This document shows, one piece after another, positions 1 through 35,836 of a stretch of DNA of 35,836 nucleotides. Origin of the DNA: an uncultured Elusimicrobium sp. GTDB taxonomy: Bacteria > Elusimicrobiota > Elusimicrobia > Elusimicrobiales > Elusimicrobiaceae. A program made the translations under genes and the position numbers. Each line of letters starts with the position of its first letter. Position 1 is the first letter of the stretch. The notes under the pieces are model-generated. The model was not told the DNA's origin. It made no database searches and saw only the letters and a program-made list of their open reading frames with translations. The stretch covers positions 1 through 35,836 of the forward strand of contig CACXER010000020.1 of assembly GCA_902766765.1 (NCBI GenBank). The letters are read 5' to 3'.

Positions 1-1005
1 AAAACCGTTTATAAGTTAGACGCGTTCTATACTCGTACCCGCAGTTTGTACACGATTCATAACATTGCTTATCAAGGGCATTATCCGTATTCTTCTTTCC
101 GTAAGGCCGGTTTCCATCCGGTGGATTATACGCCGGAAAAATTTGAATATTATGGCGGGATCAGTTTCTTAAAGAGCGGTATCGTGTTTGCCGATAATAT
201 CAATACGGTCAGCCCCAACTATGCGCACGAAGTCCAAAAAGATAGTGCAATGGGTTTTGGTTTAGAAGGACTTTTACGTAGCCGCAGTGATCATTTCTGC
301 GGGATCGTCAACGGTATTGATACCGAGGTGTGGGATCCGGAATTGGACCCGGTATTACCGCTGGGATATGACGCCGCTGAAGTGGTGGAAGGGAAAGCCG
401 CGGCTAAACAAGCCCTGTGCCAACAGTGTAAATTATCACTGGAGCCGGAAAAACCGCTTATCGGAATTGTGTCGCGCTTAGATTATCAAAAAGGATTGGA
501 CCTCGTGGTTGATTTGATTGAAAAATACAAAAACCGCGCTCAATTTGTCATCTTGGGTACCGGAGACCCCATGTTGGAAAAAGCATTCCAAGGGTTGGCA
601 CGTAACAATGCGGGCCAAGTCAGTTATCATGGCCGGTTAGATGAGGAACTGGCACACCGGATTTATGCCGGGGCCGACTTATTCCTAATGCCTTCGCGCT
701 TTGAACCGTGTGGACTTTCACAACTTATTGCGATGAAATACGGTACGCTTCCCATTGTTTCACGCGTGGGCGGCCTGGCCGATACCGTAAGGGGTTATAA
801 CGGCAAAAACGAAGAAACCGCTACCGGATTTTTCATTGAACCGTTTAATGCAAAGGGTTTGAATCAAACGTTGGAAAAAGCCTTGGCGGTATTTGCCGAT
901 AAAAAACTCTGGTTGCGCCTGATTCGTAATGCGATGCGGCAAGATTTATCGTGGGATAAATCGGCCCGAACGTATTTGGAATTATATCGCAAAACCATTG
1001 CCTAA
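1..1005 (+). CDS. glgA: Glycogen synthase (ADP/UDP-glucose type), 5'-truncated
   Basis: The reading frame is open from the first base, so this is the C-terminal part (334 residues) of a GT5 glycogen/starch synthase, normally about 480 residues. It transfers glucose from a nucleotide sugar to the growing alpha-1,4-glucan in the cytoplasm. Visible family motifs are TIHNIAYQG near the start (end of the N-terminal Rossmann domain), GIVSRLDYQKGLDL (start of the C-terminal GT-B domain) and SRFEPCGLSQLIAMKYGT, where the Glu and neighbouring residues bind the sugar nucleotide. The GGLADTV segment is also typical. The catalytic N-terminal KTGGL motif lies outside the window. The stop is 4 bases before the next gene, which suggests co-transcription. 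Identity is very likely; donor preference cannot be read. Confidence 0.95.
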   Translation, partial: KTVYKLDAFYTRTRSLYTIHNIAYQGHYPYSSFRKAGFHPVDYTPEKFEYYGGISFLKSGIVFADNINTVSPNYAHEVQKDSAMGFGLEGLLRSRSDHFCGIVNGIDTEVWDPELDPVLPLGYDAAEVVEGKAAAKQALCQQCKLSLEPEKPLIGIVSRLDYQKGLDLVVDLIEKYKNRAQFVILGTGDPMLEKAFQGLARNNAGQVSYHGRLDEELAHRIYAGADLFLMPSRFEPCGLSQLIAMKYGTLPIVSRVGGLADTVRGYNGKNEETATGFFIEPFNAKGLNQTLEKALAVFADKKLWLRLIRNAMRQDLSWDKSARTYLELYRKTIA

Positions 1006-1009
1006 ACTT

Positions 1010-2398
1010 ATGAGTAAAAATAGTATGCGCCTGGTCCGGCTGGTGATATTGACGGGATTGTTATGGTTTCCCGTGATGTCTTTTTCCGCGCCGGTTAAAA
1101 ACCTGATTTGGATTATTTCCGACGGAACAGGACCGGAAATTATGGGGCTTCTGATGCAAGGGGCCCGTGCCGGCGCGTTGGCCGATTATCCGCAAAAAAC
1201 TACTGCGCTAGAACAGTTATTGCAAGACGGCGAACAGGGATTATTTTTTCATCATACGTACGGTTCGGTGGTGACCGATTCGGCGGCTGCGGCTACGCAA
1301 ATGGCCACAGGCGTCTGGACGTTACCGGACCGGGTGGGGGTGGATTTCCAAGGGAACTCCGTGCCTACGTTATTAGAAATGGCTCAACAAAAAGGTAAGG
1401 CCATTGGCATTATTTCCGATGCGTATGTAACCGACGCCACTCCGGCCGGATTTACGGCTCATGTCTTTAGCCGCCGTCAGAAAATGGAAATTGCGCGGCA
1501 ACAACTTGCGCTGGCTCCGGAGGTAATTTTAGGGGGCGGAAAAAAATATTTTTCCACCGGGGAAAATAAAAACCTACTGGCCCAGGCCCGTGCGCAAGGG
1601 TATCAACTCCCTAAAAATAAAAAAGCGTTGCAAAAAATTCACTCGGGCAAAGTGTTGGGGTTATTTTCCGATACCAACTTGCCCATGGCGATAGAGATGT
1701 ATCAACATCCTGCCGTGCCTACTCTAGCGGAAATGACCGGCCAAGCGCTGGATATTTTAGCACAAGATCCCGAGGGATTTATTTTGATAGCCGAAGCCGG
1801 AAAAGTGGATTGGGCCGCCCATGCCAACGATGCCGGTAGTACGCTCGCCGAACTTAAAGTGCTGGATAAAACGATAGCCGTGGCGCGGGATTTCGCCGAT
1901 AAACACCCCGGGACGTTGGTGTATGTCAATTCGGATCACGATACCGGGTTGGGATCATTTACTTACCAGGTATTAAATCCGCAAGGGGTGGCCCGCAAGA
2001 CTCAAGAAGGGGAAGTATTGTATGACGGTAATACCTTTTATGCCTCTTTTGATACGTTTGCCAAACTGGAAAAACAACGTCGTTGTTTGTACTATTTGGA
2101 AGAAGAACTTAAAAAATTACCGCCGGAAAAATTGACGCCTGCGTTGGTGGAAAAGAAATTACGCGCGGCGCTGGGTTATCCGGTGGATATTTCCGATTTT
2201 GAAAACTTGCAAGATGTGCCCGGTATTTTTAAGCAGTTAAATGATTCGTACGCTATTGTGTGGGCCACGCAAACCCACTCATCGGCTCCGCTAGTCGGTG
2301 TAGCCTATGGCCCGGGACAGGAAGTATTTAAAGGTGTGTATCACAATACCGATATTTTACCTAAACTCAAAAAAGTATTAGGTTGGAGTGAGGAGTAA
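1010..2398 (+). CDS. Alkaline phosphatase family protein, exported
   Basis: This 462-residue protein hydrolyses phosphomonoesters, probably in the periplasm. A Sec signal peptide ends near residue 27 (MRLVRLVILTGLLWF core). Alkaline phosphatase superfamily residues are present: Asp38 in SDGTG, nucleophile Ser91 in VTDSAAAATQ, Asp267 and His271 in VDWAAHAND, Asp309-His310 in SDHDTG, and His423 in THSSAPLVG just before a typical AYGPG turn. Together these account for the two-zinc site. The ATG at 1010 is preferred because it keeps the whole signal peptide and lies 4 bases after glgA; an in-frame ATG at 1025 is an alternative. Neither has an obvious Shine-Dalgarno sequence, so translational coupling to glgA is likely. 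The substrate is unknown. Confidence 0.9.
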   Translation: MSKNSMRLVRLVILTGLLWFPVMSFSAPVKNLIWIISDGTGPEIMGLLMQGARAGALADYPQKTTALEQLLQDGEQGLFFHHTYGSVVTDSAAAATQMATGVWTLPDRVGVDFQGNSVPTLLEMAQQKGKAIGIISDAYVTDATPAGFTAHVFSRRQKMEIARQQLALAPEVILGGGKKYFSTGENKNLLAQARAQGYQLPKNKKALQKIHSGKVLGLFSDTNLPMAIEMYQHPAVPTLAEMTGQALDILAQDPEGFILIAEAGKVDWAAHANDAGSTLAELKVLDKTIAVARDFADKHPGTLVYVNSDHDTGLGSFTYQVLNPQGVARKTQEGEVLYDGNTFYASFDTFAKLEKQRRCLYYLEEELKKLPPEKLTPALVEKKLRAALGYPVDISDFENLQDVPGIFKQLNDSYAIVWATQTHSSAPLVGVAYGPGQEVFKGVYHNTDILPKLKKVLGWSEE

Positions 2399-2399
2399 T

Positions 2400-3191
2400 A
2401 TGGCTAGTCCGTTCGCTGAAGAAAAAACGAAAGAATCTAAACCGCAACGTCATCTTTTTCATTTACACCGGCGGCTGTTTTTGCTCGTGCTGGCGGTGGC
2501 TATTTTGTGGCAGGCGCTTCTCTTGATAGATACACGGCTCAACCAATATTATGAAGCCTTGGAAAGTTCATTTAAGATTATTTTAACCATAGACGGAAAA
2601 ACCGATAATGCCGTGTTGGCTCAAATCGGTGAAACGCTCAACCAGAAGAAAGATATTGCCGCGGTTAAATTGTATTCTTCGCAGGATGGATTAGAGGTGG
2701 TGCGTAAGCAAAATCCGCAATTGGCTCAGTCGTTACTATTGTTAGGTCGCAATAAGATGCCGGCCTACTTTGAATTACATCTTACTCCGCCGGCGGTGCG
2801 TAATGTGTCGGCTTTACTGGATAATTTGACAACAGAGTATAAGGGGCTTACTCCTCATTACAACGCCCAACATGCGCAACTGGTGTTTATTACCGGGTTG
2901 TGCGTCAAAATGTTACGTATGGCGATGTTGCTGGCGGTGCTTACTTTTCTGGCTTTTATGTTTTTGGTGGAGGCCTACCCGAGCCGGAAAAATAGTTCCC
3001 ACTTTGTCAGCGGGATGTTTTCCGGCGTGATGGCTGCCTTGTGTGCCTTTGCCTTTTTTGCAATCCTTATTTATCCGACCGGATTTTTAAGTGATACCAT
3101 ACGGTTTTTTACCACGCCCGCTCGCCAGGTGCTCCTGGTAGTTTTTTGTGGGTTATTAGGATGGACATTATCTAAATGGCAAAAATTTTAG
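2400..3191 (+). CDS. ftsX: FtsX-like cell-division membrane protein
   Basis: The protein has 263 residues with the FtsX layout: a short cytoplasmic N-terminus, TM1 near residues 25-43, an extracytoplasmic domain (about 45-160), then three TM helices (about 170-190, 205-230, 240-258). The outer domain carries the FtsX-type pattern of a beta-alpha unit followed by LLGRNKMPAYFELHL, comparable to the NPLPxSF stretch of FtsX. In the known system FtsX, driven by the ATPase FtsE, transmits a signal to a periplasmic murein-hydrolase regulator. The next gene encodes exactly such a coiled-coil/LytM protein and overlaps this one by 16 bases, which strongly supports the call. No ftsE is adjacent. The ATG at 2400 is chosen because GAGGAG (2390-2395), at the end of the phosphatase gene, is well spaced to it. 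Confidence 0.75.
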   Translation: MASPFAEEKTKESKPQRHLFHLHRRLFLLVLAVAILWQALLLIDTRLNQYYEALESSFKIILTIDGKTDNAVLAQIGETLNQKKDIAAVKLYSSQDGLEVVRKQNPQLAQSLLLLGRNKMPAYFELHLTPPAVRNVSALLDNLTTEYKGLTPHYNAQHAQLVFITGLCVKMLRMAMLLAVLTFLAFMFLVEAYPSRKNSSHFVSGMFSGVMAALCAFAFFAILIYPTGFLSDTIRFFTTPARQVLLVVFCGLLGWTLSKWQKF

Positions 3192-4330
3192 CGTGTTTGT
3201 TAGCGGTAATGTGGAGCGCAAGTGCCTTATGGGCCGGAAACGATGCCGCCGCCCACAAGCGCGAGATTGAGCGGCTTAAACAAGAGGCCGCCCAAAAGGA
3301 AAGCGAACTCAAAAAATACCGCGAACAGGAAAAACAAATTTCTCAGGAAATGACCGCTTTGGAAAATAAAAAGGCTTTGGCTCAGCAACGTAAAAATAAA
3401 GTGGAGTCAGACATTTCGGTGTTGGAGCAAAACTTGCTGTCTGTGGAAGAAAAACGGGCCGCCCTAGAGCGCAGTATTCCCATGTGGCAAGGCGTATCCG
3501 CCGCGGAGTTGGAGGCGTATTATTTTACGCCGGATTGTCCGCTTTGTGTCAACGGATATAGTTTAGAACAAGACATCTTTTTGGATCGCATGCTTACACA
3601 CAAAACGGCCTTTACTGCGGCGTTAGAAGCGGCTAACAAAGAAGCCAAGGAACGTATTTACACATTTGAACAACGTAACAAAAAATTATTGGCGCAGAGT
3701 TCGCGCATAGAAGAAGAACAACACATTATTTCACAATCTTTTAATAAGAAAAAACAAGATTTAGATGTAACCAAACGCAAAGTAGCCGCCGTGCGCAAAG
3801 AAATCAATGAGTTAAATAAATCCGCTGCGGCCTTGAATGATTTGTTAGCATCGTTTGAACGGAAACGTAAAGCGGCCGCCAAGCAAGTGGCTTCTGCTAA
3901 GCCGGCCGCGGGCCCGCAGATCAATGCGGCGCCGAACAGTTTGCCGTGGCCGCTACCGGGTAAAGTGATTAGCAAATTTGGTAAAGAATACCGCGCTGAT
4001 CTAAATACGTGGATTTTCCGCGACGGTATTAAAATTGCCGCTCGCCCCGGGGCTCCGGTGCGTAGTGTAGAGGAAGGAAGTGTTATTTACGCCGGACCGT
4101 TCCGTTCTTATGGCAACGTGGTCATTGTGGATCACTCCAAAGGATTTTTTACCATTTACGGTTTCCTGCGGGAAATCCAAGTGGCAGTGGGCGATAAACT
4201 TGCCCGTCAAGGTGTTCTCGGTACGGCAGGCCAAGATACTCAGGCCTCATCCGGAACCGGGCAAAGTGCCGTTTATTTTGAAATTCGCCAAGGTACGGCG
4301 GCCGTAGATCCGCTACTTTGGTTAGAGTGA
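3176..4330 (+). CDS. envC: EnvC-like murein hydrolase activator (coiled coil plus degenerate LytM/M23)
   Basis: The 384-residue protein has a signal peptide (about 1-20), a long charged heptad-type coiled coil (about 28-230) broken by a short Cys-containing segment near residues 118-124, a linker, and a C-terminal LytM/M23 domain (about 255-384). The fold landmarks of M23 are clear (FGKEY, PGAPVRSVEEGSVIYAG, YGNVVIVDH, VGDKL, YFEIR). All expected zinc ligands appear lost: the first His is Arg282 and the Asp is Lys286, the later Y-x-H reads YGF, and HLHFE reads AVYFE. A non-enzymatic LytM domain is what EnvC uses to activate amidases. It overlaps the FtsX-like gene upstream and so probably acts in septal peptidoglycan splitting. 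It is followed 8 bases later by the protease gene. Confidence 0.85.
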   Translation: MAKILACLLAVMWSASALWAGNDAAAHKREIERLKQEAAQKESELKKYREQEKQISQEMTALENKKALAQQRKNKVESDISVLEQNLLSVEEKRAALERSIPMWQGVSAAELEAYYFTPDCPLCVNGYSLEQDIFLDRMLTHKTAFTAALEAANKEAKERIYTFEQRNKKLLAQSSRIEEEQHIISQSFNKKKQDLDVTKRKVAAVRKEINELNKSAAALNDLLASFERKRKAAAKQVASAKPAAGPQINAAPNSLPWPLPGKVISKFGKEYRADLNTWIFRDGIKIAARPGAPVRSVEEGSVIYAGPFRSYGNVVIVDHSKGFFTIYGFLREIQVAVGDKLARQGVLGTAGQDTQASSGTGQSAVYFEIRQGTAAVDPLLWLE

Positions 4331-4338
4331 GAGGAATT

Positions 4339-5718
4339 ATGAAAGATAAAAAATTAAACCGTTATGCATTAGTTGCCGCTGTTGTCTTTTTTATAGGCAC
4401 GTTATTCCCTTATGCCTATGGGGCGGCGGAACGCAGTTTGAAACAACTGCGCGTATTAGTGGACGTGATTGAGTTTATCAAGGAAAATTATGTGGAACGC
4501 ACCGATACCGATAAATTAGTGGCCGGGGCCATTCGCGGTGTGGTGCGGGAGTTAGATGATTTTTCCCAATACTTGGACCCCAAAGATTATAAGAATTTAA
4601 AGAATGACACCCGCGGCGAATTCGGTGGACTAGGTATACGCCTGCAGAAAAAAGACGGTTTTGTTACCGTAGTTACGCCCATGCCGGGCACTCCTGCTTT
4701 TAAAGCCAAGATTATGCCCGACGACCGGATTATCAAAGTAGACGGGAAAGAAATTTCCGCCATGGAATTGGAAGACGCGGTGGAAATTATGCGCGGGCCT
4801 ATAGGCAGTAAAGTCAAGTTATCTATTTCTCGCAAGGATTCAGTATCCGGTGAGTTTAAGCCCATTCCGGATGTACGCCTCAAACGTGAACGGATTGTGC
4901 CCGAGGTGGTGTATTTCCGTATGTTGCCTAATAAAGTGGGCTACCTTTATATGGTAGATTTTTCCGGACATAGTTTAGAGGAAGTGAAAAAGGGCCTTAC
5001 CGCTTTGAAAAAACAAGGGATGACGTCGCTGGTATTAGATTTGCGTTTTAATCCCGGTGGGTTGCTATCCGGTGCGGTGGATATTGCTAAATTATTTTTG
5101 CCGGCCGATAAAATGATTGTTTATACGCAAGGACGTAAAAAGGAATATTATCAGGAGTTCAAAACCGCGGTAGACGGCGATTATTTAAACGTGCCGATGG
5201 CGGTGCTTGTCAATCCGGGTTCGGCCAGCGCCAGTGAAATTGTATCCGGTGCACTGCAAGACCACAAACGTGCATTTGTGGTTGGGCAACGCACCTTTGG
5301 AAAAGCCAGTGTACAACAAGTAATTCCTCTGGCCGGCGGAGCCGGGCTACGTTTAACCATTGCTCGGTATTATACTCCGCTGGGCCGCCTGATCCAACGC
5401 GACTACCACAATAAAGAAAAAGCCGACGAGGGGGGAATTTGGCCCGATGTGGAAGTGGTGGTAAAAGCCGACGACGAAATTAAGGTGTTTACTCCCTATC
5501 GTGATGTGGTCTATACGCCCGGTGGCAAAGAACCGGTGTTGGAATTTAAAGAAAAAGACCCCGTATTGGATAAAGCCGTGGCTATTTTAACCGGTAAAGA
5601 AACATTAGAAGCGGCCAAAGCGCAAAGCGAAAAAGAAGCCGCCAAACGGAAAGCCGAAAAAGAGAAAAAACAAAAAGATTCGTCTGAATCTGAGGAAACG
5701 GACGAAACGGGAAACTAA
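4339..5718 (+). CDS. ctpA: C-terminal processing peptidase, S41 family, with PDZ domain
   Basis: The 459-residue protein has an N-terminal signal anchor (about 8-28), an S41 N-terminal helical part (FIKENYVE, SQYLDPKDY), a PDZ domain (about 85-170; GGLGIRL, GTPAFKAKIMPDDRI) and the S41 protease core. The catalytic pair is readable: Ser297 in GSASASEI and Lys322 in RTFGKASVQ, 25 residues apart as in Prc/CtpA. It would cleave envelope proteins near their C-termini. The tail after about residue 420 is very rich in Lys and Glu and looks disordered. The ATG at 4339 is chosen because GAGAGGA (4329-4335) lies just upstream. Position after an EnvC-like gene agrees with the known tie between Ctp proteases and control of peptidoglycan hydrolases, but a direct link is inference. 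Confidence 0.93.
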   Translation: MKDKKLNRYALVAAVVFFIGTLFPYAYGAAERSLKQLRVLVDVIEFIKENYVERTDTDKLVAGAIRGVVRELDDFSQYLDPKDYKNLKNDTRGEFGGLGIRLQKKDGFVTVVTPMPGTPAFKAKIMPDDRIIKVDGKEISAMELEDAVEIMRGPIGSKVKLSISRKDSVSGEFKPIPDVRLKRERIVPEVVYFRMLPNKVGYLYMVDFSGHSLEEVKKGLTALKKQGMTSLVLDLRFNPGGLLSGAVDIAKLFLPADKMIVYTQGRKKEYYQEFKTAVDGDYLNVPMAVLVNPGSASASEIVSGALQDHKRAFVVGQRTFGKASVQQVIPLAGGAGLRLTIARYYTPLGRLIQRDYHNKEKADEGGIWPDVEVVVKADDEIKVFTPYRDVVYTPGGKEPVLEFKEKDPVLDKAVAILTGKETLEAAKAQSEKEAAKRKAEKEKKQKDSSESEETDETGN

Positions 5719-5721
5719 TTT

Positions 5722-6744
5722 ATGAAACCGGATGTAGCAATTTTGGGTATAGAGTCTACCTGTGATGAAACTTCCGCCGCGTTGCTTGTCGGTGGAAAGG
5801 AACTGGTGTCTAATGTTATTTATTCGCAAATTGACGAGCATAAAAAATACCACGGGGTCGTGCCGGAATTGGCCAGCCGGGCACATGCGGCCAAAATTGC
5901 CACGGTAATAGCCGAGGCCCTTGGCGATAAACCGTTAGATTATGTGGCCTTTGCCAGCGGACCGGGGCTCCCCGGAGGACTCATGGTGGGGCGTGTCGCC
6001 GCTGAAACATTGGCGCAATTTAAACAAGTACCGCTTATCGGTGTTAACCATTTGGAAGGCCATTTGTTTGCCTGTGATTTTGAAGGCACACAGGTTAAAG
6101 ACCGATTGCAATTTCCGCTGATTGCTCTCATTGTCTCCGGCGGGCATACGGAATTGTGGTATGTCAAAGGGTATGGCGATTATAAGGTGCTTGGCCGTAC
6201 GCGTGATGATGCGGCGGGCGAGGCCTTTGATAAAGTGGCCAAATTGTTAGGGTTGGCCTATCCCGGCGGTCCGCAAGTATCTAAACAGGCGCTTTTGGGT
6301 CGGCGCGATGCGATTGCTTTTCCGCGTCCGTTACTGCCAGGTACGTGGGAATTTTCGTTTAGCGGTATTAAAACGGCCGTCAGTTATTATTTACGCGACC
6401 ATCAAAACGTATCCGTGCCCGATGTCTGTGCCAGTTTTGAAACGGCCATGGTAGATACACTGGTTACCAAAACGCTGCTTGCCGCGCAAAAATACAAGGT
6501 CAAACATATTGCGGTGGGAGGCGGTGTGGCGGCCAATGCGCTACTTCGTCAGGAAATGCAAGCGCGCGCGGCGGCTAAACAAATAGAAGTGCATTTTGTG
6601 GAGCGGAAATTATCTTCCGATAATGCGGCCATGATTGCATTATGCGCCTATAAAAAGATACAATACGCTCGTGAAACCGGTAAACCGCTTGCGGCTAATA
6701 TCAACATAGATCCAAATATGAAAGTGCGCAACTGGGGGAAGTAA
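5722..6744 (+). CDS. tsaD: tRNA threonylcarbamoyladenosine transferase subunit TsaD
   Basis: The protein has 340 residues, the normal length for bacterial TsaD (YgjD/Kae1), which with TsaB and TsaE installs t6A at position 37 of ANN-decoding tRNAs. The N-terminus ILGIESTCDETS is the family signature; the metal-binding HxxxH is VNHLEGHL (His110, His114); SGPGLPGGLMVG, IVSGGHTEL and VGGGVAANALLR are all typical of the ASKHA fold. It is an essential housekeeping gene, 3 bases after the protease gene, and its presence in an envelope operon probably reflects general operon packing rather than function. Confidence 0.97.
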   Translation: MKPDVAILGIESTCDETSAALLVGGKELVSNVIYSQIDEHKKYHGVVPELASRAHAAKIATVIAEALGDKPLDYVAFASGPGLPGGLMVGRVAAETLAQFKQVPLIGVNHLEGHLFACDFEGTQVKDRLQFPLIALIVSGGHTELWYVKGYGDYKVLGRTRDDAAGEAFDKVAKLLGLAYPGGPQVSKQALLGRRDAIAFPRPLLPGTWEFSFSGIKTAVSYYLRDHQNVSVPDVCASFETAMVDTLVTKTLLAAQKYKVKHIAVGGGVAANALLRQEMQARAAAKQIEVHFVERKLSSDNAAMIALCAYKKIQYARETGKPLAANINIDPNMKVRNWGK

Positions 6745-6746
6745 TT

Positions 6747-7946
6747 ATGATTTTATGGGTAATGCCCGATTCGGGCGCGAAAACGATGGAAGATTATGCC
6801 ACGTTAGTCGCGTTATTTAAAAAAGAAAATCCGTCGGTAGATGTAACCGTGCGCGTGTTTACGCGTAACGTGCTCTGGCGGCGGGTGTTTACGCTTAAAG
6901 ATCCCACGCACGAAGAAATGCCCGACCTCATTCAGATCCCGCATTATTGGACGGCTTTGTTAGTCAAAGCCGGTGTGGCGGAAAACTTATCTCAATTGGA
7001 CCCGGGCTTATCGCTTACCGATTGTTTGGTGCCGCTTAAAGAACACTGTTATCAACCGGGTACGAAAGATATCTATTCTTATCCGTGGTGGTTTGATTTA
7101 AGCGCGCTCCACTATCGGGCCGATCATTTAAAGTTAGTTTCCGCGCGCCCGGAAGAAGACCTCAAAACATGGCATGGGCTTTTACAAATTTGTCAGGCCT
7201 TGCGGGAGCAATTTGGCAACATCCCCGGGTATTATCCGATGCAAAATAGCGACTGGCGCGGTTCGCTTTCCATGCGCAGTGCTTTGCCGTGTATGTGGAG
7301 CCGGGGACTCAATTTCTTTACGGAAGACCGAGCGGCTACGCTTGTTGGTTCCAAAGAATTTAAAGAGGCCCTTCACGATTATATTACGTTAGCGCTTAAA
7401 GAATATATGCCCATTTTGCGTGAGCGTGGTTCACTGGGAACGATTGTTTCCGGCAAAGCCAGTATGATGATTTCGCGCAAACAAGGTATCAGTATGTTTA
7501 GTGCCAAGCGCGGCATGCGTGTGTGCACGTTGCCGGTGCCGGCAGCGGGGGACCAATCGGCGGCGTATTTATCGGGGATGAACTGGTTTATCAGCACACT
7601 TTCTCAACATAAAAAAGAGGCGCTGATGTTTATTAAATTCTGCGCGCGGCCCGATATGCAATTGCGCTACAGCCACATGATAGAGGCATTCCCGGCATTT
7701 GAAGAAGCGTTTGAGCCGTTTATTTCTTCTTCGCCGCGTTTGCAAGTGTATAAAGAAATCTTGCCGACGGCGCATACGTTGCCCAACATGATTATTATGG
7801 GTACGGTAATGGAAATTTTAAAGCGGCTGCTTGCCATGTGTGCGGCACAAATTGTGGAGCACCGTTTCACGCAAGCGTCGCTGGACCGCGAACTGGATAT
7901 GACGGCCAAAGAAATAGAATACTTGCTTTCTATTTATAAGGGGTAA
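6747..7946 (+). CDS. Solute-binding-protein fold (ABC sugar-type) without export signal
   Basis: The 399-residue protein resembles family 1 extracellular solute-binding proteins: MILWVMPDSG at the start matches the first mature beta strand, followed by a FKKENPSVDVTV segment, a PDLIQIPHYW segment, a central YSYPWWFDLSALHYR hinge-type region and KASMMISRKQG. The protein begins directly at the mature fold. No signal peptide or lipobox is present, and the in-frame sequence upstream is hydrophilic with stops at 6672, 6681 and 6696, so none was missed. The ATG is 2 bases after tsaD with GGGGGAAG as ribosome site. No ABC permease or ATPase is nearby; the next gene, 4 bases on, is a diguanylate cyclase. 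A cytoplasmic ligand sensor is a possible role (inference). Loss of the signal by mutation is less likely, given the intact start context. Confidence 0.75.
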   Translation: MILWVMPDSGAKTMEDYATLVALFKKENPSVDVTVRVFTRNVLWRRVFTLKDPTHEEMPDLIQIPHYWTALLVKAGVAENLSQLDPGLSLTDCLVPLKEHCYQPGTKDIYSYPWWFDLSALHYRADHLKLVSARPEEDLKTWHGLLQICQALREQFGNIPGYYPMQNSDWRGSLSMRSALPCMWSRGLNFFTEDRAATLVGSKEFKEALHDYITLALKEYMPILRERGSLGTIVSGKASMMISRKQGISMFSAKRGMRVCTLPVPAAGDQSAAYLSGMNWFISTLSQHKKEALMFIKFCARPDMQLRYSHMIEAFPAFEEAFEPFISSSPRLQVYKEILPTAHTLPNMIIMGTVMEILKRLLAMCAAQIVEHRFTQASLDRELDMTAKEIEYLLSIYKG

Positions 7947-7950
7947 GGTT

Positions 7951-9477
7951 ATGTTTGATAAGAAATCCTATACACTTTACAAATTTCATAAACAAATCAA
8001 CCAATCGTTTCAGGACAGGCGTGAACTGTTGGAATGCGCGCTTCCGGCGTTGCGTGATATGTTCCGCTTGGACCGCGTCTATTTTTTTGACTGGCAACAG
8101 GAACGTGCCATTTTATCCCTGCGTATGATGTGCAAAAAAGAATACTGCATGGACATGCAGGAGGATATTTCCGTCGCCAATGAGCCGGCTTTCTTGCGCC
8201 AACTCTTGCAAAAAGGAGTAGCGGAGACGACGGATTTAAGTTACCCGGCATTGTATGTGCTGATTCGTTGGTTGCGTCCGACCGTGGAATTAAAATCGGG
8301 CGAGGTCCATTCGTTCATGCGTGAAAAAGTAGGGGTTTTGCGCTTGGAGCGTTTCCGCAAAAACCGTGTATTTACGGATGCGGAAATTGACCTCATTAAA
8401 GATTTAGGGGCGGAAATCTCGCACAACTTACACAACACGGAAATTGACCAAGCCAAAAATCAGCGGCTTAGCATTTCCACCGCGCTTAATGATTTATCTA
8501 CGATTTTTGCCTCGTCGCTACGCTTGAATGACGGATTGGAACTTATTTTAAAAGGTATCCAACGCTATTTCCATTTTGACCGGGTGCATTTGTATTTAAC
8601 CAACTCCGAAGGCACGCGTATTAAATCGGTGTTGGGAGTGGATATTTCGGGAAACGTAACGCAGGAGTCCGGAGATAGTTTGCGCGACGAAGAAAAACAA
8701 ATTTTAAAAGAAGTATTTGAATCGTCTGCCACGTACCGTGCCAAACGCAGCGTGATTTATCTGCCGCTTAAAGTCCAGCGTACCAAAGTAGGTTTTTTGA
8801 CGTTTGACAATATCCTTTCCCGCCGGAAAATTGGCTATTTGGATTTTATTTCTCTGCAACAATTTGCCACGCAAATGGCGTTGACGATTGACAACGCGCG
8901 CCTGTTTGAACGTGTGCAAGAACTTTCCAATTATGACGAACTAACCAAACTTCCGGTGCGCCGGTATTTCAACGAAAAATTCGCCGAAGAAATTTACCGC
9001 GCCAAACGGTTTGGGCTGTCGCTCTCGCTTATCATTATGGACATTGACTGGTTCAAGCAAATCAACGACAAGCATGGGCACCAAATTGGTGACTGGGCAC
9101 TCAAGGCCGTGAGCAAAATTATCCGCTCGTCCTTGCGTCAGACGGATGTGCCTTGCCGCTTTGGCGGAGATGAAATGGTTATTATGCTTCCGCGTACCAA
9201 CAGCGAAGAATCCAAAGTGATCGCCCGCCGCTTGCAAGAACGCATTTGTGATGTCGTCTTGCCGGACCGCAATGCACTTGAGCCGGAACACCTCAGTATC
9301 AGCCAAGGGATATCCTCTTTTCCTTCCGATGGTACAACGGCCAACGAACTGTTAGAGAAAGCCGACCAGGCACTCTATGTAGTCAAGCAACATGGCCGCG
9401 GCAATTTTGCGGTATACCGCGAAGTGGCCGAACAAGTCCAACAGACGAGTCCCGAAGAACAAAAAGAAGAGAAGTAA
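7951..9477 (+). CDS. Diguanylate cyclase with two GAF-like domains
   Basis: The protein has 508 residues and no signal peptide or TM helix, so it is cytoplasmic. An N-terminal GAF-like region (about 20-165) and a second, clearer GAF (about 180-325, ending LTIDNARLFERV) precede a GGDEF domain (about 330-490). The domain has LIIMDIDWFKQINDKHGH and the active loop GGDEM (Gly405-Met409), with Met replacing the usual Phe, a change some active enzymes tolerate. An RxxD product-inhibition site (Arg396-Asp399) lies five residues before the loop, so feedback by c-di-GMP is expected. It is preceded 4 bases upstream by the signal-less solute-binding protein and is the last gene of the left operon. The output c-di-GMP could feed the pilus and surface functions downstream (inference). 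Confidence 0.92.
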   Translation: MFDKKSYTLYKFHKQINQSFQDRRELLECALPALRDMFRLDRVYFFDWQQERAILSLRMMCKKEYCMDMQEDISVANEPAFLRQLLQKGVAETTDLSYPALYVLIRWLRPTVELKSGEVHSFMREKVGVLRLERFRKNRVFTDAEIDLIKDLGAEISHNLHNTEIDQAKNQRLSISTALNDLSTIFASSLRLNDGLELILKGIQRYFHFDRVHLYLTNSEGTRIKSVLGVDISGNVTQESGDSLRDEEKQILKEVFESSATYRAKRSVIYLPLKVQRTKVGFLTFDNILSRRKIGYLDFISLQQFATQMALTIDNARLFERVQELSNYDELTKLPVRRYFNEKFAEEIYRAKRFGLSLSLIIMDIDWFKQINDKHGHQIGDWALKAVSKIIRSSLRQTDVPCRFGGDEMVIMLPRTNSEESKVIARRLQERICDVVLPDRNALEPEHLSISQGISSFPSDGTTANELLEKADQALYVVKQHGRGNFAVYREVAEQVQQTSPEEQKEEK

Positions 9478-9485
9478 CGGCGGTG

Positions 9486-9504
9486 TTTCCTCCGGAAATT
9501 TTTA
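9486..9504 (+). terminator. Short intrinsic terminator after the left operon
   Basis: TTTCC (9486-9490) and GGAAA (9494-9498) form a short stem with a TCC loop, followed directly by TTTTTAT. It lies 9 bases after the diguanylate cyclase stop. The stem is only 5 bp, so efficiency is doubtful. Confidence 0.4.
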
Positions 9505-9523
9505 TAAAACAACGCAATGGTGG

Positions 9524-9551
9524 CTCCCCGACACAGACCCTCGGGAATGAC
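9524..9551 (+). repeat. Degenerate copy of palindromic repeat (element 1)
   Basis: TCCCCGA (9525-9531) can pair with TCGGGAA (9541-9547) with one mismatch. It is followed by TGACGA and a run of six T (9554-9559). The ending GGGAATGAC matches element 3 at 9711-9717, so it is probably the same repeat family. Confidence 0.5.
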
Positions 9552-9573
9552 GACTTTTTTCCTACTTTTCCCG

Positions 9574-9606
9574 CCCGCCGTACACTTGACGTAAAAAACG
9601 CTTGAC
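9574..9606 (+). repeat. 33-bp direct repeat, copy A
   Basis: It begins CCCGCCG and ends GTAAAAAACGCTTGAC. Copy B at 9737-9769 is identical at 30 of 33 positions (differences at repeat positions 8, 9 and 14). Each copy follows a palindrome and a T-run at a similar distance, so the duplicated unit is larger than the 33 bp. Confidence 0.85.
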
Positions 9607-9612
9607 TTACAA
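9586..9612 (+). promoter_or_regulatory. Candidate sigma-70 promoter in repeat copy A
   Basis: TTGACG (9586-9591) and TACAAT (9607-9612) are separated by a 15-16 base spacer. The boxes match five of six consensus bases each. Transcription would run towards the giant surface-protein gene about 290 bp downstream. Confidence 0.45.
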
Positions 9613-9637
9613 TAATCTCATCCCGAACAACAACCAA

Positions 9638-9666
9638 CGTCATCCTGAACTTGATTCAGGATCTCG
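9638..9666 (-). repeat. Palindromic repeat element 2 (inverted orientation)
   Basis: Perfect 8-bp arms ATCCTGAA (9642-9649) and TTCAGGAT (9655-9662) surround a CTTGA loop. Read on the minus strand it matches element 3 at 21 of 29 positions. The three arm pairs that differ between the two elements all changed in a compensatory way. Confidence 0.8.
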
Positions 9667-9689
9667 TCTTGTTTCGTTATAAAAAGTGG

Positions 9690-9718
9690 TGAGATTCCAA
9701 ATCAAGTTTGGAATGACA
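9690..9718 (+). repeat. Palindromic repeat element 3
   Basis: Perfect 8-bp arms ATTCCAAA (9694-9701) and TTTGGAAT (9707-9714) surround TCAAG. It is followed by GACA and a run of seven T (9719-9725), which gives it the look of an intrinsic terminator as well. It is the inverted partner of element 2 only 23 bp away. Confidence 0.8.
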
Positions 9719-9736
9719 TTTTTTTATGATTATGCA

Positions 9737-9769
9737 CCCGCCGGGCACTGGACGTAAAAAACGCTTGAC
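9737..9769 (+). repeat. 33-bp direct repeat, copy B
   Basis: Second copy of the repeat at 9574-9606, offset by 163 bp, with 30 of 33 identical bases. It ends in the -35-like TTGAC used by the promoter candidate at 9765. Confidence 0.85.
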
Positions 9770-9793
9770 AAGAAGTTCAAAAGTTGTAAAAAT
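9765..9793 (+). promoter_or_regulatory. Candidate promoter of the surface-protein/pilus operon
   Basis: A consensus -35 TTGACA (9765-9770) is followed 17 bases later by AAAAAT (9788-9793), which matches four of six -10 bases. It would give a leader of about 107 bases before the ATG at 9908. The perfect -35 is the main support; the -10 is weak. Confidence 0.4.
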
Positions 9794-9907
9794 GTAATAG
9801 TACTGTATCGGCGTGTTTGTAAAAACCAAACGCGCCGGACTGCGTGTATTGATTTTTAGTAACAAGATTTTAATTAAAAAAGGATAACCCAATAGAAGGG
9901 AAACACA

Positions 9908-12900
9908 ATGAACAACATCAAAAATTTAATCCGTCTCACCGTCGTTAAAACGGCCACCGCGGCCCTTTTAGCGGCATTTGTTTTTGCGGCGGTTGTACCC
10001 GCTCATGCCCAAACGGCCGACGTCCGCTACGCCGGGGTGTTTTATAAAGATCATCCTGCCAACACTAAGGAAATGTACTGCGATTATGTAACTACGGGTG
10101 CCACTACTGGTAAATCCAGTCCGTTTAACAACTCTACAATATTTTCTAATGCTCGCATAACAACTAACAATTATCCAACGGTAGGCGATATATATCCTGA
10201 TGGATCCGTTCAAGTACAATATTTGGGAAGTTTGGTAAGTTCTGCCATTGCATCGGTGGCTACCCTTCGTATTCCTGGAGCTACCTATAACGCGGGGGAT
10301 TATTATTATATTACTAGGGGAAGTTCTTTATTCTCGACAGATTTTTATTTCCAAGTCATAACGGCGGGTACGGCAGACTCCGTGAATAATAGTGATTTCG
10401 CTACTTCCGTTGGTTTTTCTACAACATATACCCCAAGAACAACTTTAACAGATGGAGAGTTAGTACTCACATTTTCTGGAAGTTCTTGTGGTTCGCCCGC
10501 CCGTCAGTCTAATCATAGTTACTCGGTGGGAGACACCTACCAACTTACTTCTGGTACGACTACCTATTGTTATACGGTATCCGGTATTTTGGATGGATCG
10601 GTGGCGATTCCCATAGCAGCTGGAACAACTGCTAATCGTAGTTTTATTTTTGAACCTAAACCGGCAAGTGCTTCCCACAACAATGACCCTTGGGTGAGTT
10701 CCGCACTTATTGAATACGACCAACCGTACAGTTCGTCGACTACTCCTACAACCCCTGGAGAGGGATACGAAGCGAACGAATATCCCAACCATTGTTTGGC
10801 TCTCTGTATGAATGTGAAGTGTTCCAATAAACCGCTTGGGGGTAGTACTTATTCTATTTCATTTCCACTCCAACAAATCCGGTTTGATGTGGTGAAATAC
10901 TATAACGGAAAAAATGTGGAAAATCCGGAAGAAACTCCGGCACTCCGTACCATTGATTTATATCCGAATGAAAATGCAGCGCGTTGCGGTTCATATAAGT
11001 GCCCGGGCTCTAATACAAGTGGATGGACTTGTAACTCTGCTAGATATTATTGCTCTAGTAACGGAGAGAGAGTGACTGTGCCCGTGACAGGAAAATGGAT
11101 AGGGGTTTCTAGTTGTAGTGACTGTGCCGCTTTTGATGGATCATCCGCTGCCCCTACTGATTGTAAATGTGCGGATGGTGTGTGTACCTTTGCCATTTGG
11201 AATGGAGACGGGACTCCTTCTACTGATAATCAAACCATCCCGTTCTGTGCGGCGTGGGACGGTTCGTATGAAATCGCAGGCGAATTCGGTAAAACAAACG
11301 GTAACTTTGCTTTCCGCGCTACCGTAAAGACCGACGTCCCCGGTGATAACATTATTACCGATAAAATCACTTTTGATTCTACGATCGCCTACCCGGGTAT
11401 GAACCAAATCCCGATACAGGTGGACGTAACTAATATCCATACCGTGCGCAGTACGCCTACGTTAGTCGGTAACATTACGCCGGTGTCCGCGCAACCTTAT
11501 ACTTATGCATACCGCTTAAGTAAAGATGCGGACGTGCGCGTAGCTGTGTTTGATGCGTCCAACTTGGACGCGGCGGTTTATGCCAGTACGGTGGCCGCTA
11601 CGTCAAACACCAGCACGCCGATCGGTGATGCGGGTAATACATACAGCGATTTAATCGTCCGCACGATTACCGATTGGCAACCGCGCATTGGCGAAGGTAT
11701 GAAAGGTACGGAAAAGGACGTGCAAATCACAGAGTTTGACTCGTGGGACGGACGCGATACAAGCGGTATGTTACTCCCTGCGGGTAATTACCTGGTTTCG
11801 TTACAAGCCAAGTCTGCCGATGAATGGCACGGTATTGACTTCTCCCGTGCCGTTACGCGCCAGTTATCTTTAGACCCCTTGAAACTGACGGATGTGGTGT
11901 CCGTGGGGTTAACCAAACAATCCACGGCGTATGCGTCTATTACCTACACGCCGACGGAATCTTCCAAAGTGTATTGGAATATTTACACGCCCGGTACTAC
12001 CTTTGATAGTGTGCTGACGGATTCTTCCGATGCAACGGGTACGGCACCGCACAACCCGACGGGTGGTTCCTTGGTGTACTCGCTCATTGAAGACCGCGTA
12101 GGCCGTATGAACTTTACTTCTAAATGGGATGGTCTGTGCGGAATTACGACCGGTTGTACCCGCACGTATGCCGCGGGCGAGAAAAAATCCGACGGTACTG
12201 TTGCCGCGGCGGGTGATACGGAAACGTTTGCTTACGGTTCCCCCATGCCCGACGGCAACTACGTATATGTGTTATGGGCGGAAATCCCCTATAACGGTAA
12301 ATACGTCAATGCGGTGGGTAGCGGCACAACCCCGCCCGCGCCGAAATTTACACCTAACGGTGCTTGTTCGGGGACTGCGCCGGAAATTGACAAACAATGT
12401 TTTACCGGTGTAAAGACGTTGAAATATACCGTCGGCGAAATTGCTGTGGAACGCGGCGTGGTGGACGTAACTATCCAACCCGTCAGTTATTCTACGGTGG
12501 GATCCAGCCCGACGGCTTACGGCTTAGACCCGTTCATCTTCAAATACTCTATCGCGCGTGACGCTACGGTGGTGGCTAAAGTAACCAACACCGCCGGTGC
12601 CAACGTGAAATTCTTAACGCCCGAAGAAGGTGTCACGCAAGTCGCCCAACAAATGAACACCATTTCGTGGGACGGCCGCGACGATGCCGGACGTATGGTT
12701 ACCCCCGGTACCTATATGTTTGTGGTGGAAACGGAAGATGCTATGTTCCCCGCTATTACCAACCGCGCCAGCGCAGTCTTCCCGGTGGATATGTACCGTG
12801 TGGTGGACTTGGCTACTACCGATGTATATGGCGATAGCGAGGCCAAAGCCACTATTTCCTATGCGCTTTCCAAAGCCATGAACACCCAAGTCAATATATA

Positions 12901-15121
12901 TAATAAGGATGTAGTCATCCCCAGTTATCAAACTACCACGGGTGATTACTCAAGTGCCGCTGTAACCGGTTCTGTAACGACGAACGGGTATACGAACGTA
13001 CTAAACCCCGTAACTATCAATGTAGACGAAGTGCCTAACGCGTACACCATGCCTGCTGGGTTAGGGACGTTTGTTGCCGGCGAAACACAAACAGTGGTGG
13101 CTCTTGTCGGTACAACGTATCACCGCTACACCGTCACGTTGAAGAACAACCCGGCAAATACGGCCACGCCCACCACGTGGTATGAACCTTACCTATATAT
13201 GGTAACGGTCATAGATGAAACATTAGATATCACGGCCGGTACCGCTGCTTGGCCGCCGCGCGTGTGTAATACGACGGATGATGCTGCGTATTTCACGGGT
13301 GGTTATGTCGACCCGGCCAAACAACCGACTTGTATTTACGTAAACAAAACGACCTTTACCAACTACCCGGCCAATGCTGCGGCTGTGGCTCAGGGTAATG
13401 TGGACGTACGCTTACAACCGATTAAAACGTTTGAACGTTCTTCCATGCACCCCGGCGACGGTTTAACCATCACCGAGGAATGGGACGCGCTCTACTTCCG
13501 CAATCCGGAAAGCCCGGCTTGTGCGGGTTCTACCAACTTGCAAAACTGCTCGTATGAAATGTTGCCCGACGGACAATATTCGTTCTACGTGTCCGCGCGC
13601 TCCAACGAGCCGTTTGACCGCTACTATTATGATAGTAACGTAGATAGTACCACCCACCCCACGGATCCCGTTACCGGAAATGCGTACCTCAACGGCACGC
13701 CGTTTAGAAGCGACGATGCGAACGGTACGTTCGTGACGCAAGATTACCTCTACGCTACGGATAAGGTTACCAGCAAAATCAACGTAACCCGCGGCTCTGT
13801 GTACTTCTTGGACGGTTCTACCGTGGTCTATCCGAATGCGCCGCAACTCTTTAACGTGTCGTCCGGCCCGGTGTTCGTGCCGCCGTACGAAATCAACTTC
13901 TCCGTCAGCCGCGCGGCTACGGTAGATATTGAAATCGTTGCCTTGCAAGACGGCGTTTGTACACCTGACCCCACTGTGCACGCGGACCTCAAGAATAACC
14001 GTGCGGGCGATGTGTGTAAGTCGCTTACAACCGTAACGATTCCCAACACGGGACACTTTGACCCGAATATCGTACGCAAGACGTATTGGGACGGTACCGA
14101 TAATAACGGTTTCTACGTCAAACCCGCTATCTATGAAGTGCGCTTGACGGCTAAGAACTATCCCAATCCGTACCTGTATCAACCGACGGTTAAGAGCATT
14201 ACGCTCAATGCCGACCTCTTGAAAGTCTTTGACCTCTTGGAGGCCGACGGCTATTCTATCTCCGTGCGCGGAGCCAATATGAAGATCGGTTATCAGATCT
14301 CTGTGCCGATGAAAGTGGCCTTACAAATCTTCAAACCCGGTACCACGATTTACGACTACCAAAAAGGTACGCTCCGTAATCCGACCACCGGAACTGAAGT
14401 CAAAGATATCCACGAAGTGTTAGTCAAAGCCATTGTGGGTATCCGCCCGGCCACCACCTTGATTGAAGAAGTTTGGGATGGCACCGACTACGCCGGACAA
14501 GAAGTGCCCGACGGTACCTACCCCTTCCGCTTCGTCACGGCTATCAATAGCGCTGATATTGATAGCGTAACGGGTGAAATTGTAGGCGAATGGGATAATA
14601 CGGACGGCCAGGCCAGTCAACCGGCTTTGTGGAAAATCAATAAAGTGGCTGATACCTATGAATATCAGAACTTGCACAAAGCCACTATCGCTATCGGCGA
14701 CGGACAATTCGTCTGCGAAGACTGGGAGAAAACGGTATTCTTCTATCCTAACCCGTTCACCGAAACGAACGGTACGTTAGAAATTACCAAGATGCCCGTG
14801 CCCGGCGAAGTGTCCATCAAGTTCTTTAACTTAGCGGGCGACCTCGTGCGCGACGGCGGTTATACCTGTGTGGATGCGAACAACTACCAAACGACCATGG
14901 GTAGCAGTTTGAAGTTCCAACCGGATAATAACGTCAGCAACACACCGGTCAACTTGGCTAACTTTGAAAATATCCGCAACGCCGCCCTGCGCTGCCGCTG
15001 GGATAAAACCAACCAGCACGGCAAGAAAGTGGCCCGCGGTGTATACTTTGGTTTGGTAGACTTCAAAGCCCAAATGGGTCGCGAACACTGCCAAAAAGTA
15101 GTGAAGGTATTGATCCCATAA
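9908..15121 (+). CDS. Giant exported surface protein with FlgD-type Ig repeats and CTD-like end
   Basis: The 1737-residue protein starts with a Sec signal peptide (about 1-34, ending AHA-QT). Residues about 35-290 are Ser/Thr-rich. Residues about 295-450 contain 13 Cys, several as CxxC or CxC, suggesting disulfides or metal binding. From about 450 onwards at least seven FlgD-like Ig units recur, each with a WDGxDxxGxxxPxGxY-type turn, at about residues 612, 737, 919, 1190, 1391, 1521 and 1697. The C-terminus has YPNPF (about 1612) and VARGVYFGLV, like the C-terminal Ig domains of bacteria with type IX-style sorting. A PorV-like barrel follows within 50 bp. The likely role is surface adhesin or fibre (inference). 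The first third has lower GC and different codon use from the rest. The start is supported by AGAAGGG 7 bases upstream. Confidence 0.85.
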   Translation: MNNIKNLIRLTVVKTATAALLAAFVFAAVVPAHAQTADVRYAGVFYKDHPANTKEMYCDYVTTGATTGKSSPFNNSTIFSNARITTNNYPTVGDIYPDGSVQVQYLGSLVSSAIASVATLRIPGATYNAGDYYYITRGSSLFSTDFYFQVITAGTADSVNNSDFATSVGFSTTYTPRTTLTDGELVLTFSGSSCGSPARQSNHSYSVGDTYQLTSGTTTYCYTVSGILDGSVAIPIAAGTTANRSFIFEPKPASASHNNDPWVSSALIEYDQPYSSSTTPTTPGEGYEANEYPNHCLALCMNVKCSNKPLGGSTYSISFPLQQIRFDVVKYYNGKNVENPEETPALRTIDLYPNENAARCGSYKCPGSNTSGWTCNSARYYCSSNGERVTVPVTGKWIGVSSCSDCAAFDGSSAAPTDCKCADGVCTFAIWNGDGTPSTDNQTIPFCAAWDGSYEIAGEFGKTNGNFAFRATVKTDVPGDNIITDKITFDSTIAYPGMNQIPIQVDVTNIHTVRSTPTLVGNITPVSAQPYTYAYRLSKDADVRVAVFDASNLDAAVYASTVAATSNTSTPIGDAGNTYSDLIVRTITDWQPRIGEGMKGTEKDVQITEFDSWDGRDTSGMLLPAGNYLVSLQAKSADEWHGIDFSRAVTRQLSLDPLKLTDVVSVGLTKQSTAYASITYTPTESSKVYWNIYTPGTTFDSVLTDSSDATGTAPHNPTGGSLVYSLIEDRVGRMNFTSKWDGLCGITTGCTRTYAAGEKKSDGTVAAAGDTETFAYGSPMPDGNYVYVLWAEIPYNGKYVNAVGSGTTPPAPKFTPNGACSGTAPEIDKQCFTGVKTLKYTVGEIAVERGVVDVTIQPVSYSTVGSSPTAYGLDPFIFKYSIARDATVVAKVTNTAGANVKFLTPEEGVTQVAQQMNTISWDGRDDAGRMVTPGTYMFVVETEDAMFPAITNRASAVFPVDMYRVVDLATTDVYGDSEAKATISYALSKAMNTQVNIYNKDVVIPSYQTTTGDYSSAAVTGSVTTNGYTNVLNPVTINVDEVPNAYTMPAGLGTFVAGETQTVVALVGTTYHRYTVTLKNNPANTATPTTWYEPYLYMVTVIDETLDITAGTAAWPPRVCNTTDDAAYFTGGYVDPAKQPTCIYVNKTTFTNYPANAAAVAQGNVDVRLQPIKTFERSSMHPGDGLTITEEWDALYFRNPESPACAGSTNLQNCSYEMLPDGQYSFYVSARSNEPFDRYYYDSNVDSTTHPTDPVTGNAYLNGTPFRSDDANGTFVTQDYLYATDKVTSKINVTRGSVYFLDGSTVVYPNAPQLFNVSSGPVFVPPYEINFSVSRAATVDIEIVALQDGVCTPDPTVHADLKNNRAGDVCKSLTTVTIPNTGHFDPNIVRKTYWDGTDNNGFYVKPAIYEVRLTAKNYPNPYLYQPTVKSITLNADLLKVFDLLEADGYSISVRGANMKIGYQISVPMKVALQIFKPGTTIYDYQKGTLRNPTTGTEVKDIHEVLVKAIVGIRPATTLIEEVWDGTDYAGQEVPDGTYPFRFVTAINSADIDSVTGEIVGEWDNTDGQASQPALWKINKVADTYEYQNLHKATIAIGDGQFVCEDWEKTVFFYPNPFTETNGTLEITKMPVPGEVSIKFFNLAGDLVRDGGYTCVDANNYQTTMGSSLKFQPDNNVSNTPVNLANFENIRNAALRCRWDKTNQHGKKVARGVYFGLVDFKAQMGREHCQKVVKVLIP

Positions 15122-15161
15122 GGAGAGATAATTTCCACTTGTGAAAAGGAAAATGAAATTT

Positions 15162-16145
15162 ATGAATATCAAAATCAAAGTTTTAACAGTCGGTTTAGTA
15201 GTTGCCTTTTGCGGCGCGTCTGCTTGGGCCAGCATCAATGAAAATGCCGGTACCAGCGCGGGAGCGTTCTTGAAAATCGGTGCGGGGGCTCCTGCCGCTA
15301 CGGCACTGGGTAATGCCTATGTGTCGCTGGCTGACGGCCCGCAAGCGCTGTTTTGGAACCCGGCCGGTGCGGCCAGTGCCTCTACGCGCGAAATAGGATT
15401 TTCGTACATGGACTATTTGCAAGGGTACAAAGCGCGTACGCTTTCGTACTTGCAACCGATTGGTAAAACGATTATCGGCGTATCCTTAAATTATATGGAT
15501 ATGAAAAACTTCGACTTCCGCGATAAATGGGGCCACCCATTACCGGAAGTTGGGGTGCCGGTGCAAAACTTTGTGGGCGGATTATCTATCGCGCGCGGGT
15601 TTATCAACCAGAAATTGCAAATCGGCGGTACGGCTAAGTATATCAGCGAACGCTTGTACAACGGTTCCGGCCATAACCACTATGATAACGTCGGTTTTGA
15701 TGTAGGGGCTAAACTGCGCCTGGTCAACTGGCTGGGACTCGGTGGTGCTTTAGTCAACATTGGCGATAAAGAAGAAATGCCTAACGGTGTACGTTTAGGG
15801 GCGGATTTGGATACGCGTTATTTCACTATTTCCGGTGAATATATGAAGTATAAAGACGACAACGCCCGCTACGGTTTCGGTTTAGCCGTACATATTCCGG
15901 AAGATTTGTTACAGGTCGCACGCTTTGATTTGCGCGTCGGCTATTATACGCGTGAAAATACCGGTGTTAATACGCAAGATTCGTGGGTTAAAGAAGTCGG
16001 CCTGCAAGAAACGTCGCGCGTATCGTTCGGGTTCGGTATTTACAGTTCCGAACTGTTTGGGTACGGGGCATCTATTGATTACTCCGTTACGCCGTTTGGT
16101 GCGCTCGGTACATCGCAACAAATTGCGGTGTCTGTGCAATTCTAG
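15162..16145 (+). CDS. PorV/UPF0164-like outer-membrane beta-barrel protein
   Basis: The mature protein begins with GTSAGAFLKIGAGAPAATALGNAYVSLADGPQALFWNPAG, in pieces the hallmark of the PorV/PorQ/UPF0164 group of FadL-like barrels. A signal peptide (about 1-23, ending ASA/AWA) precedes it, the body alternates short amphipathic strands with turns, and the chain ends in Phe (VSVQF), the usual barrel-assembly signal. In type IX secretion PorV delivers substrates with a C-terminal sorting domain to the surface; the gene just upstream encodes a protein with such an Ig-like end, so this could be its partner (inference). The start at 15162 gives a compact signal peptide with AAGGA 11 bases upstream; ATG at 15153 and GTG at 15141 are in-frame alternatives. 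The stop is 2 bases before the first pilin gene. Confidence 0.85.
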   Translation: MNIKIKVLTVGLVVAFCGASAWASINENAGTSAGAFLKIGAGAPAATALGNAYVSLADGPQALFWNPAGAASASTREIGFSYMDYLQGYKARTLSYLQPIGKTIIGVSLNYMDMKNFDFRDKWGHPLPEVGVPVQNFVGGLSIARGFINQKLQIGGTAKYISERLYNGSGHNHYDNVGFDVGAKLRLVNWLGLGGALVNIGDKEEMPNGVRLGADLDTRYFTISGEYMKYKDDNARYGFGLAVHIPEDLLQVARFDLRVGYYTRENTGVNTQDSWVKEVGLQETSRVSFGFGIYSSELFGYGASIDYSVTPFGALGTSQQIAVSVQF

Positions 16146-16147
16146 GT

Positions 16148-16333
16148 ATGTTTAAAAGAGGAAAAGGGCTTCTTAAAAACAAACAAGGACAAAGCGCCGT
16201 AGAATATATGATTGTAGCGGCGGGATTGTTTACGGCCATTATTTCCTTTTACGTGTTATATTCGTACTTAGTACCGCAGCAATTTGACCAAGGGTCGCAG
16301 ATTATTTTGAAGGAATACGAAGCAGGGAAATAG
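16148..16333 (+). CDS. Flp-like prepilin 1
   Basis: This 61-residue protein has a basic leader ending Gly14, then QSAVEY with Glu at mature position +5, then a hydrophobic helix (about 21-42). That is the Flp/type IVb prepilin pattern G|xxxxEY, cut by a TadV/CpaA-type peptidase and assembled into the pilus shaft. It starts 2 bases after the PorV-like gene, so translation may be coupled. The short post-helix tail (LKEYEAGK) suits a small pilin. It differs from the second pilin in length and tail, so one may be a minor subunit. Confidence 0.8.
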   Translation: MFKRGKGLLKNKQGQSAVEYMIVAAGLFTAIISFYVLYSYLVPQQFDQGSQIILKEYEAGK

Positions 16334-16355
16334 TTTTAAATTAGGAGGAAGTGTT

Positions 16356-16586
16356 ATGAAATTCATCGTCGCGATGCAAAACAGATTAGACGCCCTCAAA
16401 GCGCAAGCCTTAGGGTGCCTGAAGAAAAAAGAAGGGCAAAACACCATTGAATACGTGCTCATGCTCGTAGTGGTTGTCGGTGTGGCCGGTTTGGCGGGCG
16501 TACTGATTAAAAAATTCATGCCGGATTTGTTTGACCAAGTCAAAGCCAAAATCTTGGGCGGCATGGAAAAATCGGGCGACTTCTAA
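16356..16586 (+). CDS. Flp-like prepilin 2, probably the major pilin
   Basis: The 76-residue protein has a basic leader to Gly27, then QNTIEY (Glu32 at +5) and the hydrophobic stretch VLMLVVVVGVAGLAGVLI, followed by a short charged tail. This matches the Flp major pilin family well. It has its own strong ribosome site (TAGGAGGAAG at 16341-16350), better than that of its neighbours, in keeping with a highly expressed structural subunit (inference). It sits between prepilin 1 and the TadE-like gene. Confidence 0.85.
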   Translation: MKFIVAMQNRLDALKAQALGCLKKKEGQNTIEYVLMLVVVVGVAGLAGVLIKKFMPDLFDQVKAKILGGMEKSGDF

Positions 16587-16589
16587 GTT

Positions 16590-17075
16590 ATGAAATTTTG
16601 TAAGAAGTGTGGGGGGCAGGTAACTGCGGAACTCATGCTGATTTTGCCGGTATTTATGCTCATGATTTTCTTTGTGCTTGAATACGGCAACATCGCATAC
16701 CACACGGTTATTGCAAACCACGCTTCTTACGAATTTGCCCGTATCGGCTCGCTGGTGGCCGTTAAAAAACCCAGCGGCCGGCCGGATCGGACGGTCATTA
16801 CCCAAAAGGTAAACCAGGCCAAACAGAAAGTATTTGGCTCTAAAGCAGGCGGAATCGGTGTCAACGTAAAAGTAGAAACTACCGGCGTGGACCCCATGTA
16901 TAAGAAGCACCGCCACGAAGATGTAATTATTACGGTAACGTATCCGGTGCATTTGTTATTTCCGGGTACCAGTTATGTGCTCGCCAGCGAGCCCAAACGC
17001 GAAGGCATCCGCCGTATTAAAGCCGTAACGCGTATGCCGATAGATAAGACGTATTTAAGTTCGGACACGAAATAG
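16590..17075 (+). CDS. tadE: TadE-like minor pseudopilin
   Basis: The 161-residue protein has a short leader KFCKKCGG, then QVTAELMLILPVFML with Glu14 at mature +5, and a single N-terminal TM helix followed by an exported domain of about 120 residues. This is the TadE arrangement: pseudopilins processed by the prepilin peptidase and needed for Tad pilus assembly. YEFARIGSL after the helix is a typical TadE-like continuation. It is 3 bases after prepilin 2. The leader carries two Cys residues close to the cleavage point, which is unusual. Confidence 0.8.
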   Translation: MKFCKKCGGQVTAELMLILPVFMLMIFFVLEYGNIAYHTVIANHASYEFARIGSLVAVKKPSGRPDRTVITQKVNQAKQKVFGSKAGGIGVNVKVETTGVDPMYKKHRHEDVIITVTYPVHLLFPGTSYVLASEPKREGIRRIKAVTRMPIDKTYLSSDTK

Positions 17076-17118
17076 ATTTGAAAGTATTAAAAGATTGCTG
17101 TAATTTTAAGGAGACAAT

Positions 17119-17874
17119 ATGAAAAGCAGAGGAGTCTTTCTACCCATGATCGTGGCGGTAATAGCCGCACTCATATACTGGATGATTGTAAGCAGCGCGG
17201 AAAAGAAATTAAACGCTTCCAAAAACGTGAAGGAAGTGTTTGTGGCGCTTCGCGATATCAAAGAGCGCGAAGTGATTAAACGCGATTTGATTCACCATGT
17301 ACCGGTTCCGGCCGCGTATATCCAAAAAGACGCGTTTACTTATTCCACCGAGGCCGATTTTAAAGCCATAGAAAATGCGGTAGCGCGTATTCAAATTGCG
17401 AAAGGGAACCAGATTTCTAAATATGCTATTACGTCGTTATCTCCGGAAGCGGGGCTATCCAGCAAAATTCCGGTGCAAATGCGCGGCTACCTGATTAGTG
17501 TACCGATTGCTACGGCCAGCATGATTAAACCCGACGACAACGTGGACGTGCTTTTGACTTTTGAAGCCGTCATGAAAAGCGGCAACCGCCAACGGGTGGC
17601 GCTCACGTTGTTGCAGAACGTCAAAGTGCTCGGGGTAGGCGCGGATTTAGGTCAAGGATTGGATGCCCGCACCGCCAATGCTATGAAGAGCAAAGATGAA
17701 GATGCGGCGGCTTTCTCGGATAACTCCACACTTTCGCTCGCGCTGTCTCCGCGCGATGCGCAGTACTTGGCGTTAGCCGAAGCGGAGGGCGATATCTCCG
17801 TCATTTTACGTTCTCACGGTGACGTGAATAACTACTTGATGGAAATTGCAACCTTTGAAAAATTATTTAACTAA
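17119..17874 (+). CDS. cpaB: Flp pilus assembly protein CpaB/RcpC
   Basis: The 251-residue protein has an N-terminal TM anchor (about 5-25) and a SAF-like domain (VFVALRDIKEREVIKRDLI, about 40-65, and the AIENAVARIQIAKGNQI segment, about 85-110), then the CpaB-specific GYLISVPIATASMIKPDDNVDVLLTF in pieces and LQNVKVLGVG. CpaB/RcpC sits in the periplasm beside the secretin and is thought to stabilise or gate it. The ribosome site AAGGAGAC (17109-17116) fixes the ATG. A gap of 43 bases from tadE is one of the larger ones inside the locus. The secretin gene follows 11 bases on. Confidence 0.9.
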   Translation: MKSRGVFLPMIVAVIAALIYWMIVSSAEKKLNASKNVKEVFVALRDIKEREVIKRDLIHHVPVPAAYIQKDAFTYSTEADFKAIENAVARIQIAKGNQISKYAITSLSPEAGLSSKIPVQMRGYLISVPIATASMIKPDDNVDVLLTFEAVMKSGNRQRVALTLLQNVKVLGVGADLGQGLDARTANAMKSKDEDAAAFSDNSTLSLALSPRDAQYLALAEAEGDISVILRSHGDVNNYLMEIATFEKLFN

Positions 17875-17885
17875 CGGGATGATTT

Positions 17886-18629
17886 ATGAATACAAAGTTT
17901 ATTACTAAAGTATCTCTGGCAGTTTTACTCGCGGGTGTGTTGGGCATTATGCCGGCACACGCCAAAAAGACGCGGCTCGTAGCCGTTAGCGCGGATGTTG
18001 TGGAAATCGGCGGTACGATGCAGAGCGTCAAAGGGTTCGCGTGGAACCAGTTGTTTGATTTTGAAGAGGCGGAAATCCCCGGGATTTTGTCGCTAGGGGA
18101 ATTCCAGCGTAAAACCGCTGTTACTACGCGCCTTCGCTTGATGGAAACGGAAGGGCGCGCGCAGGTGCTTTCTAACCCGAAGATTGTTACTTCTTCCGGT
18201 AGCAGCGCTAAAATTTCCGTCGGCGGTAAAGTGCCGATACCGGTAGTAAACAACCAAGGGGTAGGTTCCCAAATGGAAGATTACGGTATTTTGCTCAATG
18301 TACTTCCCACCATTATCCCGGAACGCAACAATATTATTGACTTGCAAGTTCAATTGGCTGTTTCTACGGTAGACTATTCCCGTACGGTGGTAATCGGTAC
18401 GGCTACGGCTCCTTCGTTTACGAACCGCGATGTGGAAACCCACGTGGAACTCAACAGCGGGGAGACGCTTGTAATTGGCGGACTCAAGAGTAGTGCGCGC
18501 AACGTGTCCGAAGACCGCGTGCCGTTCTTAGGGCGTTTGCCGCTTATCGGATTATTGTTTAAGAGTAAAGATGTTACCGAAGAGCAACGTTCGCTCTTCC
18601 TGTTTATTACGGTAGAAATCGTAGAGTAA
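17886..18629 (+). CDS. cpaC: Short Tad-type secretin (CpaC/RcpA-like)
   Basis: The 247-residue protein has a signal peptide (about 1-26, ending AHA) and then almost at once the secretin core: LRLMETEGRAQVLSNPKIVT, KISVGGKVPIPV, YGILLNVLPTI, VELNSGETLVIGGL and VPFLGRLPLIGLLF. These are the gate and barrel segments of type II/IV secretins. Typical CpaC/RcpA proteins are about 400-500 residues with N-terminal periplasmic domains (BON/N1 type). Here only about 60 residues precede the core, so those domains are missing or supplied by another protein. No upstream in-frame remnant was seen. It would form the outer-membrane pilus channel. Confidence 0.85.
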   Translation: MNTKFITKVSLAVLLAGVLGIMPAHAKKTRLVAVSADVVEIGGTMQSVKGFAWNQLFDFEEAEIPGILSLGEFQRKTAVTTRLRLMETEGRAQVLSNPKIVTSSGSSAKISVGGKVPIPVVNNQGVGSQMEDYGILLNVLPTIIPERNNIIDLQVQLAVSTVDYSRTVVIGTATAPSFTNRDVETHVELNSGETLVIGGLKSSARNVSEDRVPFLGRLPLIGLLFKSKDVTEEQRSLFLFITVEIVE

Positions 18630-18633
18630 TCGT

Positions 18634-20952
18634 ATGGCAGAAGAACACGAAAATTCCCAAAATGAAGCCAAAATAATCGCTTTTTCCGGGCCGAAAGAAG
18701 GCGTCGGAAAAACGACGCTCGTGTTAAATTTAGCGCTAGGTTGGGCCGGTATCCAAAAGCGCCCGGTGTTGATTGTTCCGTTAGATCCGCTCGCACGTCA
18801 GGAACATAGTTTCTATTTGGATATTGAAAATCCGGTTAGCGTATCGGATTTGCTCAAAGTATTAGGAAATACCTCTATTGCGGTAGTAGGGGGGCTTTTA
18901 CGTGGGAAAATTTCCATGTCCCAGTGGGGAGTAGGGTTGTTGCCGCTCGGTAATACGCGTGCGCAAGTGGCGGCGATTAGTCCGAAAATTTTAATGCCGA
19001 TTTTGTCTCGCTTGGCGCAGACATTTGATATCTTTTTAGATGTAGACTCCAGCTTCCCGATGCAGGCCTTTGCGTTTGATATTGCCGATAAAGTGTTTTG
19101 GGTATCCAACGCAACGCGTACGCATATCAATTCTACGGTCCAACTTTTTAACGATTATAAAGAACAACATTATCCTATGGACCGGGTCAGCGTGATTTGC
19201 AACGGTTTTGATATGCCCGGTTCTATCCCATACGAAGAAATTGAACGGTTTTATTCACAACTGGGGCACGAGGTAGATGTATTCCTGCCGTGGGACGCCG
19301 ATGTGATGGCTACTTCCAACCGCCGCGAAGTGGAAATTATTGTCAGTCCGCAAGCGGAATGGGTGAAAGGATTACGTTTAATCTTGGCTAAAATACGCGA
19401 CTTAAACCCGGCTCCTAAAGATTGGACAACCTCCGTTTCCGATGAAGAATTTACCCAAGCGGCGCAACAAATTTGGTCGCCGGTGCTATTCAACGAGGGG
19501 AAAGGTTCGGCCAGCCCGGACCACATCGCCCGCGAAGACGAAGGCGAAAAAACACAACTTTCCTTTTGGGATGATTTGAAACAAAAAATCCATAAAGAAG
19601 TCGTCCGCACGCTGGAAATTGAACACATTGTCATTAGTGAAGAAAGTACCGCCAGCGAACAAACCCGCAAACGGGTGTCTGCGATTGTGGATGACATCTT
19701 GCAGAAACAACCGAATTTGCAATTCTCTCGTGACCAGCGTACGCGGTTTACGTCGGAATTGTTGGATGAAATTTTAGGGTTGGGGCCGCTGGAAGTTTTA
19801 ATGCGCGACCCGGGTGTAACCGAAATCATGGTCAACGCCTTTGATAAAATCTTTATCGAACAAAAAGGTAAGTTGACACTGACAAAATACAAATTTAGAA
19901 ATAACGAACAAGTGGTGCAAGTCATTAAACGTATTGTGGCCCCGCTCGGCCGCCGTATTGACGAATCTGTACCGCTCGTGGACGCGCGTTTGAAGGACGG
20001 TTCCCGTGTCAACGCCATTATTGCGCCGTTGGCCGTTTCCGGTCCGACGCTGACCATCCGCCGTTTCTCTACCAAACCTTTCGGACCGGAAGATTATTAC
20101 CGTTTTGGTACGATCAGCCCGGAGTGTATGGAATTTATTAAGAAGTGCGTGAAAATCCGCAAGAACATTATTGTCTGCGGTGGTACCGGTACCGGTAAAA
20201 CAACGTTCCTAAACGCTATTTCCGGGTATATTGCTGACGATGAGCGTATTATTACCGTAGAAGATACGGCGGAACTCCGGTTGCAGCAACCGCACTGGGT
20301 ATCGCTGGAAAGTCGTCCGCCAAACGTGGAAGGCAAAGGGGCGGTAACGATTCAAGATTTAGTTAAAAACTGTTTGCGTATGCGTCCGGACCGAATTGTA
20401 GTCGGGGAGTGCCGCGGCGGCGAAGCGTTAGACATGTTACAAGCCATGAACACCGGGCACGAAGGATCGTTGACCACGATTCACGCCAACACCCCGCGCG
20501 ACGGATTATCTCGTTTGGAAGCCATGTGTATGCAAACGGGAGCCGATTTGCCGATTTTCGCCATCCGCGAAATGATTTCTTCCGCGGTGAACATGATCGT
20601 CCAACTTTCCCGTTTTTCGGACGGTTCACGTAAAGTGACCTATATTACCGAAATGCACGGTCAGAAAGACGGGCAGATTCAATCCACCGATTTGTTCCGC
20701 TATGTACAAACCGGGGTGGATGAAAACGGTAAGGTGCAAGGTGTTTTCGCTCCGACAGGGCAACTACCCACTTTCTATGACGAATTTGCGGCTAAAGGCC
20801 AACCTGTAGACGAAGCCGTGTTCAAAAAAGGTGCAGTTCCGTTAGATGAAAACGGCGAGCCGGACTTGGCTGCCGTGCACCGTTTACAAGGAAAGCCCGA
20901 TGTGCCGCCCGCGCCGCCGGTTATGCGGCCCGCACCGCCTCAGGGAGCATAA
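18634..20952 (+). CDS. tadA: TadZ-TadA fusion: ParA-like localisation domain plus pilus ATPase
   Basis: The 772-residue protein joins two Tad proteins that are usually separate. Residues about 12-265 are a TadZ/CpaE-type MinD/ParA domain with a deviant Walker A (Lys21 and Lys26 in PKEGVGKTT) and a [11 protein letters not shown] Walker B-like segment. After a linker (about 270-320), residues about 325-700 are CpaF/Tad[29 protein letters not shown], the Walker [10 protein letters not shown] (Lys522), [26 protein letters not shown] and [21 protein letters not shown]. The tail is Pro-rich. TadZ marks the assembly site and TadA powers extrusion, so fusion would tie motor to position. No frameshift sign is seen. 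Confidence 0.93.
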
Positions 20953-20959
20953 AAGAGAT

Positions 20960-22582
20960 ATGAAAAAACTACGCGCCGTGGCACTGTCTTTTGTTCTCAT
21001 CGTGACCTTGTTGGGAATTCCCTTGCAAAGTCACGGGCGTGCGTTGTCCGAGACTGATCGCGATCGTATCCGTTGTGCAATGGAAAAAATGCACATTATG
21101 GCGCGTTTTTTTGATGTGCACGTGTCTAATGAGGAAAAAGAAAAAAAATCCGATTTGTCGGAAATGTGTGGTGGGCGTCACGTACCTCTGCCGGAGTGGT
21201 TCCCCGAAGAACTCGCTCGTATGGAAGCCAATAAAGTGGTCTATGTCCCTAACGAAGGGACGTATAGCGAGGTAGATCTGTGGCGTCAGGCATTTTCCAA
21301 CGTATATTTATTTTTGGAGCGGGCCGATCAATCGTTAGATCCCAGCCGTCCGCTTGTGTTGGATCAATTGGCACGCGGCTATGTAGGAAATCGCATCAAC
21401 TTGTTGGCTACCTTGGACCGGTTGAATAAAGATTTACTGCGTGGGAAAGAACTCCTCGTCATGAAAAACAGTATGCAAGGGCGTGCGCGCTCTATGCTTG
21501 CGACATTTGAACTCATCAATAGCGAATTTTTCAGTACGATAGAATCTTTTTCCAGTCCGCTTCGGCAGCGTGAAGATAAATATCGCAAATCTGTGATGGC
21601 GGTAGTTGTGTTGGCTAACCATTTGTTCTCGCAATTTATGAGTTCGCCTATTCCTACCGGTGTGCCGGATCCGAAAATTTATCAAGCCACACCTACCGAA
21701 CGTACTGTCAGTCTGGTCTTAGTGTTGACAGGGGCCTTGTTGGCCGGGTTAGCCGTGTTCTTGCTGTTGGAAGATCGGCGCAGTGACATTTCTGCCTTTT
21801 TGGAGGAATACCGTAAGAAAAGCGAAGTATGGGCAGAAGATTTTAATCGTCAGTTCGTGACAATTGATATTAAATATATTGTGTTTGGTACCATAGCCCT
21901 GTTTGCTGTATTCGGGTTGCTACTGGGTCTGTTAGCCGGTGGCTTTTTGGGCGTGTTTATTTTCCTCTTGGTTTTATTCTTAGGCGGTGTAGTAAGTATC
22001 CGGATGCCGATGGCCGTGCTGGATACGTTGAAGAAAAGCCGTGGGCACAAGGTCAACGCGCAACTGATGGATTCGCTGATTTTACTTTCCAACTCACTTC
22101 GTTCGGGTATGGATATCGTGCAAGGTTTCGAACTTGTATCGCGTGATATGTTGCCGCCGATTGCCGACGAATTCGGCTTGGTGGTTAAAAATTATCAGTT
22201 AGGTACACCGTTTGAAAAAGCCCTGGACGGCCTCACCGAACGGGTGGAAAGCCGGATGCTTTCTTATATCGTAAAAGCCATCATTATTCAGCGGCAAGTC
22301 GGTGGTAACCTGACGGTTATTTTCTCGCGCTTGGTAGAAAACATTCGCGAAGAGAGTAAATTGGAAGAGAAATTACAGGCCATGACCGCCCAACAAAAGA
22401 TACAATCTATTGTGGTAAGTATTATGCCGTTTGTAATGATGCTGGTGATGTTTATCTTTAACCCGGTACAGATGCTGTCGTTCTACACCAGTCCGTTGGG
22501 GATTTGTGTGTTCCTGTTCTGTATCATCTGGATTGGTATTGGTATGAAGATCCTGAAGAAAATGGGTGAGGTACGGGTATAG
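20960..22582 (+). CDS. tadB: TadB-like platform protein with extra exported N-terminal domain
   Basis: This 540-residue protein is far longer than usual TadB (about 320). The C-terminal part (about 300-540) is TadB: two TM helices, a T2SSF domain (LMDSLILLSNSLRSGMDIVQGFELV to RQVGGNLTVIFSRLVENI, in pieces) and C-terminal TM helices. Before it are a signal-peptide-like segment (about 8-28), an unrecognised helical region of about 220 residues with a Cys pair in the first third, and a TM helix (about 248-268). The extra region is probably periplasmic. The ATG at 20960 is 7 bases after the ATPase gene and next to AAAAGAGA; upstream in-frame codons overlap that gene and are not needed. TadB and TadC form the inner-membrane base of the pilus. 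Confidence 0.88.
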   Translation: MKKLRAVALSFVLIVTLLGIPLQSHGRALSETDRDRIRCAMEKMHIMARFFDVHVSNEEKEKKSDLSEMCGGRHVPLPEWFPEELARMEANKVVYVPNEGTYSEVDLWRQAFSNVYLFLERADQSLDPSRPLVLDQLARGYVGNRINLLATLDRLNKDLLRGKELLVMKNSMQGRARSMLATFELINSEFFSTIESFSSPLRQREDKYRKSVMAVVVLANHLFSQFMSSPIPTGVPDPKIYQATPTERTVSLVLVLTGALLAGLAVFLLLEDRRSDISAFLEEYRKKSEVWAEDFNRQFVTIDIKYIVFGTIALFAVFGLLLGLLAGGFLGVFIFLLVLFLGGVVSIRMPMAVLDTLKKSRGHKVNAQLMDSLILLSNSLRSGMDIVQGFELVSRDMLPPIADEFGLVVKNYQLGTPFEKALDGLTERVESRMLSYIVKAIIIQRQVGGNLTVIFSRLVENIREESKLEEKLQAMTAQQKIQSIVVSIMPFVMMLVMFIFNPVQMLSFYTSPLGICVFLFCIIWIGIGMKILKKMGEVRV

Positions 22583-22584
22583 AT

Positions 22585-23472
22585 ATGAGCGGAATGATGA
22601 CCTTGCTGGCAGCCGTACTGTTGATTATCAGCACCTTGTGCGTAGGGGTGACGGTGTTTAATTTGTTCGCTCCGAAAGAACAAGGGGGCGGCGTAGCCGA
22701 TATTGCCGTCAAACGCTTTAAATCTACTTCCAGTTTCTCGCGTTTGCAACCGGAAGAAAAATTTTTGGACCGCATTGCCGCTTTCTGTCTGCGAACGTTT
22801 AATGTGGAAGATTCTTTGGAAGAGATGCATTTGCAACTCGGCAGTCCCGATACGCCTCAGCCGGTAAATATTCTGTACACTAAAATTTTGTGTGCGTTGA
22901 TTGTTCCGCCGGCGATCATGTTGCTGTTCCAAGCGTTCTGGCCCATTATTTTAGTGCCGATTTGTTTCTATATCCCAGATGTGCTAATTAAAAGTAAAAT
23001 TCAAAAACGTCAAGCGGAAATTTTAGGCAACTTCTCTACCACGGTGGACTTGGCCGCTTTGATTATTGAATCCGGGTTGGACTATTTGACGGCGTTTGAG
23101 CGTATTATTAAAATTGCCAAAGAAAAAACTATTTTGGAAGAAGAATTGGAAAAGACCATCAACGAAATTAAACTGGGTTATTCCCGTCGCGAAGCCTTGG
23201 AACGCTTTGCCGCGCGTACCGGAGTGCAGGAGGTTCGCTCTCTGGTAGGGTTGATTATTCAGTCGGATGAACTCGGTACCAGTTTGGTGGATTTGCTACG
23301 CAACTTCTCTACGGATTTACGTGCTCGCCGGTTGAGCCGGGCCGAGAAGTTGGCCGCGCAAGCATCTACTAAAATGCTTTTCCCGCTTTTTATGTTCATC
23401 TTCCCGACGATTTTTATTTTAATTTTAGCGCCAATGATTATGGGCCTTGTCAATGGCGGTATGGGATTTTAG
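22585..23472 (+). CDS. tadC: Tad pilus platform protein TadC
   Basis: The 295-residue protein has TM1 (about 3-28), a cytoplasmic stretch, a hydrophobic pair (about 93-130), a T2SSF domain (about 145-265; FSTTVDLAALIIESGLDYLTAFERI and SLVGLIIQSDELGTSL in pieces, then LRARRLSRAEKLAAQASTKM) and a final TM segment (about 268-290). The EKLAAQASTKMLFPL junction is characteristic of TadC. It starts 2 bases after tadB, as expected for partner subunits with matched expression. Confidence 0.93.
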   Translation: MSGMMTLLAAVLLIISTLCVGVTVFNLFAPKEQGGGVADIAVKRFKSTSSFSRLQPEEKFLDRIAAFCLRTFNVEDSLEEMHLQLGSPDTPQPVNILYTKILCALIVPPAIMLLFQAFWPIILVPICFYIPDVLIKSKIQKRQAEILGNFSTTVDLAALIIESGLDYLTAFERIIKIAKEKTILEEELEKTINEIKLGYSRREALERFAARTGVQEVRSLVGLIIQSDELGTSLVDLLRNFSTDLRARRLSRAEKLAAQASTKMLFPLFMFIFPTIFILILAPMIMGLVNGGMGF

Positions 23473-23484
23473 AGGATATATAGT

Positions 23485-24945
23485 ATGAAAAAATATATTA
23501 CACTTCTGTTTCTTTTTACTTGTGCTGCTGCCACTGTGTGGGCGGCTAATACGTACAACCGGGAAACCCCTGTCCGGCAACACGGCAAAGAGGCCGGCAT
23601 GCTTTTGGATTTGGGGAAAATCTCCATGGGTACGCTCAACGATGTAGAAGAGCGTAAACAATATCTTTCCACGGTCCAGTTGGAAAAGCAACGTATTCAA
23701 AATTATACGCTCCGGATGGTGTATGATAATGCCTATACACTCTATAAACAAGGGGATTATCAACGGGCACAAGAAATGGCGCAAACTATTTTAAGTATTG
23801 ACCCGAACTTCAAACAGGCCCAAACGCTCGCCAAACAAGCGCAAAATATGGGGACATACGGCACAACCTCAGAAGCACAAGTGATAGAGGCCAAATTTCA
23901 GGAAGCATCCCGCCTCTACGATAGCGGCCGCTTGGTGGAAGCCAATGATAAGGTTAACGAAATTTTAACCCTCCAGCCCGGTAACACCAAGGCGCAATCG
24001 TGGAAACGTAAAATTGACTACGACATCGCTAAAGAATATGCCCGTCGCGGTGATGAAGCGGAAAAAAATGAGGATTATCAAAAAGCCTTGGATGCTTGGT
24101 ACAATGCCCTTTTGATGCGTAAAGACGACCCGAAATTAGTGTCCAAAATTGCCGACGCGGAAAATAAACTACGCAAACAGCAAGTGGAAGACTACATGAA
24201 ACAGGCCTTGGATTTTTATAACAAAGGCCAATATGTGGAATCGTACGCGGTGTTTGAACGCATTACCAAAATTCAACCCGGTGACCCTCGCGTGCAAAAA
24301 TACATGTCCCAACTGAAAAATGAAATTGCTGCCGGATATTATACGGCCGGGAGCCGTTCGTATAACTCGTATAAATACGATCAAGCCATTTCGTATTGGA
24401 ACAATGCTAAAAAGTGGGGGGCGGATTCTTCGGCGATGGACGGCCTAATTAAACAGGCTCGCAATGCCAAAGAAGAATATTTGCGTTTACAACAACAAGC
24501 GCGACTCAAACAAGTGCAAAAAGCAACCGCTGCCGCCGAAGCCGCGGCTAAAGCCGCCGAAGAAGCGGAAGAAGATAAACCGGAAGATATTGAAACCATC
24601 ACGGTAGATACATCGGTGCCCGGTATGCCCGGGCAGACCATTATTCCCGGGGCTTCGTCAAGCACGACGACTACTACCACAACTACCACGACAACGACCA
24701 CTACTTCGTCCAGCACCAGTAGTGGTGTAGGAAACGAAACCTTGCCGGCTATTGGTAGTGGGGTAAGCCGCGTATCGGCCGAAGCGCGCGAGGCTTCTCG
24801 TGCTAAATATATTGAAGGGTTGGACGCGTATAACCAAGACGACTTTGAACGTGCGCGTCAAGCGTGGATTGTGGCTAAACAATTAGATCCGGGCAACAGC
24901 GATGCCGATTTGGGATTACGTAAAGTGGACGAACTACTTAAATAA
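23485..24945 (+). CDS. Exported TPR protein with polythreonine linker (TadD-like position)
   Basis: The 486-residue protein has a signal peptide (about 1-20) and no lipobox Cys at the cleavage point. Six TPR-like units can be read: AYTLYKQGDYQRAQEMA, ASRLYDSGRLVEANDKV, GDEAEKNEDYQKALDAW, ALDFYNKGQYVESYAVF, GSRSYNSYKYDQAISYW and, after the linker, GLDAYNQDDFERARQAW. An Ala/Glu-rich helix (about 345-370) and a stretch of 14 consecutive Thr (residues 394-407) flanked by Ser separate the last unit. The Thr codons are mixed, so the tract is kept at protein level. TadD lipoproteins with TPRs help assemble Tad secretins; this gene has the position for that role, but anchoring must differ. The linker could be glycosylated (inference). 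Confidence 0.8.
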   Translation: MKKYITLLFLFTCAAATVWAANTYNRETPVRQHGKEAGMLLDLGKISMGTLNDVEERKQYLSTVQLEKQRIQNYTLRMVYDNAYTLYKQGDYQRAQEMAQTILSIDPNFKQAQTLAKQAQNMGTYGTTSEAQVIEAKFQEASRLYDSGRLVEANDKVNEILTLQPGNTKAQSWKRKIDYDIAKEYARRGDEAEKNEDYQKALDAWYNALLMRKDDPKLVSKIADAENKLRKQQVEDYMKQALDFYNKGQYVESYAVFERITKIQPGDPRVQKYMSQLKNEIAAGYYTAGSRSYNSYKYDQAISYWNNAKKWGADSSAMDGLIKQARNAKEEYLRLQQQARLKQVQKATAAAEAAAKAAEEAEEDKPEDIETITVDTSVPGMPGQTIIPGASSSTTTTTTTTTTTTTTSSSTSSGVGNETLPAIGSGVSRVSAEAREASRAKYIEGLDAYNQDDFERARQAWIVAKQLDPGNSDADLGLRKVDELLK

Positions 24946-24957
24946 CAGGAGACCAGC

Positions 24958-26067
24958 ATGAAATTGGGAGCCAAATGGGTTTTGTGGTTTTTATTAGTGG
25001 CAGTGTATGCCGGCGTTATTGGCGGATTGTATTACTACAATGTATTTAAGTTTGTATTTGATAAAAAATTACAAAATGAAATGGTAGAAATGGTCCGTTA
25101 CCGGGCCCCTTCGCTGGTGCAACAGTTAGTGGCCCGCCCGAAAGGGGAAGCCACTTTCCGCGAAGCCGAAATCATGAAAAGTTTGATCCGCAACGATGAC
25201 CGCATTAAAAGTTTAGTGTATCTCAATTACGATGGTTCCATTCGCTGGCACGAAAACACTAAATTTTTAGGAATGTCCTTTCCGGATTACAGTAGCGAAG
25301 TCGGGTTTGATACCCGTAGTGTGGCGGATTCTTTCCGTAGTCGTTTACCGCGCGCTGTGTTGTTTGACAAAGGGGAATCGTATGATATGGCTATTCCGCT
25401 GCTTGCCAAAGACAACATGGTGGCCGGTGTCGTCAATGTAACGGTGTCACGGGTCAGTGCTAAAAAATTGATTGAAACCTCTATGGTTCGTTATGCCATT
25501 GGTGCTTTTATCATGATGGTACTGATCGGCGGGGTGTTATACTTATTTCTACTACTCAAAATTGTTCGTCCGCTGGGTGCCTTAAAGGATGGCATTGATG
25601 CGGTGACTATGAATAATTTGGTGTTGGATTTTCCGGCCCGGCGTGACGAAATCGGAGATGTAGCGCAAGCCGTAGAAGGATTGTTGGGTAAAGTGCGCGA
25701 AGATATCAAGGGACTTGAAAATGTGGAAGTTATGTCCCTGGAAAAAGAGCAACGTTGGTGGAAAACGATTTTTGCCGTCATGGTGCCTAAAGGAACACGT
25801 GCGATTGTAGTAGATGAAAATAATAACATTCTCTATACAAATTTTGAACTCAATTTCCCCGGTAAAAAACAAGTGCACCTGCTGGATTTGTTTGATAGTC
25901 GCCAACGTGAGATTATTCAAGTGGTTGGGGAAGCCATGGAAAACCCCACCAAAGTATTACGTGGTTCGGTGGAAAATAAAAATGTACAATGTGTAGTGAA
26001 AGCCGTACAGTTGCCCGATGATGCTGGGAAGAATCGTATTGTTTTAGTATTAGAGCCGGAAAAATAA
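24958..26067 (+). CDS. Membrane HAMP sensor lacking an output domain
   Basis: The 369-residue protein has TM1 (about 7-28), a periplasmic domain (about 30-172; KSLVYLNYDGSIRWH looks like a Cache/PAS-type sensor sheet), TM2 (about 176-200), a HAMP domain (about 201-252; IVRPLGALKDGIDAV and RRDEIGDVAQAVEGLL) and a C-terminal PAS-like part (about 275-369; RAIVVDENNNILYTNFEL). No histidine kinase, GGDEF, phosphatase or methyl-accepting region follows. It may pass its signal by protein contact, perhaps to the kinase encoded 1.3 kb downstream (inference). The ribosome site CAGGAGA 6-7 bases upstream fixes the ATG. Confidence 0.75.
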   Translation: MKLGAKWVLWFLLVAVYAGVIGGLYYYNVFKFVFDKKLQNEMVEMVRYRAPSLVQQLVARPKGEATFREAEIMKSLIRNDDRIKSLVYLNYDGSIRWHENTKFLGMSFPDYSSEVGFDTRSVADSFRSRLPRAVLFDKGESYDMAIPLLAKDNMVAGVVNVTVSRVSAKKLIETSMVRYAIGAFIMMVLIGGVLYLFLLLKIVRPLGALKDGIDAVTMNNLVLDFPARRDEIGDVAQAVEGLLGKVREDIKGLENVEVMSLEKEQRWWKTIFAVMVPKGTRAIVVDENNNILYTNFELNFPGKKQVHLLDLFDSRQREIIQVVGEAMENPTKVLRGSVENKNVQCVVKAVQLPDDAGKNRIVLVLEPEK

Positions 26068-26083
26068 ATTTGAGGAGAAATGT

Positions 26084-26353
26084 ATGAAAGTAGAAATTAA
26101 AAAAATACCAGTCTTATCTGTGTTGTTTTCTGTGTTTCCGTTAGCGGTATTTGTGGTAATGTTGGTTACCGCACTGATGGAAGTGTTTAATCCCGAAGTA
26201 ACGATCAATTTGACGTATGTGATGGGATTAGCCATTCGGGCCGTACAAAGCACGATTTTGGCCTTAGTGTCTGTTGTGTTTTTTGTGTGGACTTACAATT
26301 TGTTGTGCGCGATCGGTATTCGTGGTATTCACGTAGAACTGGAAGATAAATAA
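26084..26353 (+). CDS. Small two-TM membrane protein, unknown function
   Basis: I do not recognise this 89-residue protein. It has a basic N-terminus (VEIKKIP), two hydrophobic helices (about 11-34 and 45-75), and a short tail IRGIHVELEDK. The layout recalls small DUF3566-like membrane proteins, but the similarity is too weak to name it. A clear GAGGAGAAA ribosome site (26072-26080) and its place 16 bases after the HAMP sensor and 20 before the next gene support that it is real. A regulator or scaffold of the neighbouring sensor is possible. Confidence 0.7.
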   Translation: MKVEIKKIPVLSVLFSVFPLAVFVVMLVTALMEVFNPEVTINLTYVMGLAIRAVQSTILALVSVVFFVWTYNLLCAIGIRGIHVELEDK

Positions 26354-26373
26354 TTAAACGAGGAAATGAAACT

Positions 26374-27312
26374 ATGAAAAAAATGCTTGCTCTTTTTATG
26401 GCCTTCACTTTTACGGGTGTAGCCATGGCGGCTCCGGCTGCTAAAACCGCTTCTCAAGCCAAACCCCAGGCCAAAGCGGAATTCATCATTATAGAATCCG
26501 AAGACTATGAGGCCGGTAAAGAAGATCCGCTTCTTACCCGAGGTATCGCTCAGTTTTTAGAGGCTACTTCGTCGGTTACTCATGTGCCTGTCAGTAAAGC
26601 GGCGGCGGACCCGAAGTTGGCCAATTTGGATTATAGTTTCTTGCCGTTGTATTTAGTTAAAAAAACAAAAGCGTTCCGCAAAAAAATGGAGCAACCGTTG
26701 CAACAAGGTTACGTGCAAGAAAATGATGATTTTATCATTTTAGCGCATCAAACCAACCAAGGGGTTTACAACAATAAAGAAGCCAAACCCGGCGTTATGG
26801 AATTGTTTGTTATGTCCCAGTGTCCGTTTGGGGTGCGTGCGGAAGAATTTATCATTAAAGCCAAAAAAGACGGCACGTTCCCGAAAGATAAAACGGTACG
26901 CGTGCGCTATATTGTAGACTATCTTGCGGATCGTGGCTTTTCCAGTTTACATGGTTCCGGCGAATGGGAAGAAAACGTTCGCCAACTTCTGATTGCTAAA
27001 TACTATCCGGAGAAATTCTGGAAATATTTGGAAATCCGCAATAAAGATTATCGGTCCAGCCGCTGGGATAAAGCCATGGAAGCGGCCGGAATTAACCCGA
27101 ACAAAATTATGAAAAAATTTGATACGGAAGGCATGGAATTGCTCAAGGCCGAAGCCCAATATATCAAAGACTATGGGATAAGTGCTTCTCCTACTTTGGT
27201 TTGGGAAGGCAAGGTACAGATGGGCTTGAATACGGCGAGCCAAATCCCGGGGTTTGAATTTTTCAATGCCTCCGCTCCCGGTACGCCCGAGGCCCCTGCC
27301 GGCAGTTGCTAA
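26374..27312 (+). CDS. Exported thioredoxin-fold protein with single active-site Cys
   Basis: The 312-residue protein has a signal peptide (about 1-20), an Ala/Lys-rich stretch, an N-terminal domain of about 100 residues of unknown type, and a DsbA/GILT-like thioredoxin fold (about 138-290). The active-site segment MELFVMSQCPFGVRAEEF has Cys150 followed by PFG, so the usual second Cys of CxxC is absent. The cis-Pro loop is ISASPTLVW. The only other Cys is the very last residue (Cys312). It may act as an isomerase-like or binding protein, or use the terminal Cys as resolving partner (inference). Cys-rich clients exist in the same gene string (the giant surface protein). It is followed by two hairpins rather than a coupled gene. 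Confidence 0.75.
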   Translation: MKKMLALFMAFTFTGVAMAAPAAKTASQAKPQAKAEFIIIESEDYEAGKEDPLLTRGIAQFLEATSSVTHVPVSKAAADPKLANLDYSFLPLYLVKKTKAFRKKMEQPLQQGYVQENDDFIILAHQTNQGVYNNKEAKPGVMELFVMSQCPFGVRAEEFIIKAKKDGTFPKDKTVRVRYIVDYLADRGFSSLHGSGEWEENVRQLLIAKYYPEKFWKYLEIRNKDYRSSRWDKAMEAAGINPNKIMKKFDTEGMELLKAEAQYIKDYGISASPTLVWEGKVQMGLNTASQIPGFEFFNASAPGTPEAPAGSC

Positions 27313-27336
27313 TAAATCTTTTAACAAAGCAAAAGG

Positions 27337-27365
27337 CGGGGGCTGGGTAGATTACCCGGCCCCCG
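27337..27365 (+). terminator. Strong GC-rich hairpin (attenuator or partial terminator)
   Basis: Arms 27337-27349 and 27353-27365 pair over 13 bp with one T-G wobble and a GAT loop. Only three T follow (27366-27368), so it is a poor intrinsic terminator. It more likely limits read-through or protects the upstream mRNA end. Confidence 0.55.
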
Positions 27366-27386
27366 TTTCCCCTAACGGAGGGGAAA
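27366..27386 (+). promoter_or_regulatory. Hairpin covering the ribosome site of the histidine kinase gene
   Basis: TTTCCCCT (27366-27373) and AGGGGAAA (27379-27386) form a perfect 8-bp stem with an AACGG loop. The Shine-Dalgarno sequence GGAGGGG (27377-27383) of the gene starting at 27391 lies in the loop and 3' arm. The hairpin begins at the base after the previous one ends. Confidence 0.65.
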
Positions 27387-27390
27387 GGTT

Positions 27391-29280
27391 ATGCGTAAGA
27401 AACGGTTTCGTGGATTATTTTTTAATGCGGTGTTGGCACTCAGTCTAATTTCGCTTGTGCCACTCGTGTTTATTGCCATTCATTTAACACGGGTCAATAC
27501 ACGGCTGTTACAACACGAAATTTTTCAAACCCAGCAGACGATAGCCGGGCAATTGGCTGCTGTGGTGCATACCTACATGACGCATACGTCTGAGTTTTTT
27601 ACAGTCTTTTTAGATTTGCATATAGATTTCGGGGGACATGCCTTTCTCAATCGTCAGGATTTAAATTATTTGCAACGTAAAGATATTGAAGTTTCTGCCT
27701 TGACTTTACTAAGTGCTGCGGGTGAACCCTTGATGAGTGTTGGAACACCCACCCAATCGTACGAAAAAATCTTACCGCAGTTGATTCATACCTGTATCGT
27801 CCAACGAGAGAATTATTTGAGTGATACCTCTGCCATGGTTCAACAAAACTCGGTGCTCATGGCTTTCCCGGTATATGGGAATTTGAAAGGCGCTCGTCCG
27901 GAGGGCGTTTTAGTGGCCGAAGTTTCTTTGCACTCGTTGGAAAAAACATTAGCGCAGGTTTATCCGTTAGAAATGGAAGTTTTTATCGTTAATGATAAAC
28001 AAGAAATTGTGGCCTACAATGGCGCGCCGGAGGGCGTTTCTTCCGCGAAACGAGATGAGTTAAACGAAAAAATAAAAGCCATTGCCACTCAGTTGGGGGA
28101 AAATGTAACCGGGGAAATTGCTTTACCGGATAAGCATAAATGGTTGGTGGCCTCGGCGGATTTGTTTTTACCGGGTTGGAAAGTATATGTGGCACAACCG
28201 GCCAATGTGGTATCTAAATTAGTACTGGAAGGTACTTTGCATTCCCGTTGGGGAGTTGTGCGCATTGTACTAATCATGATTTTGTTTATTCTCGGGGTAA
28301 GTTATTGGGTGATCATTCCCATTACGCGCCCGGTGGAACGGTTGCGTAAAGCCGCTCTGAGGGTGCGTGACGGAAAAGATATCATTATCCATCGGGAAGA
28401 TGTGGAGATCCCCAACAACGAAATCGGGGATTTGGCGGAAGAATTTGTAGATATGTCTAACGTGTTACACAAACGCCGCGAAGAATTATTAGCCGCGCAA
28501 ACCCAACTGGCACAGGCCAATCAAGCGTTGGAAAAACGGGTGGAAGAACGTACGCGTGAATTGAAAGACGCTTCGGCTAAATTAGTGCGCAGCGAACGCC
28601 TGGCTACGATGGGGCAGATGGCCTCTATTATCAGCCACGAAATCCGCAATCCGTTAGCCGTCATCAGTAACGCAACTCGCCTAATTAAAATGTTAGTTAA
28701 AACGCCGGAAGGAAAAATAGAAAAACAAATTTCTATTATTGAAGCGGAGATTAAACAGGCCAATAGCATTATTAGTGAGGTGTTGGGCTATGTTCGTTCG
28801 CGTGAGCCGATTTTGAATAAAGTAGAACTAAATAGTTATATCAAGGACATTTTAACGTCTTATCCACTTCCTGCCGGGATTACGCTGGTAGAGAAATTGG
28901 AACCTATGGCCGTACACGTAAAAATTGATACGGAAGAAATGAAACAGGCCTTCCGCAATTTAATCAGTAATGCCGTGGAAGCCATGCAAAACCAGGGCAC
29001 GTTGACGGTGGGTGTTCAAAGCGGGAAAGATATGGTTTGTATTTATGTGGCCGATACGGGGCCGGGGGTTGCGCCTGATATCCGTCAGAAAATTTTTGCT
29101 CCGTTCTTTACAACCAAGGCCCGCGGTACCGGGCTGGGGTTGGCGGTGGTAGAAAAAGCCGTCAGCCGCCATCAGGGTAAATTGTTTATTACGAGTGAAG
29201 AAGGAAAAGGGGCTTGCTTTCAAATTTATCTAAAAATTTATCGTAAAATAGGAGATACTCGTTATGGAGAAAGCAGTTAG
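27391..29280 (+). CDS. Membrane sensor histidine kinase
   Basis: The 629-residue protein has TM1 (about 9-29), a large periplasmic sensor region (about 32-285, Cache-like strands such as VEVSALTLLSAAGEPL), TM2 (about 287-310), HAMP (about 308-362), a coiled coil (about 365-395), HisKA with SERLATMGQMASIISHEIRNPL in pieces (phospho-acceptor His416), and an HATPase domain (N box FRNLISNAVEAM, DTGPGV, GTGLGLAVVEKAVSRHQG). It autophosphorylates on ATP and should donate to the receiver protein encoded next, whose gene overlaps it by 17 bases. Translation may be held back by the hairpin over its ribosome site. The signal sensed is unknown. Confidence 0.95.
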   Translation: MRKKRFRGLFFNAVLALSLISLVPLVFIAIHLTRVNTRLLQHEIFQTQQTIAGQLAAVVHTYMTHTSEFFTVFLDLHIDFGGHAFLNRQDLNYLQRKDIEVSALTLLSAAGEPLMSVGTPTQSYEKILPQLIHTCIVQRENYLSDTSAMVQQNSVLMAFPVYGNLKGARPEGVLVAEVSLHSLEKTLAQVYPLEMEVFIVNDKQEIVAYNGAPEGVSSAKRDELNEKIKAIATQLGENVTGEIALPDKHKWLVASADLFLPGWKVYVAQPANVVSKLVLEGTLHSRWGVVRIVLIMILFILGVSYWVIIPITRPVERLRKAALRVRDGKDIIIHREDVEIPNNEIGDLAEEFVDMSNVLHKRREELLAAQTQLAQANQALEKRVEERTRELKDASAKLVRSERLATMGQMASIISHEIRNPLAVISNATRLIKMLVKTPEGKIEKQISIIEAEIKQANSIISEVLGYVRSREPILNKVELNSYIKDILTSYPLPAGITLVEKLEPMAVHVKIDTEEMKQAFRNLISNAVEAMQNQGTLTVGVQSGKDMVCIYVADTGPGVAPDIRQKIFAPFFTTKARGTGLGLAVVEKAVSRHQGKLFITSEEGKGACFQIYLKIYRKIGDTRYGESS

Positions 29281-30385
29281 AATTTTAGTCGTTGACGATG
29301 ATAACAATTTGCGCGAAACATTGGTGGACTTGTTAGAAATGGACGGTTACAAAGTCTACCAAGCCTCTACGGCGGAAGAATGTTTGGATTTGTGCGCCGG
29401 GGAGTTTTTCAACGTGATTTTAATGGATTATAACCTTCCTGACGAAAACGGCATGGAACTGATCCGTAAAATCCGCGGATTTAATAAGGAATCGCAAATT
29501 ATTATGATTACAGCGTATGCGTCACTCAATGCTATCATGGAAGCGATGCAGGAGTCTGTATACGATTTCTTAATTAAACCGGTAGATTTTGATTATCTCA
29601 AGCGGACGATCAACCGGGCGTTGGATAAATACTTCTTGGAAGAAAGCAACCGCGAATTATTGGCCCAACTGAAAACCCGCAACGCCGATTTGGACCGATT
29701 AAATAACATGAAGTCCAAATTTTTCTCTATTGTGTCGCACGACTTGTCCAACTCGCTCATGACGCTCAAAATGAGTTTTGACATGTTACGTAAAAAACTT
29801 TCACCCGATGAGGACCAGCAAAAGAAAATGATGTTCATGGAAGAATCTATCAGCCAAATTGAGCATCTCATTAAAGACCTAGTAGACTGGGCCGCTATTG
29901 AAAAAGGGAAATTGCGTATTGAAAAAACTCGCTTTGAATTGACGGAAAGTTTGAAGAAGACGGCGGAAATTTTTAAAGCCAAAGCGGCTAAGCGGGGCAT
30001 TGCAGTTACGTTTGAAAGCATCGGTGCCGTGCCGGTAATTGCCGACGAAAAACGCATCCGTCAAGTTATTTCCAATATTTTGGAAAACGCAGTTCGTCAC
30101 ACGCCGGACAACGGCACCATCGAAATTGCCGTTAGCAAAATAGACGAAAAAAATGCTAAAGTGTCGGTAACGGATTCCGGGGACGGTATTGACCCCGAAC
30201 AGGCCCCTCAACTGTTTACCAGTTTTATTCAGGTGGGGGCTAAAGACCGTGTGGGCCGGTTGGGGCTTGGATTGTCTATTGCTAAAGACATCATTACCAA
30301 CCACGGCGGACGTATTTGGGCTCATAGTGAAGGTTTGGGCAAAGGGGCTTCGTTTAATTTCACGTTGCCGATTGCCAGTATGTAA
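29264..30385 (+). CDS. Response regulator-histidine kinase hybrid (REC-HisKA-HATPase)
   Basis: The 373-residue soluble protein begins with a receiver domain (about 5-120; acidic pocket DDD at 11-13, phospho-acceptor Asp55 in LMDYNLP, Lys105 in LIKPVDF), followed by a coiled coil and a HisKA domain (FSIVSHDLSNSL, His159) and an HATPase domain (ISNILENAVRHTP, VTDSGDGI, GRLGLGLSIAKDIITNHGG). A kinase with the receiver at its N-terminus takes a phosphoryl signal in and gives one out, so it can relay between the membrane kinase upstream and the NarL-type regulator downstream (inference from order). The start overlaps the upstream kinase gene. Confidence 0.93.
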   Translation: MEKAVRILVVDDDNNLRETLVDLLEMDGYKVYQASTAEECLDLCAGEFFNVILMDYNLPDENGMELIRKIRGFNKESQIIMITAYASLNAIMEAMQESVYDFLIKPVDFDYLKRTINRALDKYFLEESNRELLAQLKTRNADLDRLNNMKSKFFSIVSHDLSNSLMTLKMSFDMLRKKLSPDEDQQKKMMFMEESISQIEHLIKDLVDWAAIEKGKLRIEKTRFELTESLKKTAEIFKAKAAKRGIAVTFESIGAVPVIADEKRIRQVISNILENAVRHTPDNGTIEIAVSKIDEKNAKVSVTDSGDGIDPEQAPQLFTSFIQVGAKDRVGRLGLGLSIAKDIITNHGGRIWAHSEGLGKGASFNFTLPIASM

Positions 30386-30403
30386 TTTGTCAAGGAGAGG
30401 AAT

Positions 30404-31090
30404 ATGCCAAAGAAAAAAATTACGGTGTTGATTGCCGACGATCAGACGCTTTTCCGAGAAGGGATAAAAGACGTCCTGTCCGGCGAGAAGTGGATGGAAG
30501 TAGTAGGCGAAGCGGCTGACGGAATAGAAGCCGTGGCCAAAGCCAAGAAATTGAAACCCGATGTGGTGCTGATGGACATCCGTTTGCCTAAAATGGACGG
30601 CATCAGTGCTACACGTCAAATCCGTGCGGCTTGCCCGGAAGTCAATGTGCTCATGCTTTCCAGTTTTGAGGACGAAGCCCACGTATTAGATGCTATCCAA
30701 GCCGGAGCCAATGGTTATTTGTCCAAAATGTTACCGGCGGTGGAACTTGTTAACTCTATCAAAACATTTACGAGTGAAGGACTTATGATTCCCCAACAAC
30801 TGATGGGCAAACTGCTACACGGTTTGCGCAAAATGGGGGATGGTAATATGCCCACACAAGCCACGCTAACTAAAACCGAAATTAAAGTGTTGGATTACTT
30901 GGGCAAGGGGCTTAGCAATAAAGAACTGGCCAAGGAATTGGACTGCAGTGTTAAAACAGTAAAAAATCACCTCAATAGTGCTTTCCACAAATTGGGCGTC
31001 AGCAGCCGCACCGAAGCCGTGGTAAAAGCCATTGAAAAAGGGTTGATTTCTTCAGAAGGGACCGTCGTTCCGGAAGAAGACGAGGAGTAA
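30404..31090 (+). CDS. NarL/LuxR-type DNA-binding response regulator
   Basis: The 228-residue protein has a receiver domain (about 6-122; Asp12-Asp13, phospho-acceptor Asp58 in LMDIRLP, SSFEDEAHV) and a LuxR-type helix-turn-helix (about 155-215; LTKTEIKVLDYLGKGLSNKELA and VKTVKNHLNSAFHKLGV in pieces). It is the likely transcriptional output of the kinase pair before it. Being inside the pilus gene string, it probably regulates that operon or other surface genes. AAGGAGAGG (30392-30400) sets the start. The stop is 3 bases before a third pilin gene that its GAGGAG serves as ribosome site. Confidence 0.95.
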   Translation: MPKKKITVLIADDQTLFREGIKDVLSGEKWMEVVGEAADGIEAVAKAKKLKPDVVLMDIRLPKMDGISATRQIRAACPEVNVLMLSSFEDEAHVLDAIQAGANGYLSKMLPAVELVNSIKTFTSEGLMIPQQLMGKLLHGLRKMGDGNMPTQATLTKTEIKVLDYLGKGLSNKELAKELDCSVKTVKNHLNSAFHKLGVSSRTEAVVKAIEKGLISSEGTVVPEEDEE

Positions 31091-31093
31091 TTG

Positions 31094-31267
31094 GTGCTAT
31101 CTTGCGGAAAGTTTACAAAACAGAACCGCCGAAGCGGGCAAGCCACCATTGAATATGTGCTCATGCTTGCTTCGGTCGTGGTGGTTTTGTCGGCTTTCCT
31201 CACGGCGTTCCATACACACATTGTCCGGTGGTTTTTTATCTTTGTCGGGCAGTTGTTGACGAGTTGA
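31094..31267 (+). CDS. Flp-like prepilin 3 (57 residues, GTG start)
   Basis: This short gene is easy to miss. From GTG at 31094 it encodes 57 residues: a basic leader to Gly15, then QATIEY with Glu20 at mature +5, then VLMLASVVVVLSAFLTAF, and a short tail ending LLTS. The G|QATIEYVLML core closely matches prepilin 2 (G|QNTIEYVLML). GAGGAG at 31082-31087, inside the end of the NarL-type gene, lies 6 bases before the GTG; a TTG at 31091 is in frame but too close. It ends 3 bases before the next gene. Probably a minor pilin paired with the TadG- and TadE-like genes that follow. Confidence 0.85.
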   Translation: MLSCGKFTKQNRRSGQATIEYVLMLASVVVVLSAFLTAFHTHIVRWFFIFVGQLLTS

Positions 31268-31270
31268 CGT

Positions 31271-32392
31271 ATGCACATCTATCACCAATTAGTAGGTAAA
31301 TGGCACGAGAAACGGGCGCAGATTTTGTTGCCCGCGGTGTTGTTGGCGCCTATTTTTATTCTGGTGGTTTATTTGTTGTTTGAAACGGCAAAAGTATCCA
31401 TGACCAAAGTGCGTCAGCAATTTGCGTTAGATAATTCGGCATATTCCCAAATGTCTTCCGTAAGCACTTATCTCAACGCTATAGCCATGGTCAATGGGCC
31501 GCTGCCGTATCGTGTCTTGCAAAGTATGGAAGAAGTTAAAGTAGACCCGAAAAGCCGCGGGGATGATCAAATCACTGTATTTGATTTGTTCTATAAGGGG
31601 GGTGGCTTCCCGGTTATTGGGCCGGAATATGAGAAAGGCCTCAATCCTCCTCCTCCTGCGGAGTCGACCAACTGGGGGCTGCGGTATTACGACGGCGAGG
31701 AAGTAGATGAAAATTTCCCGCGTTCCGATTGGGAAAAGGAAAATCCTTCTCCACCGCCGGATGATAAGCCCGTTCCGGTGATGAGTAAAAAAATGGTAGA
31801 CGACTATTATTTCACGGCCGATAGCAATGGCCAAGCCGTCAGCAGTATCGTGCAATACATTGAAACGTACGCGCGCGTAGGGTCTATTTACAAATCGCAG
31901 GATTACGTGTATAAAGAAGTCAGTAAAAATGCAGTCATGTTTAGGGAAGCGTACTATTTAAACGTTAACGATTGTAAACGTTCGGAATGTGCTCGTCAAA
32001 GTTCGGCGCAAATCCGGCCGTTTTTGGATATTCGCACCATTCCCTTTGAACTGGCCCAAATTGAATTTTATGCGGCGGAAGCCTCACGCAGAATCGGTGC
32101 CAGTGCGGGGGCGTATGAAATCCCGTTCAAGGCGGTGGAACTACTCAACGGGGAAAAATTATTCCAATTTGCCTTTTTGGATCCGACCAGCCGCAGTAAA
32201 CTGAAAACACTTTCGCGCGGTATTTTGCTCAAGCAACCCTTTAAGTTGCCGCGCAATTATTTTAATATCAATTTGGAACAGAAATACAAACCTTATGTGC
32301 GAAATCGGGTAGTCCTTGCGTGCCCGCGCGGCAGTAACAACTGCGTATGGCCCAACCCATTGCCCAAATATAACGTCAAGTTGGAGCCGTGA
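31271..32392 (+). CDS. TadG-like pilus-associated protein
   Basis: The 373-residue protein has an N-terminal leader with KRAQILLPAVLLAPIFILVVYLLF in pieces: one TM helix after a basic stretch, as in TadG/TadE-like proteins, but without the Glu at +5, so peptidase processing is doubtful. The exported part (about 45-373) contains a Pro-rich segment (NPPPPAES, NPSPPPDDKPVP; about 125-175) and a pair of Cys in NDCKRSECARQ, with two more near the C-terminus in ACPRGSNNCVWP. It lies between prepilin 3 and a TadE-like gene. No von Willebrand domain like that of many TadG proteins was seen, so the name rests on topology and context. Confidence 0.6.
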   Translation: MHIYHQLVGKWHEKRAQILLPAVLLAPIFILVVYLLFETAKVSMTKVRQQFALDNSAYSQMSSVSTYLNAIAMVNGPLPYRVLQSMEEVKVDPKSRGDDQITVFDLFYKGGGFPVIGPEYEKGLNPPPPAESTNWGLRYYDGEEVDENFPRSDWEKENPSPPPDDKPVPVMSKKMVDDYYFTADSNGQAVSSIVQYIETYARVGSIYKSQDYVYKEVSKNAVMFREAYYLNVNDCKRSECARQSSAQIRPFLDIRTIPFELAQIEFYAAEASRRIGASAGAYEIPFKAVELLNGEKLFQFAFLDPTSRSKLKTLSRGILLKQPFKLPRNYFNINLEQKYKPYVRNRVVLACPRGSNNCVWPNPLPKYNVKLEP

Positions 32393-32937
32393 TGAAAAAG
32401 TTATTTCCGTTTGTTCGTTCCCGCCAAGGCCAGGCCACTACCGAAGTAGTGTTGCTGTTCCCTATCTTTGTGGTTTTTATTTTATTTATTATCAAAATTT
32501 TCGGTTTACTCGTGCTCAGCCAAAAAATGGAAATCGCCGGCTATTATGCGGCCCGTCGTTTTCAACTGCAATCACACGAAACCGATTATTACCAACGTAC
32601 GTGGGATAAGCGGTTTTTGGAAAAAGACATTCAACAGAAAATAGAAAACTATTTGGGATTTGATAATCCCGGTATGCGTAAATTTTTAAGTTTAAATAAA
32701 CTGAAAATGGAAATCAACCGCTCCGGCACGTGGACGAAGTTGGTATTGACGGCACAAACAAATCCGCCGCGGGTTCCTTTTCTGTGTAAGTATAATAAGG
32801 ACCAAGTCTGCGACCGCGATGCAAAGTGTCTAAAAGGATATGCCTTTTTGTGTGAAACCGGGGGGGAAGTGTCCGTCATTAAATACGTAGGCCACAACGA
32901 ACGTCCGGCCCCTTACCAGCGCCCTGAAGGAAAATAA
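32392..32937 (+). CDS. TadE-like pseudopilin 2
   Basis: The 181-residue protein has a basic leader to Gly13, QATTEVVLLFPIFVVFILF with Glu18 at mature +5, one TM helix, and an exported domain of about 140 residues with four Cys (FLCKYNKDQVC, AKCLKGYAFLC). That is the TadE pattern. The ATG at 32392 overlaps the previous stop by one base (TGATG) and is 5 bases from GGAG; a GTG at 32389 is the alternative start. It ends the pilus gene string and is followed by a perfect terminator. Confidence 0.78.
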   Translation: MKKLFPFVRSRQGQATTEVVLLFPIFVVFILFIIKIFGLLVLSQKMEIAGYYAARRFQLQSHETDYYQRTWDKRFLEKDIQQKIENYLGFDNPGMRKFLSLNKLKMEINRSGTWTKLVLTAQTNPPRVPFLCKYNKDQVCDRDAKCLKGYAFLCETGGEVSVIKYVGHNERPAPYQRPEGK

Positions 32938-32946
32938 TTTCAAAAC

Positions 32947-32980
32947 AAAAGCGCAGCGTAAGTAATTACGCTGCGCTTTT
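32947..32980. terminator. Bidirectional intrinsic terminator
   Basis: A perfect 15-bp inverted repeat (32947-32961 and 32966-32980) with a GTAA loop has a GC-rich stem and ends in AAAA and TTTT, so it works in both directions. It separates the pilus gene string from the convergent galE gene. Confidence 0.92.
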
Positions 32981-32996
32981 AATATGTTCCAATCGT

Positions 32997-33971
32997 TTAA
33001 TATTTCCGATGTTGCTCCCAATTCCACGCGGTTTGAATAATGCGCGTCAAATCGTATTCCGGTTGCCAACCGAGTACGCGTTTGGCTTTGGTAGCATCGG
33101 CTACTAATACCGCCGGATCACCCGCACGCCGGGGGGCTTGTTCTACCGCAAAGTCCACGCCGGTAATCTCTTTGGCCTTGGCAATAAGTTCGGCTACACT
33201 GTAGCCATTACCGCTACCCAAATTAAACCGTTCGCTTACTTTATCTTTTTCCATTTTTTCTAAGGCCAAAATATGTGCGCGTGCCAGATCGTTGACGTGT
33301 ACGTAGTCACGTATACAGGTTCCGTCTGCCGTGGGATAATCGGTGCCGAAGATTTTAATACTTTTGCGTTTGCCTATGGCGGTTTGCAAAATAAGCGGGA
33401 TGAGGTGTGTTTCGGGCGAGTGGGATTCGCCAATTTCGCCGGAGTCGTCGGCTCCGCTTGCGTTGAAATAGCGTAGCGCCGTAGATTTTAACCCATAGGC
33501 CACGTCAAAATCAGCCAGCATTTTTTCCACCATCAGTTTACTGTTTCCGTATGGGTTGATGGGGTGTTGCGGGTGGGTTTCATCTATTTTTTCGCGGACG
33601 GGCTCGCCGAAGATAGCCGCCGTGGAAGAAAATACAAAATATGGGATTTGGTTTTCTATCAACGCCTGTAATAAGTTGAGTACACCCGCCGTATTGTTCT
33701 GATAATATTTCGCCGGATTTTGCACGCTCTCACCTACTTCAATAAACGCGGCAAAGTGCATAACGGCTTCAATACGGTGTTTTTTGAAAACTTCCGACAG
33801 GCGCTTTTTATCTTGCAAATCGCCTTGCTCAAACGGGAAATTTTTTACGGCTTCGCGGTGCCCTTTAGAAAGGTTATCAAACACCACAGGGTTATACCCG
33901 CGCTTAGCAAGTGCGCGCACTGTGTGCGAACCGATATATCCGGCGCCGCCGATGACTAAAATATTTTTCAT
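32997..33971 (-). CDS. galE: UDP-glucose 4-epimerase
   Basis: The 324-residue SDR-family protein interconverts UDP-glucose and UDP-galactose. It has the NAD-binding GGAGYIGSH (8-16), the FAAFIEVGESV segment, the catalytic SST (115-117), Tyr141 and Lys145 in YGNSK, and the substrate-binding LRYFNASGAD and CIRDYVHVNDLA. Length is normal. Its start codon directly follows the cdd stop with no gap, and CGGAG within the end of cdd serves as ribosome site, so the two genes form an operon. The product supplies galactose for surface glycans, but the exact glycan cannot be read. Confidence 0.96.
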   Translation of the reverse strand: MKNILVIGGAGYIGSHTVRALAKRGYNPVVFDNLSKGHREAVKNFPFEQGDLQDKKRLSEVFKKHRIEAVMHFAAFIEVGESVQNPAKYYQNNTAGVLNLLQALIENQIPYFVFSSTAAIFGEPVREKIDETHPQHPINPYGNSKLMVEKMLADFDVAYGLKSTALRYFNASGADDSGEIGESHSPETHLIPLILQTAIGKRKSIKIFGTDYPTADGTCIRDYVHVNDLARAHILALEKMEKDKVSERFNLGSGNGYSVAELIAKAKEITGVDFAVEQAPRRAGDPAVLVADATKAKRVLGWQPEYDLTRIIQTAWNWEQHRKY

Positions 33972-34406
33972 TTATTTCTCCGTAAATTTATCAAAAGGAA
34001 ACGGCATTAACTCGCTTAGTTTTTTGCAGTAAGCGGTGCGTTTGTTACCGTCCAACACGGCGATGTAAATAGGAGTATCGGGAGATAAAAACTCACTCAT
34101 CACTTGTCGGCATGCGCCACAAGGGGAATTGAATTTTTGTCCCTTTAATTTTTGGGTAATAAGCGCCAACGCTTTAAATTTACGATGTCCCGCCGAGGCA
34201 GCGGCAAAGATAGCGTTGCGTTCGGCGCATACGGTCAAACCGTAGGAAGAATTTTCTATATTCGTGCCGGAAAAGATTTTTCCGTCATCCGTCAGCACGG
34301 CGGCCCCAACTTTGAAACGGGAATAAGGCGAATAGGAATTTTCCCGCGCCGCCTGGGCCGCGTCCAGTAACATATTTATTTCGGATTTAGATAGTGTTAT
34401 TTTCAT
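33972..34406 (-). CDS. cdd: Cytidine deaminase
   Basis: The 144-residue protein belongs to the small tetrameric cytidine deaminases that convert (deoxy)cytidine to (deoxy)uridine. Zinc ligands Cys60, Cys96 and Cys99 and the catalytic Glu62 are seen in TVCAERNA and PCGACRQV. SPYSRFKVGAAVL and NIENSSYGLT are also characteristic. It begins the minus-strand cdd-galE pair. No Shine-Dalgarno sequence is visible in the 22-bp AT-only gap before its start, so it may be translated from a leaderless or nearly leaderless mRNA. Confidence 0.96.
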   Translation of the reverse strand: MKITLSKSEINMLLDAAQAARENSYSPYSRFKVGAAVLTDDGKIFSGTNIENSSYGLTVCAERNAIFAAASAGHRKFKALALITQKLKGQKFNSPCGACRQVMSEFLSPDTPIYIAVLDGNKRTAYCKKLSELMPFPFDKFTEK

Positions 34407-34436
34407 AATTTTATTTTATAATAAAAATATGAAAAT
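34399..34436. promoter_or_regulatory. Quasi-palindromic divergent promoter region
   Basis: The 22-bp gap between cdd and the hydrolase gene contains only A and T. With the first 8 bases of each gene (both ATGAAAAT) it forms a 38-bp palindrome with 17 of 19 positions paired. TATAAT (34417-34422) ends 6 bases before the plus-strand ATG. Confidence 0.5.
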
Positions 34437-35028
34437 GTGGATGATAGGTTTAATTTGTTTGGGAGTCATCTGGTACATGTGGGGACATAAACCTGCTATT
34501 AAAAATGCAAACCGGTCCGTGCAAAAAATCGTCGCGTTTGGCGATAGTTTGACGGCGGGTTATGGGGCGGGCGGCGTGCAAAATTCGTACCCAACGGTGC
34601 TGGCTACCTTAAGCGGCAAACAAGTGATCAATTTAGGTTTATCCGGCGACACGGCCGTCAATGCGCCCACGCGTTTGCCGCAAGTGCTGGCGGAAAAGCC
34701 CGATATGGTACTTATTGAATTTGGTGCCAATGACCGTATTCGCAACCTCGGGCACGAGGGCGCGGCGCGCGCGGTGGAACAAATCGTGGACGCGGTGCAA
34801 GCGTCGGGCGCGATAGCGGTGATTGTGGATACGGGCGGCCCGCAAATGGGTGCGTATACGTCGGCTTACAAAAAAATTGCCAAGGAAAAACAAGCCGTTT
34901 TTGTACCGGGCATTATCCGAGGAATTTTTAATAAGCGCGAACTCAAGTCGGACATGATACACCCCAACGCGGCGGGTTACAAAATCGTAGCCGAGCGCGT
35001 GTACAAAGTGATTAAACCGTATCTGTAA
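34429..35028 (+). CDS. SGNH/GDSL-type lipase or esterase, membrane-anchored or exported
   Basis: The 199-residue protein has an N-terminal hydrophobic segment (about 3-19) and an SGNH fold of the TesA/arylesterase group: block I FGDSLTAGYG with nucleophile Ser40, the Gly in LGLSGDTA, IEFGANDR with the block III Asn, and DMIHPNAAGY with the Asp-x-x-His pair. It would hydrolyse an ester or acyl-thioester in the envelope; the substrate is not predictable. An in-frame ATG at 34435 is the alternative start; neither has a Shine-Dalgarno sequence. It is divergent from cdd and followed by its own terminator. Confidence 0.9.
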   Translation: MKMWMIGLICLGVIWYMWGHKPAIKNANRSVQKIVAFGDSLTAGYGAGGVQNSYPTVLATLSGKQVINLGLSGDTAVNAPTRLPQVLAEKPDMVLIEFGANDRIRNLGHEGAARAVEQIVDAVQASGAIAVIVDTGGPQMGAYTSAYKKIAKEKQAVFVPGIIRGIFNKRELKSDMIHPNAAGYKIVAERVYKVIKPYL

Positions 35029-35048
35029 AGGAAAGGGCGATAGGGCGG

Positions 35049-35077
35049 ACAAATTGTAGGAAGAATTTGTTTTTTTT
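35049..35077 (+). terminator. Intrinsic terminator after the hydrolase gene
   Basis: ACAAATT (35049-35055) and AATTTGT (35064-35070) form a perfect 7-bp stem with an 8-base loop, followed by seven more T (35071-35077). The stem is AT-rich but the T-run is strong. Confidence 0.65.
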
Positions 35078-35096
35078 ACTAAACTTTGTGTATACT
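35067..35096 (+). promoter_or_regulatory. Candidate promoter of the type IV pilin gene
   Basis: TATACT (35091-35096) matches five of six -10 bases; TTGTTT (35067-35072) is a weak -35 at 18 bases. The ATG lies 22 bases beyond the -10, with AAGGACGGG (35105-35113) as ribosome site. Confidence 0.5.
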
Positions 35097-35118
35097 AAAC
35101 TTATAAGGACGGGCACAT

Positions 35119-35649
35119 ATGAAAAATAAAAGTAGTTTTAAAAATATTTTAGACACCAAAGGTTTTACGCTAATAGAATTATTAGTCGTAGTCCTCATCA
35201 TTGGTATTCTGGCGGCGGTTGCCCTGCCGCAATATCAAAAAGCGGTTAATAAATCGCGCGCTACGCAAGCGGTGACATTGCTTAAATCGTTAGTAGACGC
35301 GCAAGAAGTTTTCTTTGTATCCAATAATACATATACGGATGATTTGACCGCGTTGGATATAGATATCCCTGCGAGTTTGATTTTTGATGAAACCCCGGAT
35401 GCTACCAAACCGAATCAATATATGTTCCGTTGTAAACAACAACGTACCTGTCAAGCCAAAGCCGCCAGCACCGATTTGCCACATTTTGAATATCACATGA
35501 CAAATGTGGCAACGCCTTCTCAACAAAAATATTTAGGCAAATTTTGGTGTTGGGTTTCTGCGGATAAAACGAATGTAGCGCGAAATATTTGTAAAGGTAT
35601 GGGGAAAGTTGATGCCGAAATGCCGGACGGTTACTATCTGATCAATTAG
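35119..35649 (+). CDS. Type IVa pilin / pseudopilin-like protein
   Basis: The 176-residue protein has a short leader to Gly15, then [24 protein letters not shown] in pieces, the classical N-methylated pilin helix with Glu20 at mature +5. [18 protein letters not shown] and the [13 protein letters not shown] segment follow, as in the multi-copy pilin-like proteins of Elusimicrobiota. Four Cys in the globular part ([18 protein letters not shown]) could make two disulfides. It is alone between a terminator and the next promoter region. It belongs to a different system (type IVa pilus or type II secretion) from the Tad locus upstream. Confidence 0.92.
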
Positions 35650-35662
35650 ATTATACGTGTGT

Positions 35663-35711
35663 GGTGTCCTCCAAAAATAGTACAATATACTATATTCTAT
35701 TTTGGGAGACC
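35663..35711 (+). promoter_or_regulatory. Inverted repeat with -10-like boxes before the last gene
   Basis: GGTGTCCTCCAAAAATAG (35663-35680) and CTATTTTGGGAGACC (35697-35711) are imperfect inverted repeats. The 16-bp AT-rich spacer contains TACAAT (35681) and TATACT (35686). The 3' arm includes GGGAGA, the ribosome site of the gene at 35717. It could be an operator or a hairpin hiding the ribosome site. Confidence 0.45.
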
Positions 35712-35716
35712 AAAAC

Positions 35717-35836
35717 ATGGCGAAAAACGATTTGACTACCCGCAATTTGATGTTGGATAGTCTTAAACAGTATGCAAAAAACCGCATATCCTTTAACTTC
35801 TTGCGTGAACACGACGCGAAAAATGAAATTCCTTTA
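35717..35836 (+). CDS. Probable acyl-CoA dehydrogenase, N-terminal fragment
   Basis: An open frame from ATG at 35717 runs off the window end after 40 codons. The peptide (MAKNDLTTRNLMLDSL, then FAKN-like YAKNRISFNFLREHDAKNEIPL in pieces) resembles the N-terminal helices of acyl-CoA dehydrogenases, where an acidic residue and a D-x-x-x-x-(F/I)P turn precede the first core helix. The ribosome site GGGAGA is 8 bases upstream. With so little sequence the family is tentative; the coding nature is firm. Confidence 0.55.
   Translation, partial: MAKNDLTTRNLMLDSLKQYAKNRISFNFLREHDAKNEIPL

Follow-up and report, generated by a model that had tools for sequence, protein, structure and literature searches.

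What role an importer-type solute-binding protein (SBP) could play inside the cell, when its gene lacks an export signal and directly precedes that of a diguanylate cyclase, is the question raised by a locus of an uncultured Elusimicrobium sp. SBPs are described as extracytosolic, about 1% of the matches to their profiles being predicted to be cytosolic (PMC9602780), and the binding-protein domains of c-di-GMP proteins are described as periplasmic (PMC8846402). The window, i.e., the whole stretch of DNA analyzed, comprises 35,836 nucleotides; it is contig 20 in the assembly of genome G000, which amounts to 1.36 Mb and is 87% complete. The close relatives of the locus belong to Elusimicrobium or Elusimicrobiaceae, for which rumen and gut origins are frequent. 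The distribution of the gene pair was established by profile searches across 341 Elusimicrobiota genomes with follow-up at single loci, and the features discussed below are collected in Table 1.

Table 1. Coordinates of the gene pair, its motifs and surrounding features (window positions unless a locus is given; amino acid numbering from the start of each protein).
Feature	Position	Strand	Basis or remark
FtsX-like, M23 peptidase and S41 (CtpA) protease genes	2388..5718	+	Upstream context, conserved
tsaD, gene preceding the pair	5722..6744	+	Families f1, f2, f5, f8, f26–f29; context only
In-frame stop, 16 codons 5' of the SBP ATG, inside tsaD	6696..6698	+	No ATG/GTG/TTG between
Signal-less sugar-type SBP, 399 aa, proposed cytoplasmic sensor	6747..7946	+	ORF, Pfam, model, PDB match, relatives
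MxxWxxxD, N-terminal motif = first beta strand	6747..6770	+	Trp4 invariant in 50/50 aligned SBPs; Asp8 (Asn in 16/50)
SBP residues 40–44	6864..6878	+	Trp44 invariant in 50/50; residue 40 (Arg here) aligns with Thermus Trp41
SBP Trp68	6948..6950	+	Invariant in 50/50; aligns with Thermus Trp67
PWWFD, SBP residues 113–117	7083..7097	+	Residue 117 acidic in 44/50 (Asp/Glu), aligns with Thermus Glu117
Gap from SBP stop to cyclase start, 4 bases	7947..7950	+	
GAF-GAF-GGDEF diguanylate cyclase, 508 aa, proposed output of the pair	7951..9477	+	ORF, Pfam, model, alignment
First GAF-like domain, about aa 1–140	7951..8370	+	AlphaFold2; weak Pfam GAF_2 match at the same position in relative L164
Long linker helix, aa 143–188	8377..8514	+	AlphaFold2 model
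Second GAF domain, about aa 192–315	8524..8895	+	Pfam and AlphaFold2
GGDEF catalytic domain, aa 327–484	8929..9402	+	Pfam and AlphaFold2
RxxD inhibitory site, R396-Q-T-D399	9136..9147	+	Kept in 29/29 aligned cyclases
GGDEM active loop, aa 405–409	9163..9177	+	GG[DE]E kept in 29/29; last position varies
Type IV pilin-like genes	window 35119–35649; L201:2154–2738; L202:431–994; L203:2383–3171; L205:2616–3194; L206:734–1234		

The region downstream of the pair encodes a 1737-residue secreted protein with an FlgD-type Ig domain and an outer-membrane-like protein (9908–16145), an arrangement shared by several genomes of the order. A Tad/Flp pilus set (RcpC, a secretin, a large T2SSE ATPase, two T2SSF proteins and TadE) occupies 16590–23472 and 31271–32937, with histidine kinase and response regulator genes interspersed between its parts, and a single 772-residue protein (18634–20952) combines a ParA/MinD-type domain with a T2SSE ATPase as an apparent TadZ-TadA fusion. 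Type IV pilin-like genes with a near-identical N-terminus of 18 residues are scattered singly in the genome among unrelated neighbors.

Fold and Compartment of the Binding Protein

The first protein of the pair matches SBP_bac_8 (E 9e-17) and SBP_bac_1 (E 7e-8) in Pfam, and its AlphaFold2 model, based on 50 aligned homologues, is two-lobed and complete from strand 2–5 onward (pLDDT 93, pTM 0.91), in agreement with the preliminary description, which placed the start of the protein at the first mature beta strand. The best PDB match of the model over the whole length is the cellotriose complex 7c67 of the Thermus thermophilus beta-glycoside-binding protein (TM 0.86), followed by CbpB of Clostridium thermocellum (7x0i, TM 0.84), and the family profile covers 7c63 of the Thermus protein end to end (E 5e-76) and matches CbpB (7x0i) with E 1e-70. 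Pfam, the model and the PDB matches all assign the two-lobed fold of ABC-importer SBPs (SBP_bac_1/8) to this protein.

The signal peptide or lipoprotein signal of such SBPs was found in no member of the pair. The 16 codons in frame before the ATG (6699–6746) translate as YQHRSKYESAQLGEVI and contain no ATG, GTG or TTG; a signal peptide was therefore not overlooked, and the earlier claim of a closed upstream frame stands. In the pair SBPs examined, a start is possible at the same strand or at most about 20 residues from it. The maximum 12-residue hydropathy within the first 45 residues ranges from -0.04 to 1.64 in 35 pair SBPs as against 1.73 to 3.42 in 10 exported relatives, and the median cysteine content is 1.31% versus 0.51% (p = 3e-4), as would suit a reducing compartment. 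The upstream frame at L180, with about 26 hydrophobic residues, was considered as a possible signal and is read as non-coding, the frames of its sisters L181 and L182 stopping within a few codons. The pair SBP is thus presumably cytoplasmic.

Transporter genes were said to be missing nearby, and none was detected in a Pfam scan of 21 window proteins, 19 of which are neighbors of the pair. Exactly two binding-protein-dependent permeases (BPD_transp_1) are present in most genomes of the genus; those of the window's genome are of the peptide type (DppBC/OppBC), and a sugar-type ABC permease was found neither in this genome (87% complete) nor indicated by the permease number of G010 (99% complete), which is the same. 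With only a peptide-type pair in the genome, no sugar-type permease is available to the SBP. The possibility of a defense system was also considered and rejected, PADLOC giving no match.

Domains and Motifs of the Cyclase

The second protein matches GGDEF (E 1e-44) and GAF_3 (E 1e-7) in Pfam, and its monomeric AlphaFold2 model consists of a GAF domain, a 46-residue helix, a GAF domain, a 31-residue helix and the GGDEF domain. The architecture originally given as GAF-GGDEF holds for the presence of both domain types and requires amendment for the GAF domains, of which the model, together with the weak Pfam match in L164, indicates two instead of one. These two domains could be the real sensors of the cyclase. 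That the neighboring gene, four bases away, keeps both its active loop and its RxxD site was confirmed by GGDEM and by R396 and D399. In all 29 aligned cyclases D364, F368, K369, N372, D373 and D381 are invariant; the GG[D/E]EF-type loop is accompanied by the metal-binding residues D364, N372, D373 and D381. Judged by its catalytic loop and RxxD site, the protein is an intact diguanylate cyclase with predicted activity. Decay of the cyclase in the diverged genus g11, where a stop was flagged in two genomes, was rejected, the frames and the GGDEF, metal and I-site motifs being intact. A purine-rich AAGGGG at the end of the SBP gene (7938–7943, + strand) could be an element that serves the cyclase.

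In the window's genus, the pair cyclase is the top-scoring cyclase of a small c-di-GMP network, the rest of which comprises a REC-GGDDF protein, one or two GGDEF-EAL proteins, one HD-GYP protein and one PilZ protein; knowledge of its ligand would therefore give access to the physiology of a gut lineage that has received little study. Further c-di-GMP proteins of the window's genome are a receiver-GGDDF protein (L201:1213–2145) and a membrane protein with a degenerate GGDEF and an EAL domain (L202:1082–2935).

Distribution and Genomic Context of the Pair

The pair was found in 14 family-level groups among the 341 genomes (f1, f2, f3, f4, f5, f6, f8, f14, f22, f25, f26, f27, f28 and f29). Of 41 relatives, 40 have the SBP, among them every one of the 16 that fall in the same order and another family. 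The cyclase lies directly downstream of the SBP at 77 of 80 named loci, the remaining three ending at a contig edge. Whether the signal-less SBP is always adjacent to the cyclase had been suggested as a check, and this proved true, with no exception, at every Elusimicrobiota locus with enough contig. One partner without the other was not encountered at any checked locus with room on the contig; the apparent single-gene counter-examples in G285, G233, G301 and G299 are all cut by contig ends and were rejected. No tabulated genome of family f7 has a strong match to either partner. At the f5 loci L180–L182 the adjacency is retained and the cyclase is better kept than the SBP, whose sequence has diverged extremely (2.68 changes per site on its branch) and whose ligand or role may have changed.

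In f1, f2, f5, f8 and f26–f29 the pair lies behind tsaD, usually preceded by the CtpA, M23 and FtsX genes, and adjacency proves little in these families because their gene order is conserved generally. The pair is intact in other surroundings in six families (L161, L163 and L193 of f6; L183 and L188 of f3; L186 of f4; L187 of f25; L162 of f22; L164 of f14), so that it is no by-product of a single frozen operon, and the expected conservation of adjacency in relatives extends to these other neighbors. Only the non-tsaD contexts, which may go back to one or more moves, are strong evidence for the pairing. In two distant genomes (L162 and L164) a lipoprotein SBP gene comes first, followed by two permease genes (preceded in L162 by an MFS gene), the signal-less SBP and the cyclase, and this ABC sugar importer in front of the pair is a hint that the internal SBP reads an imported sugar. 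Homologues with signal peptides and permeases nearby had been named as the finding that would speak against a cytoplasmic sensor; the signal-bearing relatives form a separate branch (99/94), and the importer at L162 and L164 has its own lipoprotein SBP.

SBP-GGDEF fusions suggested at L160, L184, L194, L195 and L198 were rejected, these long frames being open because of high GC and lying over tsaD or over one another in other frames. Real fusions of another kind exist at L165 and L168–L171 (about 757–785 aa), where a membrane segment links an exported sugar-type SBP to a MalF-like permease; at these five loci (L165, L168, L169, L170 and L171), the binding protein and the channel subunit are supplied by one gene. 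Beyond Elusimicrobiota, a scan of genome contigs with a pattern derived from this clade gave, among the matches listed, Elusimicrobiota or bacteria without a lineage in the title, and a plasmid search gave 611 matching records, among which the 25 matches listed are 24 Thermus importer SBPs and one Nonomuraea sequence with no annotated genes there.

Phylogeny and Candidate Ligand Pocket

In a tree of 46 SBPs, 35 pair members are split from 11 exported proteins by a single branch (99/94; 98% of bootstrap trees), the pair members lying on one side of it and being a clade under some positions of the root. The same family groups are separated in the cyclase tree. The distances between the SBPs and between the cyclases are correlated (r = 0.74; 0 of 2000 permutations as high), as is expected because shared ancestry suffices for such a correlation. 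Among three close relatives, dN/dS is 0.05–0.08 for the SBP, as low as that of tsaD (0.06–0.09), with 0.04–0.05 for the cyclase, which places the SBP under normal strong selection.

The pocket of the Thermus protein provides a reference for the candidate ligand site, W41A being the mutant in PDB 7c6x and W67A and E117A having likewise been made by the depositors. Across 50 SBPs, the position of Thermus Trp41 is occupied by Arg in 29 and by Trp in 8, and in the alignment the counterpart of Thermus Trp177 is not kept in the pair SBPs; the ligand may thus differ from that of the Thermus protein or be a non-sugar compound. From the partly conserved pocket residues, a sugar-like ligand is likely for the pair SBP.

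Proposed Function of the Pair and Alternative Explanations

Since the export signal is lost and the SBP is inherited beside a c-di-GMP enzyme, the two proteins are probably an internal sensor. The explanation favored here, with a confidence moderately above even, is that the pair forms a two-protein cytoplasmic c-di-GMP sensor in which the sugar-type SBP controls the GAF-GAF-GGDEF cyclase through predicted ligand binding and contact. In the inferred scheme, which extends to the binding of a ligand, the contact between the two proteins and the sense and manner in which the cyclase would be controlled, an ABC-importer SBP of the Thermus beta-glycoside-binding type would have lost its export signal, most simply once and early in Elusimicrobiota, and the signal-less protein would have come to act together with a soluble GAF-GAF-GGDEF diguanylate cyclase. 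In the cytoplasm, the SBP would bind a carbohydrate or sugar-like ligand, and its two lobes would move from open to closed. The open or the closed form may then dock on the cyclase dimer at its GAF domains or linker helices, comparably to the action of SiaC on the stalk of SiaD (PMC8457831), and the docking could shift the alignment of the GGDEF domains and thereby raise or lower c-di-GMP synthesis, in which product inhibition via RxxD should persist. Possible outputs are attachment structures, namely the FlgD-type Ig protein and the Tad/Flp pilus set downstream in the window. The more specific proposal that an importer-kind SBP became a permanently cytoplasmic, free-standing receptor that docks on the cyclase and reports an internal sugar level (of an imported sugar, glycogen-derived maltodextrin or a cell-wall fragment) in the form of c-di-GMP, with an old origin and a spread over much of Elusimicrobiota, is given an even chance. 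If true, the SBP fold would be shown to be usable as a soluble receptor module of the cytoplasm, and the pair would offer a ready-made switch from ligand to c-di-GMP.

The presence of two GAF domains in the cyclase could also mean that these domains sense and that the SBP, having lost ligand binding, serves the cyclase in the cytoplasm as a scaffold or constitutive partner. The two changed Thermus pocket positions would agree with such a role, as would the known activation of a cyclase by a partner that binds its stalk, SiaC-SiaD (PMC8457831). However, conservation is among the highest at the tryptophans and at acidic residue 117, which fall in the Thermus binding cleft in the alignment; a scaffold would have no need of this and is regarded as unlikely. 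Mere neighborhood by frozen operon order, with shared expression and no shared function, would be in line with the conservation of FtsX-M23-CtpA-TsaD with the pair in the order and several further families, but it is improbable in view of the persistence of the pair with other neighbors in six families, the f7 genomes tabulated without a strong match to either partner, and the failure to find, at the loci checked, an intact genome with the two genes apart.

SBP-type folds have elsewhere turned into cytosolic enzymes, as in MqnA/MqnD and HisG. The SBP of the pair might similarly be a cytoplasmic enzyme to whose product the cyclase responds. Although SBP profiles do recognize cytosolic single-domain proteins (PMC9602780), the closest relatives of the pair SBP are sugar binders over their whole length, and the invariant residues in the alignment are tryptophans and form no new polar cluster, so that an enzyme is thought very improbable. 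A role in transport, by export through an unrecognized route or by service to a permease elsewhere in the genome, would be in keeping with the best solved relatives, all of which are ABC-importer SBPs; against it stand the lack of a signal peptide in every pair member, the high cysteine content, the restriction of the genus to a peptide-type permease pair, and the separate lipoprotein SBP of the sugar importer adjacent at L162 and L164, which together render transport scarcely credible. The two-protein cytoplasmic sensor is therefore retained as the preferred explanation.

Comparison with Known Systems

The use of the SBP fold in this manner was not known as a described system to the author of the preliminary description, and the literature searched, which includes few subscription journals, yielded no paper on an SBP and a cyclase paired in the cytoplasm. 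Of the 27 families of the clan, only SBP_bac_3 has been studied in c-di-GMP networks (PMC8846402). In NspS-MbaA, known from Vibrio cholerae and also from Sinorhizobium meliloti, an SBP senses the ligand for a partner c-di-GMP enzyme (PMC8967002, PMC9993111). The Elusimicrobium pair is similar in that an SBP is paired with a c-di-GMP enzyme and no permease, here by gene adjacency alone. In contrast to NspS, which is periplasmic, binds polyamines and acts on the membrane receptor MbaA (PMC8967002), the pair SBP is of the sugar type and has no export signal, and, unlike MbaA, the pair cyclase is soluble in the model, which shows two GAF domains joined by linker helices to the rest and lacks any separate periplasmic domain.

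In SiaC-SiaD of Pseudomonas aeruginosa, a cytoplasmic partner controls a soluble diguanylate cyclase by binding directly to its stalk (PMC8457831), and SiaC itself is regulated through phosphorylation within the SiaABC pathway (PMC7647112). Both systems possess a separate cytoplasmic partner gene that adjoins the gene of a soluble cyclase; the partner in the pair has an SBP fold, absent from SiaC, and is proposed to be governed by a ligand. The Thermus thermophilus beta-glycoside-binding protein (PDB 7c63–7c71) and CbpB (7x0i) are the closest solved relatives over the whole length, but these are exported SBPs of ABC importers, whereas the pair SBP lacks both the signal and a sugar-type permease in its genome. 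In RmcA and CdgH, an SBP-type ligand domain fused to GGDEF/EAL controls c-di-GMP turnover; these domains are described as periplasmic and joined via a membrane helix (PMC8846402; CdgH: PMC5431781), in contrast to the separate, signal-less SBP of the pair. The pair thus resembles NspS-MbaA transferred to the cytoplasm, or SiaC-SiaD with another partner, and belongs to neither: the parts and the principle are known, and the compartment and the arrangement are new.

What the first reader, a model, noticed from the sequence alone, without database searches (positions are those of the whole stretch)
9908..16145. Giant FlgD-repeat protein plus PorV-like barrel: possible type IX-like surface delivery unit leading a Tad locus
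A 1737-residue exported protein ends in a YPNPF...GVYFGLV Ig-type domain like type IX sorting domains, and the next gene is a PorV/UPF0164-type barrel. PorV is the known carrier for such substrates in Bacteroidota. The pilus genes continue within 2 bp, so adhesin, delivery barrel and pilus may be made together. A type IX-like route outside Bacteroidota tied to a Tad pilus would be new.
Basis: partly seen in the sequence, partly recalled or inferred. Interest (0 to 1): 0.7.

Follow-up and report, generated by a model that had tools for sequence, protein, structure and literature searches.

The report
Type IX-like export beside Tad pilus
A gut bacterium outside the Bacteroidota carries a giant surface-type protein and its own outer-membrane carrier at the head of a pilus operon, and elsewhere in its genome a relative of the huge type IX secretion pore, which suggests a stripped-down type IX-like export route in a phylum reported not to have one.

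Summary
Window 9908-15121 encodes a 1737-aa signal-peptide protein with FlgD-type Ig repeats; 15141-16145 encodes a PorV/PorQ-family barrel; two Flp pilins and a Tad operon follow 2 bp later. The host is a gut Elusimicrobiota (Elusimicrobiaceae). In 69 of 70 database loci where the upstream gene is visible, the giant protein lies directly before PorV, in front of the same Tad genes.

The giant's C-terminal domain does not match FlgD; its best structural matches in the PDB are the type IX C-terminal domains of PorU and PorZ. The only PDB sequence match to the barrel profile is T9SS PorV. The same genome encodes a 1780-aa SprA homologue; its family profile finds only SprA in the PDB (E 1e-33). 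Across the phylum most sampled PorV paralogues follow a gene with such a terminal domain.

GldM and GldN gave no match in 294 genomes (without a positive control), and no PorU-type peptidase matched in 217 of 218. So the locus shares the T9SS translocon core but is not shown to be a T9SS. Export and surface location are untested; SprA's LptF/LptG neighbours leave a rival role open.

The parts
9908..15121 (+). Giant protein, 1737 aa: signal peptide, Cys-rich N-terminal region, six FlgD-type Ig repeats, type IX-like C-terminal domain
   Evidence: ORF, Pfam FlgD_ig, conservation across 58 homologues
9908..10009 (+). Signal peptide (residues 1-34), followed by a Q identical in at least 90% of the family
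   Evidence: sequence
14693..15118 (+). C-terminal domain of the giant protein (residues about 1596-1737), candidate type IX-like sorting domain
   Evidence: AlphaFold model pLDDT 86; PorU CTD Z 10.0, PorZ CTD Z 8.7
15141..16145 (+). PorV/PorQ-family 14-strand outer-membrane barrel (likely start 15162), candidate dedicated carrier of the giant protein
16148..16333 (+). Flp-like pilin 1 (61 aa, GQSAVEYMIVAAGLF)
   Evidence: conserved in position in relatives
16356..16586 (+). Flp-like pilin 2 (76 aa, GQNTIEYVLMLVVVV)
16590..17075 (+). TadE-like minor pilin
   Evidence: PF07811
17119..17874 (+). CpaB/RcpC
   Evidence: PF16976
17886..18629 (+). Short secretin (247 aa)
   Evidence: PF00263
18634..20952 (+). 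TadA ATPase with an N-terminal ParA/CbiA-type (TadZ-like) domain
   Evidence: PF00437 and PF01656
20846..22582 (+). TadB (T2SSF); the true start is probably later than the ORF start
   Evidence: PF00482
22585..23472 (+). TadC (T2SSF)
   Evidence: PF00482
23485..24945 (+). TPR protein (TadD-like)
24958..26067 (+). HAMP-domain protein, conserved next in order
7951..9477 (+). GAF-GGDEF diguanylate cyclase, conserved upstream neighbour (candidate regulator)

Best explanation
The two genes are a cargo-carrier pair of a reduced type IX-like outer-membrane export route built into a Tad pilus operon. Shown: the giant protein has a signal peptide, a rod-like run of Ig repeats and a C-terminal domain most like type IX CTDs; the next gene is a PorV-family barrel; the genome encodes one SprA homologue elsewhere; and the pair leads the Tad operon in essentially every Elusimicrobiales locus examined where the contig allows. 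Inferred: Sec delivers the giant protein to the periplasm; its C-terminal domain enters the SprA-like pore and docks on PorV at the lateral opening, as in Flavobacterium; PorV carries it into the outer membrane and holds it on the surface without cleavage, since no PorU-type sortase is seen; there it acts as an adhesin or surface rod made together with the Tad pilus. What powers the step is unknown.
For: Giant-PorV-Tad order in 69 of 70 loci with a visible upstream gene, also in a 1,643,562-bp one-contig genome whose size fits the isolate E. minutum Pei191. CTD model: top PDB matches PorU CTD (Foldseek 1.2e-5; Z 10.0, 100 residues, 2.9 A) and PorZ CTD (Z 8.7), with NucA and RemA CTDs further down. 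PorV: the only PDB sequence match is F. johnsoniae PorV (E 5e-4); top structural matches are PorV chains of the T9SS translocon (Z 29.5 and 29.1), tied with FadL-type channels. SprA homologue in the same genome and in 254 of 294 genomes of the phylum. 13 of 18 sampled PorV paralogues have a gene with a C-terminal FlgD/type A domain directly upstream, against 3 of 74 non-adjacent ORFs (Fisher p 2e-9). 8 of 9 such CTDs tested pass the T9SS type A cut-off. This genome has one close PorV (a second, 525-aa PorV-like protein lies elsewhere), FlgD_ig hits in the giant only, and one SprA ORF. In Bacteroidota, type B cargo genes are often directly followed by the gene of their specialised carrier (PMC12618676), and PorV carries CTD cargo out of SprA (PMC10994853).
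Against: GldM and GldN not found in 294 genomes, no C25/PorU in this genome. The window's own CTD scores under the TIGR04183 cut-off (15 against 23 bits) and PorV_fam is missed by 2.7 bits. PorV resembles FadL-type channels almost as well by structure. The SprA homologue sits beside LptF/LptG in the loci checked, which could mean another role. No expression, export or surface data. In the giant, the other Ig repeats are FlgD-like and may simply be structural.
Confidence: 0.6

Rival explanations
1. The giant protein and PorV are structural parts of the Tad machine's outer-membrane end: an Ig-rod and barrel that hold or gate the unusually short secretin, with no type IX-like export.
For: Strict linkage to the Tad operon and a short 247-aa secretin with no other recognised outer-membrane partner in the operon.
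Against: PorV/CTD gene pairs also occur elsewhere in the phylum, and the SprA homologue is phylum-wide. Tad pili of other bacteria are not known to need such a pair (own knowledge).
Confidence: 0.2
2. The SprA homologue works in LPS or phospholipid traffic with LptF/LptG, and the giant protein reaches or stays in the periplasm or outer membrane by another route; the type IX resemblance is shared ancestry only.
For: LptF/LptG genes lie next to the SprA homologue in the own genome, in f1 and f2 relatives and in a distant family. No motor or ring protein was found.
Against: CTD-bearing genes next to PorV genes are frequent and eight of nine tested CTDs pass the type A cut-off. SprA and PorV genes are absent together in reduced Endomicrobium-like genomes, though this is one clade of shrinking genomes.
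Confidence: 0.13
3. PorV here is a plain FadL-type channel or assembly factor and the neighbouring Ig protein is an ordinary FlgD-repeat protein; the pair has no transport link.
For: FadL/TodX structures score within 1 Z unit of PorV; FlgD_ig is a common Ig family.
Against: Sequence search of all PDB chains with the barrel profile gives only PorV; the C-terminal domain alone does not match FlgD_ig and matches PorU/PorZ CTDs first; adjacency is near-invariant.
Confidence: 0.07

Closest known systems
Bacteroidota type IX secretion system, type A route (SprA/Sov, PorV, type A CTD)
   Same: SprA homologue, PorV-family barrel and type A-like C-terminal domains in one genome and across the phylum
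   Different: No GldM/GldN match and no PorU sortase found; many PorV paralogues placed next to cargo genes instead of one general PorV; phylum outside FCB, whereas T9SS genes are reported absent from other phyla (PMC11285876)
T9SS type B cargo with specialised PorP/SprF shuttle (SprB-SprF of Flavobacterium johnsoniae)
   Same: Carrier gene directly downstream of the gene of its large adhesin-like cargo (PMC12618676)
   Different: Here the carrier is of the PorV type and the signal of the type A kind
Tad/Flp pilus operons
   Same: Flp pilins, TadE, CpaB/RcpC, secretin, TadA, TadB, TadC in standard form
   Different: Led by a cargo-carrier pair; TadA carries an N-terminal TadZ-like domain; the secretin is short
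FlgD Ig-like domain (PF13860)
   Same: Repeats inside the giant protein
   Different: The last domain alone does not match FlgD_ig

Membership tests
Type IX secretion system | SprA/Sov translocon | tested here: inconclusive
   Homology clear (TIGR04189 107.5 bits, E 3e-31; A4 profile against PDB only SprA, E 1e-33, colinear segments) but below the equivalog cut-off of 200 bits and PF14349 not hit
Type IX secretion system | PorV shuttle barrel | tested here: inconclusive
   PorV_fam 87.3 bits against 90; PorV the only PDB sequence match; fold fits PorV and FadL alike
Type IX secretion system | Cargo with type A CTD over the TIGR04183 cut-off (window protein) | tested here: not met
   15.0 bits against 23; but structure is most like PorU/PorZ CTDs
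Type IX secretion system | Cargo with type A CTD over the cut-off (other Elusimicrobiota proteins next to PorV) | tested here: met
   8 of 9 tested CTDs at 23.4 to 39.8 bits
Type IX secretion system | PorM/GldM motor | tested here: inconclusive
   0 of 294 genomes of the phylum; no positive control rang
Type IX secretion system | PorN/GldN ring | tested here: inconclusive
   0 of 294 genomes; no positive control rang
Type IX secretion system | PorU sortase (C25 peptidase) | tested here: not met
   None in the own genome (87% complete); found in 1 of 218 genomes of the phylum
Type IX secretion system | Cargo is exported to the surface through SprA | not testable with these tools
   Needs proteomics and mutants
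Tad pilus | TadA ATPase, TadB/TadC, CpaB, secretin, TadE | tested here: met
   Pfam hits over cut-off
Tad pilus | Flp pilin | tested here: met
   Two short ORFs with a GQ..(V/I)EY motif and a following hydrophobic stretch, conserved in position; no HMM run on them
Tad pilus | Prepilin peptidase TadV | not tested
   Not seen among the Pfam-scanned genes of the operon; genome not searched
FlgD_ig (PF13860) for the C-terminal domain | Score over the gathering cut-off | tested here: not met
   No FlgD_ig hit listed at E up to 1 for window 14678-15118

The most novel reading that the evidence does not exclude
Elusimicrobiota run a SprA-PorV-CTD protein export system that lacks the known type IX motor, ring and sortase, with PorV-type carriers dedicated to single cargoes; in the reduced gut lineages it has shrunk to one cargo-carrier pair that serves a Tad pilus.
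Probability: 0.45. Interest if true: 0.85.

Novelty: new variant of a known kind. Interest (0 to 1): 0.72.

Why it matters
Type IX secretion is described as confined to Bacteroidota and other FCB phyla (PMC11285876). A SprA-PorV-CTD core in Elusimicrobiota would widen its range, suggest that the pore, carrier and signal are older or more mobile than the motor, and offer a minimal version with one cargo to ask what powers the step. It would also tie surface protein export to pilus assembly in a gut symbiont lineage with at least one cultured species.

Tried and rejected
PF14349 and PF18962 found nothing in the own genome; TIGR04189, a longer model, then found the SprA homologue. Single-sequence search of the PDB with the SprA homologue gave nothing; the profile did. 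The giant-PorV single ORF in L056/L121 was considered as a natural fusion and set aside: the PorV signal peptide lies in its middle and the giant lacks its last residues, so a frameshift or lost stop is likelier. FlgD structures do not appear among the listed CTD matches; not proof of difference. The SprA homologue could not be folded (fetched by a route the structure tool does not accept). Rfam found nothing in the window; promoter-like sites at 9586 and 9765 are consensus matches only. No paper found that reports T9SS parts or this locus in Elusimicrobiota, in a library without most subscription journals.

Full report
What is there. The window is contig C20 of a 1.36-Mb, 102-contig genome, 87% complete. 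Its relatives are gut Elusimicrobiaceae and groundwater or sediment Elusimicrobiales, all phylum Elusimicrobiota. ORF 9908-15121 encodes 1737 residues: a signal peptide ending AHA before a Q identical in at least 90% of the family, a Cys-rich N-terminal region, six conserved FlgD-type repeats (residues about 545-1600) and a C-terminal domain. ORF 15141-16145 is a PorV/PorQ-family barrel. Then come two Flp-like pilins (16148-16333, 16356-16586), TadE, CpaB, secretin, TadA, TadB, TadC, a TPR protein and a HAMP protein.

Conservation. The order giant, PorV, (Flp), TadE, CpaB, secretin, TadA, TadB, TadC, TPR recurs in the same genus and in a sister family at 35 to 43% identity for PorV. Among the 80 best PorV relatives in named genomes, 69 have the giant directly upstream, 9 are cut at the contig end, one (L108) was miscounted because of an extra PorV copy and one (L121) reads as a single ORF. 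A one-contig genome of 1,643,562 bp, which fits the isolate Elusimicrobium minutum Pei191 by size (my recollection; the genome paper is not held), has it too. Within the family Elusimicrobiaceae 85 of 90 genomes hold the PorV gene.

The C-terminal domain. Residues 1591-1737 with 61 homologues gave a confident Ig-like model (pLDDT 85.7). Against all PDB chains the best matches are the C-terminal domains of PorU (E 1e-5; Z 10.0 over 100 residues, 2.9 A) and PorZ (Z 8.7 over 89 residues, 2.4 A), which are known type IX sorting-type domains; other Ig-like folds follow from Z 8.4, with the NucA and RemA CTDs of translocon complexes at 7.4 and 7.0. By sequence, the PorZ model matches it (E 1e-5) and the type A model only below cut-off (15 of 23 bits); Pfam FlgD_ig does not match it. 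The lead of PorU and PorZ over unrelated Ig folds is modest, so this is good but not conclusive.

The barrel. The model has 14 strands. Its closest solved structures are PorV of the Flavobacterium translocon (Z 29.5, 29.1), with FadL/TodX channels tied. By sequence profile PorV is the only PDB match (E 5e-4).

The pore. TIGR04189 finds a 1780-residue ORF at G000:C3 (L070:4011-9353): 107.5 bits, E 3e-31, several colinear stretches. It is found in 254 of 294 genomes of the phylum. A profile of 11 homologues searched against the PDB returns only SprA, E 1e-33, in colinear stretches covering SprA 150-1570. Homology is clear, although the curated cut-off of 200 bits is not reached.

The phylum-wide pattern. 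Many Elusimicrobiota have tens of PorV-family and FlgD-type candidates. Of 20 sampled FlgD-type domains, 18 lie at the very C-terminus, 10 to 24 residues before the end. Of 18 PorV paralogues with a readable upstream gene, 13 have a C-terminal FlgD-type gene directly upstream, against 3 of 74 non-adjacent ORFs (p 2e-9). A fourteenth (L174) is seen by eye and by TIGR04183. The PorV sample was drawn from the best-scoring hits, so the rate for weaker paralogues is unknown. Eight of nine of these CTDs pass the T9SS type A cut-off. SprA and PorV absences overlap: of 23 PorV-negative genomes 22 are SprA-negative (read off; Fisher p 3e-21), but these are nearly all small Endomicrobium-like genomes, so genome reduction in one clade explains part of it.

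What is missing. GldM and GldN gave no match in 294 genomes; the searches had no positive control, so remote versions may exist. PorU-type C25 peptidases occur in 1 of 218 genomes, not in this one. The locus therefore is not filed as a type IX system; it shares the translocon core.

Mechanism. In Flavobacterium, PorV docks on the lateral opening of SprA, the cargo CTD binds PorV loops in the pore, and PorV carries it out (PMC10994853). Type B cargo genes are commonly followed directly by the gene of their own carrier (PMC12618676). The Elusimicrobiota gene pairs look like the same logic with PorV-type carriers. In this genome there is one close PorV, FlgD-type hits only in the giant, and one SprA homologue, so the Tad-linked giant is the best candidate for SprA's client. 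Export, surface display, energy source and any contact with the pilus are inference.

Rivals. The SprA homologue lies beside LptF/LptG, so a lipid role is possible. The pair could be a fixed outer-membrane part of the Tad machine. A plain FadL-type channel next to an Ig protein is the least likely. Literature searches found no report of T9SS parts in Elusimicrobiota; one paper states that T9SS genes are absent outside FCB phyla (PMC11285876).

Noticed in passing
L070:1707-9353 and L073, L075, L079: The SprA homologue sits next to LptF and LptG genes and before a ComF-like gene in several distant Elusimicrobiota; a link between this pore and LPS export is unexplained.
   Followed up: partly
window 18634-20952: TadA carries an N-terminal ParA/CbiA-type domain, so TadZ and TadA appear fused into one protein.
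   Followed up: no
L085:3253-4617 and 4885-6624: In the sister family two more genes stand before the giant: a barrel-like protein (weak TraF_2) with a coiled-coil tail, and a protein with a coiled coil, one apparent membrane helix and a propeller-like end; both are missing in the gut lineage.
   Followed up: partly
L121 / L056:9668-13792: Giant and PorV read as one 1374-aa ORF with the PorV signal peptide in the middle; probably a frameshift or lost stop.
   Followed up: partly
L092, L098, L120: A second giant-like protein of about 1220 aa lies upstream of the usual giant.
   Followed up: no
window residue 35 of the giant (nt about 10010): The residue after the predicted signal peptide cut is Q in at least 90% of the family, which recalls the Q-rule reported for Bacteroidetes.
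   Followed up: no
L047:2-1579 (G000:C30): A 525-aa PorV/TraF_2-like barrel, the only other PorV-family protein found in this genome; it lies at a contig end, so an upstream cargo gene cannot be seen.
   Followed up: no
window 26374-32937: Downstream of the Tad genes: a weak DsbA-like protein, two histidine kinases, a NarL-type regulator and a second TadE-like gene; a DsbA-like partner would suit the Cys-rich giant.
   Followed up: no
L205, L206 (G066): The only C25 (gingipain/PorU family) peptidase matches in 218 Elusimicrobiota genomes, in a genome rich in PorV and FlgD-type genes.
   Followed up: no
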